Shown: one piece after another, positions 1 to 40,397 of the stretch
Layout: each line of letters begins with the position of its first letter
How positions within the stretch are numbered: position 1 is the stretch's first letter
Program-made: the position numbers and the translations under genes
Assembly: GCA_030040425.1 (NCBI GenBank)
Contig: JASHTS010000148.1
Coordinates: 1 to 40,397, forward strand
Source: Acidobacteriaceae bacterium
GTDB taxonomy: Bacteria; Acidobacteriota; Terriglobia; Terriglobales; Acidobacteriaceae
Direction: 5' to 3'
DNA length: 40,397 nt
Notes under the pieces: generated by a model
Database searches by the model: none
The model's input: only the letters and a program-made list of their open reading frames with translations
What the model was told of the DNA's origin: nothing

Positions 1-705
1 ACCGGCATCGGCGAATCCCTTGTCACCCACTTTGCCCGCCAGGGCGCGCGTGTGGCGTTCTTCGACCTCCAGGACGAGCCTGCCCAGGCCCTGCGGAAAA
101 ACCTCGCCGCCGAAGGCTGCCCCGAACCCCTCTACACCCACTGCGATCTCACCCAGCTTTCCGTGCTGAAGTTCGCCATCGACCAGGTCATTGCTACCCT
201 CGGCGGCCTCGACGTCCTCGTCAACAACGCCGCCAATGACCAGCGCCACTCCATTGAAGAGGTCACGCCGGAGTTTTGGGACCGCTCCATCGCCACCAAC
301 CTGCGCCCTTATTTCTTCACCGCCCAGGCCGTCATTCCCGCCATGCGCGCGGCCGGCCGCGGCTCCATCGTCAACTTGAGCTCCATCTCCTGGATCATTC
401 CGACAATCGGCTTGCCGGTTTACATCGCCGCCAAGGCCGCCATCGTCGGCCTTACGCGCACCCTCGCCCACGAACTCGGGCCCCACGGCATCCGCGTCAA
501 CGCCGTTCTTCCCGGCGCCATCGCTACGGAGCGCCAGCAGCGGCTCTGGTACACGCCGGAGCAGGTGGAGCGCATCCTTTCCAACCAGGCCCTCAAGCGC
601 CAGCTCGAGCCGGCCGAGGTCGCGCGCCTGGTACTCTTTCTCGCTGCAGACGACTCCAGCGCCATCACCAACCAGAGCTACGTCGTCGATGCGGGATGGG
701 TTTAG
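1..705 (+). CDS. SDR-family sugar dehydrogenase, D-xylose 1-dehydrogenase-like (5' end missing)
   Basis: Short-chain dehydrogenase open from the first base, so the true start lies outside the window; the first codons already read TGIGES, the end of the Rossmann glycine motif. Downstream are NNAAND (the NNAG-type motif), the serine segment NLSSISW and the catalytic YIAAK (YxxxK). The C-terminal half, with WYTPEQVERI, LVLFLAADDSS and a final DAGWV, closely resembles what I recall of Caulobacter D-xylose 1-dehydrogenase, which oxidises D-xylose to xylonolactone with NAD. L-arabinose, L-fucose or another aldose is possible, since SDR substrate cannot be read from sequence. It precedes a sodium:sugar-type symporter, which supports a role in sugar catabolism. 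Family certain; substrate a reasoned guess. Confidence 0.85.
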   Translation, partial: TGIGESLVTHFARQGARVAFFDLQDEPAQALRKNLAAEGCPEPLYTHCDLTQLSVLKFAIDQVIATLGGLDVLVNNAANDQRHSIEEVTPEFWDRSIATNLRPYFFTAQAVIPAMRAAGRGSIVNLSSISWIIPTIGLPVYIAAKAAIVGLTRTLAHELGPHGIRVNAVLPGAIATERQQRLWYTPEQVERILSNQALKRQLEPAEVARLVLFLAADDSSAITNQSYVVDAGWV

Positions 706-728
706 CGCCGTCGCCGTGTGGCGAGTGC

Positions 729-763
729 CCCAGGTCTCGTCTGCGCGCACGATGTGACCTGGG
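729..763. terminator. Hairpin downstream of the SDR gene
   Basis: Perfect 8-bp inverted repeat CCCAGGTC (729-736) / GACCTGGG (756-763), extended inward by TCGT/ACGA with a 3-nt bulge and a GC-rich loop. It begins 24 bp after the SDR stop codon. No T tract follows, so it may be a factor-assisted terminator, an mRNA-end stabiliser or a dispersed repeat. Confidence 0.45.
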
Positions 764-797
764 AATGCGCGACCCCAGGCGTACATCGCCGCCGCAC

Positions 798-827
798 TTG
801 ACAATACGCAGACTAAAACAATTTACT
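798..827 (+). promoter_or_regulatory. Candidate sigma-70 promoter for the symporter gene
   Basis: Consensus -35 TTGACA at 798-803, an 18-bp spacer and TTTACT at 822-827 (4 of 6 to TATAAT). A start near 834 would give a leader of about 158 nt before the symporter. It lies in an AT-rich patch of the otherwise GC-rich gap 706-991, where no gene is seen. Confidence 0.45.
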
Positions 828-991
828 TAGGGGCAACAGCGGATTTGCCATTTCGTACCGATCCCGGCCGTTCCGCAAGGGCGATTTCGACAAGGCACCT
901 TGTCTGTCGTTGCTGCGCGCGGCTCGCGGAAATCCGCACGAATCGGGTCTTCCGCTACAACCTGTAGACTTCAGTCTGATCTTTCAAACCG

Positions 992-2872
992 ATGCACATG
1001 GTACATTCGCTCGCCTCGCCCAACATCCCCGGCTCACTGACGGCGTTGGTCGCCCTCGCCGTGGAGCCTCTGGCGCACCTGCGCACCCTCGACATTGCGG
1101 TGATCGCCATTTACTTCGTCATGGTGCTCTGGATCGGCTTTTACCTCAAGGGCATGTCCAACACCGGCGAAGAATTCTTCATGGCCGGCCGCGAGATGAC
1201 CGCCTGGATCGCCGGCCTGAGCTTCGTCTCCGCCAACCTGGGCTCGCTTGAGCTCATGGGCTGGGCCGGCTCTGCCTATCAGTACGGCATCCTCGCCACG
1301 CATTGGTACTGGATCGGCGCCATTCCCGCCATGCTCTTCCTGGGCCTCATGATGATGCCCTTTTACTACGTCTCTAAGACTCATTCCGTCCCGGGCTATC
1401 TGCATCTGCGGTACGGCGAGCACGCCCGCGTCGTCGCTGCCATCTCCTTCGCCCTGGAGATGATTCTCATGAGCGGCGTGAACATGTTTGCCATGGCCGT
1501 GGTTATGAAGGTGGTTCTGGGGTGGAACATCACCTTCAGCATCTTTGTCTCCTCGGTCGCCGTCGCCGTCTACGTCGGCCTGGGCGGCCTGCGGTCGGCA
1601 ATTTTCAACGAGGTCCTGCAATTCGTGCTCATCTGGGCCGGCGCTCTGCTCGTGCCCATTCTCGGCCTGGTGCAGGCTCACGGATGGGAGGGCCTCAAGG
1701 CGCGCATTCTCACCAATGTCGGCTCCGACTCCTACTTCCACCTCTGGCGCGATACCGGCAGCTTTGCCGCCAACCCCATGGGCGTGCACTGGACCGGCAT
1801 CGTCTTTGGACTCGGCTTTGTGATCAGCTTCGGCTACTGGACTACGGACTTTCTCGTCGTCCAGCGCGTGCTGGCCGCGCACAATCTCCGCGCCGCGCGC
1901 ATGGCGCCCATCATCGGCTCCATCTTCAAGATGGCCGTGCCGTTCATCGTCATCCTTCCCGGCCTGCTGGGCCTCGTAGTGCTGCAGAATCCCGACGGGA
2001 GCCGCCGCCAGCTCGTGGGCGAGGACATCGTGGCCGCCTGCTCCATCTCCTCATCCGGCGCGCCTACCGATCCCTCTTCATGCTCCGCCGCCATGGCCCG
2101 GACCACGCTCCCCGCGGCTTACCAGCAAAAAGTGCTGAGCGGCGCGCCCGGCGCCGCACTGGAGAGCTATAACCAGGCGCTGCCTCTCATGATGACGCGC
2201 TATCTGGGACCCGGCCTTCTCGGCCTGGGCATCACGGCCCTGATCGCAGGCTTCATGAGCGGCATGGCCGGCAACGTGAGCGCTTTTTCGACCGTATGGA
2301 CCTACGACCTCTACAAGCCGCTCATCAATAAGCGCGGATCGGACGCGCACTACGTTCTTGTCGGCAGGCTTTCCATTCTTATCGGCGTTGCCGTCTCCAT
2401 TGGCGCGGCCTATCTGGTGATGCAGTTCCACGGCATCATGGATTACGTCCAGGCCCTGTTTTCCATCTTCGTCGCGCCCCTGCTCGGCGTCATTCTCTTC
2501 GGCATGTTCTGGAAGCGCACCACCGGGCTGGCCGGCTTCCTCGGCCTGCTGCTCGGAATCGCTTTCTCGGCCGGGCTGTTCCTGTGGGTGAAACTCAATC
2601 CCTCGGCGCTGGCCCTGGTCGCACTCTCGCCCGACGCCAAGCCGATGGCCGAGAATGTCTACCGCGCTCTCTGGGCGTTTCTCTTCACTTCGATCGTCGT
2701 GATCCTGGTCAGTTCGTTCACCCGGCCGCGTCCCGTGGCCGAGCTTAACGGCCTGGTCTACGGCGCAACTCAACTGCCCACGGAGGAAGCAGTCCCGATC
2801 TATAAGCGCGAGTGGTTCTGGGCGACCGTGGTCATCCTCATTTTCATCGCGCTCAACATCACGTTCTGGTAG
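992..2872 (+). CDS. Sodium:solute symporter (SSS family), probable sugar transporter
   Basis: 626-residue, strongly hydrophobic protein of the solute:sodium symporter family (TC 2.A.21), which imports sugars, sialic acid, proline or similar solutes with Na+ across the inner membrane. The first helix after a short leader (DIAVIAIYFVMVLWIGFYL) is followed by the family-typical FFMAGREMTAWIAGLSFVSA segment, then about a dozen further helices. A hydrophilic insert of roughly 60 residues around 330-390 (NPDGSRRQ, then a Ser/Cys-rich stretch) interrupts the transmembrane pattern and should form an external loop. Two ATGs (992, 998) precede the first helix and neither has a clear Shine-Dalgarno, so the exact start is uncertain. 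Neighbouring SDR and fucose-isomerase-like genes suggest a monosaccharide substrate. Confidence 0.88.
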   Translation: MHMVHSLASPNIPGSLTALVALAVEPLAHLRTLDIAVIAIYFVMVLWIGFYLKGMSNTGEEFFMAGREMTAWIAGLSFVSANLGSLELMGWAGSAYQYGILATHWYWIGAIPAMLFLGLMMMPFYYVSKTHSVPGYLHLRYGEHARVVAAISFALEMILMSGVNMFAMAVVMKVVLGWNITFSIFVSSVAVAVYVGLGGLRSAIFNEVLQFVLIWAGALLVPILGLVQAHGWEGLKARILTNVGSDSYFHLWRDTGSFAANPMGVHWTGIVFGLGFVISFGYWTTDFLVVQRVLAAHNLRAARMAPIIGSIFKMAVPFIVILPGLLGLVVLQNPDGSRRQLVGEDIVAACSISSSGAPTDPSSCSAAMARTTLPAAYQQKVLSGAPGAALESYNQALPLMMTRYLGPGLLGLGITALIAGFMSGMAGNVSAFSTVWTYDLYKPLINKRGSDAHYVLVGRLSILIGVAVSIGAAYLVMQFHGIMDYVQALFSIFVAPLLGVILFGMFWKRTTGLAGFLGLLLGIAFSAGLFLWVKLNPSALALVALSPDAKPMAENVYRALWAFLFTSIVVILVSSFTRPRPVAELNGLVYGATQLPTEEAVPIYKREWFWATVVILIFIALNITFW

Positions 2873-2910
2873 GGGCCTTCTAGCAGCTCAAAGAAGCACC
2901 AACAACGACG

Positions 2911-2926
2911 CGGGGCTCCAGCCCCG
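2911..2926. other. Small GC hairpin between symporter and small membrane protein genes
   Basis: CGGGGCT / AGCCCCG inverted repeat with a very short loop, in the 84-bp gap 2873-2956. It may attenuate or process the transcript between the symporter and the 73-aa gene. No T run follows. Confidence 0.35.
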
Positions 2927-2956
2927 GAATCAAAGGAACCAACCCGGAGCATAACG

Positions 2957-3178
2957 ATGCACAATTCCCGCATCTCCATCTGGTTCTTCATCGGATTACT
3001 GCTCACGGTCTACGGCATCCTGATCGTGCTGTCCGGCGTGGCCGAGTGGGTGAGCGGGCAGTATCCGCCCGGCGTTCAGCTGACTCGCCTGCATGCGCCC
3101 GTCTGGTGGGGCGCCCTTCTCAGTCTGTTGGGGCTCTTTTATCTCATTCGTTTTCGTCCCGGAAAATTGGGCAAATAG
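2957..3178 (+). CDS. Small two-helix membrane protein, function unknown
   Basis: 73-residue protein with two predicted transmembrane segments (about residues 8-30, WFFIGLLLTVYGILIVLSGV, and 50-65, WWGALLSLLGLFYLIRF) joined by a short loop rich in Pro and Gly, ending in basic residues. No known domain recognised. A GGAG sits about 8 nt before the ATG. It lies 84 bp after the symporter and 152 bp before the isomerase gene, all co-directional, so it is probably expressed with them and might be an accessory subunit of the transporter; that is inference from position only. Confidence 0.65.
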   Translation: MHNSRISIWFFIGLLLTVYGILIVLSGVAEWVSGQYPPGVQLTRLHAPVWWGALLSLLGLFYLIRFRPGKLGK

Positions 3179-3330
3179 CAACCGATCGTCATCCGCTTTT
3201 TTTCGGAGCAAGGCGCGCCCCGGACTGAAACTGCAACCCGCCGGAAGCCGCGCGCAGCATTTTTTAGCACGGACTTTTTGCCTCTCGCAACAGAGCCGCA
3301 CGCGCGGCGACAATCAAAAGGAGCAACGAC

Positions 3331-4758
3331 ATGGCAGCTCAGCAGAGCATGACCTATGGCATCGTGGTTGGCAATCGTGGATTTTTCCCTGATCATCTGG
3401 CCAAGACGGGGCGCGAGGAGATGATCGCGGCCGTGGAAGCCGCCGGCGCCAAAGCCGTCGTGCTCGGGCCGGAAGACTCGAAATACGGCGCCGTGGAAAC
3501 TTACGCCGAAGCGTCGCGTTGCGCCGATCTGTTCAAGAAACACGCCGCTGCGATCGACGGGATCATCGTCACTCTGCCCAACTTCGGCGACGAGCGCGGC
3601 GTTGCCGATGCTCTGCGGCTGTCAGGGCTCAAAGTGCCCGTGCTCGTCCAGGCCACGCCCGATCGCTCCGAGGCCATGACCATCGCCACACGCCGCGACA
3701 GCTTCTGCGGCAAGATGAGCGCCTGCAACAACCTCATGCAGTACGGCATTCCCTACTCGCTTACCACGCTGCACACGGAGTCGCCCAACTCCGGCGAATT
3801 CAAATCCGATCTCGCCTGGTTCGGCCAGGTGTGCCGCATTGTGAAGGGACTCAAAAATCTGCGCATCGGCGCCATCGGCGCACGTCCCGCGGCCTTCAAC
3901 ACCGTCCGCTATTCCGAGCGCATCCTCGAGACCTCGGGCATCTCCATCGAACCCATCGACCTGTCTGAAATCTTCGGGCGTATCAACCGCATGAAAGATA
4001 CGGATGACGCCGCGCAGTCGAAGCTGGCCGCGATCAAGCAGTACGTCACCACTGCCGGCATTCCCGATGAAGCGCTTTTGAAGATGGCCAAGCTCGGCGC
4101 CGTCATTGATGGCTGGATGAAGCAGACCGCCTGCACCATCAGCGCGGTGCAGTGCTGGACCTCGATGGAGGAGTACTTCGGCGTGGTGCCCTGCACCGTG
4201 ATGAGCATGATGTCGAACAACCTCATCCCCTCGGCCTGCGAGGTCGACGTGCCCGGCGTGCTTTCGATGTACATGCTCGCGCTCGCCTCGGGTACCCCCT
4301 CTGCGCTGCTCGACTGGAACAACAACTACGGCAGCGATCCCAACAAGTGCGTCTGCTTCCACTGCTCCAACCTGCCCAAGCATTTCTTCGCCGACGTGCG
4401 CATGGATTACCAGGAGATCATCGCCGGCACCGTCGGCAAGCTGAACACCTTCGGCACCTGCGTGGGTCGCGTCAAGGCCGGCGAGATGACCTTCGCCCGT
4501 TACTCCACCGACGATCGCCGCGGCGTGGTGCGCGGCTACACGGGCCGGGGGCGCTTCACCGACGATCCGCTCGAGACCTTCGGCGGCGCCGGAGTGGCGG
4601 AGATTCCGCATCTGCAGAAGCTGCTCAAATTCATCTGCCACGAAGGCTTCGAGCACCACACCGCTGCCAACTTCAGCGACGTTTCAAAGTCCATCCACGA
4701 AGCCGCAATCCGCTACCTCGGCTGGGAGAGCCATTACCACCCCCATCTCGACGAGTAA
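3331..4758 (+). CDS. L-fucose/L-arabinose isomerase family protein
   Basis: 475-residue protein of the fucose/arabinose-isomerase fold (COG2407-like), which converts aldoses to ketoses with a divalent metal. The N-terminal part has the Rossmann-like region (YGIVVGNRGFFPDHL, IIVTLPNFGDE) and the later half carries conserved acidic and histidine segments expected to bind metal: SMEEYFG near residue 279, CEVDVPG near 303, and GFEHHTAANF near the C-terminus. An unusual number of Cys residues (CVCFHC) lies near 345-350. A clear AGGAG about 7 nt before the ATG fixes the start. With a sodium symporter upstream and a PfkB kinase convergent, an isomerase-then-kinase route is plausible. The substrate is not known; L-fucose itself is only one possibility. 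Confidence 0.85.
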   Translation: MAAQQSMTYGIVVGNRGFFPDHLAKTGREEMIAAVEAAGAKAVVLGPEDSKYGAVETYAEASRCADLFKKHAAAIDGIIVTLPNFGDERGVADALRLSGLKVPVLVQATPDRSEAMTIATRRDSFCGKMSACNNLMQYGIPYSLTTLHTESPNSGEFKSDLAWFGQVCRIVKGLKNLRIGAIGARPAAFNTVRYSERILETSGISIEPIDLSEIFGRINRMKDTDDAAQSKLAAIKQYVTTAGIPDEALLKMAKLGAVIDGWMKQTACTISAVQCWTSMEEYFGVVPCTVMSMMSNNLIPSACEVDVPGVLSMYMLALASGTPSALLDWNNNYGSDPNKCVCFHCSNLPKHFFADVRMDYQEIIAGTVGKLNTFGTCVGRVKAGEMTFARYSTDDRRGVVRGYTGRGRFTDDPLETFGGAGVAEIPHLQKLLKFICHEGFEHHTAANFSDVSKSIHEAAIRYLGWESHYHPHLDE

Positions 4759-4785
4759 CGGACCCGAGTTCTGTTTTGAGGAACG

Positions 4786-4819
4786 ACGAGCGAGCCCGGG
4801 AGACGAGCGAGCCCAGGAA
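4786..4819. repeat. Two tandem copies of a 17-bp unit
   Basis: ACGAGCGAGCCC occurs at 4786-4797 and again at 4803-4814 within two adjacent 17-bp units (4786-4802, 4803-4819) differing in two positions. The repeat sits between the convergent isomerase and kinase genes, next to a hairpin. Confidence 0.6.
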
Positions 4820-4846
4820 GGGATATGGGGGCACACCCCTATCTCT
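4819..4846. terminator. Bidirectional terminator-like hairpin between convergent genes
   Basis: AGGGATA-T-GGGG pairs with CCCC-TATCTCT across a 5-nt loop, with one bulge and one G-T wobble. It lies 60 bp after the isomerase stop and covers the kinase stop codon (4839-4841), a suitable place to stop both transcripts. There is no long T run on either strand. Confidence 0.5.
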
Positions 4847-5789
4847 TGGCTAATTGGATTCCCCAGGCAGTTTGATAGCGGGAGACGGTTGCCATCAGCT
4901 CTTCGATTGCGGCGAGGGGCCCGATGCCGCCGCGCGCGCCGGCAGCCATGCAGTTCATGGCCGCGGCGGCGCAGGAAAAGTCCAGTTGCCGCTCGAGCGG
5001 CCAATCCTGAAGCAATCCGTAGATAAAGCCGGCGCGAAAGATGTCGCCTGCGCCGGTAGTATCGACGACCGGCACGCAATAAGCAGCGCTGTGCACGAGC
5101 TGCTTTCCGTCCCAGGCCAGCACGCCATCCTCGCCCAGCGTGGCGGCGCTCAGGCGGCATCCGTAGCGCGCCTGCATGCGGCGCAGCGCTCGCTCCAGAT
5201 TGGCGTCGTTCATGAGGCGGCAGGAGAAATCCTTGTTCACGATCAGGTAATCGACGTTGGCCACGAGCTCTTCGACGCCGGGATAGGTATCGTCGAGATC
5301 GGCGACCACCGGGATGCCGGCCTCGCGGGCCCAGACGGCCGCCTGCGTGGCCGCAGCCGTATCGTGGCCGTCGAGATGCAGCACCCGCGCCGTCACGATC
5401 CACTCGCGGCGAAGCTCTTCCGGACGCAGGACCATGCGCTCATTGCGCTGGCAGATCACGGAGCGCTCGCCGCCGGCGTCGACCAGGATGAAATTGTGCA
5501 GGCTCGCCGTTTCGGGGACGGTGACGATGCGCGCCTCCGCGCCCACGCGATCGAAGGCTTCCCTGTGCAGGCGGGCGCCGTCGTCATCGCCCAGTTTGCC
5601 CACATAACGCGTGCGCAGTCCCCAGGTCTGGCAGGCCACGATGGTGGAAGCAACCTGCCCGCCGGGCATGACGGAGCGCTCGCTATACTCGACCTTCGAG
5701 CCACGCTCGGGATAGGTAGTAAGGGGAATGACCGTATCGGTGGCGTTGAGGCCCACGCCCACCACATCTACCTGCGCCGCAGCCGTCAT
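4839..5789 (-). CDS. PfkB-family (ribokinase-like) carbohydrate kinase
   Basis: 316-residue ribokinase-fold kinase that should phosphorylate a sugar or related small molecule with ATP. The N-terminal region carries GLNATDTVIPL and the glycine pair MPGGQVAST typical of the substrate lid; the C-terminal signature DTTGAGD at residues 243-249 provides the anion hole and catalytic Asp249, followed by IFRAGF. Length is normal for the family. The gene converges on the fucose-isomerase-like gene and diverges from lysA, with 85 bp between the two starts. Context points to the phosphorylation step of the neighbouring sugar pathway; the exact sugar (fructose, ribose, ketodeoxy acid, fuculose) cannot be told from sequence. 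Confidence 0.85.
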   Translation of the reverse strand: MTAAAQVDVVGVGLNATDTVIPLTTYPERGSKVEYSERSVMPGGQVASTIVACQTWGLRTRYVGKLGDDDGARLHREAFDRVGAEARIVTVPETASLHNFILVDAGGERSVICQRNERMVLRPEELRREWIVTARVLHLDGHDTAAATQAAVWAREAGIPVVADLDDTYPGVEELVANVDYLIVNKDFSCRLMNDANLERALRRMQARYGCRLSAATLGEDGVLAWDGKQLVHSAAYCVPVVDTTGAGDIFRAGFIYGLLQDWPLERQLDFSCAAAAMNCMAAGARGGIGPLAAIEELMATVSRYQTAWGIQLAKR

Positions 5790-5874
5790 CAGAATATTGT
5801 AACGGCCGGCTCGAGCAGCGACTACGGACGCCGATACGGTACGCTGGAAGTGTTCTTCTGCTGGACGCCAATCC

Positions 5875-7152
5875 GTGCTACGAAAAACCTCTTCCCGCCC
5901 TTTCCACTATCCAGGCCCCACGAGCGCCTTGCGCTGCGGCAAGGTCTCGCTCGAACGGCTTGCCCGCGAGCACGGGACGCCGCTCTACGTGTATTCGGCC
6001 GACCAGATTGCGGAACGCTTTGCGCTGTTCGAATCGGCATTAGCCGGGCGGGAGCACCTGATCTGCTATGCGGTCAAGGCCAACTCCGCGCTGGCAATTT
6101 TGAAGCTCCTGGCGAGCCTGGGCGCGGGCTTCGATATTGTCTCCGGGGGCGAACTGGAGCGGGTGCTGAAGGCAGCGCCGGAGGCAGCGGGGCGCGTCGT
6201 CTTTTCTGGAGTAGGCAAGACAGCGGCGGAGATCGACGCTGCGCTCAGGGCCAATGTCCTCGTGTTCAATGTGGAGAGCGAAGCGGAGCTTGCGTTGCTC
6301 GCCGGCCGCGCGCGCAAAATCGGCAAGCGGGCGCGCTTTTCGCTGCGCATGAATCCCGACGTCTTCGCCGACACGCATCCCTACATCTCCACCGGAATGC
6401 GTGAGCACAAGTTCGGCATCGATATCCGCCGTGCGCCGGAAATCTACAAGCGCGCGGCGAAGAATCGCTGGCTTGAGGCGCATGGGGCGAGCGTGCACAT
6501 CGGCTCGCAGATTCGCTCCTCGGAACCCTTTGGCGCGGCCATTGAGCGGGTGAGCAAGCTGGTGAGCCGGCTCAAGCGGGAGGGCATCGCGCTCAAGGCC
6601 ATCGATGCCGGCGGGGGGCTGGGCATTGACTACTATGACCAGGCCTTCGATGCGGCTGCCAAGGTAAACGAGTATGCGCAGGCGCTGGAAGCGGCCCTGG
6701 GGGATTTCGACGGCCAGTTGTTGATTGAGCCGGGGAGATTCCTGGTGGCGCAGGCAGGGGCGCTGGTGACGCGCGTGCTCTACGTGAAAAAGAACGGCAA
6801 GAAGACCTTTGTGGTGACCGATGCAGCCATGAACGACCTCATCCGTCCCGCGCTCTACCAGGCCCATCATGAGATTGTGCCGGTGCGTTCGCGCTCGGGA
6901 AAGCCGCGGACGGTCGACGTGGTGGGACCGGTTTGCGAGACCGGCGATTTCTTCGCCCGCGACCGCAAGTTGCGCCCATTGGAAGCCGGCGACCTGCTGG
7001 CGCTGCTGGACGCGGGCGCGTACGGGATGGCGCAGAGCTCGAACTACAACTCACGCCCACGCGCAGCGGAGGTGCTGGTCGAAGGTGCGAAGGCGCGGCT
7101 CATCCGCCGGCGCGAGACCACGGCCGATCAGCTGGCTGCTGAGCTCTACTGA
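5875..7152 (+). CDS. lysA: Diaminopimelate decarboxylase
   Basis: 425-residue fold-type III PLP enzyme catalysing the last step of lysine synthesis, meso-diaminopimelate to L-lysine and CO2, in the cytoplasm. YAVKAN contains the PLP-binding Lys68. Other family marks are HKFGIDI, HIGSQI, the glycine loop DAGGGLG, IEPGRFLVA, and the substrate-side VGPVCETGDFFARDR with the Cys of the second subunit's active site, ending with GAYGMAQSSNYNSRPR. The start is GTG, preceded by only a weak GGA; no in-frame ATG lies before the conserved region. It runs alone, divergent from the kinase and followed 71 bp later by an esterase gene on the same strand. Confidence 0.95.
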   Translation: MLRKTSSRPFHYPGPTSALRCGKVSLERLAREHGTPLYVYSADQIAERFALFESALAGREHLICYAVKANSALAILKLLASLGAGFDIVSGGELERVLKAAPEAAGRVVFSGVGKTAAEIDAALRANVLVFNVESEAELALLAGRARKIGKRARFSLRMNPDVFADTHPYISTGMREHKFGIDIRRAPEIYKRAAKNRWLEAHGASVHIGSQIRSSEPFGAAIERVSKLVSRLKREGIALKAIDAGGGLGIDYYDQAFDAAAKVNEYAQALEAALGDFDGQLLIEPGRFLVAQAGALVTRVLYVKKNGKKTFVVTDAAMNDLIRPALYQAHHEIVPVRSRSGKPRTVDVVGPVCETGDFFARDRKLRPLEAGDLLALLDAGAYGMAQSSNYNSRPRAAEVLVEGAKARLIRRRETTADQLAAELY

Positions 7153-7223
7153 ATCGCCACCACCTGTTCGCTCGTACGATCTCCAATCGGTCTCGTATAG
7201 TTCTCGATGGAGGATTTTCCGTC

Positions 7224-8792
7224 ATGCGCCCCGTTTTGCTTTGTAGTCTCGGCATTGCATTTGCAGTCTTCGCGCTCGGATCGCCAGTACCGGCTCGTGC
7301 CGATTCTCTGACCGTGAAAACCGGGCAGGGCAAGATTCACGGCAAGCTCATCAACCAGGGCAAGGTGCGGGCTTTCCTGGGACTGCCGTATGCTGCGGCT
7401 CCTTTGGGCTATCTGCGCTGGAAGGCTCCGGAACCGCCGGCAAAGTGGAAGGGCAAACGAGAAGCGACGAGCTATGGCGCCCGGTGCATGCAAGCCGATG
7501 TTTATCCGGACATGGTCTTTCAGGACAGCGGCCCCAGCGAGGATTGCCTTTACCTCAACGTCTTTACGCCCAGCGATGCCGGAAAAAAGAGCAAGCTGCC
7601 GGTGATGTTCTGGATTCATGGCGGCGGGTACGCGGGCGGATCGGCGTCAGAGCCGCGCCACAACGGCGATTTTCTTCCGCTGAAGGGCGTGGTGCTGGTG
7701 ACCATCAACTACCGGCTGGGCGTCTTCGGCTTTCTCGCTACGAGCGAACTGGCAAAGGAGGGTGGAGGCTCGGCAGGGAATTACGGCCTGATGGACATGG
7801 TGGCCGCGCTGCAATGGGTTCACGGGAATATTGCGAACTTCGGCGGCGATCCGGGCAACGTGACCATCTTCGGCGAGAGCGCAGGTTCGTTCGCGGTAAG
7901 CACCTTGATGGCTGCTGCTTCCGCGCAGGGTCTGTTTGCGAAGGCGATCGGCGAAAGCGGCGGAGCAATGAATCTTGGTGCGCAGGCCGGCAGCACGCTT
8001 GCAGCGCGTGAGCCGCGGGGCGATGCCTGGGCGATGGCTAAGCTGGGCACGAGCTCGCTTGCGGCGATGCGCGCCCTGCCGGCTGCGAAGATTCTCGATG
8101 CGGCCACCGGGAGGGGAAGTCCCCGGTTTTCGCCTGTGCTTGACGGCAAGTTTCTTACCGAGCCGGTTGCTCAGACTTACGCCGAGGGCAGGCAGGCGCA
8201 CGTGCCTCTGCTTGCCGGATGGAATCGCGACGAGGGCGCGCCGCTGCGCGAAGACATCACTGCCGAAAAGTGGAGGGACTTTGCCGCGAAGGACTTCGGC
8301 GCGCATGCCGAGGAGTTCCTCGCGCTTTATCCGGGCGATACGGATGCCGAAGCCGCGCGCTCGGCCATCGATTACAACGGCGACACGTTCATTGCTTTTG
8401 GCACCTGGCAGTGGATCGAGGCGCAGGTGAAGACCGGGGATGCGCCGGTTTATCGTTATCACCTCGAGCAGCCGGCCCCGCCGAGCAAATTTCATCCAGG
8501 ATGGTACGCGTTTCACTCGGACGATATCGAGTATGTCTTCGGCACTCTCGACACGCGCCCGGGCGCAGCGTGGCTGCCGGAGGATCGCAAGCTGAGCGAG
8601 GAGATGATGGATTACTGGACGAACTTTGCGAAAACCGGCAATCCAAATGGGGCAGGCCTGCCGCAATGGCCGCGGTTCGATCAAAACCGAGACGTGCTGC
8701 ATCTCGACAATGAGACCACTGCCGCGCCGGACTCAACCCAGGCGCGCTATGAATTCCTCGAGCAGTGGATGCGGAGACCGGCCGAGCCGTGA
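7224..8792 (+). CDS. Secreted type-B carboxylesterase
   Basis: 522-residue alpha/beta-hydrolase of the carboxylesterase type B family, hydrolysing carboxylic esters outside the cytoplasmic membrane. A Sec signal peptide covers about residues 1-26, ending in PARA-D. Family hallmarks follow in order: FLGLPYAAAPLG, SEDCLYLNVFTP, the oxyanion-hole HGGGYAGG, NYRLGVFGFLA, the nucleophile elbow FGESAG, WNRDEGAP with the acidic member, and AFHSDDIEYVFG with the catalytic His. The ATG has GGAGG about 8 nt upstream. Natural substrate unknown; acidobacteria often carry several such enzymes. Confidence 0.92.
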   Translation: MRPVLLCSLGIAFAVFALGSPVPARADSLTVKTGQGKIHGKLINQGKVRAFLGLPYAAAPLGYLRWKAPEPPAKWKGKREATSYGARCMQADVYPDMVFQDSGPSEDCLYLNVFTPSDAGKKSKLPVMFWIHGGGYAGGSASEPRHNGDFLPLKGVVLVTINYRLGVFGFLATSELAKEGGGSAGNYGLMDMVAALQWVHGNIANFGGDPGNVTIFGESAGSFAVSTLMAAASAQGLFAKAIGESGGAMNLGAQAGSTLAAREPRGDAWAMAKLGTSSLAAMRALPAAKILDAATGRGSPRFSPVLDGKFLTEPVAQTYAEGRQAHVPLLAGWNRDEGAPLREDITAEKWRDFAAKDFGAHAEEFLALYPGDTDAEAARSAIDYNGDTFIAFGTWQWIEAQVKTGDAPVYRYHLEQPAPPSKFHPGWYAFHSDDIEYVFGTLDTRPGAAWLPEDRKLSEEMMDYWTNFAKTGNPNGAGLPQWPRFDQNRDVLHLDNETTAAPDSTQARYEFLEQWMRRPAEP

Positions 8793-8796
8793 CGGG

Positions 8797-9255
8797 CTAT
8801 TGATTTACGCCCGAAGCTGCGGCAAAGCCGGCGTTCTGTGCCGCCGGCTGTGTGGTTGCGGGAGGAGCGCTGTCGAAGTTCGCGTTCTTGGCGTTCAGCG
8901 CGTTCGAATAATCGGGACCGAGGCCGAGCTTTTTGAGGGCCCGCGAATCGGGCATCAGCTTGGTTTGCCATCCCTGATCCGCCTGGTATTTCTGCATCGC
9001 GGCAATGGTGGTTGCATCCCATTTGCCGCTGGGCTCGCCCGAGAGGTAGTGCTCGCGGATGAGCGCCTGCTGGATCTCGGTGGCGCGCTCGGGATCGATC
9101 GATTGCTGGCCGCGCACCGCGCGATGCGACCGGCGGTGCACCAGGCGGTGCGACCGATGGGCGGTCGTCGAGGTATGGGCGGTGGTCGCCAGCGCGGGCG
9201 ATGCCATAAGCCCCGCGGAAATCAGAACTGCGAATGCTGCTCGAAGAGAAATCAC
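8797..9255 (-). CDS. Secreted peptidoglycan-binding-like protein
   Basis: 152-residue protein starting at a GTG with GAGGTG 8-9 nt upstream; the frame stays open a further 36 codons but that part lacks a signal sequence. From this start an excellent signal peptide appears (ISLRAAFAVLISAGLMASPALA). After a His/Arg-rich stretch (STTAHRSHRLVHRRSHR), residues about 55-100 match the PG-binding-1 pattern: IQQALIREHYLSGEPSGKW, then AAMQKYQADQGW. The C-terminus is an Ala/Asn/Pro-rich tail. Likely periplasmic and wall-associated; no catalytic domain. It ends 4 bp from the convergent esterase stop. Confidence 0.75.
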   Translation of the reverse strand: MISLRAAFAVLISAGLMASPALATTAHTSTTAHRSHRLVHRRSHRAVRGQQSIDPERATEIQQALIREHYLSGEPSGKWDATTIAAMQKYQADQGWQTKLMPDSRALKKLGLGPDYSNALNAKNANFDSAPPATTQPAAQNAGFAAASGVNQ

Positions 9256-9304
9256 GAGCAAAATCACCTCAAGTAGATTCTCGATAACCGGGGATTTTCC
9301 CTCG

Positions 9305-9334
9305 AGTCTATCGGAATAAACCAAATTTCGGCAA
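9305..9334 (-). promoter_or_regulatory. Candidate promoter for the peptidoglycan-binding-like gene
   Basis: On the minus strand TTGCCG (9334-9329), an 18-bp spacer and TAGACT (9310-9305), in an AT-rich stretch. The predicted start near 9299 gives a leader of about 43 nt before the GTG at 9255. Confidence 0.45.
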
Positions 9335-9374
9335 TAAAATAACCGTTCTATAGGAAGGTCCACTACACCGAGGT

Positions 9375-9414
9375 AACGGCGCCGGTACCGGCTTATCGGT
9401 TGTGGGGCGCCGTT
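9375..9414 (-). terminator. Hairpin just downstream of the DegP gene
   Basis: Perfect 9-bp arms AACGGCGCC (9375-9383) and GGCGCCGTT (9406-9414), starting 6 bp past the protease stop codon, with further pairing possible in the loop. No T tract follows, so intrinsic termination is not assured. Confidence 0.5.
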
Positions 9415-9420
9415 CCCACG

Positions 9421-11058
9421 CTATTGCAGAGTCCCTCCCACGTAGTTGATTCCTTGCTCGGGATGATGCGGGTCTACCACTTCGAAGACCACATCGTCGC
9501 CGGTCTTGAGCTTGTCCACCTCGGCTTCAAACTGATCCTTCGTGGCCGTGGGCTGCCGGTTGACGTGCGTAATGACGAGACCGGGCTCCAGGCCCTGCAG
9601 GTCGGCGAACGAGCCCGTGCGCACTGACTCGATCTCCACGCCCGAGTTGTGAATCTTGCCGGCAATGGTCTGCGAAAGATCGCGTACCACCAGGCCGAGC
9701 TTGGTCTCACTCGGGTCGCCGGGGGTCTCGGGGTTTACCGGCGGCTGATTTCCGGCGAGCTCGGCAAACACCTTGTCGCGATCGCCAATGGTGATGGTCG
9801 TATCCTGCTGTTTGCCGTCGCGCAGGAAGCCGAGGCGGATAGTCGAGCCCGGCTTGCGGCTGGCGATTTCGTTCACCAGATCGTCGCCGTCTTTCACGGA
9901 GCGGCCATCGATGGAGACGATGATGTCTCCCGGCTTCATGCCCGCCTTATCCGCGGGCCCGCCCTGCTGCACTTCCTGCACCAGAACGCCGTTCTTGAAG
10001 CCGTATACGCGATTCACCGCGCTTGAAAGCCCTTCGCGGAACTGGATGCCGATGGACCCGCGCACCACCTTATGGCTCGGCCCGATGAGGTCGTTGTACA
10101 CGTCGACCACGGTGTTGGAAGGCATGGCAAAGCCGATTCCTTCATAGCCCGCCGACTGCGTGTAGATGGCCGTGTTGACGCCGATCACGTTGCCGTTCAT
10201 GTCGAGGAGCGGTCCACCGGAGTTGCCGGGATTGATGGCTGCGTCCGTCTGGATAAAGTGCTGAAACTGGCCTGGTGCGCCCTGATCGATGGTCCGGTTC
10301 TTGGCGGAGATGATGCCTGCGGTCACGGTTTGCGCCAGCGCAAACGGGCTGCCGATGGCCTCAACCCAGTCGCCCACCTGCGCCTCGTCGGAGTTGCCCA
10401 TCTTCACGGTAGGCAGCGGCGTATTGGCGTCGATCTTAATCACGGCAAGATCGGTGGCCTTGTCTATGCCAATCACGCGCGCAGGCCTTCCCAGGTCCTG
10501 GGTATCCGGGTCGGTGGAAAGCTTGACGTAGATTTTGTCGGCTTTGTCGATCACATGCTCATTGGTGATGATGTAGCCTTTGGAATCGACGATAAATCCC
10601 GATCCGAGGGACTCCTGCACCTGCCCGCCGTTGTCGCCCTGGTCAGGCTGGCCGGGAACCTGTCCGCCGAAAAAGCGGTTGAAGAAATCCTGGAAATTGT
10701 CTTCTCCCTGACCCTGATCGTCATCCTCTCCGTCGTCTCCCGGATTCTGCTGATTGGGCTCGCTGCGGAAATGGAAGTTCCGGCGGCCGCGATTGTCAGA
10801 TTGCTTCGGCAAGGTCTGGGTGTTGATGTTGACTACGGCAGGCGCCACTTCGTGGGCTATCTTCACGAACTCGTTGGGGGCAATGGCTGAGTTGACGATC
10901 TTGAGCGGAGTGGCATCCGCGCTGGAGTCTTGCTGTTCCTGTCCATGGACGCCGTGCGCTGCATAGGATCCTGCCAGAACGGCTGCCGTAAGGGCGGCGA
11001 GCACCAGAAACGTCGAAGCGAGACGGCGAGAGCGCAGGCGTTCGAAGAACGATTTCAT
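9421..11058 (-). CDS. Periplasmic DegP/HtrA-family serine protease
   Basis: 545-residue Do-type serine endoprotease/chaperone that degrades misfolded envelope proteins. The start is the ATG at 11058, with GAGGT 11 nt upstream; an in-frame TTG six codons earlier overlaps this Shine-Dalgarno. A hydrophobic N-terminus (STFLVLAALTAAVLAGS) serves as signal or anchor. The trypsin-like domain has the triad His168 (TNEHVI), Asp203 (ATDLAV) and Ser280 (GNSGGP); two PDZ domains follow at roughly 335-430 and 455-540 (GIQFREGLSS; GVEIESVRTGSF). Between signal and protease is a Gln/Asp/Gly-rich segment (PGDDGEDDDQGQGED) longer and more acidic than usual, equivalent to the regulatory LA-loop region. Monocistronic, with a tandem repeat in its leader. 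Confidence 0.93.
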   Translation of the reverse strand: MKSFFERLRSRRLASTFLVLAALTAAVLAGSYAAHGVHGQEQQDSSADATPLKIVNSAIAPNEFVKIAHEVAPAVVNINTQTLPKQSDNRGRRNFHFRSEPNQQNPGDDGEDDDQGQGEDNFQDFFNRFFGGQVPGQPDQGDNGGQVQESLGSGFIVDSKGYIITNEHVIDKADKIYVKLSTDPDTQDLGRPARVIGIDKATDLAVIKIDANTPLPTVKMGNSDEAQVGDWVEAIGSPFALAQTVTAGIISAKNRTIDQGAPGQFQHFIQTDAAINPGNSGGPLLDMNGNVIGVNTAIYTQSAGYEGIGFAMPSNTVVDVYNDLIGPSHKVVRGSIGIQFREGLSSAVNRVYGFKNGVLVQEVQQGGPADKAGMKPGDIIVSIDGRSVKDGDDLVNEIASRKPGSTIRLGFLRDGKQQDTTITIGDRDKVFAELAGNQPPVNPETPGDPSETKLGLVVRDLSQTIAGKIHNSGVEIESVRTGSFADLQGLEPGLVITHVNRQPTATKDQFEAEVDKLKTGDDVVFEVVDPHHPEQGINYVGGTLQ

Positions 11059-11069
11059 AGAGTTCAATG

Positions 11070-11111
11070 ACCTCAAAACTCGGACCTCAAAACTGGGACC
11101 TCAAAGTGCGG
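11070..11111. repeat. Tandem 14-bp (double-heptad) repeat in the leader of the protease gene
   Basis: Six consecutive heptamers: ACCTCAA, AACTCGG, ACCTCAA, AACTGGG, ACCTCAA, AGTGCGG (three 14-bp units). Read on the minus strand each unit supplies a GAGGT Shine-Dalgarno-like core, the last being the ribosome-binding site of the protease gene. The rest of the 314-bp gap 11059-11372 holds no gene that I can support. Confidence 0.8.
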
Positions 11112-11196
11112 ACCCCTCCGGCATGCGCCTCGAGTCACCAATTCTCAGTTTGATGCACCAACCCACAGTATAGCCAGTTGCGAACGCCGCATGCGG

Positions 11197-11216
11197 CGGC
11201 GATGATCGCCGTTTTT
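11197..11216 (+). terminator. Terminator-like hairpin with T run, orphan on plus strand
   Basis: CGGCGAT and ATCGCCG form a compact stem followed by TTTTT (11212-11216) on the plus strand. No plus-strand gene ends upstream, so it could end an antisense transcript or be chance. A 14-bp perfect palindrome, CGCCGCATGCGGCG, overlaps it at 11185-11198. Confidence 0.35.
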
Positions 11217-11372
11217 CGAATGCGAGGGTTTCCGGCTTTCCCCGAATGAGAAGAAAAGGTGCGCACTCTGTTTATAGACGCGACCGGAGTCAAAGAGTAG
11301 CGGCGATGAACGGACTGAGCGCCTATGGCGCGAAGTCGGTTGATTCGAAAGAGATGCGCCCAATTCTTAACC

Positions 11373-12632
11373 TTATGCTTCGGCAGCCCACTCAAGCATG
11401 GCCAGCGCGAGCAGGAGCACCCTGCGCAGGCCCAGTTCCCGATCCTTGGCCGAATACCATTCCGACAATGTATGCGCCCCGCCGCCTTCCCCACCCGCGC
11501 CCATGGAAAGGGCCGGAATGCCGAGCGAGAGGGGAAGATTGGCGTCCGTCGATCCCAGACGAAGGTCGGTGCGCAGGCCCAGATGGCGGTCAACCGCACG
11601 CAAGGCTTCCAGAAGAGGGGAATCGTCGGCAAGACCGGCAGCCGGACGGTCGCCGATGCGCGTGATCGAAAAGAGGAGCGGACCCTTGCTCGTACTACCC
11701 GCATCCCTCGCCTGTGTATTGCATCGTTCCACGGCATCTTCCACGGCACGGTGCAGCGCAACTTCGAGGTGCAGCAACTGTTCGGCACTGGTGGAGCGGA
11801 AATCGACGCTTGCCTGAGCGCTTTCCGGGATGGAATTCACGCTCGTTCCGCCGCGAACGGTTCCCAGGTTCAATGTGGTGCGAGGCTCGCCGGGTAAAGG
11901 AGTCTCCGCAAGCGCGGCCAATGCCGAGGCCATGGCGGCAATGGGATTGGGTGTGCCCGCATCCGTAAAACTGTGGCCGCCGGGGCCGGTGATCGAAATC
12001 TGGAACCGCCAGCTTCCGACAGCTTGCGTCACGGCGCCATCGGCGCCCGCGCCGTCCAGGACGATGTGCGCGGCCACGCGGCCGCCCAAGGCGGTTTGTG
12101 CGTACAGGTACCTCATCCCACGCAGGTCACCTTCGCCCTCTTCGCCCACGTTGCCGAGAAAAACAAGGGGAACCGGCGGCTCGAACTGCGCGTGCACCAG
12201 CGCATGGGCGATGGCCAACAGGCCGGCCAGGCCGGCGCCATTGTCGCAGGCTCCCGGAGCGGTGAGCCGGTCGCCTTCGAGCGTGACTTGAAGAGGAGTT
12301 TCCCGGGGAAATACCGTATCGAGGTGCGCGGAGAGGAGAATCACCGGGCCGGTGCTCTCCGGGGGCAAGCTGCGTGCGGGCAGGATGCCGTACACGTTGC
12401 TGATGGCGTCGATCTCGATGGAGCTCAAACCGGCCTCGGAAAATCGCCTGCCCAGCCATTCCGCGCGGGCCTGTTCGCCATGCAGGGGCGCAGGTATGCA
12501 CACCAGTTGCCGTTGCCAATCCATGATTTTCTGGGGATTGCCGTGCAGCCATGCAAACGCGCTGTGCACCGGCCTGCGCGCAGCCAACGCCGTAACCCGG
12601 GAAAAAGCGGAGCTGTGCGAGAGGAGCGCCAT
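11373..12632 (-). CDS. M20-family metallopeptidase
   Basis: Zinc-dependent M20 amidohydrolase/peptidase, likely releasing amino acids from small peptides or N-acyl amino acids in the cytoplasm. Conserved segments in order: SAHLDTVFP (metal His and catalytic Asp), ACDNGAG (bridging Asp), GEEGEGDLRG (general base and metal Glu), GPGGHSFTDAG in the dimerisation lid, and GGAHTLSEWY with the last metal His. The ATG at 12632 gives 419 residues, usual for the family; the frame is open back to a TTG at 12737, only 6 nt past the truA stop, so a longer, translationally coupled form cannot be excluded. No strong Shine-Dalgarno is visible at either. Co-directional with truA upstream. Confidence 0.88.
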   Translation of the reverse strand: MALLSHSSAFSRVTALAARRPVHSAFAWLHGNPQKIMDWQRQLVCIPAPLHGEQARAEWLGRRFSEAGLSSIEIDAISNVYGILPARSLPPESTGPVILLSAHLDTVFPRETPLQVTLEGDRLTAPGACDNGAGLAGLLAIAHALVHAQFEPPVPLVFLGNVGEEGEGDLRGMRYLYAQTALGGRVAAHIVLDGAGADGAVTQAVGSWRFQISITGPGGHSFTDAGTPNPIAAMASALAALAETPLPGEPRTTLNLGTVRGGTSVNSIPESAQASVDFRSTSAEQLLHLEVALHRAVEDAVERCNTQARDAGSTSKGPLLFSITRIGDRPAAGLADDSPLLEALRAVDRHLGLRTDLRLGSTDANLPLSLGIPALSMGAGGEGGGAHTLSEWYSAKDRELGLRRVLLLALAMLEWAAEA

Positions 12633-12742
12633 GGCGAGTGCATTCAGGGTAGCAGGCGGCCGGAAGCCGATTTCCCCAAACCCGGCTGGGTTAACCCCTA
12701 AGAGGATGCTTTTCGGTGCCGCGCCTGATGCAATCAAAAAAC

Positions 12743-13600
12743 TTATTCTTCCGCGTACTCAACCGAGTGCAGAAACAGCCCGCACGCGGGCGCCGTGGGG
12801 CCGGCAGCAGAGCGGGAGCGGACGGCGAGGATCTTTGTCAGCTCGTCCAGTGGCAGTTGTCCACGGCCGACTTCGAGCATGGTCCCTACCAGATTGCGGA
12901 CCATGTGGTGCAGAAATCCGTTGCCGCGAACGCGGTAAATCCAGAGAGGACCGGCCTCCGTTTGTTTCTCTTCCCAGGCTGAGGAAAAGATGGTCCGGAT
13001 GGCGTTCGGAGAGCCGGCACCGCTCTCGTCATCCTCCTCATCCAGGATTTCCCGGCCACCGCGGGCTGAGCGATCGGGATCGGTGGCGGCGAAGCTCAGA
13101 AAGTCGTGCTGTCCCATGAAGATGCGGGCCGATTCCTGAAGCAGAACAAGATCAATTTTCCACAGGCAGTGGAAGACGTAGCGGGCAACAAAGGGAGAAT
13201 AAGATTCGCCGCGGAGAATCCGGTACTCGTAAGTTTTGGCCAGGGCGGAATGACGCGCATGAAAAGTGCTTCGCACGGTCCTGGCTTCGGACACGCGAAT
13301 CGCCGGGGGCAGGGTGCGGTTGAGCGCCGTGCGCAAGCTATCGGGCGGGATGGGCGCTGCCAGGGTAAAGGTGGCCACCTGCGCGAGCGCGTGAACGCCG
13401 GCGTCCGTCCGCCCCGATCCCTGCGGCAGCGGGGTCTCGCCGGTAATCCGCTTGAGAGCTGCCTGCAATTCGCCCTGGATGGTCGGCCGGTCCGGCTGAA
13501 TCTGCCAGCCGCGGTAGTCGGTGCCGTCATACGACAGGGTGAGCTTCCAGGTTTGCGGCTTGGACAGAATCTCTGGCGGGATTTGGCTCAATTCGTTCAC
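12743..13600 (-). CDS. truA: tRNA pseudouridine(38-40) synthase TruA
   Basis: 285-residue enzyme converting U38-U40 in tRNA anticodon stems to pseudouridine. The N-terminal half has LTLSYDGTDYRGWQIQ and GRTDAGVHALAQV with the catalytic Asp66; the C-terminal half has RGNGFLHHMVRNLVGTMLEVG. Near residues 180-200 there is an acidic, Gly-rich insertion (REILDEEDDESGAG) before the NAIRTI strand, absent from the E. coli enzyme. The start is GTG; a weak GGAA precedes it. It is the first gene of a likely two-gene unit with the M20 peptidase and diverges from the TolC-family gene. Confidence 0.95.
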   Translation of the reverse strand: MNELSQIPPEILSKPQTWKLTLSYDGTDYRGWQIQPDRPTIQGELQAALKRITGETPLPQGSGRTDAGVHALAQVATFTLAAPIPPDSLRTALNRTLPPAIRVSEARTVRSTFHARHSALAKTYEYRILRGESYSPFVARYVFHCLWKIDLVLLQESARIFMGQHDFLSFAATDPDRSARGGREILDEEDDESGAGSPNAIRTIFSSAWEEKQTEAGPLWIYRVRGNGFLHHMVRNLVGTMLEVGRGQLPLDELTKILAVRSRSAAGPTAPACGLFLHSVEYAEE

Positions 13601-13782
13601 TGTGTTCCGCTTGCCTAACAGGGTACTCGACCTCTGGCGAGCCCGTCTGGGCGGTCATCGCCTGGGATATACTCAGCTTTCCCGGGCCGCCTGTCTGCTC
13701 GTGCTGGGTTGGACGCCACAGACGCCATGGCTCCGCCGGAACGATTCAGGCCCAGGCCGCGTAACTGAACTTAGTTTTCATA

Positions 13783-13805
13783 GCCCCGCCGGATTCGAAC
13801 CTGGT
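13783..13805 (-). other. tRNA T-arm-like fragment in the truA-tolC gap
   Basis: On the minus strand the 11-mer GGTTCGAATCC (13801-13791) followed by a GC-rich GGCGGGGCTA segment looks like the T-loop and 3' acceptor strand of a tRNA. The T-stem has two mismatches and no acceptor 5' strand, anticodon arm or D-arm is found in the neighbouring 80 bp, so it is at best a remnant. The 299-bp gap 13601-13899 otherwise shows only a TATACT at 13668-13673 without a matching -35. Confidence 0.3.
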
Positions 13806-13899
13806 CCCGGGAGACGACAAATTTGCATCCCGAAGGCTTTGCGGCCCGTCTTGAGAGTTGGCATTCCAAGTGATGCAGCCAAAAATCATGGAGAAATTT

Positions 13900-16074
13900 A
13901 TGCATGTTGAAAGGACTCGTGTGTTCGGCGCGGAGCGGGAATCCGGGCGCAAAGCGATGCCATTCCGCGGAGGCTTGCGAAACGAAAGACAGAGACATGG
14001 GCTGTGTGCGGCGGCGATGATCCTGCTGACGGCACTTTCAGGCATGCCGCCGGGGTTCTCCCAGGTGCCGGCAGCAGGCGCAAAAGCGCCGGAAAAGGCC
14101 GCTTCCAATCTGCCGCAGGCTCCGGCGCCGATTGCTACGGCGCCCTACCCGCTACGGGCGTCGCAGCGCGATTTCTCGAAGCCCTTCGGAAGCTGGCTGG
14201 GCAATCCGATCAACATCTGGCGGCCCACGAGTATCGGCAAGGCCAGCTTCGCCAATTCCGTGCGCCTCGCCGACCTGGTGAAGGATGGCAAGATCTATCT
14301 CAGCCTTTCGGACGCCATCGCGCTGGCTATCGAAAACAACTACGACATCGCGATTGCCCGCTACGACCTGGACATCGCCGACACAGACATCCTGCGGGCC
14401 AAAACCGGCGCGGCGCCGCTGGGCGCACCTTCGGGGCTGGTGACGGGCACGCTGGGCGGAACGGCTTCCGCGCTTTCGACAGGCGGCGGACCCGGGGGAA
14501 CAACCGTAGGCTCGGGAGGCGCCGGCTCCGGTGTCTCCGGCCTCACGTTGACCACGGCGGGCGCAGGGCCGACGCCGGAGGCGATTGATCCTACCTTTAC
14601 CGGAATGATTCAGCTCGAGCGCGCATACCAGCCCGAGCTCAATCCGCTGTTCTCCGGTGGCCAGCCCAAGCTTGATACAAACACTAACCAGTACAACTTC
14701 ACCTACAACCAGGGATTCGTTACCGGCACGGCCTTGCAGGTGAGCTGGCAGAACTCGAGGGTCGCGACGCTGAACCCGTTCGATACCTATAGCCCATCCG
14801 TGCAAGCCATCTTCAAGGCCACAGTCACGCAGCACCTGCTGCAGGGCGCCGGCATCTGGGTGAATAAGCGCTTCATGTACCAGGCGATCAACGATCGCCG
14901 CATTACAGACTCTTCCTTCCGCCAACAGATTCTCTACACCGTGAACCAGGTGGAGACCATCTACTGGGGCCTGGTGCAGTCGTATGAGGATGTGCAGGCG
15001 AAGGAGCGTGCCCTCGATCAGAGCTCGCGATTGCTCGAAGACAACCGCAAGCAGCTCGAGATCGGCACCATGGCGCCGCTCGACGTGGTCAATGCCGAGT
15101 CCAACGTGGCTACCGACAAGCAGGCGCTGATCAGCGCGCAAAACGCACTCAACTACCAGCAGCAGATCATCAAGCAGGCGATTGCGCGCAACCTCAATGA
15201 CCCCGTGCTCTCGGCCGCTCCCGTGATTCCAACCGACCGCGTGACCCTGGATCCGATTCCCGAAGAAAGCGAGCCGGTGGAGCAGCTGGTGCAGGAGGCG
15301 TTCAAGCAGAGGCCGGAGCTGGAGCAGGCCGTGCTTACGCTGCGCAACGATGAGATCACGCTCAAAGGCGCGCGCAATGCGCTGTTGCCCACGCTGGATG
15401 CTTACGGTTTTTATGGATCGAGCGCGATCGGCGGCTCACAGAGCCCGGACTGTGTTACGTTCACGGCGTCGTTTACTTCCGTGCCCTGTGCGCCAGGGAC
15501 GTATCCCACGGTGGGCTACGGGGCAGTGGCGCAGAATCTTTTCAACAGCTCCGCGTCGGACAAGGGTGCAGGCGTGAACCTGTCGATTCCCATCCGCAAC
15601 CGCGAAGCGCAATCGGTGCAGGAGCGCTCGCTGATGGAATACCGGCAGGCCGAGCTGCGCCTGGAGCAATTGCACACGGAGATTCGTATGCAGGTGGTGA
15701 ACGCGATGTATGCGCTCACCAACGATCGTGCAGCGGTGCAGGCAGCCATTGCCGCTCGCGACTACAACCAGCAGAGCCTGGATGCGGAGGTGAAGAAGTT
15801 GCACCTGGGCGCCTCGACCACAGCCAATGTTTTGCAGCAGGAACGCAACCTGGCCACGGCGGACGACAACCTGATCGCGGCCAACGCCGCCTACGCCAAA
15901 GACCGCGCCGGCCTGTACCAGACGCTGGCTTCCACGCTCGAACACTACGGCATCAACCTGGGCGATGCCGCAATGGGAACCGTGGGCACGGCACCGGTGG
16001 TGCCAGGCGTGCAGCCTGCGCAGCCGGAGAAGGAACCGACGATGAGTGCGCCGACGCCGGGCACCGGGCAATAG
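13900..16074 (+). CDS. TolC-family outer-membrane efflux protein
   Basis: About 724 residues from the ATG at 13900, chosen because GGAG ends 6 nt upstream; in-frame ATGs at 13873 and 13888 are weaker. The mature part follows an N-terminal hydrophobic segment (LCAAAMILLTALSGMPPGFSQ), a long n-region for a signal peptide. Two outer-membrane efflux domains are visible: the first begins LSLSDAIALAIENNYDIAIAR, the second ends with repeated coiled helices such as VKKLHLGASTTANVLQQERNLATA. A Gly/Ser/Thr-rich insertion (about residues 180-225, GGTASALSTGGGPGG) and a Cys-containing loop (SPDCVTF, SVPCAPGTYP) are unusual extras, and the protein is longer than the 450-500 residues of E. coli TolC. No membrane-fusion or pump gene is adjacent, so its partner is unknown. 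Confidence 0.9.
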   Translation: MHVERTRVFGAERESGRKAMPFRGGLRNERQRHGLCAAAMILLTALSGMPPGFSQVPAAGAKAPEKAASNLPQAPAPIATAPYPLRASQRDFSKPFGSWLGNPINIWRPTSIGKASFANSVRLADLVKDGKIYLSLSDAIALAIENNYDIAIARYDLDIADTDILRAKTGAAPLGAPSGLVTGTLGGTASALSTGGGPGGTTVGSGGAGSGVSGLTLTTAGAGPTPEAIDPTFTGMIQLERAYQPELNPLFSGGQPKLDTNTNQYNFTYNQGFVTGTALQVSWQNSRVATLNPFDTYSPSVQAIFKATVTQHLLQGAGIWVNKRFMYQAINDRRITDSSFRQQILYTVNQVETIYWGLVQSYEDVQAKERALDQSSRLLEDNRKQLEIGTMAPLDVVNAESNVATDKQALISAQNALNYQQQIIKQAIARNLNDPVLSAAPVIPTDRVTLDPIPEESEPVEQLVQEAFKQRPELEQAVLTLRNDEITLKGARNALLPTLDAYGFYGSSAIGGSQSPDCVTFTASFTSVPCAPGTYPTVGYGAVAQNLFNSSASDKGAGVNLSIPIRNREAQSVQERSLMEYRQAELRLEQLHTEIRMQVVNAMYALTNDRAAVQAAIAARDYNQQSLDAEVKKLHLGASTTANVLQQERNLATADDNLIAANAAYAKDRAGLYQTLASTLEHYGINLGDAAMGTVGTAPVVPGVQPAQPEKEPTMSAPTPGTGQ

Positions 16075-16092
16075 CCTTGCAGGTTCTCGAAG

Positions 16093-16126
16093 AGAGGTCC
16101 GGTTCTTTGCCGGGCCTCTTCTTTCT
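16093..16126. terminator. Intrinsic terminator between tolC-family gene and aroA
   Basis: AGAGGTCCGG (16093-16102) pairs with CCGGGCCTCT (16110-16119), one G-T wobble, 7-nt loop, followed by a pyrimidine run TTCTTTCT. It lies 19 bp after the efflux gene's stop and 13 bp before the end of the convergent aroA. Confidence 0.7.
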
Positions 16127-16138
16127 GGAAAAGAATCT

Positions 16139-17428
16139 TCATCGCTCGGCGACCAGGTCAAGCAGATCGAAAAACTCGGGAAAGCTGATGGACGCCGATT
16201 CTGCGCCCTGGATCAAAGTCTCGCCCTCGGCCTTGAGCGCGGCCACGCTGAAGGCCATGGCGATGCGATGGTCGCCGCCCGAGTCAATTGTCGCGCCGTG
16301 CAGCGCCTGCCCACCTGACACATCGAGGCCATCCTCGAATTCGGTGACTTCGGCGCCCATGGCGCGCAAGTTTCTCGCCACCAGCGCGATGCGGTCCGAC
16401 TCCTTCACACGCAGCTCCTTGGCGTCGCGGATGCGGATACCGTCGCGCGTAAGAGGCGCAATCGCGGCGAGCACTGGCAATTCGTCGATCAGTTGAGCGG
16501 CGAGTGGGCCGCTGATTTCCGTTGATCCGAGTCCCTCAGCCGGTCCGGCGATCTGCACCGTCCCGACCAGCTCGGCGTGCTTTTCTTCGAGGTTGAGCAC
16601 GCTGATGTGCGCGCCCAGCGCGGTGAGCACGTCCAACAGGGAAGCGCGCGTGGGATTGAGTCCGAGCGAATCGATGACCAGGCCGGAGCCGGCAAAAAGC
16701 GCGGCTGCGCACATGAAAAACGCGGCGGAGGAGATGTCGCCGGGAACGGCGGCCTCGATGGCGTGCAGTGGCTGCGGGCCTTCTATCGAGGCCGAGTCCA
16801 CTGTGCGCCTAAGCGTGGCCCCGAAGGCGCGCAGCGCGAGCTCGCTGTGGTCGCGCGTGCGCACGGCTTCCCGCACTGTAGTCGTGCCCGCGGTTTGCAA
16901 TCCGGCAAGAAGGACGCAGGTCTTTACCTGGGCGCTCGCGACCGGTGTGGTGAAGTCGATGGCCTGGAGCGGCGCGCCTTCAATGGTGAGCGGCGCGTGG
17001 CCGTCGGTGAGAGTAAGGCGCGCGCCCATGGCTTCAAGCGGCTTGCGGATGCGCTCCATGGGGCGGCGCGAAAGCGAGGCGTCGCCGATGAGCGTGAAGC
17101 TGCCCTGCTGCGGCGCTAGAAGCCCCGAGAGCATGCGCATCGTGGAGCCGGAGTTGCCGCAATCGAGCGCATGATCAGGCGGCGTTGCGCGGCCGGCCAC
17201 GCCGTCGATCTCCAAGCTGTGTTCGTCGGGCCGGCGAACTTTTGCGCCCAGCGCCTCCATGCAAGCGAGCGTGGAAGCGCAATCGGCGCCGGTGGAGAAG
17301 TTGGTGAAACGGGACGTGCCTTCGGCGAAAGCGCCCAGCATGGCGTAGCGATGGCTGATGGATTTGTCGCCGGGCAGGCGCAGGCTGCCGTAGATAGTAC
17401 GCGCGGGACGGATGAGGCGTTCGGACAT
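16139..17428 (-). CDS. aroA: 3-phosphoshikimate 1-carboxyvinyltransferase (EPSP synthase)
   Basis: 429-residue shikimate-pathway enzyme joining shikimate-3-phosphate and phosphoenolpyruvate. The N-terminal LPGDKSISHRYAML carries the active-site Lys22, with NSGSTMRMLSGLLA next and RIRDAKELRVKESDRI near the C-terminal third, all diagnostic. The NSGST rather than NAGTA form of the PEP loop is typical of class II, glyphosate-tolerant-type enzymes, though tolerance is not shown here. ATG start. It follows the phosphatase gene by 33 bp on the same strand; that gap consists of tandem heptamers. Confidence 0.95.
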   Translation of the reverse strand: MSERLIRPARTIYGSLRLPGDKSISHRYAMLGAFAEGTSRFTNFSTGADCASTLACMEALGAKVRRPDEHSLEIDGVAGRATPPDHALDCGNSGSTMRMLSGLLAPQQGSFTLIGDASLSRRPMERIRKPLEAMGARLTLTDGHAPLTIEGAPLQAIDFTTPVASAQVKTCVLLAGLQTAGTTTVREAVRTRDHSELALRAFGATLRRTVDSASIEGPQPLHAIEAAVPGDISSAAFFMCAAALFAGSGLVIDSLGLNPTRASLLDVLTALGAHISVLNLEEKHAELVGTVQIAGPAEGLGSTEISGPLAAQLIDELPVLAAIAPLTRDGIRIRDAKELRVKESDRIALVARNLRAMGAEVTEFEDGLDVSGGQALHGATIDSGGDHRIAMAFSVAALKAEGETLIQGAESASISFPEFFDLLDLVAER

Positions 17429-17430
17429 AC

Positions 17431-17465
17431 AGCTTCTAACTTTTAGCTCCTGGCTTCTAGCTTAA
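17431..17465. repeat. Heptamer array filling the aroA-phosphatase gap
   Basis: Five consecutive heptamers: AGCTTCT, AACTTTT, AGCTCCT, GGCTTCT, AGCTTAA. The array starts 3 bp from the aroA start codon and runs into the phosphatase stop codon (17462-17464), so it makes up nearly the whole 33-bp intergenic region. Confidence 0.75.
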
Positions 17466-19273
17466 CGAACGCGGAGCACGATGATGGTCTCGTCATCGAA
17501 GCGGTCTTTGCTGCCCTGAAAGCGGGTGACGTCGGCGAGGATCTCGTCGGCAATCTCCTGAGCCGGGCGGTCGCGGTTGGCGCAGAGCAATTCTGCGAGC
17601 CGCTCCTGGCCGTACATCTCGTCCTTGTCATTCTCTGCGTCCAAAATGCCGTCGGAGACAAAGACGATGGCATCGCCCGGTTGCGTAGCCAGGTTGAATT
17701 CTTCGTAGGTTACGTCGGGAAACATGCCCAGGGGAAAGCCCTCCGCCTTGACGGTGAGCGATTCGCCGGCGCGACAGAAGACCGGCTGCACGGCGCCGGA
17801 GTTGGCCACCTGCAGGGTCTGGTTTTCGTCGTTCCAGAGCGCATAGAGCATGGTCACGTATTGTGAATCGAGCCTGCGCTCCTGCAGCGAGTCATTCAGG
17901 CTCTTGAGCATCTCTGCCGGCCCGAGTTGTTGCTGTGCGGCCGAGCGCATGATGCCGCTCACCAGCGCGGCAAAGAGCGCAGCAGGCGCGGCTTTGCCGC
18001 TTACGTCGCCGAGAACGATGGCGGTGCGGCTGGGCCCATACTCGATGAAGTCGTAGAGGTCGCCGCCGATGGAGCGCGCGGGAAGAAAGCGCACCGCCAG
18101 ATCGGCATGTTCGTGCACAGGTGCGTGCTGGGGAAGCAAACGGAGCTGCACTTCGCGCGCCATGGCCAGATCGCGCTCGAGCTGCCGTTCCTGCCTTCGC
18201 ACGGCCTGATAGAGGCGCGCATTTTCGATGGCGATGGCAATCTGCGAACCGAGCGTAGTGAGAATGCGCTCGTGCCCCTCGTTGAAAAAGCCCGTGCGCG
18301 TGTGCTCGAGATCGAGCACGCCGATGACGCGGCCCTTGTAAAACAACGGCACGATGAGCTCCGAGCGGGTCTCCGGATTCATCTCGAGATACCGCGGATC
18401 CTTGTGCACGTCGGGCACGTTGATGGGCCGCCACTCGCGCACCGCCGCGCCCACAAGGCCGCTCGTGACCGGGATGCGGCGCATGGGTGCATGGGAGTAG
18501 CCGAAGCGCCACGCATAGCGCGTGATGAGCACCTCGCCTTTCTCATCGAGCAGCATGATGCTGAACATCTGGTAGTCGATGAGGCGGCGCAGAAGCTGGC
18601 CGACGCGTTCGAGGAGGGGATTGAGATCGAGGATCGAGGCCAGTTCCACCGCGATCTCATTGAGCACCTCAAGCGTCTGCGCCTGGCGCGAGACACGCGC
18701 ATAGAGCCGCGCGTTTTCAATGGCCTGCGCAATGCGCGACGCGGTGACGGTGAGCAGATGCAGGTGCTCGGGGCGAAAGTAGCCGGCCTCCTCGCTTTCA
18801 ATGTCCATCACGCCAATAAGGCGGTTTTTGGCAATCAGCGGCACCGCCAGTTCCGAGCGCACGTCGGGGTTGGCGGCGACGTAGTGTTCTGAGGTGGAGA
18901 CGTCATTGAGCAGCATCGGCAGGCGTGTGAGAGCCACCTGGCCCACGATGCCTTTGCCCAGGGGCAGGCGTATGCGCTCCGCCTGGGGCGTGTGGCCGAT
19001 CTGGAAGCGCATGCGCAGGTCGTTGGTGCGGTCGTTGAGCAGGAAGATGGCGAAGATGCGGTAATTGATCACCGCGCGCACCAGCTCGGAGGTGCGATTG
19101 AGCAGCGTCTGCAAGTCGAGCGTGGTGTTGAGCGTGTCCGTGAGCTTTAAGAGGAACGCCGCGTCCACCGGCTCGATGCGGGGATTGAGCGGATCGAGAG
19201 CCGAAGATTCCGCAGGACGATAATCGCCTTCGAGCTCGTGCGGCGCGGACGGAGTTGGCGGGGTTTCCGGCAT
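17462..19273 (-). CDS. GAF-GAF-PP2C serine phosphatase (RsbU/SpoIIE type)
   Basis: 603-residue signalling phosphatase that should dephosphorylate an anti-anti-sigma (STAS) protein in partner switching. Two GAF sensor domains lie at about 45-205 and 207-375, each ending with an IAxAIENARLY helix; a charged helix (RQERQLERDLAMAREVQLRLLP) links to the PP2C domain at about 395-603. Metal-binding motifs are present: IGGDLYDF, LGDVSGKAAPAALFA, FVSDGILDAEN and DDETIIVLRV. No STAS, anti-sigma kinase or sigma factor gene is adjacent, so its target is elsewhere. The ATG lacks a clear Shine-Dalgarno. Probably transcribed ahead of aroA, an odd pairing. Confidence 0.9.
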   Translation of the reverse strand: MPETPPTPSAPHELEGDYRPAESSALDPLNPRIEPVDAAFLLKLTDTLNTTLDLQTLLNRTSELVRAVINYRIFAIFLLNDRTNDLRMRFQIGHTPQAERIRLPLGKGIVGQVALTRLPMLLNDVSTSEHYVAANPDVRSELAVPLIAKNRLIGVMDIESEEAGYFRPEHLHLLTVTASRIAQAIENARLYARVSRQAQTLEVLNEIAVELASILDLNPLLERVGQLLRRLIDYQMFSIMLLDEKGEVLITRYAWRFGYSHAPMRRIPVTSGLVGAAVREWRPINVPDVHKDPRYLEMNPETRSELIVPLFYKGRVIGVLDLEHTRTGFFNEGHERILTTLGSQIAIAIENARLYQAVRRQERQLERDLAMAREVQLRLLPQHAPVHEHADLAVRFLPARSIGGDLYDFIEYGPSRTAIVLGDVSGKAAPAALFAALVSGIMRSAAQQQLGPAEMLKSLNDSLQERRLDSQYVTMLYALWNDENQTLQVANSGAVQPVFCRAGESLTVKAEGFPLGMFPDVTYEEFNLATQPGDAIVFVSDGILDAENDKDEMYGQERLAELLCANRDRPAQEIADEILADVTRFQGSKDRFDDETIIVLRVR

Positions 19274-19343
19274 CGGCGTAGAGAGGAATCATACAGCAGG
19301 AGATGCGGTTCGGCAGTCTGCGAACGGAACTAAACTTGTACCT

Positions 19344-19886
19344 ATGATACCGGTCGGCTACATGGCGAAGATCTCATGCAAGAAGCCGGATTTCCTTCAG
19401 GCGGAATCGATTGTCGATGTCTATTCCGTCTCCTCCTGCGTGAATGAGGAGTTCGCGGATTATATCGGCCTCTGGAGGCACAACGGCTATTGGCTGTTCG
19501 ATTCGCCGAGGATCATCAGGGAAATCGCGGAAGAGAAGTCGATCGACGTCAAGGATTCGCTTTTGTTCTACTACGAGGCCTATGAAAAGGAGTTTACGGG
19601 CGAGGCCTGGAGGCAATTCGCGCCGGAGGCTGGAATGGCGACAAAGATTGAAAAGCCCGCGGAAAAGAGACTCGAAGGATTCGATGTAGTCACGTTCTTC
19701 GCCGGGAACTCCCCGGAATGTTCCCCACTTTCGTGCAACAGCCTGGCGGATACCCTGTCGTCCAACAAACATTGTCTGTTCGATTCATTCGAGATGGCAA
19801 AATCTCACTTGGATGCCGGGGACTTCATCGGGTGTGAGCACGGGCCATATCGCATCTTCGCAGTTTATTCCGTCCCTTGGCCCTGA
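19344..19886 (+). CDS. Conserved hypothetical protein (180 aa), function unknown
   Basis: Soluble 180-residue protein without signal peptide or transmembrane helix. Notable segments are YIGLWRHNGYWLFDSP, LLFYYEAYEKEF, LEGFDVVTF, the Cys-rich SPECSPLSCN, and a C-terminal CEHGPYRIFAVYSV; I recall similar features in uncharacterised proteins of other bacteria, but assign no function. Base composition is clearly less GC-rich than its neighbours. The start may be the ATG at 19344 or 19362; neither has a good Shine-Dalgarno. The last codons (PWP, stop) fall inside a CCCTGNN heptamer array, so the present C-terminus may have been reshaped by the repeat. Divergent from the phosphatase gene. An immunity- or toxin-associated role is conceivable but unsupported. 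Confidence 0.7.
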   Translation: MIPVGYMAKISCKKPDFLQAESIVDVYSVSSCVNEEFADYIGLWRHNGYWLFDSPRIIREIAEEKSIDVKDSLLFYYEAYEKEFTGEAWRQFAPEAGMATKIEKPAEKRLEGFDVVTFFAGNSPECSPLSCNSLADTLSSNKHCLFDSFEMAKSHLDAGDFIGCEHGPYRIFAVYSVPWP

Positions 19887-19922
19887 TCCCTGACCCCTGA
19901 CCCCAGTTCCCTGGTCCCTGCC
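19874..19922. repeat. CCCTGNN heptamer array overlapping a stop codon
   Basis: Seven consecutive heptamers: CCCTTGG, CCCTGAT, CCCTGAC, CCCTGAC, CCCAGTT, CCCTGGT, CCCTGCC. The first two units encode the end of the 180-aa protein, including its TGA stop at 19884-19886; the array ends 4 bp before the stop of the convergent deoC. Confidence 0.85.
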
Positions 19923-19926
19923 TTTT

Positions 19927-20682
19927 TCACTCGGCGCCGAGTTCGCGCAGGATGGCTACCGAGGCCGACGCGCCGATGCGGTTGGCGCCGGCATCCAGCA
20001 GGGCGCGCACATCGTCGAGCGAGCGAATGCCGCCGGCTGCCTTCACGCCGCAGCGTCCGCCGGCTACGCCGCGCATCAGCGCTACGTCGGCGGCATTTGC
20101 GCCGCCCGATGCGAAGCCCGTGGAGGTGCGGATGAAGTCCGCGCCGGCCTGGATGGCGATCTCGGCGGCGCGCAGCTTTTCTTCCATGTTGAGCAGCGAG
20201 GTTTCCAAGATGACCTTGAGCAGCGCGCCATGATGGTGCGCGACGCCGGCGACGGCATGAACGGTGTGCTGGACAGCGTGGTGATCGCCGCCTTTGAGCA
20301 GGCCGATGGGAATCGCCATGTCCAGTTCGCGCACGCCCAGCCGGGAAAGCGAGGCGGCCTCATGGCGCAGCGTGGAAACCAGGGAAGCGCCGAACGGAAA
20401 ACCAAGGACGGCGCCTACCTGGACTCCGCTGCCGGAGAGTGCGTTGACCGCAACGGAGGCCCAGACCGGGTTCACCATGGCGCAGGCAAAGCGATAACGT
20501 TCGGCTTCCTCGCAGAGCCGTTCGATCTGCGCGCGCGTAGCCTCGGGATGGAGCAGTGTGTGATCGATTATGGCAGCAAGAGATTGCCAGTTGGCGAGAG
20601 CCTGGGCGGCAAATGCAGGCGCGTCGAACGTACCATTGTCAAATTCCAGGTCGGATTCCTGGATCGGGGTCATAGCTTTCAT
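19927..20682 (-). CDS. deoC: Deoxyribose-phosphate aldolase (DeoC family) with altered active site
   Basis: 251-residue TIM-barrel aldolase normally cleaving 2-deoxyribose-5-phosphate to acetaldehyde and glyceraldehyde-3-phosphate. The ATG at 20682 has AAGGAG 9 nt upstream; the frame continues upstream but only as an antisense-like shadow of hpt. Family marks: IDHTLLHPEAT, AVLGFPFGAS, ELDMAIPIGLLK (Asp121), KVILETSLL and CGVKAAGGIRSLDD (Lys214, equivalent to E. coli Lys201). In the hallmark FIKTSTG segment, where Lys167 of E. coli forms the Schiff base, this protein reads FIRTSTGF: Arg185 replaces it (CGC codon). Either Lys214 takes over or activity is changed or lost. Downstream of hpt in a probable salvage unit. 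Confidence 0.9.
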   Translation of the reverse strand: MKAMTPIQESDLEFDNGTFDAPAFAAQALANWQSLAAIIDHTLLHPEATRAQIERLCEEAERYRFACAMVNPVWASVAVNALSGSGVQVGAVLGFPFGASLVSTLRHEAASLSRLGVRELDMAIPIGLLKGGDHHAVQHTVHAVAGVAHHHGALLKVILETSLLNMEEKLRAAEIAIQAGADFIRTSTGFASGGANAADVALMRGVAGGRCGVKAAGGIRSLDDVRALLDAGANRIGASASVAILRELGAE

Positions 20683-20693
20683 AGGTAAAGGCT

Positions 20694-20810
20694 CCTTGCC
20701 GTACAAACCGGGCTCTGCTTCGGCCTTTGGGCAATCTCCGGACACCGAGTATAGTGCACCCCGGTATCCGGGCCAACTGAATAGATGCAGGATAGGGCGG
20801 TACGGCAAGG
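20694..20810. repeat. Inverted repeat in the hpt-deoC gap
   Basis: CCTTGCCGTAC (20694-20704) and GTACGGCAAGG (20800-20810) are perfect 11-bp complements 95 bp apart, and between them lies the small hairpin CCCGG-TAT-CCGGG around 20759-20772. The left arm abuts the deoC Shine-Dalgarno, so pairing in the minus-strand mRNA could affect deoC translation. Confidence 0.45.
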
Positions 20811-20840
20811 GATCGCCGGCAGGGTACCGAAGTGTGATGG

Positions 20841-21386
20841 CTATTCGCCTGGAGCCGACGGCATCAAACAGATATCGGGCAGGTTGCGATAGCGCTCGGC
20901 ATAGTCCATTCCGTAGCCGATGACAAAAAGATTCGGTATGGAAAAGCCTACGTAATCGGCGTTGATGTTTTCGATCCGGCGAGAAGGTTTGTCGAGCAGC
21001 GCGGCGATGCGCAGCGTCTTCGGATGCTGCTGAAGGAAGAGTTTGCGCAGGTATGCGAGCGTGAGGCCGGTGTCGAGGATGTCTTCCACGACAAGAACAT
21101 TCTTGCCCTCGATGGGCTGGTCGAGGTCTTTGATGAGCTTGACCGCGCCGGAGGAACGTTGCCCGCTGCCGTAGCTGGAAACGGCGACAAAGTCGAAAGT
21201 GGCATCGGCATGAATGGCGCGTGCCAGGTCGGCCAGAAACGGCGCGGCGCCCTTGAGCACGCCGATCATCACCAGCCGCTCGCCGTTCAGGTCGCGGGTA
21301 ATCTGGGCGCCCATCTCGGCAACACGTTCGGCGATCTGCTGCCGGGAATAAAGAACTTCGAGTCCCTGATTGGTCACGGTGGGCAT
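20841..21386 (-). CDS. hpt: Hypoxanthine phosphoribosyltransferase
   Basis: 181-residue purine-salvage enzyme making IMP or GMP from hypoxanthine or guanine and PRPP. The PRPP-binding loop VVEDILDTGLT lies at about 99-109; GVLKGAAPFLADL and SSYGSGQRSSG supply the other loops, and FVIGYGMDYAERYRNLPDI is the conserved C-terminal segment with the base-binding region. The ATG at 21386 is preferred over a GTG two codons earlier. It is 158 bp upstream of deoC on the same strand, a sensible nucleoside-salvage pairing. Confidence 0.95.
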   Translation of the reverse strand: MPTVTNQGLEVLYSRQQIAERVAEMGAQITRDLNGERLVMIGVLKGAAPFLADLARAIHADATFDFVAVSSYGSGQRSSGAVKLIKDLDQPIEGKNVLVVEDILDTGLTLAYLRKLFLQQHPKTLRIAALLDKPSRRIENINADYVGFSIPNLFVIGYGMDYAERYRNLPDICLMPSAPGE

Positions 21387-21500
21387 GCACACAGTATCAG
21401 GCCAATTATCCTTGCGCGCGCCTGTGTAAATCGAGCTTTGAATTCAAGCGGTTTCGGGCTCGAACCCGCGGGAGGGCAGCCGCGTCTATACTAGGAAGAG

Positions 21501-22283
21501 ATGTATCCGTTTATTCATATTGGGCACTTTAATCTCCCCACCTTCGGCCTGATGCTGTGGCTGGCTGCCGTGGCCGCTGCGATCGTGGTCGACCGGGGTT
21601 TCCGTCGTGCGCACATTGACGCCGATGCGGTGGGGATCGTGGCCGTAACCGTGGTGGCCGGCATCGTGGGCGCCAAGATATGGCATGTGCTCGACACGCC
21701 TGCCGATTTTCACGAACTGGGCTGGCGCGTGCTCTACGATCCAGCCGGATTTGCCTGGTACGGCGGGCTGACCTTCGGCATCGCTGCGCTCGTGTTTCAG
21801 GGCTGGCGTGCCAAGATCGGCGCGCTGCGCACGCTCGACCTGGCGGCGCCTGCGGCCGCTGTCGGCTACGGGCTGGGGCGCATCGGCTGCTTTCTGTCGG
21901 GCGACGGCTGCTACGGAATTCCCACCAAGATGCCCTGGGGCATGAGCTTTCCCCACGGCATCGACCCCACCACGGTGCGCGTGCATCCCACGCCGCTCTA
22001 CGAGATGGCCGCCGGGCTTCTCATCGGCTTGTGGCTGTGGCGCAGAGGCGGCAAGCCGCATGCCAGCGGGTCCATCCTGGGCCTGTACCTGCTGCTGAGC
22101 GGCATTGCGCGCTTCCTGGTTGAATTCATCCGCCGCAACCCCAAGGTGCTGTGGGGGCTTTCCAATGCGCAACTGGCCAGCGCCGGAGCGGCGCTCGCCG
22201 GCGTCGGCATCCTGGTGTGGACGGCGACGCGGCAGGCCAAAAGAGCCGAGCCGGTGACAGCGGCGGTCGAAAAGCCGGCCTGA
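21501..22283 (+). CDS. lgt: Prolipoprotein diacylglyceryl transferase (Lgt family)
   Basis: 260-residue integral inner-membrane enzyme with about seven hydrophobic segments; the family transfers diacylglycerol from phosphatidylglycerol to the lipobox cysteine of prolipoproteins. It opens with MYPFIHIGHFNLPTFG, carries the signature-like GLGRIGCFLSGDGCYG, HPTPLYEMAAG and RFLVEFIRRNP. Compared with E. coli Lgt, the essential His103 position (FHGG) is WYGG here and Asn146 of GRLGNF is Cys; both substitutions occur in other Lgt clades as far as I recall, so this is a variant and not necessarily inactive. AGGA 5-6 nt before the ATG supports the start. Single gene, divergent from hpt. Confidence 0.9.
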   Translation: MYPFIHIGHFNLPTFGLMLWLAAVAAAIVVDRGFRRAHIDADAVGIVAVTVVAGIVGAKIWHVLDTPADFHELGWRVLYDPAGFAWYGGLTFGIAALVFQGWRAKIGALRTLDLAAPAAAVGYGLGRIGCFLSGDGCYGIPTKMPWGMSFPHGIDPTTVRVHPTPLYEMAAGLLIGLWLWRRGGKPHASGSILGLYLLLSGIARFLVEFIRRNPKVLWGLSNAQLASAGAALAGVGILVWTATRQAKRAEPVTAAVEKPA

Positions 22284-22332
22284 CCCTGCCTGCGGCTGAC
22301 TCCTGGACCAACTGCTTCGACCCGAAACGCGT

Positions 22333-25161
22333 TCAGAATGAAAAGAACGCCTGGAAACTGAAGGCGCGGTTGCCGGGCGTCGCGCTTTGAAAGCCCGGCG
22401 CTAGAGCCTGCGACTGATTGAAGAGCGGCGAGAGCAGAACGCCATTGGGCGGGGCCAGATTGACCACGTTAAAGAGATTGGCCGCGCTCAAGACAAACGT
22501 GAGGTTGTAGCGCCGGGGCGCGGACTCATCCAGGCGCACCGATCCGCTGCCCCCGCTCAAACCACGGCCGCTCACGCTGCCTCCCGTCTGGTAGCTTTGT
22601 CCTTCCTTGGCGGCGGCCATGCGCGGTCCCACGCCAATCACTTTGCTCAGGCGCAGGTGAACCACGGCGTTTGCCGGACCCGTCCCGGCTCCGAAGGGAA
22701 CCATGCGCTCGCCTTTTCCGGTGGGATCGGTATCCAGGCAGCCGTACTGCGTTGCCATGACATTGGCTGCGCCGCAGGCGCCGTAGGTGGGCCGCGCGTT
22801 GAACTGATTGCTCCCGGTCGCGTCGCTACCGATGGTCAGGTTGTAAGGCGTGCCCGATTGCGCCACCAACAGGGAACTCACGCTGACGCCGAAAGGGGCA
22901 TTCCACGAGCCGACCAATAGAAGCCGCTGCCGGTTGTCAAAGGTTGCGCGGCCGTAATCAAGGCCCGGGTCCTGGGGCACCGAAGGAATATAGTACGCCC
23001 CCTGCGTATCGCTCTTTGCTTCATTCAGCAGGTAATTTGCATTCACCGTCAGGCGCTTGAGCCGGACGCTGGCGGTGAAGATGAGCTGATTTTGGCGGTA
23101 AACGCCGCCCGACTGGAACTGATAGTTATCGATTGCAGGAGGTGAACCGGTGACGGTATAGGAGGCAACATCGAAGGACGGAGCGCTTACGTTGTTGGAA
23201 AGATACTGGTGAACACCCCGGGTATAAAGATAGGTTACATTGGCCATGATTTTTCCGGTGACCTGCCGGTCGACGCCGATGCCGGTTTGCATATCGAGCG
23301 CGGCGTGGAAGTGCCGGTCAATGGATTGATAACTGGGAAAGGAACCCGGCGTAGAACTCAACACGGAGAGCGGTTCCGGCGCTGAGGGATCGAAAAAATC
23401 CGGATCTTCGACCACGTAACCCGTCGCATTGACGTCATTGAGATGGATGGCCTTGATCACATAGGGAGTACCCGAGTTAGCGCTGAAGAAGTTCGGCACC
23501 GTGAACCGGTCATAGAACCATCCGGAGCCGGCGCGAATGACGGTCTTCGGCTGCCCTGCGCCACTGCCGCGATCGGGACTCCAGGCAATGGCGAGCCGTG
23601 GCGCCCAGTCGGCATGATCGCGAATCCGATTCTGGCCCTCGAGCCGGAGGCCCGCGGAAAGATTGAGATTAGGCCTCCAGTGCCAGTCATCCTGAAAGAA
23701 AAATGCTCCATCGAAGAGCAGGACGCTGGCCAGGGGATTGTTCACGATCGTGCTTGTATACAGGGCAGGCGTTCCCGACTGGTACGCGTCGACGGTATCG
23801 AAGGTGTAAATGCCGTTCATTCCCGCAGTCGAGTAGCTTTGGTCGTCGTACAAGCGGAGGCGCGTTCCGAAGCGGAGCGTGTGGGCGCCGGTAATCGCAG
23901 TTGAGTAGTTCTGCAGCTCGAAGTTGTTCTGTGAGTCGCGCGCAACGCCCGCGGGGCTGCCTCCGCCGCTGAAAGCTCCCTGGACCACGAGGGATGGGCT
24001 TCCGTTCCCCGGCACCTGGTCGTTGTAAATGCGGCTCCATTGGAAATGGGTCTCGTTCACGAACTGCGCATTGGCCACGATGGTATCGCCGAACTGAAGG
24101 GCGTTTTCTTCGCTGATGACGTTGCTCGACTGCGAGGGCAGATCGAGCGCGCCTACGCCGCTCGCGTTCTGCCGGGTCCTGTAAAAGGAGTCGCGCAGGG
24201 TGAGCGTGCTTTTTCCAAGCTGAATGTCGATGCGCGGATTCGCGGAGAGATAATCGACCGGCGTCGGAAACGCCTCGGAGACAACAAGGCCTGTGTTCTG
24301 AGGATTGACTGCATCGACGATCGCCTGATTTTGCCGGGATACGTAATAGCCGCTGAAGAATCCGGAGGCGCGTTTGGAGAGCGGCCCGCTGAGATTGCCG
24401 ACGATGGCGTACTGGTAGTAGGTGGGTTGCGCAGCCACCAGCGGCACGGCGGTGTTCAGCACGGAATCATTCCCGCTGCTTGCTATGCTGCCCTCCAGTT
24501 TTTGCGTGCCGGGCTTGGTAATGACCTCCACGCGGCCGTAGCCCAGACGGTCGAACTCCGCCGAGAAGGGATTCTGGTTGACGCGGACCTCGAGGATCGA
24601 CGACTTGGGGGGAAGCTGATCTCCGGCGAAACCGTCGATGTAAATTTGCCCGCCACTCGGACCTGCTGCGGGCCCGGCCAGCGCCTGCAGCTCGTTGCGC
24701 AGCTCGTCGGGGTCGTCGGAAAGAGCATTGAGAGCATTGCCGCTCAGCACCATTGCGCTCGAGTTCTGATCGGCGTTGAGGCCGAGCCCGCCCGGCTGGC
24801 CGGAGATGGTCACGTTCTGCGTCTCTACGGCAATCTTGAGCAGGGCCGTGACCTCCCGCGTCCGGCCCGCAGTCACGACGACACCGGAGATGGTTTGCGG
24901 CGAGAATCCCCTGGCCTCGAGAGAGATCGAGTAAATGCCTGGCGCGAGCGCAGCAAAGGCAAACAGGCCGTCGGCTCCGGAATGGGTCTGCAGAGTTAAG
25001 CCGGCACCCGTCACGATGACCCGGGCGCCGGGGATGGCCGCTCCGCTGGGGTCGAGGACGATGCCGCGAAGCTCTCCCGTTTGGCTCACAGCCCTCGCCG
25101 GCGCAAGCAGCGGGAGGAGCGCCAGCGCAAGAAAACCCAGCAATCGCAGACCGAACTTCAT
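22333..25161 (-). CDS. TonB-dependent receptor with carboxypeptidase-regulatory domain (Oar-like)
   Basis: 942-residue outer-membrane transporter. A signal peptide (LLGFLALALLPLLAPARA) is followed by a carboxypeptidase-regulatory-like beta domain at about 28-115 (GELRGIVLDPSGAAIPGARV), a plug region at about 120-225 containing IYIDGF, NPFSAEFDRLGYGRVEVITK, and a long beta-barrel rich in alternating aromatic strands that ends AFSFQAFFSF, the terminal Phe recognised by the BAM machinery. This architecture is greatly expanded in acidobacteria and is thought to import glycans or other large ligands. AGGGGA precedes the ATG closely. No ligand-processing gene is adjacent; SprT-like and secreted protein genes lie upstream on the same strand. 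Confidence 0.9.
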   Translation of the reverse strand: MKFGLRLLGFLALALLPLLAPARAVSQTGELRGIVLDPSGAAIPGARVIVTGAGLTLQTHSGADGLFAFAALAPGIYSISLEARGFSPQTISGVVVTAGRTREVTALLKIAVETQNVTISGQPGGLGLNADQNSSAMVLSGNALNALSDDPDELRNELQALAGPAAGPSGGQIYIDGFAGDQLPPKSSILEVRVNQNPFSAEFDRLGYGRVEVITKPGTQKLEGSIASSGNDSVLNTAVPLVAAQPTYYQYAIVGNLSGPLSKRASGFFSGYYVSRQNQAIVDAVNPQNTGLVVSEAFPTPVDYLSANPRIDIQLGKSTLTLRDSFYRTRQNASGVGALDLPSQSSNVISEENALQFGDTIVANAQFVNETHFQWSRIYNDQVPGNGSPSLVVQGAFSGGGSPAGVARDSQNNFELQNYSTAITGAHTLRFGTRLRLYDDQSYSTAGMNGIYTFDTVDAYQSGTPALYTSTIVNNPLASVLLFDGAFFFQDDWHWRPNLNLSAGLRLEGQNRIRDHADWAPRLAIAWSPDRGSGAGQPKTVIRAGSGWFYDRFTVPNFFSANSGTPYVIKAIHLNDVNATGYVVEDPDFFDPSAPEPLSVLSSTPGSFPSYQSIDRHFHAALDMQTGIGVDRQVTGKIMANVTYLYTRGVHQYLSNNVSAPSFDVASYTVTGSPPAIDNYQFQSGGVYRQNQLIFTASVRLKRLTVNANYLLNEAKSDTQGAYYIPSVPQDPGLDYGRATFDNRQRLLLVGSWNAPFGVSVSSLLVAQSGTPYNLTIGSDATGSNQFNARPTYGACGAANVMATQYGCLDTDPTGKGERMVPFGAGTGPANAVVHLRLSKVIGVGPRMAAAKEGQSYQTGGSVSGRGLSGGSGSVRLDESAPRRYNLTFVLSAANLFNVVNLAPPNGVLLSPLFNQSQALAPGFQSATPGNRAFSFQAFFSF

Positions 25162-25428
25162 GTTCCCCTGTTTGCGTCGGCAACTCGCAACTGGCCGAGT
25201 AGCAAAATCAAACTATGCCCGTCGCCAAAACGAGCGACAGAGCCACTCTTTGCCCCGCCAGGTCTCGCAGATGGGGAAAGTGCCGCCTTGACGAACCGAT
25301 TGCCCCGATGGAGCGATTCCGGCCCGGGGGTCATGGCGGGAAAAGATAGATATGAAACTTCGGTTAAGAGTTTCTCATGGCTAACGGAAAGTGCGAAGCA
25401 AAATTTGCCGGAATGCGGAACGCGGCGG

Positions 25429-26121
25429 CTAAAGGCGCTTCAGAAACGCCAGAGCTTCAGCCAACTGCGGAAAGCGCGCTTCCTCGGCCTTGAACTCGCG
25501 CGAATGCACACAGCGGCGCAGGCCGCGCATGCGCACAGGGTATTTAAGGTGAAGCATCTCGTGATAGAGCAGGTACTCGAGCGCGTAGCGAGGGCTCGAG
25601 GGCCGGTCGAAGACGCGGCTCACCACAATGGTGTTATGCGCGGCGTCGTAATGGCCGAGCGAGCGCTTGGCCAGGTGCTCGCTCCAGGTGAGCTCGGGCC
25701 GGCCCAGCAGCCCGCTGAAGAAGCGCAAGTTGAGCGAGTCGAAGATCTCGTCCAGGTGAAAGTACCGGCCTTCGGGGCCGAAGTAGCGCTTGCTGCCGCG
25801 CGCCGTGCGAATCAATTCCGTCTGCCGCGTAACGGCGGCGCTTGAAGCGAAGCGCTTGAAGCGCAGGTTGTGCGCGGCATCAACCGGCTTGCGAGGGAAG
25901 TAAAGCTTCGACAGCAAAATGTGGGCGATGGCGCGGATCACGCTTTCCGGCGCGCCTTCGAGCAGATCGGAAAGGCTGACGAAGATCTGCCCCTTGCGCA
26001 GGCGGATGGTCGTATTCAGAGACGTAAACCGCCGGAAGCGGATCTGCAGGGGCGGCATGGGCGCTCGTGGCCGCAGTACCCGGTATTCCTCCTGAAAAAT
26101 GGGGACAAAGTCGGGGATCAC
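25429..26121 (-). CDS. SprT-like zinc metalloprotein
   Basis: About 230 residues. A C-terminal HExxH-type site, YHEMLHLKYPVRMRG, followed by CVHSREFKAEEARFP with a further His, matches SprT/M48-like putative metallopeptidases; the upstream SRVFDRPSSPRYALEYLL helix fits too. The N-terminal third (IRLRKGQIFVSLSDLLEGAP) is a conserved companion region. No signal peptide, so cytoplasmic. The start is unclear: GTG at 26121 (or TTG one codon earlier), without a Shine-Dalgarno, while a good GGAGGA at about codon 12 is not followed by a usable start until the ATG at Met22. Substrate unknown; some relatives act on DNA-protein crosslinks, which cannot be assumed here. Confidence 0.8.
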   Translation of the reverse strand: MIPDFVPIFQEEYRVLRPRAPMPPLQIRFRRFTSLNTTIRLRKGQIFVSLSDLLEGAPESVIRAIAHILLSKLYFPRKPVDAAHNLRFKRFASSAAVTRQTELIRTARGSKRYFGPEGRYFHLDEIFDSLNLRFFSGLLGRPELTWSEHLAKRSLGHYDAAHNTIVVSRVFDRPSSPRYALEYLLYHEMLHLKYPVRMRGLRRCVHSREFKAEEARFPQLAEALAFLKRL

Positions 26122-26146
26122 CAAGAGGAGAATATCAGGGTCATGG

Positions 26147-26223
26147 ACAGGGGACAGCGGATAGGGAATAGGGAAATGGGACTAGGGACTGGGGAACAGG
26201 GAACAAGGAACAAGGAACAGGGA
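26147..26223. repeat. Eleven-unit heptamer array (plus strand NNAGGGA, minus strand TCCCTNN)
   Basis: Consecutive heptamers ACAGGGG, ACAGCGG, ATAGGGA, ATAGGGA, AATGGGA, CTAGGGA, CTGGGGA, ACAGGGA, ACAAGGA, ACAAGGA, ACAGGGA, with a decayed unit on each side. Read on the minus strand it has the same CCCTG core as the array at 19874-19922. It occupies the leader region upstream of the SprT-like gene. Confidence 0.85.
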
Positions 26224-26255
26224 ACATTAGATCGCGATCGAGGCGGGCACTCATC

Positions 26256-26283
26256 GCTGACCACTGATTTCTGAGAACTGAAT
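26256..26283. repeat. NCTGANN heptamer array abutting a stop codon
   Basis: Four heptamers GCTGACC, ACTGATT, TCTGAGA, ACTGAAT ending exactly at the base before the stop codon of the 175-aa secreted protein gene. With the array at 26147-26223 it makes up most of the 162-bp gap 26122-26283. Confidence 0.7.
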
Positions 26284-26811
26284 TCACTGCGGCTCCGCGC
26301 GGTCCTGGCCCTTTTCGTCCTTGTGTTCCTTGAAGTACGCGGTCTGGTCGGCGGTGATCTGCTTGGCTTGCGCAGCAAGGTCGTTGCTGCTGTCGATGGC
26401 GTCTTCGCGGGAAAGCTGAAATCCGGGCTCGCTGGGCAGGCCGTTCAGGAGCGCTTGCCAGCGCTGGACCCCTTCGTTCAAGCCTTTCAGGCTCTTGCGG
26501 ATATCGGCCTTGCGGTCAGAATACACGTCAAGATTGTCGCCCAGTTCATCCATCAAAGCGGCGAAGTCCTGAAGCTCATTGTCGAGGCGGAAAGTGCGGG
26601 CGCTCGTGTGCGCGCGGGGGATGAGGCCCTTGATGGTGTCGGCGCGCTCGTTGAGAAACTTGACGTACAGATCGACGCGGGCGACCGGGTCGATGCCGGC
26701 TTCGGCGATCTGATCCTGCTGGGTTTCCGACAGTGGTTCGCGCTTTACTTTCTGCGCGCCGAGAGGCGCGGCGACCAGAAGACACAGCAGAGTGGCAGCC
26801 AAGAAGCGCAT
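26284..26811 (-). CDS. Secreted helical protein, function unknown
   Basis: 175 residues with a clear signal peptide (LAATLLCLLVAAPLGAQ) and a mature part that is almost all predicted helix, with charged heptad-like stretches such as LDNELQDFAALMDELGDNL and DIRKSLKGLNEGVQRW, and a highly charged C-terminus (KEHKDEKGQDRAEPQ). No known domain. It follows a second small secreted helical gene by 69 bp on the same strand; the two share general layout (signal, then Tyr/Leu-rich first helix, then a long amphipathic helix ending in LNEG or LNRT) and may be distant paralogues or partners. Likely periplasmic. No clear Shine-Dalgarno. Confidence 0.75.
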   Translation of the reverse strand: MRFLAATLLCLLVAAPLGAQKVKREPLSETQQDQIAEAGIDPVARVDLYVKFLNERADTIKGLIPRAHTSARTFRLDNELQDFAALMDELGDNLDVYSDRKADIRKSLKGLNEGVQRWQALLNGLPSEPGFQLSREDAIDSSNDLAAQAKQITADQTAYFKEHKDEKGQDRAEPQ

Positions 26812-26880
26812 TGCACTAATTCGACGTGTGAAACGGGACTTCGGCTTCGACGAAGGGGCACATGGCCGGGTAGAGCAGGC

Positions 26881-27339
26881 TTACTTCTTGAATACGTCCA
26901 TCATGGCTTCGCTTTGAGCCTGATTCACCTGCGCCAGCGTCTGCTGCACCAGCGGCCGATCCTGATAGTCGGTGTCGTGCAGCATCTCGTTCAGCCGGAA
27001 TGCGGTGCGGTTGAGAAGAATTTCGGCATTCTTCAGCCGCTTGTCGTTGTTTGCCACGGAGATATGGATTTTCTGCGCGAAAGTCTGAATCCTTTTGAGC
27101 AGGCTGTTTGCGGCTTCCACGTTGCCGGCCGCGTACTGCTTGACGCTCAGCTCGGTCATCTGGTGCACCAGCTGGGCATACAGGAAGCACTGTTCCCGTG
27201 GCTCGGCCTGGCTGGCGCGAGCTTCCAGAGCGTCAATCGCTTGCTGCTCCGTGGATTTGTCGTCGGGGGAAGAGGCGCACAAGGGCTGTACACAGGAACC
27301 CAATGCAAAGAACGCGGCCATCAGAAAAGCAGTCCTCAT
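26881..27339 (-). CDS. Secreted helical protein, function unknown
   Basis: 152 residues with an N-terminal signal sequence (AFLMAAFFALGSCVQPLCA). A cysteine in the LGSC context could serve as a weak lipobox, so it may be a lipoprotein. The mature part is helical (STEQQAIDALEARASQ, VEAANSLLKRIQTFAQK, LAQVNQAQSEAMMDVFKK). GGAGG 5 nt before the ATG gives a confident start. It heads a likely two-gene unit with the 175-aa secreted protein and has a recognisable promoter just upstream. No homologous family recognised. Confidence 0.78.
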   Translation of the reverse strand: MRTAFLMAAFFALGSCVQPLCASSPDDKSTEQQAIDALEARASQAEPREQCFLYAQLVHQMTELSVKQYAAGNVEAANSLLKRIQTFAQKIHISVANNDKRLKNAEILLNRTAFRLNEMLHDTDYQDRPLVQQTLAQVNQAQSEAMMDVFKK

Positions 27340-27377
27340 AGGGACCTCCGATGCGGTTCAACCTCAAGGTGTGACTA

Positions 27378-27407
27378 ATAGTAGGCCCATCTTGCGGCAA
27401 ACTGCAA
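27378..27407 (-). promoter_or_regulatory. Candidate promoter for the secreted-protein pair
   Basis: Minus-strand TTGCAG (27407-27402), an 18-bp spacer and TACTAT (27383-27378), predicting a leader of about 32 nt that contains the strong GGAGG of the 152-aa gene. Confidence 0.5.
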
Positions 27408-27491
27408 GAAATAAGATGCAGCTTTTAGAAGACGTGGTTACCGGAGTTACAGGAAATGGGAAATCGGCCCCGGCCGCTCCGGAAAAGGGAG

Positions 27492-28829
27492 CTATTTGGA
27501 GAGAAGTTCCAAACGTTGTTGCGCCTGCCACTGCTCGTTGGGAAACTTGCCTTGCGCGGCGTCGAGGAAGCGCTTGTAATAGGCGATGGCCTGCTGCTTC
27601 TGCCGCAGCTTGTCATAGGAAATGGCCCATAGCCAATACGTCGACGCATTCTCCGGCACAATCTGCGAACGCATGGCGAGTGCGTGCAGAGTCGCCTGCG
27701 GCCTCTCCGTCTTGCTGGCGGCAAAGGCCAGGCCGCCCCAGGCATCAGCATTGGCCGGATCGATCTGCGTGGCCCGGTCGAAGGCGCCATAAGCCTCCAC
27801 GTACCGGAGTTGATGAATCAGGTTCTGCCCGTGCGCGACAAGGAGTTCGGGGTCGTCAGGGTGTGCCGCCAGAAGAACGGAATACAGCTTGTCGGAGCCG
27901 GCATAGTCTCCGGCGTCGGCCCTCACCTCGGCAAGCATACGGGCGATGCTTGGATCGTCGGGATGCGCATCGTGAAGCTGTTGCAGAAGCGGCAGGGCCT
28001 CCGCCTTGTCTTGCGCCGCGAGCACGGTGGCCAGTTGCGCAGTCAGCGTAGGATCGCCGGGAAATTGCGCCAGCGCCGCGCGCAGCAAGGTCTCGGCTTC
28101 AGGGTATTTGCTCCGGGCAATCAACAAATGCGCGAGCGCGGCGGTTGCAGGCTGCGATTTGGGGTCTTTCGCAAGCACGCGCCGATAGGCGTCTTCGGCG
28201 GCGTCGTACTGGCCCGCGTCTTCCGCCAGGCTTGCGGCTAGAAGCGTGTCGTCTTCCGTCTCCGGCGAGATTTTGAGAGCCTCAATCAGATCATTGGAAG
28301 CGGCCGTCGGATCGCTGTCACCGCCGGGTTTCGGCTTGTCGATCTGCGCGAGCGCCCGCCACGCGCGCGCCTTGAGCGCTGGTCCGCCTTCGCCGGGGTC
28401 GAGCGTAGTGGCGGTTTGCAACTCCGGGCGCGCCTCATCGGGCTTGTCCTCCCGCGCAAGCAGGAGTCCGAGAGAGAGATGGGCTTCAAAGGATTTGGGA
28501 TTGGCAGCAATGGCGCGGCGATAAAATCCTTCCGCATCGTCGAGCCGGTTTTCGGAATCGGCCACGTAGCCTGCATCAAAAAGAGCTCGGGCATCGCCTG
28601 GATTGGCGACGAGCCAGACGTCCAGTTTGGCTTGTGCTGTTTTCCAGTCGGAACGCACAATCGCGGCCTCCGCATCGGCCACTTGCTGGGGCGGATTTTG
28701 TGCGCTTTGCTCTGCAGGCGTACCGCTCTGTGCCACGCTTCCGGCGGCCGAAGAGGAATCCTGGGCAGGGCTTGATTTCGGTCCAAATTGCAGAACCAAA
28801 AGGAGAACGAGAAATGGGGCGCGCGCCAC
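27492..28829 (-). CDS. Secreted tetratricopeptide-repeat protein
   Basis: 445 residues: a signal sequence (FLVLLLVLQFGPKSSPAQ), a Ser/Ala/Gln-rich linker, then about eight TPR units from residue 50 to the end, recognisable by repeated A-x2-Y-x3-A/DAE patterns and P32-type prolines (ALFDAGYVADSENRLDDAEGF; DAAEDAYRRVLAKDPKS; AIAYYKRFLDAAQGKFPNE). TPR arrays bind proteins, so this is probably a periplasmic scaffold or assembly factor. GTG start without a clear Shine-Dalgarno. Same strand as the secreted pair and receptor downstream, but 152 bp with its own promoter separates it from them. Confidence 0.88.
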   Translation of the reverse strand: MARAPFLVLLLVLQFGPKSSPAQDSSSAAGSVAQSGTPAEQSAQNPPQQVADAEAAIVRSDWKTAQAKLDVWLVANPGDARALFDAGYVADSENRLDDAEGFYRRAIAANPKSFEAHLSLGLLLAREDKPDEARPELQTATTLDPGEGGPALKARAWRALAQIDKPKPGGDSDPTAASNDLIEALKISPETEDDTLLAASLAEDAGQYDAAEDAYRRVLAKDPKSQPATAALAHLLIARSKYPEAETLLRAALAQFPGDPTLTAQLATVLAAQDKAEALPLLQQLHDAHPDDPSIARMLAEVRADAGDYAGSDKLYSVLLAAHPDDPELLVAHGQNLIHQLRYVEAYGAFDRATQIDPANADAWGGLAFAASKTERPQATLHALAMRSQIVPENASTYWLWAISYDKLRQKQQAIAYYKRFLDAAQGKFPNEQWQAQQRLELLSK

Positions 28830-28838
28830 GAAAATCCT

Positions 28839-28884
28839 CAGTAACCAGTTTACCCGGATGGGTGGATAGTTAATCGGGTTACTG
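28839..28884. promoter_or_regulatory. Inverted repeat upstream of the TPR gene, possible operator
   Basis: CAGTAACC (28839-28846) and GGTTACTG (28877-28884) are perfect complements; a near-copy, CCAGTTTACCCG, overlaps the left arm and resembles the complement of CGGGTTACTGG at the right. The element begins 10 bp upstream of the TPR start codon, where a repressor or mRNA stem could act. Confidence 0.4.
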
Positions 28885-29063
28885 GTGGGTGATATGAAAC
28901 GCTCGCGCCCGTTTGCACACCATTCTCCGGATGATATGAAGGAATGGTTGATGGGCGTTGGGGGTTACGAAAACAAGGTGGCCCATGAACCTAAAAATAC
29001 AACTTCGCCATGGCCTGCCGCATCCATCCTACCGTGCACGTCTCACTTTGGGGGACCGACACA

Positions 29064-29321
29064 ATGGAACGGATTGAGGCAAAAAGCGTTCTCAGGGACT
29101 GGTGGAGTTATCGGGGTGAACCGATGACTGTTGTCTCGATGCAACACATACCTTTGACCCATGCTTATCTTTGCCAGGATTGCAATTCGATAGGAAACTG
29201 CGCTCAACATTGTCCGGCTTGCGCTTCAGAAGCGCTGATGGGTCTTGCTGGCGTGCTGAACCGCAAAACCGAAGAAGCCGCGCAGATAAGCTATGCGCGA
29301 CGGGCTGCGCTGGCGGCATAA
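29064..29321 (+). CDS. Small Cys-rich (zinc-ribbon-like) protein
   Basis: 85 residues from an ATG with GGGGGA 9 nt upstream. The C-terminal half contains CQDCNSIGNC-x3-CPAC, that is CxxC-x5-C-x3-CxxC, followed by ASEALMGLAGVLNRK; five cysteines this close suggest a zinc ribbon or knuckle. I recall short proteins with a similar CPAC-ASE-LAGVLNR ending in acidobacteria, which supports reality, but no function is known. The frame is open 18 codons further upstream, without a ribosome-binding site. It stands alone between the TPR gene and uvrA; a DNA-, RNA- or protein-binding role is only a guess. Confidence 0.7.
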   Translation: MERIEAKSVLRDWWSYRGEPMTVVSMQHIPLTHAYLCQDCNSIGNCAQHCPACASEALMGLAGVLNRKTEEAAQISYARRAALAA

Positions 29322-29416
29322 GAAGTAGAAAAAAGATTGAAGAGTCTTCACCCGCATTCCAGCGGATTTGCGCCTGCTTTCCCCAGATAGCTGTTTCCCA
29401 TGCGCCATGTTCGCCG

Positions 29417-29491
29417 GCGCGGCCCTCGTTTCGCGCCGCACGCGAACGCCGCCTCTCTCCCGGCGTTCGCGTGCGGCGCCGGTGGCCGCGC
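29417..29491. repeat. Long perfect hairpin between the Cys-rich gene and uvrA
   Basis: A 19-bp perfect stem (29433-29451 with 29461-29479) around the 9-nt loop CCTCTCTCC, flanked by a second 8-bp stem GCGCGGCC (29417-29424) / GGCCGCGC (29484-29491) separated by short unpaired sides. No T run follows. It occupies the centre of the 307-bp gap 29322-29628, which otherwise holds only a TATAAT. Confidence 0.85.
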
Positions 29492-29544
29492 CCGCGCGCT
29501 TTCTCAATCCACCGCCAAGCCAAGTAAATTTGTGCGCCGCCACT

Positions 29545-29550
29545 TATAAT
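29545..29550 (+). promoter_or_regulatory. Consensus -10 box upstream of uvrA
   Basis: TATAAT in a short AT-rich patch, 78 bp before the uvrA start; no good -35 is found 16-19 bp upstream. Transcription from here would exclude the large hairpin from the uvrA leader. Confidence 0.4.
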
Positions 29551-29628
29551 AAAGAATGGCGGGTTGCGCCCTGAGCCCCACTGAGGCCGCAGGGATGCTC
29601 CCGGAACATTTTTTGCGGTGTCTCTCCT

Positions 29629-32562
29629 TTGAACGACGCCATCACGATCCGCGGCGCGCGGACACATAACCTGAAGAACATTTCCTGCGAAATCCCTCAT
29701 GGCAAGCTGACGGTGGTCAGCGGCGTGTCGGGATCGGGCAAAAGCTCGCTTGCCTTCGACACCATTTACGCCGAAGGGCAGCGGCGCTATGTGGAGTCGC
29801 TCTCAGCCTATGCGCGGCAGTTTCTGGAGCGGATTGAAAAGCCGGACGTGGATGAGATCGACGGCCTTGCGCCGGCCATTGCCATCAAGCAGAAGAATTC
29901 CACGCGCAATCCGCGTTCGACGGTGGCCACAGCGACGGAAATTTACGACTACCTGCGCCTGCTCTACGCGCGCTGCGGAGCCGTGCATTGCATTTATTGC
30001 GACGGGTTGGTGAAGCGCGACTCCGTGGATGAGGCAGCGAGCGTGATTCTCGCGCTGGGCGAGGAAACACGGCTCAACGCACTGTTCCCGGTGGTCTCGG
30101 CTGCTTCCGCGCCTGGCGCCGACGGCAAGGGGGAAGCCAGGACGGCGAAGAAAGCGGTTCGTGGTACAAAATCCGGTGCCAGGGCGAAGCCCCCGGCGGC
30201 GGCCGATTCGCCGCACATCGAGGCGTTGAAGGCGCGGCTGGCGGAGCTGCGTGCGGGCGGCTTCAATCGCCTATGGCAGCAGGGCAGGATTTTCGAGTTC
30301 TCCACGCCGGAGTCTCTGCTCGATCTCGATTTCGCTGCGCCGTTTTTCGTGCTCTTGGACCGCATCGTGGTCAGCGCCGAGAATCGTCCGCGCATTGTCG
30401 ACGCGATCGAAACCGCGTATCGCGAAAGCGGCCAAATTCTCTTCGAAGAAGCTCCACGCGAGGAGACGACCGAGCGCAGGCGGTTCCGTTTTTCCGGCGC
30501 GTACGAGTGTACGAATTGCCATCGGCCGGGGCGCGAGCCGGAGCCGCGCCTGTTCAGCTTCAACAATCCCTTTGGCGCGTGCCCGCGCTGCCAGGGCTTC
30601 GGCAATACGGTGGATCACGACCTGAACCTGGTGATTCCCGACCAGGCCCTCAGCCTGAATGAAGGCGCGATCGATCCCTGGAACCGCCCCAAATATCGAG
30701 GTTGGTTCAATGAACTGCGCAAGCGAGCGCCGGAGCTCGGCATTCCCCTCGACCGCGCTTGGCGCGATTTGCCCGAGCGCGCGCGGGAGATCGTGTTGCG
30801 CGGAAAGGACGGCTATGAAGGCGTGCGCGGGTTCTTCGCCCAGATGGAGCGCAAGAAGTACAAGCTGCACGTGCGCGTGATGCTGAGCAAGTATCGCGGT
30901 TACGCGGAGTGCCCTGACTGCCGCGGCCAGCGCCTGCGCGCCGAAGCCCGCGCGGTGCGCCTCGGAAACGACAAAACGGGCGCGAAGAACATCTGCCAGG
31001 CGTGCGCGCTCACCATCGCGCAGGCCAAGGAATTCTTCGAAACTCTTGAGCTCACGTCCATGCAGGAGGAGATTGCCGGACCGATTCTCGAAGAAGTGCG
31101 GCAGCGGCTGAGCTTTCTTGACGCAGTGGGCCTTGAGTACCTCACCCTCGATCGGCTGGCCTCCACGCTCTCCGGAGGCGAGGCGCAGCGCATTCAGCTG
31201 GCCACCTCATTGGGATCGCGGCTGGTGGGCGCACTCTACGTTCTCGACGAGCCTTCGATCGGGCTGCACACGCGCGATACGTCGCGGCTCATCCGCATTT
31301 TGGCCGAGCTGCGGGACCTGGGCAACACCATCCTGGTGGTGGAGCACGACGCCGATTTGCTGCGCGCGGCAGATCATCTCCTCGACTTGGGCCCCGGCGC
31401 GGGCGAATTCGGCGGCAAGATCTTGGCCGACGGCGTGCTCGCCGAGATCGAGGCCAATCCGAATTCTCTTACCGGCCGCTATCTCTCCGGCAAGATTTCC
31501 ATTCCCGTGCCTACGCGCCGGCGCGTGCCCGGCCGCGAAAAGCTGGTGCTGCGCGGTGCGCGCGCCAACAATTTGCGCGGGCTCGACGTGGAGATTCCGC
31601 TCGGTCTTCTCGTCGCCGTCACCGGCGTCTCCGGCTCGGGCAAATCCACGCTGGTGCACCAGGTGCTCTATCGCGGCATCGCGCGCGCATTGGGCCAAAG
31701 CGACGGCACGGATCCGGCAGGCAGCTTTGCCTCGCTTAGCGGAGTCGAGCGGCTCAATGACGTCGTGCTCGTCGACCAGACGCCTATCGGCCGCACGCCG
31801 CGCTCGAATCCCATCACGTACATCAAGGGCTTCGATCTCATCCGCGAGCTGTTTGCGGCGCAACCTGAGGCAAAACGGCGCTCGCTTACGCCCGGGCATT
31901 TTTCCTTCAACGTCCCCGGCGGCCGCTGCAACACGTGCGAAGGAGACGGAACGGTTACGGTGGAGATGCAGTTTCTGGCCGACGTGGAACTGCCCTGCGA
32001 AGACTGCAACGGGACGCGCTACCAGGCCAAGATTCTCGAAGTTCAGTACAAGGGCAAAAATATTCACGAAGTGCTGCAGATGACGGTCAAGGAAGCGCTG
32101 CGCTTCTTCACCGGCCAGACCAGACTGCTCGAAAAGCTGGCTGTCCTCGATGAGATCGGGCTCGGCTATCTGCGGTTGGGCCAGTCGGCCACCACGCTCT
32201 CCGGCGGCGAGGCGCAGCGCGTGAAACTGGCTGCGCATCTGGCCGCGGTACGCGCAGTGAACGCAACCGTCAAGCCATCGCACGCGAGCCGGGTTCTGTA
32301 CATTCTCGACGAGCCCACGACGGGCCTGCACTTCGACGATGTTTCCAAGCTCCTGACTGCATTTCGCAAGCTGATCGACGGGGGCGGGTCTCTGATCGTC
32401 ATCGAGCACAATCTGGACGTGATCAAGAGCGCCGACTGGGTGATCGATCTCGGGCCAGAAGGCGGCGAAGACGGCGGCAAGATTGTCGCCGAGGGTCCGC
32501 CGGAAGAGATCGCAGCCAATCTCCACTCGCATACCGGCAAATGGCTGGCGCGCGTGCTCTGA
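29629..32562 (+). CDS. uvrA: Excinuclease ABC subunit A
   Basis: 977-residue DNA-damage sensor of nucleotide excision repair. Two ABC modules: Walker A GVSGSGKSS near residue 32 and GVSGSGKST in the second half, signature LSGGEAQR twice, and Walker B segments YVLDEPSIGLH and YILDEPTTGLH. Zinc sites are intact: CTNC-x20-CPRC and CNTC-x19-CEDC. It is longer than the usual 940 residues because of an Ala/Lys/Gly-rich linker around 160-190 (AKKAVRGTKSGARAKPP) inside the UvrB-binding region. The only in-frame start before the conserved ITIRGARTHNLKNI is a TTG, with no visible Shine-Dalgarno, an unusual weak initiation signal for a repair gene. Monocistronic by spacing. Confidence 0.95.
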   Translation: MNDAITIRGARTHNLKNISCEIPHGKLTVVSGVSGSGKSSLAFDTIYAEGQRRYVESLSAYARQFLERIEKPDVDEIDGLAPAIAIKQKNSTRNPRSTVATATEIYDYLRLLYARCGAVHCIYCDGLVKRDSVDEAASVILALGEETRLNALFPVVSAASAPGADGKGEARTAKKAVRGTKSGARAKPPAAADSPHIEALKARLAELRAGGFNRLWQQGRIFEFSTPESLLDLDFAAPFFVLLDRIVVSAENRPRIVDAIETAYRESGQILFEEAPREETTERRRFRFSGAYECTNCHRPGREPEPRLFSFNNPFGACPRCQGFGNTVDHDLNLVIPDQALSLNEGAIDPWNRPKYRGWFNELRKRAPELGIPLDRAWRDLPERAREIVLRGKDGYEGVRGFFAQMERKKYKLHVRVMLSKYRGYAECPDCRGQRLRAEARAVRLGNDKTGAKNICQACALTIAQAKEFFETLELTSMQEEIAGPILEEVRQRLSFLDAVGLEYLTLDRLASTLSGGEAQRIQLATSLGSRLVGALYVLDEPSIGLHTRDTSRLIRILAELRDLGNTILVVEHDADLLRAADHLLDLGPGAGEFGGKILADGVLAEIEANPNSLTGRYLSGKISIPVPTRRRVPGREKLVLRGARANNLRGLDVEIPLGLLVAVTGVSGSGKSTLVHQVLYRGIARALGQSDGTDPAGSFASLSGVERLNDVVLVDQTPIGRTPRSNPITYIKGFDLIRELFAAQPEAKRRSLTPGHFSFNVPGGRCNTCEGDGTVTVEMQFLADVELPCEDCNGTRYQAKILEVQYKGKNIHEVLQMTVKEALRFFTGQTRLLEKLAVLDEIGLGYLRLGQSATTLSGGEAQRVKLAAHLAAVRAVNATVKPSHASRVLYILDEPTTGLHFDDVSKLLTAFRKLIDGGGSLIVIEHNLDVIKSADWVIDLGPEGGEDGGKIVAEGPPEEIAANLHSHTGKWLARVL

Positions 32563-32600
32563 CGCAACTCCCTGCATGCTTTCGGTTCTGGAGGCGCGAT

Positions 32601-32630
32601 TTGCCATCGACACCGCCGATTGGATAGAAA
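32601..32630 (+). promoter_or_regulatory. Candidate promoter for fucP
   Basis: TTGCCA (32601-32606), an 18-bp spacer and TAGAAA (32625-32630): 5 of 6 and 4 of 6 to sigma-70 consensus. Start predicted near 32637, giving a leader of about 72 nt. Confidence 0.45.
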
Positions 32631-32653
32631 AGGTGTTGCGGTTGCCGTTTCGC

Positions 32654-32661
32654 AAACGTTT
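32654..32661 (+). promoter_or_regulatory. Possible LacI-type operator upstream of fucP
   Basis: GCAAACGTTTCC is a near-palindrome centred on CG, the form bound by LacI/GalR repressors. It lies about 20 bp after the predicted transcription start, a blocking position. No LacI gene is in the window. Confidence 0.35.
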
Positions 32662-32708
32662 CCGGAAGACTCTCGGAAATCTGGTCGCTCACTCTCTGGA
32701 GGAAAACA

Positions 32709-34037
32709 TTGAATCTCTCCGCCGGACCTGCCGGGAAAACGAATCTCACCGCTTCAAGCAACGCGCGATCCAAAGCCGCATTGGTTCCTCACGGCCGCAT
32801 GCTGCCTTTCGTTCTGGTGACGGCGCTGTTTTTCCTCTGGGGCGTGCCCAACAACCTCAACGACATTCTCATTAGCCAGTTCATGAAATCATTCGAGATC
32901 AACCGCCTGCAAGCGGGGCTGGTGCAGTTCGCGTTTTACCTCGGATATTTCTTCCTGGCCATTCCCGCCGCGCAGCTCATGCGCCGTGCCGGATACAAGG
33001 CCGGCATCCTCGCCGGTCTGTGTTTGTACGGCTCCGGTTGCATTCTCTTCTGGCCGGCCGCCATCATCACCCAGTACTGGTTTTTTCTGATGGCGCTGTT
33101 TGTAATTGCCAGCGGCCTTTCGTTCCTCGAGACGGCTGCGAGCCCCTTCATCATCCAGGTGGGCGACCCCGCCACGGCCGAGCAGCGCATCAACTTCTCG
33201 CAGGCCTTCAATCCGCTGGGGAGTATCACGGCCGTGCTGCTCGGGAGCCGCTTCATCTTTTCCGGTATTGAGCTGAAGCCGGCGCAGGTTGCGGCCATGC
33301 AGGCGCAGCATACCTACCGCGCATATCTCCGCTCTGAAACGTTGCGCGTCGTTAACCCCTACCTGATTCTTGGTGCGGTGGTGTTGTTCTGGGCTGTCCT
33401 GATCGCGTTCACGCCCTTTCCGCACGCTGGTTTGGACTATTCCAAGGAAAGCAGGACCCACGATACTTCCAAATCGCTTTGGAAGCGAAGGCATTTTGTG
33501 TTTTCGGTGCTGGCGCAATTCCTTTATGTGGGCGCGCAGGTGGGCACATGGAGCTTTTTCATCGCCTATGCCATGCACTATACCGACCTGACGCAGCGCG
33601 AAGCCGGTTACTGGCTCACGGCGGTGCTGGTGGCGTTCACAGCCGGGCGGTTTCTCTCCACCTGGCTTCTACACTACGTGTCCGGCGCCACGCTGCTCGG
33701 CGCTTACGCTGCGCTGAACGCCGTTATCTGCGCCATTGCCGTGCTCTGGCCGGGCTGGTTGGGCGTGGGATGCCTCATCGCCGTCAGCTTTTTCATGTCC
33801 ATCATGTATCCCACCATCTTTGCGCTTGGCGTAAAGGGGCTCGGGCAGCGCACTAAGAGCGGATCGGCTTTTATTGTCATGTCCATCGTCGGCGGCGCTG
33901 CGGTTCCGCTGGCCATGGGACTGGTTCCGGGGGTGGCGCAAAGTTACCTGGTGCCAGCGGTCTGCTTTGTTGGCGTGGCGCTCTACGCCTGGTTTCTTTC
34001 GAAGCCGGAGCCGGAGGAAGCGCTCGAAGCCATCTAG
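32709..34037 (+). CDS. fucP: FucP-family sugar:proton symporter
   Basis: 442-residue major-facilitator transporter of the L-fucose:H+ symporter family, expected to have 12 transmembrane helices. The diagnostic FFLWGVPNNLNDILI carries Asp52 (E. coli Asp46), and FLETAASPFIIQVG carries Glu141 (E. coli Glu135), the two residues used for proton coupling and sugar binding; the usual ETAANPF is ETAASPF here. The TTG start is well supported by GGAGG 6 nt upstream. Substrates of the family include L-fucose, glucose, galactose and mannose; the downstream genes make a 6-deoxy or acidic sugar pathway likely. Converges on the FAH-family gene with only 43 bp between. Confidence 0.9.
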   Translation: MNLSAGPAGKTNLTASSNARSKAALVPHGRMLPFVLVTALFFLWGVPNNLNDILISQFMKSFEINRLQAGLVQFAFYLGYFFLAIPAAQLMRRAGYKAGILAGLCLYGSGCILFWPAAIITQYWFFLMALFVIASGLSFLETAASPFIIQVGDPATAEQRINFSQAFNPLGSITAVLLGSRFIFSGIELKPAQVAAMQAQHTYRAYLRSETLRVVNPYLILGAVVLFWAVLIAFTPFPHAGLDYSKESRTHDTSKSLWKRRHFVFSVLAQFLYVGAQVGTWSFFIAYAMHYTDLTQREAGYWLTAVLVAFTAGRFLSTWLLHYVSGATLLGAYAALNAVICAIAVLWPGWLGVGCLIAVSFFMSIMYPTIFALGVKGLGQRTKSGSAFIVMSIVGGAAVPLAMGLVPGVAQSYLVPAVCFVGVALYAWFLSKPEPEEALEAI

Positions 34038-34080
34038 CGCGGCCGTTAATGCCTGAGTTTTTGGCGGGACGCGCGAATGT

Positions 34081-34920
34081 CTATTCGGCTACGACCGGAT
34101 TGGTGAGCGATCCCAGGCCCTCGATCGTCGCTCTAACCGTTTCGCCCGGTTTGAGCCAGCGTCTTGGCGTGCGGCCCATGCCTACGCCCGATGGCGTGCC
34201 GGTGGAGATAATGTCGCCGGGCAACAGCGGCGCGATGGAAGAGAGATATTCGACCAGCTCGGGAATTTTGAAGATCAGCTCGCTGGTGGTGGAGTTCTGC
34301 AGCACTTCGCCCTCGATGCTCAGGCCGATTTTCAACGCATGCGGGTCGGCGATCTCGTCGGCCGTGACGATGGCCGGGCCCATCGGGCAAAAGGTGGGAA
34401 AGCTCTTGGCCATCGACCACTGCGATGTGGATCGCTGGATGTCGCGCGCGCTCACGTCGTTGACGATGGTGTAGCCGTAGACGTGCTCGCGCCAAGCCGA
34501 TGCCGGTATGCGGTACCCACCCTTGCCGATCACGAAAGCCAGCTCCACTTCGTAATCCGGCTCGCTGGAGTTCTTAGGCAAAACGATGGATTCGCCGGGT
34601 CCGATGATGGCCGTGTGCAATTTGAAGAAGACAACCGGAAAATCAGGAAATGGCAGCTTCGACTCGATTGCGTGCTCGCGATAATTCAATCCGATGGCGA
34701 AGATGCGCGGAGGATTCAGGAGCGGGGCATGCAATCGGACATCGCTGAGCTGATAGGCCGGGTAGGTTCCCGGCGGATCGATGGCGGTGACCCCAGCGGC
34801 AATCATCGCCAGCGTGTCGGCGTAGGGCGTACTGGAGAGATCGATGACAAGGTTCATCTCTTCCATGAGCGCGCCAGGGTTCACAGCTCCACCTTCAATC
34901 GAAAACGAGACAAGTTTCAC
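34081..34920 (-). CDS. Fumarylacetoacetate-hydrolase-family protein, candidate 2,4-diketo-3-deoxy-acid hydrolase
   Basis: 279-residue FAH-fold enzyme. The metal site is visible: EPDYEVELAFVIGKG supplies two Glu ligands and YTIVNDVSARDIQ the Asp; FAIGLNYREHAIE contains the catalytic His/Glu region and DIISTGTPSGVGMG the C-terminal loop. In sugar-acid contexts this family cleaves 2,4-diketo-3-deoxy-L-fuconate or -rhamnonate to pyruvate and L-lactate. The SDR just upstream on the same strand (45 bp) resembles 2-keto-3-deoxy-L-fuconate dehydrogenase, which would make exactly that substrate. It is the last gene of a four-gene minus-strand series. Other C-C hydrolase or decarboxylase roles remain possible. 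Confidence 0.85.
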   Translation of the reverse strand: MKLVSFSIEGGAVNPGALMEEMNLVIDLSSTPYADTLAMIAAGVTAIDPPGTYPAYQLSDVRLHAPLLNPPRIFAIGLNYREHAIESKLPFPDFPVVFFKLHTAIIGPGESIVLPKNSSEPDYEVELAFVIGKGGYRIPASAWREHVYGYTIVNDVSARDIQRSTSQWSMAKSFPTFCPMGPAIVTADEIADPHALKIGLSIEGEVLQNSTTSELIFKIPELVEYLSSIAPLLPGDIISTGTPSGVGMGRTPRRWLKPGETVRATIEGLGSLTNPVVAE

Positions 34921-34965
34921 GAGTGACCTCCGGGATAAATCCTGTTGGGGGGCGTGAGCTGCGGT

Positions 34966-35742
34966 TTACGCAGCGGTCCAGCCGCCGTCGAGCGTGAGCA
35001 GGGAGCCGGTAACGAACGCGGCCTCATCTGAAGCAAGATAGCGGACTGCCGCGGCCACTTCTTCCGGACGCCCCAACCGCCCGACGGGCTGGCGCGCGCG
35101 CAGCTCCGCGCGCGTCTCCTCTTTGTTGTCCTTGTGAAATTTCTCGAGATAGCCTTCGACAAACGGCGTTTGCACCGTGCCGGGGCAGACGGCATTCACG
35201 CGCAGAGTCTTCGGATACTCAACCGCCAGCTGCCGCGTCATCGCAATCACGGCGCCCTTCGACGTGCAGTAGGCAAAGCGCTGCTTGATGCCGACGAGTC
35301 CGGAAACCGATGCAATATTCACAATGGCGCCAACGGTTTCATGGTGTTCTGCGGACGCGAGCAGAAGCGGCAGGAAAGCGCGGGTGACGAGATAGACGCC
35401 ACGGACATTGACGTTCATCAGACGGTCGAAATCCTCAGGTTCGGTGACTTCAATCGAGCCCACATGCCCGATGCCGGCATTATTGACGAGAATATCGAGG
35501 TAATCGAGCTGTGCGGCGGCCGCGGCAATCGATTCCGCGCTGGTTACATCGAGGTGCAGCGCTTTGGCTCGCCCGAGAGACGTATCGAGCGCCCCGGCTG
35601 CCGGCAGGTTGACGTCGGCAATCCAGACGAACGCGCCGGCGCGCACAAGCTCCTTCACGGTGGCTTCGCCAATTCCGCTTGCGCCGCCCGTGACCAGAGC
35701 GTGTCGGCCGTCCAGCCGGTAGGGAAGGGAATGATCTTCCAT
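34966..35742 (-). CDS. SDR-family dehydrogenase, 2-keto-3-deoxy-L-fuconate dehydrogenase-like
   Basis: 258-residue short-chain dehydrogenase. TGGASGIGE is the NAD-binding loop, NNAGIG the structural motif, NIASVSG the serine segment and YCTSK the catalytic Tyr/Lys. The C-terminal part (NAVCPGTVQTPFVEGYLEKF, RQPVGRLGRPEEVAAAV, TLDGGWTA) is like enzymes annotated as 2-keto-3-deoxy-L-fuconate dehydrogenase, oxidising C4 of the ketodeoxy acid. The ATG at 35742 lies 8 bp past the aldolase stop, so the two are probably coupled; the frame is open far upstream but that part is only a shadow of the aldolase gene. Substrate inferred from resemblance and the FAH neighbour. Confidence 0.87.
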   Translation of the reverse strand: MEDHSLPYRLDGRHALVTGGASGIGEATVKELVRAGAFVWIADVNLPAAGALDTSLGRAKALHLDVTSAESIAAAAAQLDYLDILVNNAGIGHVGSIEVTEPEDFDRLMNVNVRGVYLVTRAFLPLLLASAEHHETVGAIVNIASVSGLVGIKQRFAYCTSKGAVIAMTRQLAVEYPKTLRVNAVCPGTVQTPFVEGYLEKFHKDNKEETRAELRARQPVGRLGRPEEVAAAVRYLASDEAAFVTGSLLTLDGGWTAA

Positions 35743-35750
35743 GGAGTGCG

Positions 35751-36398
35751 TCAGCTTTTCCGCGCGTCGGCGAGCACCTTCAAATACGCGCGCGCAGTCT
35801 CGGTGATGGTTTCGGGTTTGCCCGCGTCGATGGCCGCCAGGTTCACAAGATCGCTGCCTACGCCGAGGGCGCGTGCGCCCGCCCGGATGAAGCTCTCGGC
35901 GGTTTGCAGGGTGACGCCGCCCGTGGGAATCAGCTTGAGATGAGGAAAGGGTGCGAGCAATGCCTTGATGTAACTCGCGCCGCCGACCGCGGAGCAGGGA
36001 AAGATCTTCACGTAATCCGCGCCGGCATTCCACGCCGTGATTGCCTCTGTAGGCGTGAGCGCGCCGGGACACGAAGTTTTCCTGTTGGCCTTGGTCACGC
36101 GGATGACTTCGGGGTGAAGACTGGGACTGACGACAAACTCAGCGCCCGCATCGATGGTGGCCTGGGCTTGTTCCGCGCTGGTGACGGTGCCCGACCCGAG
36201 AAGAAGCGCCGATCCATATTCATTTTTCAGTTCTTTCAAGAGATCGATGGCGCCGGGGACGGTCATCGTCACTTCCACCACGGTAACGCCGCCGGCCATC
36301 ATCGCGTCGACAACCGTTCGTCCCTGGGCCACGCTCTTGGCGCGCAAGACGGGGATAAGTCCGACGCGCTCGATGAATTCCTGTGTGGATTCGGCCAT
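35751..36398 (-). CDS. KDPG/KHG-type class I aldolase
   Basis: 215-residue Eda-like TIM-barrel aldolase splitting 2-keto-3-deoxy-6-phospho-sugar acids to pyruvate and a triose phosphate. Schiff-base Lys131 is in ADYVKIFP, the general-base Glu42 in VVEVTMTVPGA, and IPTGGVTL closes the active site. Where E. coli KDPG aldolase has EVTLRT with Arg49, this protein has EVTMTV, so substrate preference may differ. The ATG at 36398 is preceded by GAGG at 9 nt; an in-frame TTG five codons earlier overlaps it. Between KDG-kinase-like and SDR genes on the same strand. Confidence 0.88.
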   Translation of the reverse strand: MAESTQEFIERVGLIPVLRAKSVAQGRTVVDAMMAGGVTVVEVTMTVPGAIDLLKELKNEYGSALLLGSGTVTSAEQAQATIDAGAEFVVSPSLHPEVIRVTKANRKTSCPGALTPTEAITAWNAGADYVKIFPCSAVGGASYIKALLAPFPHLKLIPTGGVTLQTAESFIRAGARALGVGSDLVNLAAIDAGKPETITETARAYLKVLADARKS

Positions 36399-36441
36399 CT
36401 TGGAACACCTCAAAAGCGGGGCTAGCGGAGTTCGAAAGAAA

Positions 36442-36465
36442 GCAAGTCAGCGAGTTAGCAAGTCA
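36442..36465. repeat. Octamer tandem repeat in the aldolase-kinase gap
   Basis: Three units GCAAGTCA, GCGAGTTA, GCAAGTCA followed by GCG, within the 90-bp gap between the aldolase start and the kinase stop. It is similar in style to the heptamer arrays but has period 8. Confidence 0.65.
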
Positions 36466-36488
36466 GCGCGCCGTGCGCCGGACCGACC

Positions 36489-37586
36489 CTAGCGCGCGAT
36501 GCGCGCAGACCCTCCCTTGATCAGCCGCTCGACTTCGGCGAGCGTGGCCATGCTGGTGTCGCCCGGCGTGGTCATGGCGAGTGCGCCGTGAGCCACGCCG
36601 CAGCGCATAGCCCACTCAATTCCTTTGCCGGCGATGAGTCCATAAATCAGCCCGGAAGCAAAGCTGTCTCCGCCTCCCACGCGGTCAAGGATATCGATTT
36701 CGCGCTGCGGCACGTGGACGATTTTGTCTTCATAGAGCGCGATGGCTCCCCACGCGTTGCGGCTGGCCGTGTGCGCCGTGCGCAGCGTACTGGCGACGAG
36801 CTTCAGATTCGGATAGGCCGAAACGACCTCGCGCAGCATCTCCTCGTATCCGGCGATGGGCAACTCGGCAAAGTCTTCGCTCGCGCCCTTAACCTGTACA
36901 CCGAGCATCGCGGAGAAGTCTTCTTCGTTTCCAAGGAGCAGATCCACTTTGCGCACAATCTCGCGATTCACCTCCTGCGCCTTCGTTTTTCCGCCGATCG
37001 ACTTCCACAGCGAATCACGAAAATTCAGGTCGTAGGATATGGGCGTGCCGTGCTTGCGCGCCGCAGCCATGGCCTCCACGGCCACTTCGGTCGTGGAGGA
37101 CGAAAGCGCCGCAAAGATGCCGCCGGTGTGAAACCACTTCGTGCCGTTCTGATCCCCGAAGATTTGTTCCCAATCAAAGTCGCCGCGCTTTACCTGGCTG
37201 ATCGCGGTGTGTCCGCGATCGGAGCAGCCAACCGCCCCGCGCACGCCGAAGCCGCGCTCAGTAAAATTCAGGCCGTTGCGCACGCTGCGGCCGACGCCGT
37301 CATACGGAACCCATTTGAGCAGGGATGTATCCACGCCGCCCTGCAGAATGCAGTCTTCCACCAGCCGGCCGACGGGATTATCAGCCAGCGCTGTGACAAT
37401 GGCGGTGCGCAAACCAAAGCAGCGACGCAACCCGCGAGCCACGTTGTATTCGCCGCCGCCCTCCCACACCTCAAAATGCCGCGTGGTATGAATGCGGCCT
37501 TCGCAGGGGTCGAGGCGCAGCATCACTTCGCCCAGGCTGAGGCAATCCCAGCGGCGCGAGCCATCCGGAATGGATATCGTTTCCAC
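36489..37586 (-). CDS. PfkB-family kinase, 2-keto-3-deoxygluconate kinase-like
   Basis: About 365 residues from a GTG at 37586; the frame is open for a further 188 codons, but those are antisense to the Gfo/Idh gene and lack family features. The conserved N-terminus CLSLGEVMLRLDP and EVWEGGGEYNVARGL, the mid-part ISYDLNFRDSLW and LLLGNEEDF, and the C-terminal RVGGGDSFASGLIYGL (catalytic Asp in GGGDSF) fit KdgK-like ribokinases, which phosphorylate 2-keto-3-deoxy-gluconate at O6 for the following aldolase. GGAG is only 2-3 nt before the GTG, so the exact start is unsure. First gene of the minus-strand series and divergent from the Gfo/Idh gene. Confidence 0.85.
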   Translation of the reverse strand: METISIPDGSRRWDCLSLGEVMLRLDPCEGRIHTTRHFEVWEGGGEYNVARGLRRCFGLRTAIVTALADNPVGRLVEDCILQGGVDTSLLKWVPYDGVGRSVRNGLNFTERGFGVRGAVGCSDRGHTAISQVKRGDFDWEQIFGDQNGTKWFHTGGIFAALSSSTTEVAVEAMAAARKHGTPISYDLNFRDSLWKSIGGKTKAQEVNREIVRKVDLLLGNEEDFSAMLGVQVKGASEDFAELPIAGYEEMLREVVSAYPNLKLVASTLRTAHTASRNAWGAIALYEDKIVHVPQREIDILDRVGGGDSFASGLIYGLIAGKGIEWAMRCGVAHGALAMTTPGDTSMATLAEVERLIKGGSARIAR

Positions 37587-37638
37587 GTCTCCACATAATC
37601 TATCGCATCGAGCCGCCGCGATTGGCGAATCGGCCGGA

Positions 37639-37656
37639 CGTCCGCTAATGCGGACG
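37639..37656. promoter_or_regulatory. Hairpin/palindrome in the divergent intergenic region
   Basis: CGTCCGC-TAAT-GCGGACG, a perfect 7-bp dyad centred between the divergent kinase and Gfo/Idh genes (gap 37587-37739), a natural place for a regulator shared by both transcripts. Confidence 0.4.
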
Positions 37657-37739
37657 GCTGGGCAGACAGCGTACACTGCATGGGACAAAGACCAGCCCGG
37701 CGTCGGGCGCAACACAATCGGGGAGGGCGAGAAGCAACG

Positions 37740-38885
37740 ATGGGCGAACGGCAGAAGTTGCGCATGGGACTGGTGGGCGGAGGGCCGGGCGCGTTCATTG
37801 GCCCCGTGCATCGCATTGCCGCGGAGCTGGACGGCCGGTGCGCGCTGGTGGCTGGCGCATTCTCGAGGGATGCGGAACGCTCCCGCGAGGCCGGCGCTGC
37901 GTTCGGCATCGACCATGCGCGCGCCTACGCGCATTTCAACCAGATGATCGAGGCCGAAAGCAAGCGGCCGGACGGTATCGATTTCGTGGTGATCGCCACG
38001 CCCAATCACCTTCACCTGCCCATTGCCCTGGCCGCCTTGAAGTCCGGCATCCCCGTGATGAGTGACAAGCCCGCGACGGCAACGTACGAAGAGGCGCTTG
38101 AGCTCGAAGCGGCAGTCCGCAGCTCCGGACTTCCCTATGGCCTGACGCATACCTATGCCGGCTATGCCATGGTGCGCGAGGCACGCGCCCTGTTTGCCGC
38201 GAAGAAATTTGGCGCCATCCGCAAGGTTGCCGTGGAGTATCTGCAGGGATGGCTAAGCCGCCGGCTGGAGACCACGGGGCACAAGCAGGCGGAATGGCGC
38301 TCCGACCCGGCCCGCAGCGGACCCGGCGGCGCCATCGGCGACATCGGCACGCATGCGTTTCATCTGCTCGAGTACATCAGCGGGCTCAAGGTGACGGCCA
38401 TCAACGCGACGCTGCGCTGCGTGGTGCCGGGCCGCAGGCTCGACGACGATTGCAACGCTTTTGTGCGCATGGAGAACGGCGTCGCCGGCACGCTGGCGTG
38501 TTCACAGATTGCCGCGGGCGAGCTCAATGAGATGCGGGTGCGCATTTACGGAGAAACCGGCTCAATTGAATGGCGCCAGCAGGATCCGAATCGGCTGATC
38601 GTCAAATGGCTCGACGGACCGGAGGAGATTCACCACGCCGCGGCAAGCTATCTGGGCCGCGACGCGCTGGCCGCGGCGCGTGTGCCTGCAGGTCATCCGG
38701 AAGGCTACCTCGAAGCGTTCGCAGTTCTCTATCGCGAGTTTGCCGATGCACTGGTCGAGTGGAAGCAGGGCAATCCGCAGCCGCTTCCGGGTACTCTTCC
38801 CGGCATTGAAGCCGGAGTCAGGGGCATGCGGTTTATCGAGCGGGTGATCGAAAGTAACAAGCGAGAAGGCTGGGTGGATTTTTGA
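37740..38885 (+). CDS. Gfo/Idh/MocA-family NAD(P)-dependent oxidoreductase
   Basis: 381-residue two-domain oxidoreductase. The N-terminal Rossmann fold begins LRMGLVGGGPGAFIGPVHR; DFVVIATPNHLHLPIALAAL and the DKPATATYEEA segment (EKP-type motif with the catalytic Lys) follow; GGAIGDIGTHAFHLLEYISG is the conserved substrate-side motif with Asp and His. The family oxidises or reduces cyclic sugars, inositols and sugar derivatives. The ATG at 37740 is preferred to an earlier in-frame start because the extra 20 residues are a basic, low-complexity extension; GGGGAGGG lies about 13 nt upstream. Followed 109 bp later by a TIM-barrel isomerase gene, a common pairing. Confidence 0.9.
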   Translation: MGERQKLRMGLVGGGPGAFIGPVHRIAAELDGRCALVAGAFSRDAERSREAGAAFGIDHARAYAHFNQMIEAESKRPDGIDFVVIATPNHLHLPIALAALKSGIPVMSDKPATATYEEALELEAAVRSSGLPYGLTHTYAGYAMVREARALFAAKKFGAIRKVAVEYLQGWLSRRLETTGHKQAEWRSDPARSGPGGAIGDIGTHAFHLLEYISGLKVTAINATLRCVVPGRRLDDDCNAFVRMENGVAGTLACSQIAAGELNEMRVRIYGETGSIEWRQQDPNRLIVKWLDGPEEIHHAAASYLGRDALAAARVPAGHPEGYLEAFAVLYREFADALVEWKQGNPQPLPGTLPGIEAGVRGMRFIERVIESNKREGWVDF

Positions 38886-38889
38886 GAAC

Positions 38890-38910
38890 AGCTTTCGGCT
38901 TTTTGCTTGT
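38890..38910. repeat. Short NGCTTNT-type heptamer run after a stop codon
   Basis: AGCTTTC, GGCTTTT, TGCTTGT, starting 5 bp after the Gfo/Idh stop codon. The units resemble those of the array at 17431-17465. Only three copies, so weaker than the others. Confidence 0.5.
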
Positions 38911-38994
38911 CTCCAAGAGTCGATGGCTCTGGTGGCAAGGCGAGTGATTCCGGTGGCGCGACGACCGAATCGAAGTCGACAGGAGATTTGAGGG

Positions 38995-40047
38995 ATGAAG
39001 ACCATTAAGGGGCCGGGAATTTTTCTGGCGCAATTCGCCGGCGACGCTGCGCCCTTCAACACGCTCGTGGGCATGGCCAAGTGGGCTGCGGACCTGGGAT
39101 ACGTGGGCGTCCAGATTCCCAGCTGGGACCGGCGGCTCTTCGATCTCGACCGCGCCGCGGAAAGCAAAACGTACTGCGATGAGATTCTCGGCGTGGTTGC
39201 ACAGGCGGGCCTGGCCATCACCGAGCTCTCCACCCATTTGCAGGGGCAACTCGTGGCCAGCCATCCCGCGTTCGATACGCTTCTCGATGCTTTTGCCCCG
39301 CAGGAGCTGGCCGGCAATGCAAAAGCGCGGCAGGCGTGGGCGATCGAGCAACTACGATGTGCGGCAAAGGCAAGCCGCAGCCTGGGCCTGACTTCGCATG
39401 CTACCTTTTCCGGCGCGCTGGCGTGGCCGTTTTTCTATCCCTGGCCGCAGCGGCCCGCCGGGCTCGTCGACGAAGCCTTCAAGGAACTGGCCAGGCTCTG
39501 GAAGCCGATTTTGGATGCGTTCGACGAGTGCGGCGTCGATCTCTGCTACGAGTTACATCCCGGCGAAGATCTGCACGACGGCGCGACCTTCGAGCGGTTT
39601 CTGTCCGCAGTTGAGGATCATCCGCGCGCCAACATTCTTTACGATCCCAGCCACATGGTTCTGCAGCAGCTGAATTATCTCGACTTCCTCGATCTCTATC
39701 ACGATCGTGTTCGCGCGTTTCACGTGAAGGATGCGGAGTTTCATCCAACGGGCCGCGCCGGCGTGTACGGCGGCTATCAGGATTGGATCGATCGTCCCGG
39801 CCGCTTTCGCTCGCTTGGCGACGGGCAGATCGATTTCCGCCAGGTATTCAGCAAGATGGCGCAGTACGATTACCCTGGATGGGCCGTGGTGGAGTGGGAG
39901 TGTTGTATCAAGCATCCGCAAGCCGGAGCGGCGGAGGGTGCGATCTTTGTGCGCGAGCATATCATTCGCGTGACCGATCGCGCGTTCGACGATTTTGCCG
40001 GCGGCGCGGCAGACCGCGAGCACAACCGGAAGATTCTGGGATTCTGA
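38995..40047 (+). CDS. Sugar phosphate isomerase/epimerase-family TIM-barrel protein
   Basis: 350-residue xylose-isomerase-like TIM-barrel protein (AP-endonuclease-2 fold). The metal site can be traced through CYELHPGEDLHD (Glu), ILYDPSHMVLQ (Asp, His), RAFHVKDAEF (His) and WAVVEWECC (Glu), the usual order for this family. AGGAG 9 nt before the ATG supports the start. Members isomerise or epimerise ketoses, inositols or 3-keto-sugars; paired with Gfo/Idh/MocA oxidoreductases they often act on oxidised sugars. Here it follows such a gene, so a two-step oxidation/isomerisation is likely; the exact substrate cannot be deduced. Confidence 0.88.
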   Translation: MKTIKGPGIFLAQFAGDAAPFNTLVGMAKWAADLGYVGVQIPSWDRRLFDLDRAAESKTYCDEILGVVAQAGLAITELSTHLQGQLVASHPAFDTLLDAFAPQELAGNAKARQAWAIEQLRCAAKASRSLGLTSHATFSGALAWPFFYPWPQRPAGLVDEAFKELARLWKPILDAFDECGVDLCYELHPGEDLHDGATFERFLSAVEDHPRANILYDPSHMVLQQLNYLDFLDLYHDRVRAFHVKDAEFHPTGRAGVYGGYQDWIDRPGRFRSLGDGQIDFRQVFSKMAQYDYPGWAVVEWECCIKHPQAGAAEGAIFVREHIIRVTDRAFDDFAGGAADREHNRKILGF

Positions 40048-40105
40048 ATTTGCGCAAAAGGTGTAATCTTGCGGGCGCACGGGGTCTGGCAGCAATGAGC
40101 GTGCG

Positions 40106-40397
40106 TCACTCTTCGCCGCTCGGAGTCTCGACGGGCGAAGCCGTGCTTCCCGGAGCGACAATCCCGTACTTCCGGTCGAGAAAAGCCTGCAGTTCTTCAG
40201 GCAAGTGGGGGGCGAGCTCCTGCCAGGTGAGCGCCTTCAATCGGACGCGCAACTTTGCGCTCTTGACCGCAGCCATTACCTGAAACCATTCTTCACGCAG
40301 GTCGGGCCGGCGCGCGTCATGCAGGACGCAAAAGCTGTATCCGGATAAGTGGGCCGCCAGCACATTGCGGAGGAGCTGATAACTCGCGTAGCCCGGA
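40106..40397 (-). CDS. C-terminal part of a possible restriction-endonuclease-like protein (5' end missing)
   Basis: Reading frame open to the window edge on the minus strand, so only about 96 C-terminal residues are present: GYASYQLLRNVLAAHLSGY, then VLHDARRPDLREEWFQVM, LKALTWQELAPHLP and LQAFLDRKYGI. From memory this pattern resembles the C-terminus of the PGN_0703-type putative restriction endonuclease family; I cannot confirm it. The tail after YGI (PGSTASPVETPSGEE) is low complexity. Convergent to the isomerase gene with a 58-bp gap. Confidence 0.55.
   Translation of the reverse strand, partial: PGYASYQLLRNVLAAHLSGYSFCVLHDARRPDLREEWFQVMAAVKSAKLRVRLKALTWQELAPHLPEELQAFLDRKYGIVAPGSTASPVETPSGEE

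What the first reader, a model, noticed from the sequence alone, without database searches (positions are those of the whole stretch)
17431..26283. Several intergenic gaps are built from degenerate tandem heptamers with different unit sequences
Seen directly: heptamer arrays at 11070-11111 (double heptads), 17431-17465 (NGCTTNT), 19874-19922 (CCCTGNN), 26147-26223 (NNAGGGA, the reverse of the CCCTG core), 26256-26283 (NCTGANN) and 38890-38910 (NGCTTNT), plus an octamer array at 36442-36465. They keep period 7 through substitutions, lie in gaps next to start or stop codons, and recur as related families at distant loci. Established parallel: heptanucleotide STRR sequences of cyanobacteria. Inference: an active process makes or spreads short period-7 arrays in this lineage. 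I know no description of this for acidobacteria.
Basis: partly seen in the sequence, partly recalled or inferred. Interest (0 to 1): 0.72.

Follow-up and report, generated by a model that had tools for sequence, protein, structure and literature searches.

The report
Strand-oriented heptamer repeats at gene edges
Gaps between genes in this soil bacterium hold short, fast-changing rows of 7-letter DNA words that nearly always face the same way relative to the nearest gene edge, and the same facing rule shows up in many unrelated bacteria.

Summary
In a 670-kb sample of this genome, noncoding islands number 25 at lag 7 against 1, 6 and 3 at lags 6, 8 and 9, and 0.0 per simulated replicate. In the window, only 11069-11114 (a 14-mer), 19874-19922 and 26147-26223 exceed chance alone.

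Read outward from the nearest ORF edge, start or stop alike, arrays run YAGGGRN, YAGTGRN or YAGCTNY: 64 outward, 5 inward within 30 bp. Opposite-strand neighbours within 200 bp are convergent 59 times, divergent 7. YAGTGRN arrays from many phyla obey it too (99 to 11). Orthologous gaps swap unit families and keep the facing (by eye).

Rehm et al. 2015 reported this geometry for G-rich heptamers of Xanthomonas and Nostoc. New here: it also holds for units without G-tracts and in many phyla, so G-quadruplexes cannot be its general cause. I think arrays are made locally, by a DNA-level process with a strand bias. The bias is shown; its machinery is inferred.

The parts
11069..11114 (.). Tandem 14-mer (GACCTCAAAACTCG, about 3 copies) just outside the start of the HtrA-like gene 9421-11058(-). 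Not a heptamer and does not follow the G-over-C outward rule.
   Evidence: score 67; 0 of 60 simulations at lag 14, 60 of 60 at lag 7
17431..17465 (+). YAGCTNY array (TAGCTTC type) filling the 33-bp gap between the start of aroA (17428, -) and the stop of gene 17462-19273(-).
   Evidence: Weak alone (29 of 60). A C-type array sits in the same place in L232 and L258
19869..19923 (-). YAGGGRN array (CCCTGAY on the + strand), outward from the stop of the deoC-like gene at 19927.
   Evidence: 0 of 60
26141..26234 (+). YAGGGRN array outward from the start side of gene 25429-26121(-); left arm of a convergent pair.
   Evidence: 0 of 60; orthologous gaps
26256..26285 (-). Degenerate YAGTGRN-like array (CTGAYCACTGAT on the + strand), outward from the stop of gene 26284-26811(-); right arm of the convergent pair.
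   Evidence: Not beyond chance alone (60 of 60); placement and facing fit the rule
36438..36470 (+). Octamer array of the GAGTYAGC family in the gap 36399-36488.
   Evidence: Weak alone (20 of 60); exact three-unit pattern has 5 overlapping hits at 3 other places of this genome
38890..38912 (+). Three degenerate GCTT units just after the stop at 38885 of a Gfo/Idh-type dehydrogenase gene (37680-38885, +).
   Evidence: Not beyond chance (60 of 60); facing fits family C; gene

Best explanation
These are fast-turnover intergenic tandem arrays, mostly of 7-bp and sometimes 8-bp units. They are made and remade locally in spacer DNA by templated amplification: slippage-type duplication of units, plus inverted copying between the two edges of one gap. 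They persist and expand only up to functional DNA, such as a stop codon, a start codon or the -10 box of a promoter. Shown: the families, their mainly intergenic place, turnover in two orthologous gaps, the outward strand rule, the excess of convergent pairs, and the excess of same-family pairs. Inferred: that amplification is local rather than by a mobile element, and that the strand rule comes from a DNA-level, strand-directional step of making or keeping arrays rather than from a use of the RNA. The machinery of that step is unknown. No cellular role is needed to explain the data and none is shown.
For: Lag 7 leads outside genes. Outward rule in own genome plus G304: 64 to 5 within 30 bp, starts 20 to 0, stops 44 to 5; G304 alone, not used to define the rule, 21 to 3. 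74% of 93 noncoding arrays lie within 30 bp of an edge against 52% for random placement in the same gaps. Convergent 59, divergent 7 without any gene model. All 13 gaps with both strands are strictly convergent and 9 of 13 pairs are of one family (permutation mean 4.6, p 0.0033). Other phyla 99 to 11; distant acidobacteria 29 to 4 for family A. De novo lag-7 arrays outside A and B have G over C outward in 60 of 72, and 31 of 37 once CAGT/CAGG-type cores are removed; lag-8 arrays 13 of 14. Array-free gap edges show no such skew in the own genome, G304 and the cross-phylum loci. Same gap, different families, same facing in relatives (read by eye). On the start side of gene 25429-26121 the arrays end just before a -10-like box that lies a few bases from the start codon, which suggests they are outside that gene's mRNA (promoter reading is mine).
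Against: Direction of growth could not be shown: no consistent gradient of unit identity (62 to 42 over 174 arrays, p 0.10; G304 alone 6 to 0 with distal units more alike, p 0.03). Beyond 30 bp from an edge the rule vanishes (12 to 12; cross-phylum 35 to 28). Few B and C arrays in distant acidobacteria (2 outward, 3 inward within 30 bp). Family C has no G-over-C outward bias (3 to 5), so its facing needs another reading. Over all array-bearing gaps of the own genome, start edges as a class are not G-rich outward (13 to 24). In own genome plus G304 paired gaps are all between co-directional genes (13 of 13, against 521 of 801 gaps), which would also fit an RNA role. Slippage itself was not observed.
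Confidence: 0.5

Rival explanations
1. RNA-level function: arrays are kept because, in mRNA, the repeat after a stop pairs with the complementary repeat before the next start and folds the spacer out, or because repeats bind an RNA-binding protein.
For: All 13 paired gaps of own genome plus G304 lie between co-directional genes; divergent gaps are depleted (3 of 65 array gaps against 151 of 801 gaps). Pairs tend to share a family. MacGregor suggests translational regulation for TAACTGA repeats (PMC4679880, abstract and passages).
Against: Across phyla, pairs also lie between convergent (9) and divergent (6) genes, with 18 co-directional and 4 unclear. The rule is alike at starts and stops, so the mRNA carries opposite strands at the two ends. 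Families differ in sequence within one genome, which no single binding protein explains. In one search start-side arrays end before a -10-like box.
Confidence: 0.2
2. A mobile element or element family spreads the arrays through the genome as its ends.
For: Families recur at distant loci; convergent pairs resemble terminal inverted repeats.
Against: With arrays masked, 34 array-bearing gaps share only octamer arrays that the mask missed, one 18-bp match and one 127-bp element in two gaps; 34 control gaps gave 0 hits. Orthologous gaps hold different families.
Confidence: 0.1
3. G-quadruplex formation selects both the unit and its facing, as considered for GGGAATC repeats.
For: Family A has GGG in each unit, and oligonucleotides of similar repeats form quadruplexes in vitro (PMC4692102).
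Against: Families B and C have no run of three G yet keep the facing (B 21 to 1, C 13 to 0 within 30 bp; B across phyla 99 to 11).
Confidence: 0.04
4. A telomerase-like bacterial reverse transcriptase writes the repeats.
For: DRT10 makes tandem-repeat DNA from an RNA template (PMC12632851, abstract only). A strand rich in G over C that points 3'-ward away from functional DNA looks like a telomeric G-strand (recalled).
Against: Genus members with arrays but no RVT_1 match at E up to 0.001: G300 (99% complete, 14 overlapping B hits) and G305 (100%, 16 hits). RVT_1 may miss odd reverse transcriptases. Units differ between loci of one genome.
Confidence: 0.03
5. Chance repeats picked out by eye.
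For: Four of the seven listed window stretches are reached by at least 20 of 60 simulations.
Against: Genome-wide excess, reversed-pattern controls of 0 in 31 genomes for B, C and the octamer, and the strand rule in data not used to define it (G304).
Confidence: 0.01

Closest known systems
GGGAATC / GGGGA(C/T)T heptamer arrays of Xanthomonas and Nostoc (Rehm et al. 2015, PMC4692102; sections 10, 13, 16 and passages read)
   Same: Degenerate intergenic heptamers genome-wide; convergent pairs (70 cases in Xcc, 75 in Xac); close to ORFs on the non-coding strand upstream and the coding strand downstream, which is the outward rule; under-represented between divergent genes; length and sequence vary between species.
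   Different: Theirs are G-rich and were read as quadruplex formers. Here families without G-tracts obey the same rule, several families share one genome, and octamers and many phyla are included.
TAACTGA direct repeats of Beggiatoaceae, some Cyanobacteria and Bacteroidetes (MacGregor 2015, PMC4679880; abstract and passages read)
   Same: Heptamers, intergenic, mostly facing the start codon; the facing equals the outward rule; TCAGTTA is close to TCAGTGR (family B). Indels of 7 nt between close strains are reported.
   Different: There one unit dominates and related heptamers are rare as repeats in that genome; mostly on the start side; horizontal transfer was suggested. Here several families coexist and stops are edged as often.
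STRR heptanucleotide repeats of filamentous cyanobacteria (recalled; seen only as mentions in search listings and in PMC4692102 passages)
   Same: Short tandem heptamers in spacers, several unit types in one genome.
   Different: Facing relative to gene edges was not found described in what I read.
Heptanucleotide excess among long simple sequence repeats (Mrazek et al. 2007, known only through passages of PMC4679880 and PMC4692102)
   Same: Heptanucleotides the most abundant class in most genomes; polymerase slippage proposed.
   Different: As cited there it concerns abundance, not strand or gene-edge geometry.

Membership tests
Intergenic heptamer arrays of the Xanthomonas/Nostoc kind (Rehm et al. 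2015) | Tandem 7-bp units, degenerate, dispersed and mainly intergenic | tested here: met
   25 of 28 lag-7 islands noncoding in the sample; 93 of 110 arrays of three or more units noncoding
Intergenic heptamer arrays of the Xanthomonas/Nostoc kind (Rehm et al. 2015) | Close to the ORF lying 5' of the repeat strand, whatever the ORF direction; convergent pairs | tested here: met
   64 to 5 within 30 bp; 59 convergent to 7 divergent
Intergenic heptamer arrays of the Xanthomonas/Nostoc kind (Rehm et al. 2015) | G-tracts in each unit that can form quadruplexes | tested here: not met
   Family A has GGG; families B and C have no run of three G. So the set as a whole is not filed under the quadruplex kind
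TAACTGA repeats (MacGregor 2015) | Unit TAACTGA | tested here: not met
   Family B read on the other strand is YCACTGA-like, one base off; no TAACTGA search was run in this genome, and it was not among the families seen
TAACTGA repeats (MacGregor 2015) | Repeats facing the start codon | tested here: met
   Starts 20 outward to 0 inward within 30 bp
STRR of cyanobacteria | Cyanobacterial STRR unit sequences | not tested
   Unit sequences recalled only; no comparison made
Phase-variation simple sequence repeats | Unit number varies between close strains and switches a gene | not testable with these tools
   One genome per species is held; between species, family and length differ in orthologous gaps
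MITE or other element with terminal inverted repeats | Conserved body between the terminal repeats | tested here: not met
   Masked centres of 34 gaps share no body apart from one 127-bp element in two gaps

The most novel reading that the evidence does not exclude
Across bacterial phyla one DNA-level process builds tandem 7-8-mer arrays with a fixed strand: the patterned (usually G-over-C) strand is the one whose 3' end points away from functional DNA, at both edges of a gap and whatever the direction of transcription. This is the geometry expected if arrays are written by 3'-end extension into breaks or gaps in spacer DNA, much as telomeric G-strands are written, with short reiterated templating and no telomerase. 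The Xanthomonas, Nostoc and Beggiatoaceae repeats and the acidobacterial families would all be products of it.
Probability: 0.12. Interest if true: 0.9.

Novelty: new variant of a known kind. Interest (0 to 1): 0.58.

Why it matters
Heptamer arrays are a common, unexplained feature of bacterial spacers. That one strand rule holds for unrelated unit sequences, in many phyla, at starts and stops alike, removes quadruplexes as a general cause and makes a lineage-specific binding protein unlikely as the sole cause. It points instead to how spacer DNA is made, repaired or kept, and turns an old curiosity into a testable question about strand-directional DNA synthesis or selection.

Tried and rejected
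Unit order: by eye, arrays of this genome seemed to run AAC, then ATC, then GTC outward. A within-array permutation gave z -2.4 for AA (and -2.2 for GA, 4 units) in the own genome, no such order in G304, and GT proximal (z -5.1) across phyla, the opposite of the guess. Rejected.

Homogeneity gradient: by eye, distal units looked more alike. A first test pointed the other way across phyla (76 against 45, p 0.0015), but its array ends were defined asymmetrically. With exact cores at both ends: 62 against 42 over 174 arrays, p 0.10; G304 alone 6 to 0 of 7, p 0.03. Not accepted.

Cis RNA hairpins limited to co-directional gaps: 13 of 13 in two genomes, not kept across phyla.

Telomerase-like reverse transcriptase: arrays occur in near-complete genus members without an RVT_1 match.

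Keto (G+T) strand as the common feature: weaker than G over C (48 to 22 against 60 to 12 in lag-7 'other').

Controls that failed: the reversed pattern equals the pattern; the reversed-unit control matches family A itself. In one search the reversed pattern is itself common in some genomes (G007 14 and 12 against 1 and 1; G064 136 and 148 against 39 and 35), so its counts are a rough guide.

Gene finder: a longest-ORF method gave 117 outward and 82 inward on the cross-phylum loci. I then wrote a codon-score method because many ORFs looked false; it gave 99 and 11. The change was made after seeing the first result. The gene-free test does not depend on it. Families and their outward strands were defined by eye on the own genome, so own-genome counts are not independent; G304, the cross-phylum loci and the distant acidobacteria are.
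Full report
The heptamer stretches, the 14-mer and the octamer were read directly. Tandem Repeats Finder lists four of them. The lag scan finds two islands at lag 7, five at lag 14, one each at lags 6 and 9, and none at the other lags from 4 to 15. Against 60 Markov copies of the window, 19874-19922, 26147-26223 and the 14-mer at 11069 are reached in 0 of 60; 17431, 26256, 36438 and 38890 are reached in 29, 60, 20 and 60 of 60. The list mixes firm and weak cases.

Genome-wide. The window is contig 223 of a 4.56-Mb draft, 75% complete; AGGGANNAGGGANNAGGGA has 69 overlapping hits there. In a systematic sample of 60 contigs (670,257 bases; contigs 38, 183 and 223 left out as already held), noncoding islands number 25 at lag 7 against 1, 6 and 3 at lags 6, 8 and 9, and ten simulated intergenic sets average 0.0 at lag 7. 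Islands at lags 6, 9, 12 and 15 are mostly coding. Lag 8 has a noncoding excess too (27 of 34 at the looser cut), with the octamer family GAGTYAGC and an eight-base form of family A, seen as a long array in L048.

Families. Three heptamer families were defined by eye from the own genome: A, YAGGGRN; B, YAGTGRN; C, YAGCTNY. Exact three-unit patterns: B in 21 of 31 genomes, 18 of the 19 of the genus, reversed control 0 in all 31; C in 12 of 31, all in the genus (own genome 2 overlapping hits), control 0; A in 55 of 297 genomes of the phylum, where the control is not clean.

The strand rule. 'Outward' is the strand read 5' to 3' from the nearest ORF edge into the gap. In 1.04 Mb of this genome plus 0.4 Mb of G304, 110 arrays of three or more units were found, 93 noncoding. 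Within 30 bp of an edge, 64 are outward and 5 inward (A 30 and 4, B 21 and 1, C 13 and 0; starts 20 and 0, stops 44 and 5); G304 alone gives 21 and 3. Beyond 30 bp it is 12 and 12. Of the 93, 74% lie within 30 bp of an edge, against 52% for random placement in the same gaps. Of 801 gaps of 20-800 bp, 65 hold arrays; the 13 with both strands are all strictly convergent, and 9 of 13 pairs are of one family (p 0.0033). Without a gene model, opposite-strand neighbours within 200 bp are convergent 59 times and divergent 7 times over the sequence sets examined (binomial p 2e-11).

Beyond the lineage. On those loci of 2,500 bases or more, the count is 99 outward to 11 inward within 30 bp (starts 30 and 3, stops 69 and 8), 19 and 14 at 31-100 bp, 16 and 14 beyond; 10 arrays were coding and 41 lacked a gene on one side. 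An earlier, cruder gene finder gave 117 and 82. Some loci share a genome, so cases are not all independent. Three distant acidobacterial genomes give 29 and 4 for family A, but 2 and 3 for their few B and C arrays; the stretches of two more (G191, G067) gave none. De novo lag-7 arrays outside A and B have G over C outward in 60 of 72, lag-8 arrays in 13 of 14, lags 6 and 9 together in 10 against 5; family C proper does not (3 against 5). Array-free gap edges have no such skew in the own genome, G304 and the cross-phylum loci, but starts of the distant acidobacteria do (0.12).

Turnover. Upstream of aroA, the own genome and two relatives (L232, L258) have a C array before the start; L240 has a convergent B pair ending before a promoter-like stretch; L253 has A and C arrays with octamers; others have none visible. 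Upstream of gene 25429-26121, a script called 19 of 30 loci syntenic (several with ill-defined gaps); A, B, C-like, octamer or no arrays are seen, with G-rich repeats after the stop and C-rich ones before the start side. Both were read by eye and not counted. The family changes while the facing returns, so the facing is remade rather than only inherited.

Cause. Quadruplexes fail as a general cause because B and C have no G-tracts. An RNA hairpin role fits two genomes (13 of 13 pairs between co-directional genes) but across phyla 9 pairs lie between convergent and 6 between divergent genes, with 18 co-directional and 4 unclear. Copying of an element finds no shared body. A reverse transcriptase is not needed. 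What remains is a local DNA process with a strand bias; I could not show its direction.

What is known. Rehm et al. (PMC4692102; sections 10, 13 and 16 and passages read) describe the same placement and convergent pairs for G-rich heptamers. MacGregor (PMC4679880; abstract and passages) describes TAACTGA repeats facing starts and cites Mrazek et al. 2007. Searches naming acidobacteria and the wider theme listed no paper on acidobacterial heptamer arrays; only open-licence papers are held and only listings were seen. DRT10 is known to me here from an abstract.

Identity. G304 and the genome holding L116 (record title Acidobacteria bacterium AB60) give the same aroA match at the same contig coordinates and E-value; AB60 is placed in Acidobacteriota. 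The window's genus therefore very likely includes AB60, and 'acidobacteria' holds.

Noticed in passing
G000 contig 127 about 29271-29397 (in L040) and L100 about 2481-2607: A 127-bp interspersed element (90.6% identical in the two gaps) with inverted ends GGTTGCATAAATGG...CCATTTATGCAACC, both copies sitting beside or within A-type arrays; looks like a MITE.
   Followed up: partly
L232 (G337), gap upstream of aroA: The gap holds another repeat with a palindromic core CGTCCCGGAGGGACG in two near copies, absent from the window's own gap.
   Followed up: no
L048 2543-2947: A long octamer array (AGGGAGCG/AGGGAACA units, G-strand at the left edge) with heptamer A arrays on the other strand at the right edge: the same core with period 7 and 8 in one gap.
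   Followed up: partly
G051 and G063 (distant acidobacteria): 1401 and 1267 overlapping hits of the family A pattern; the hits shown are mostly CAGGGTT and CAGGGGA units, far denser than in the window's genome.
   Followed up: partly
window 36489-38150: The ORF's kinase-type match covers residues 202-553 only, and its upstream part overlaps the dehydrogenase-like ORF 37680-38885(+); its true start is probably near 37580.
   Followed up: no
orthologues of window gene 25429-26121 (L261-L290): A -10-like TATNCT/TAATCT box lies within about a dozen bases of the GTG start in many species, suggesting a leaderless mRNA.
   Followed up: no
L289 (G327), gap upstream of the orthologue of window gene 25429-26121: A convergent array pair in which YAGTGRN units pass into a GTGTGA hexamer, so the period can shift inside one array.
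   Followed up: no
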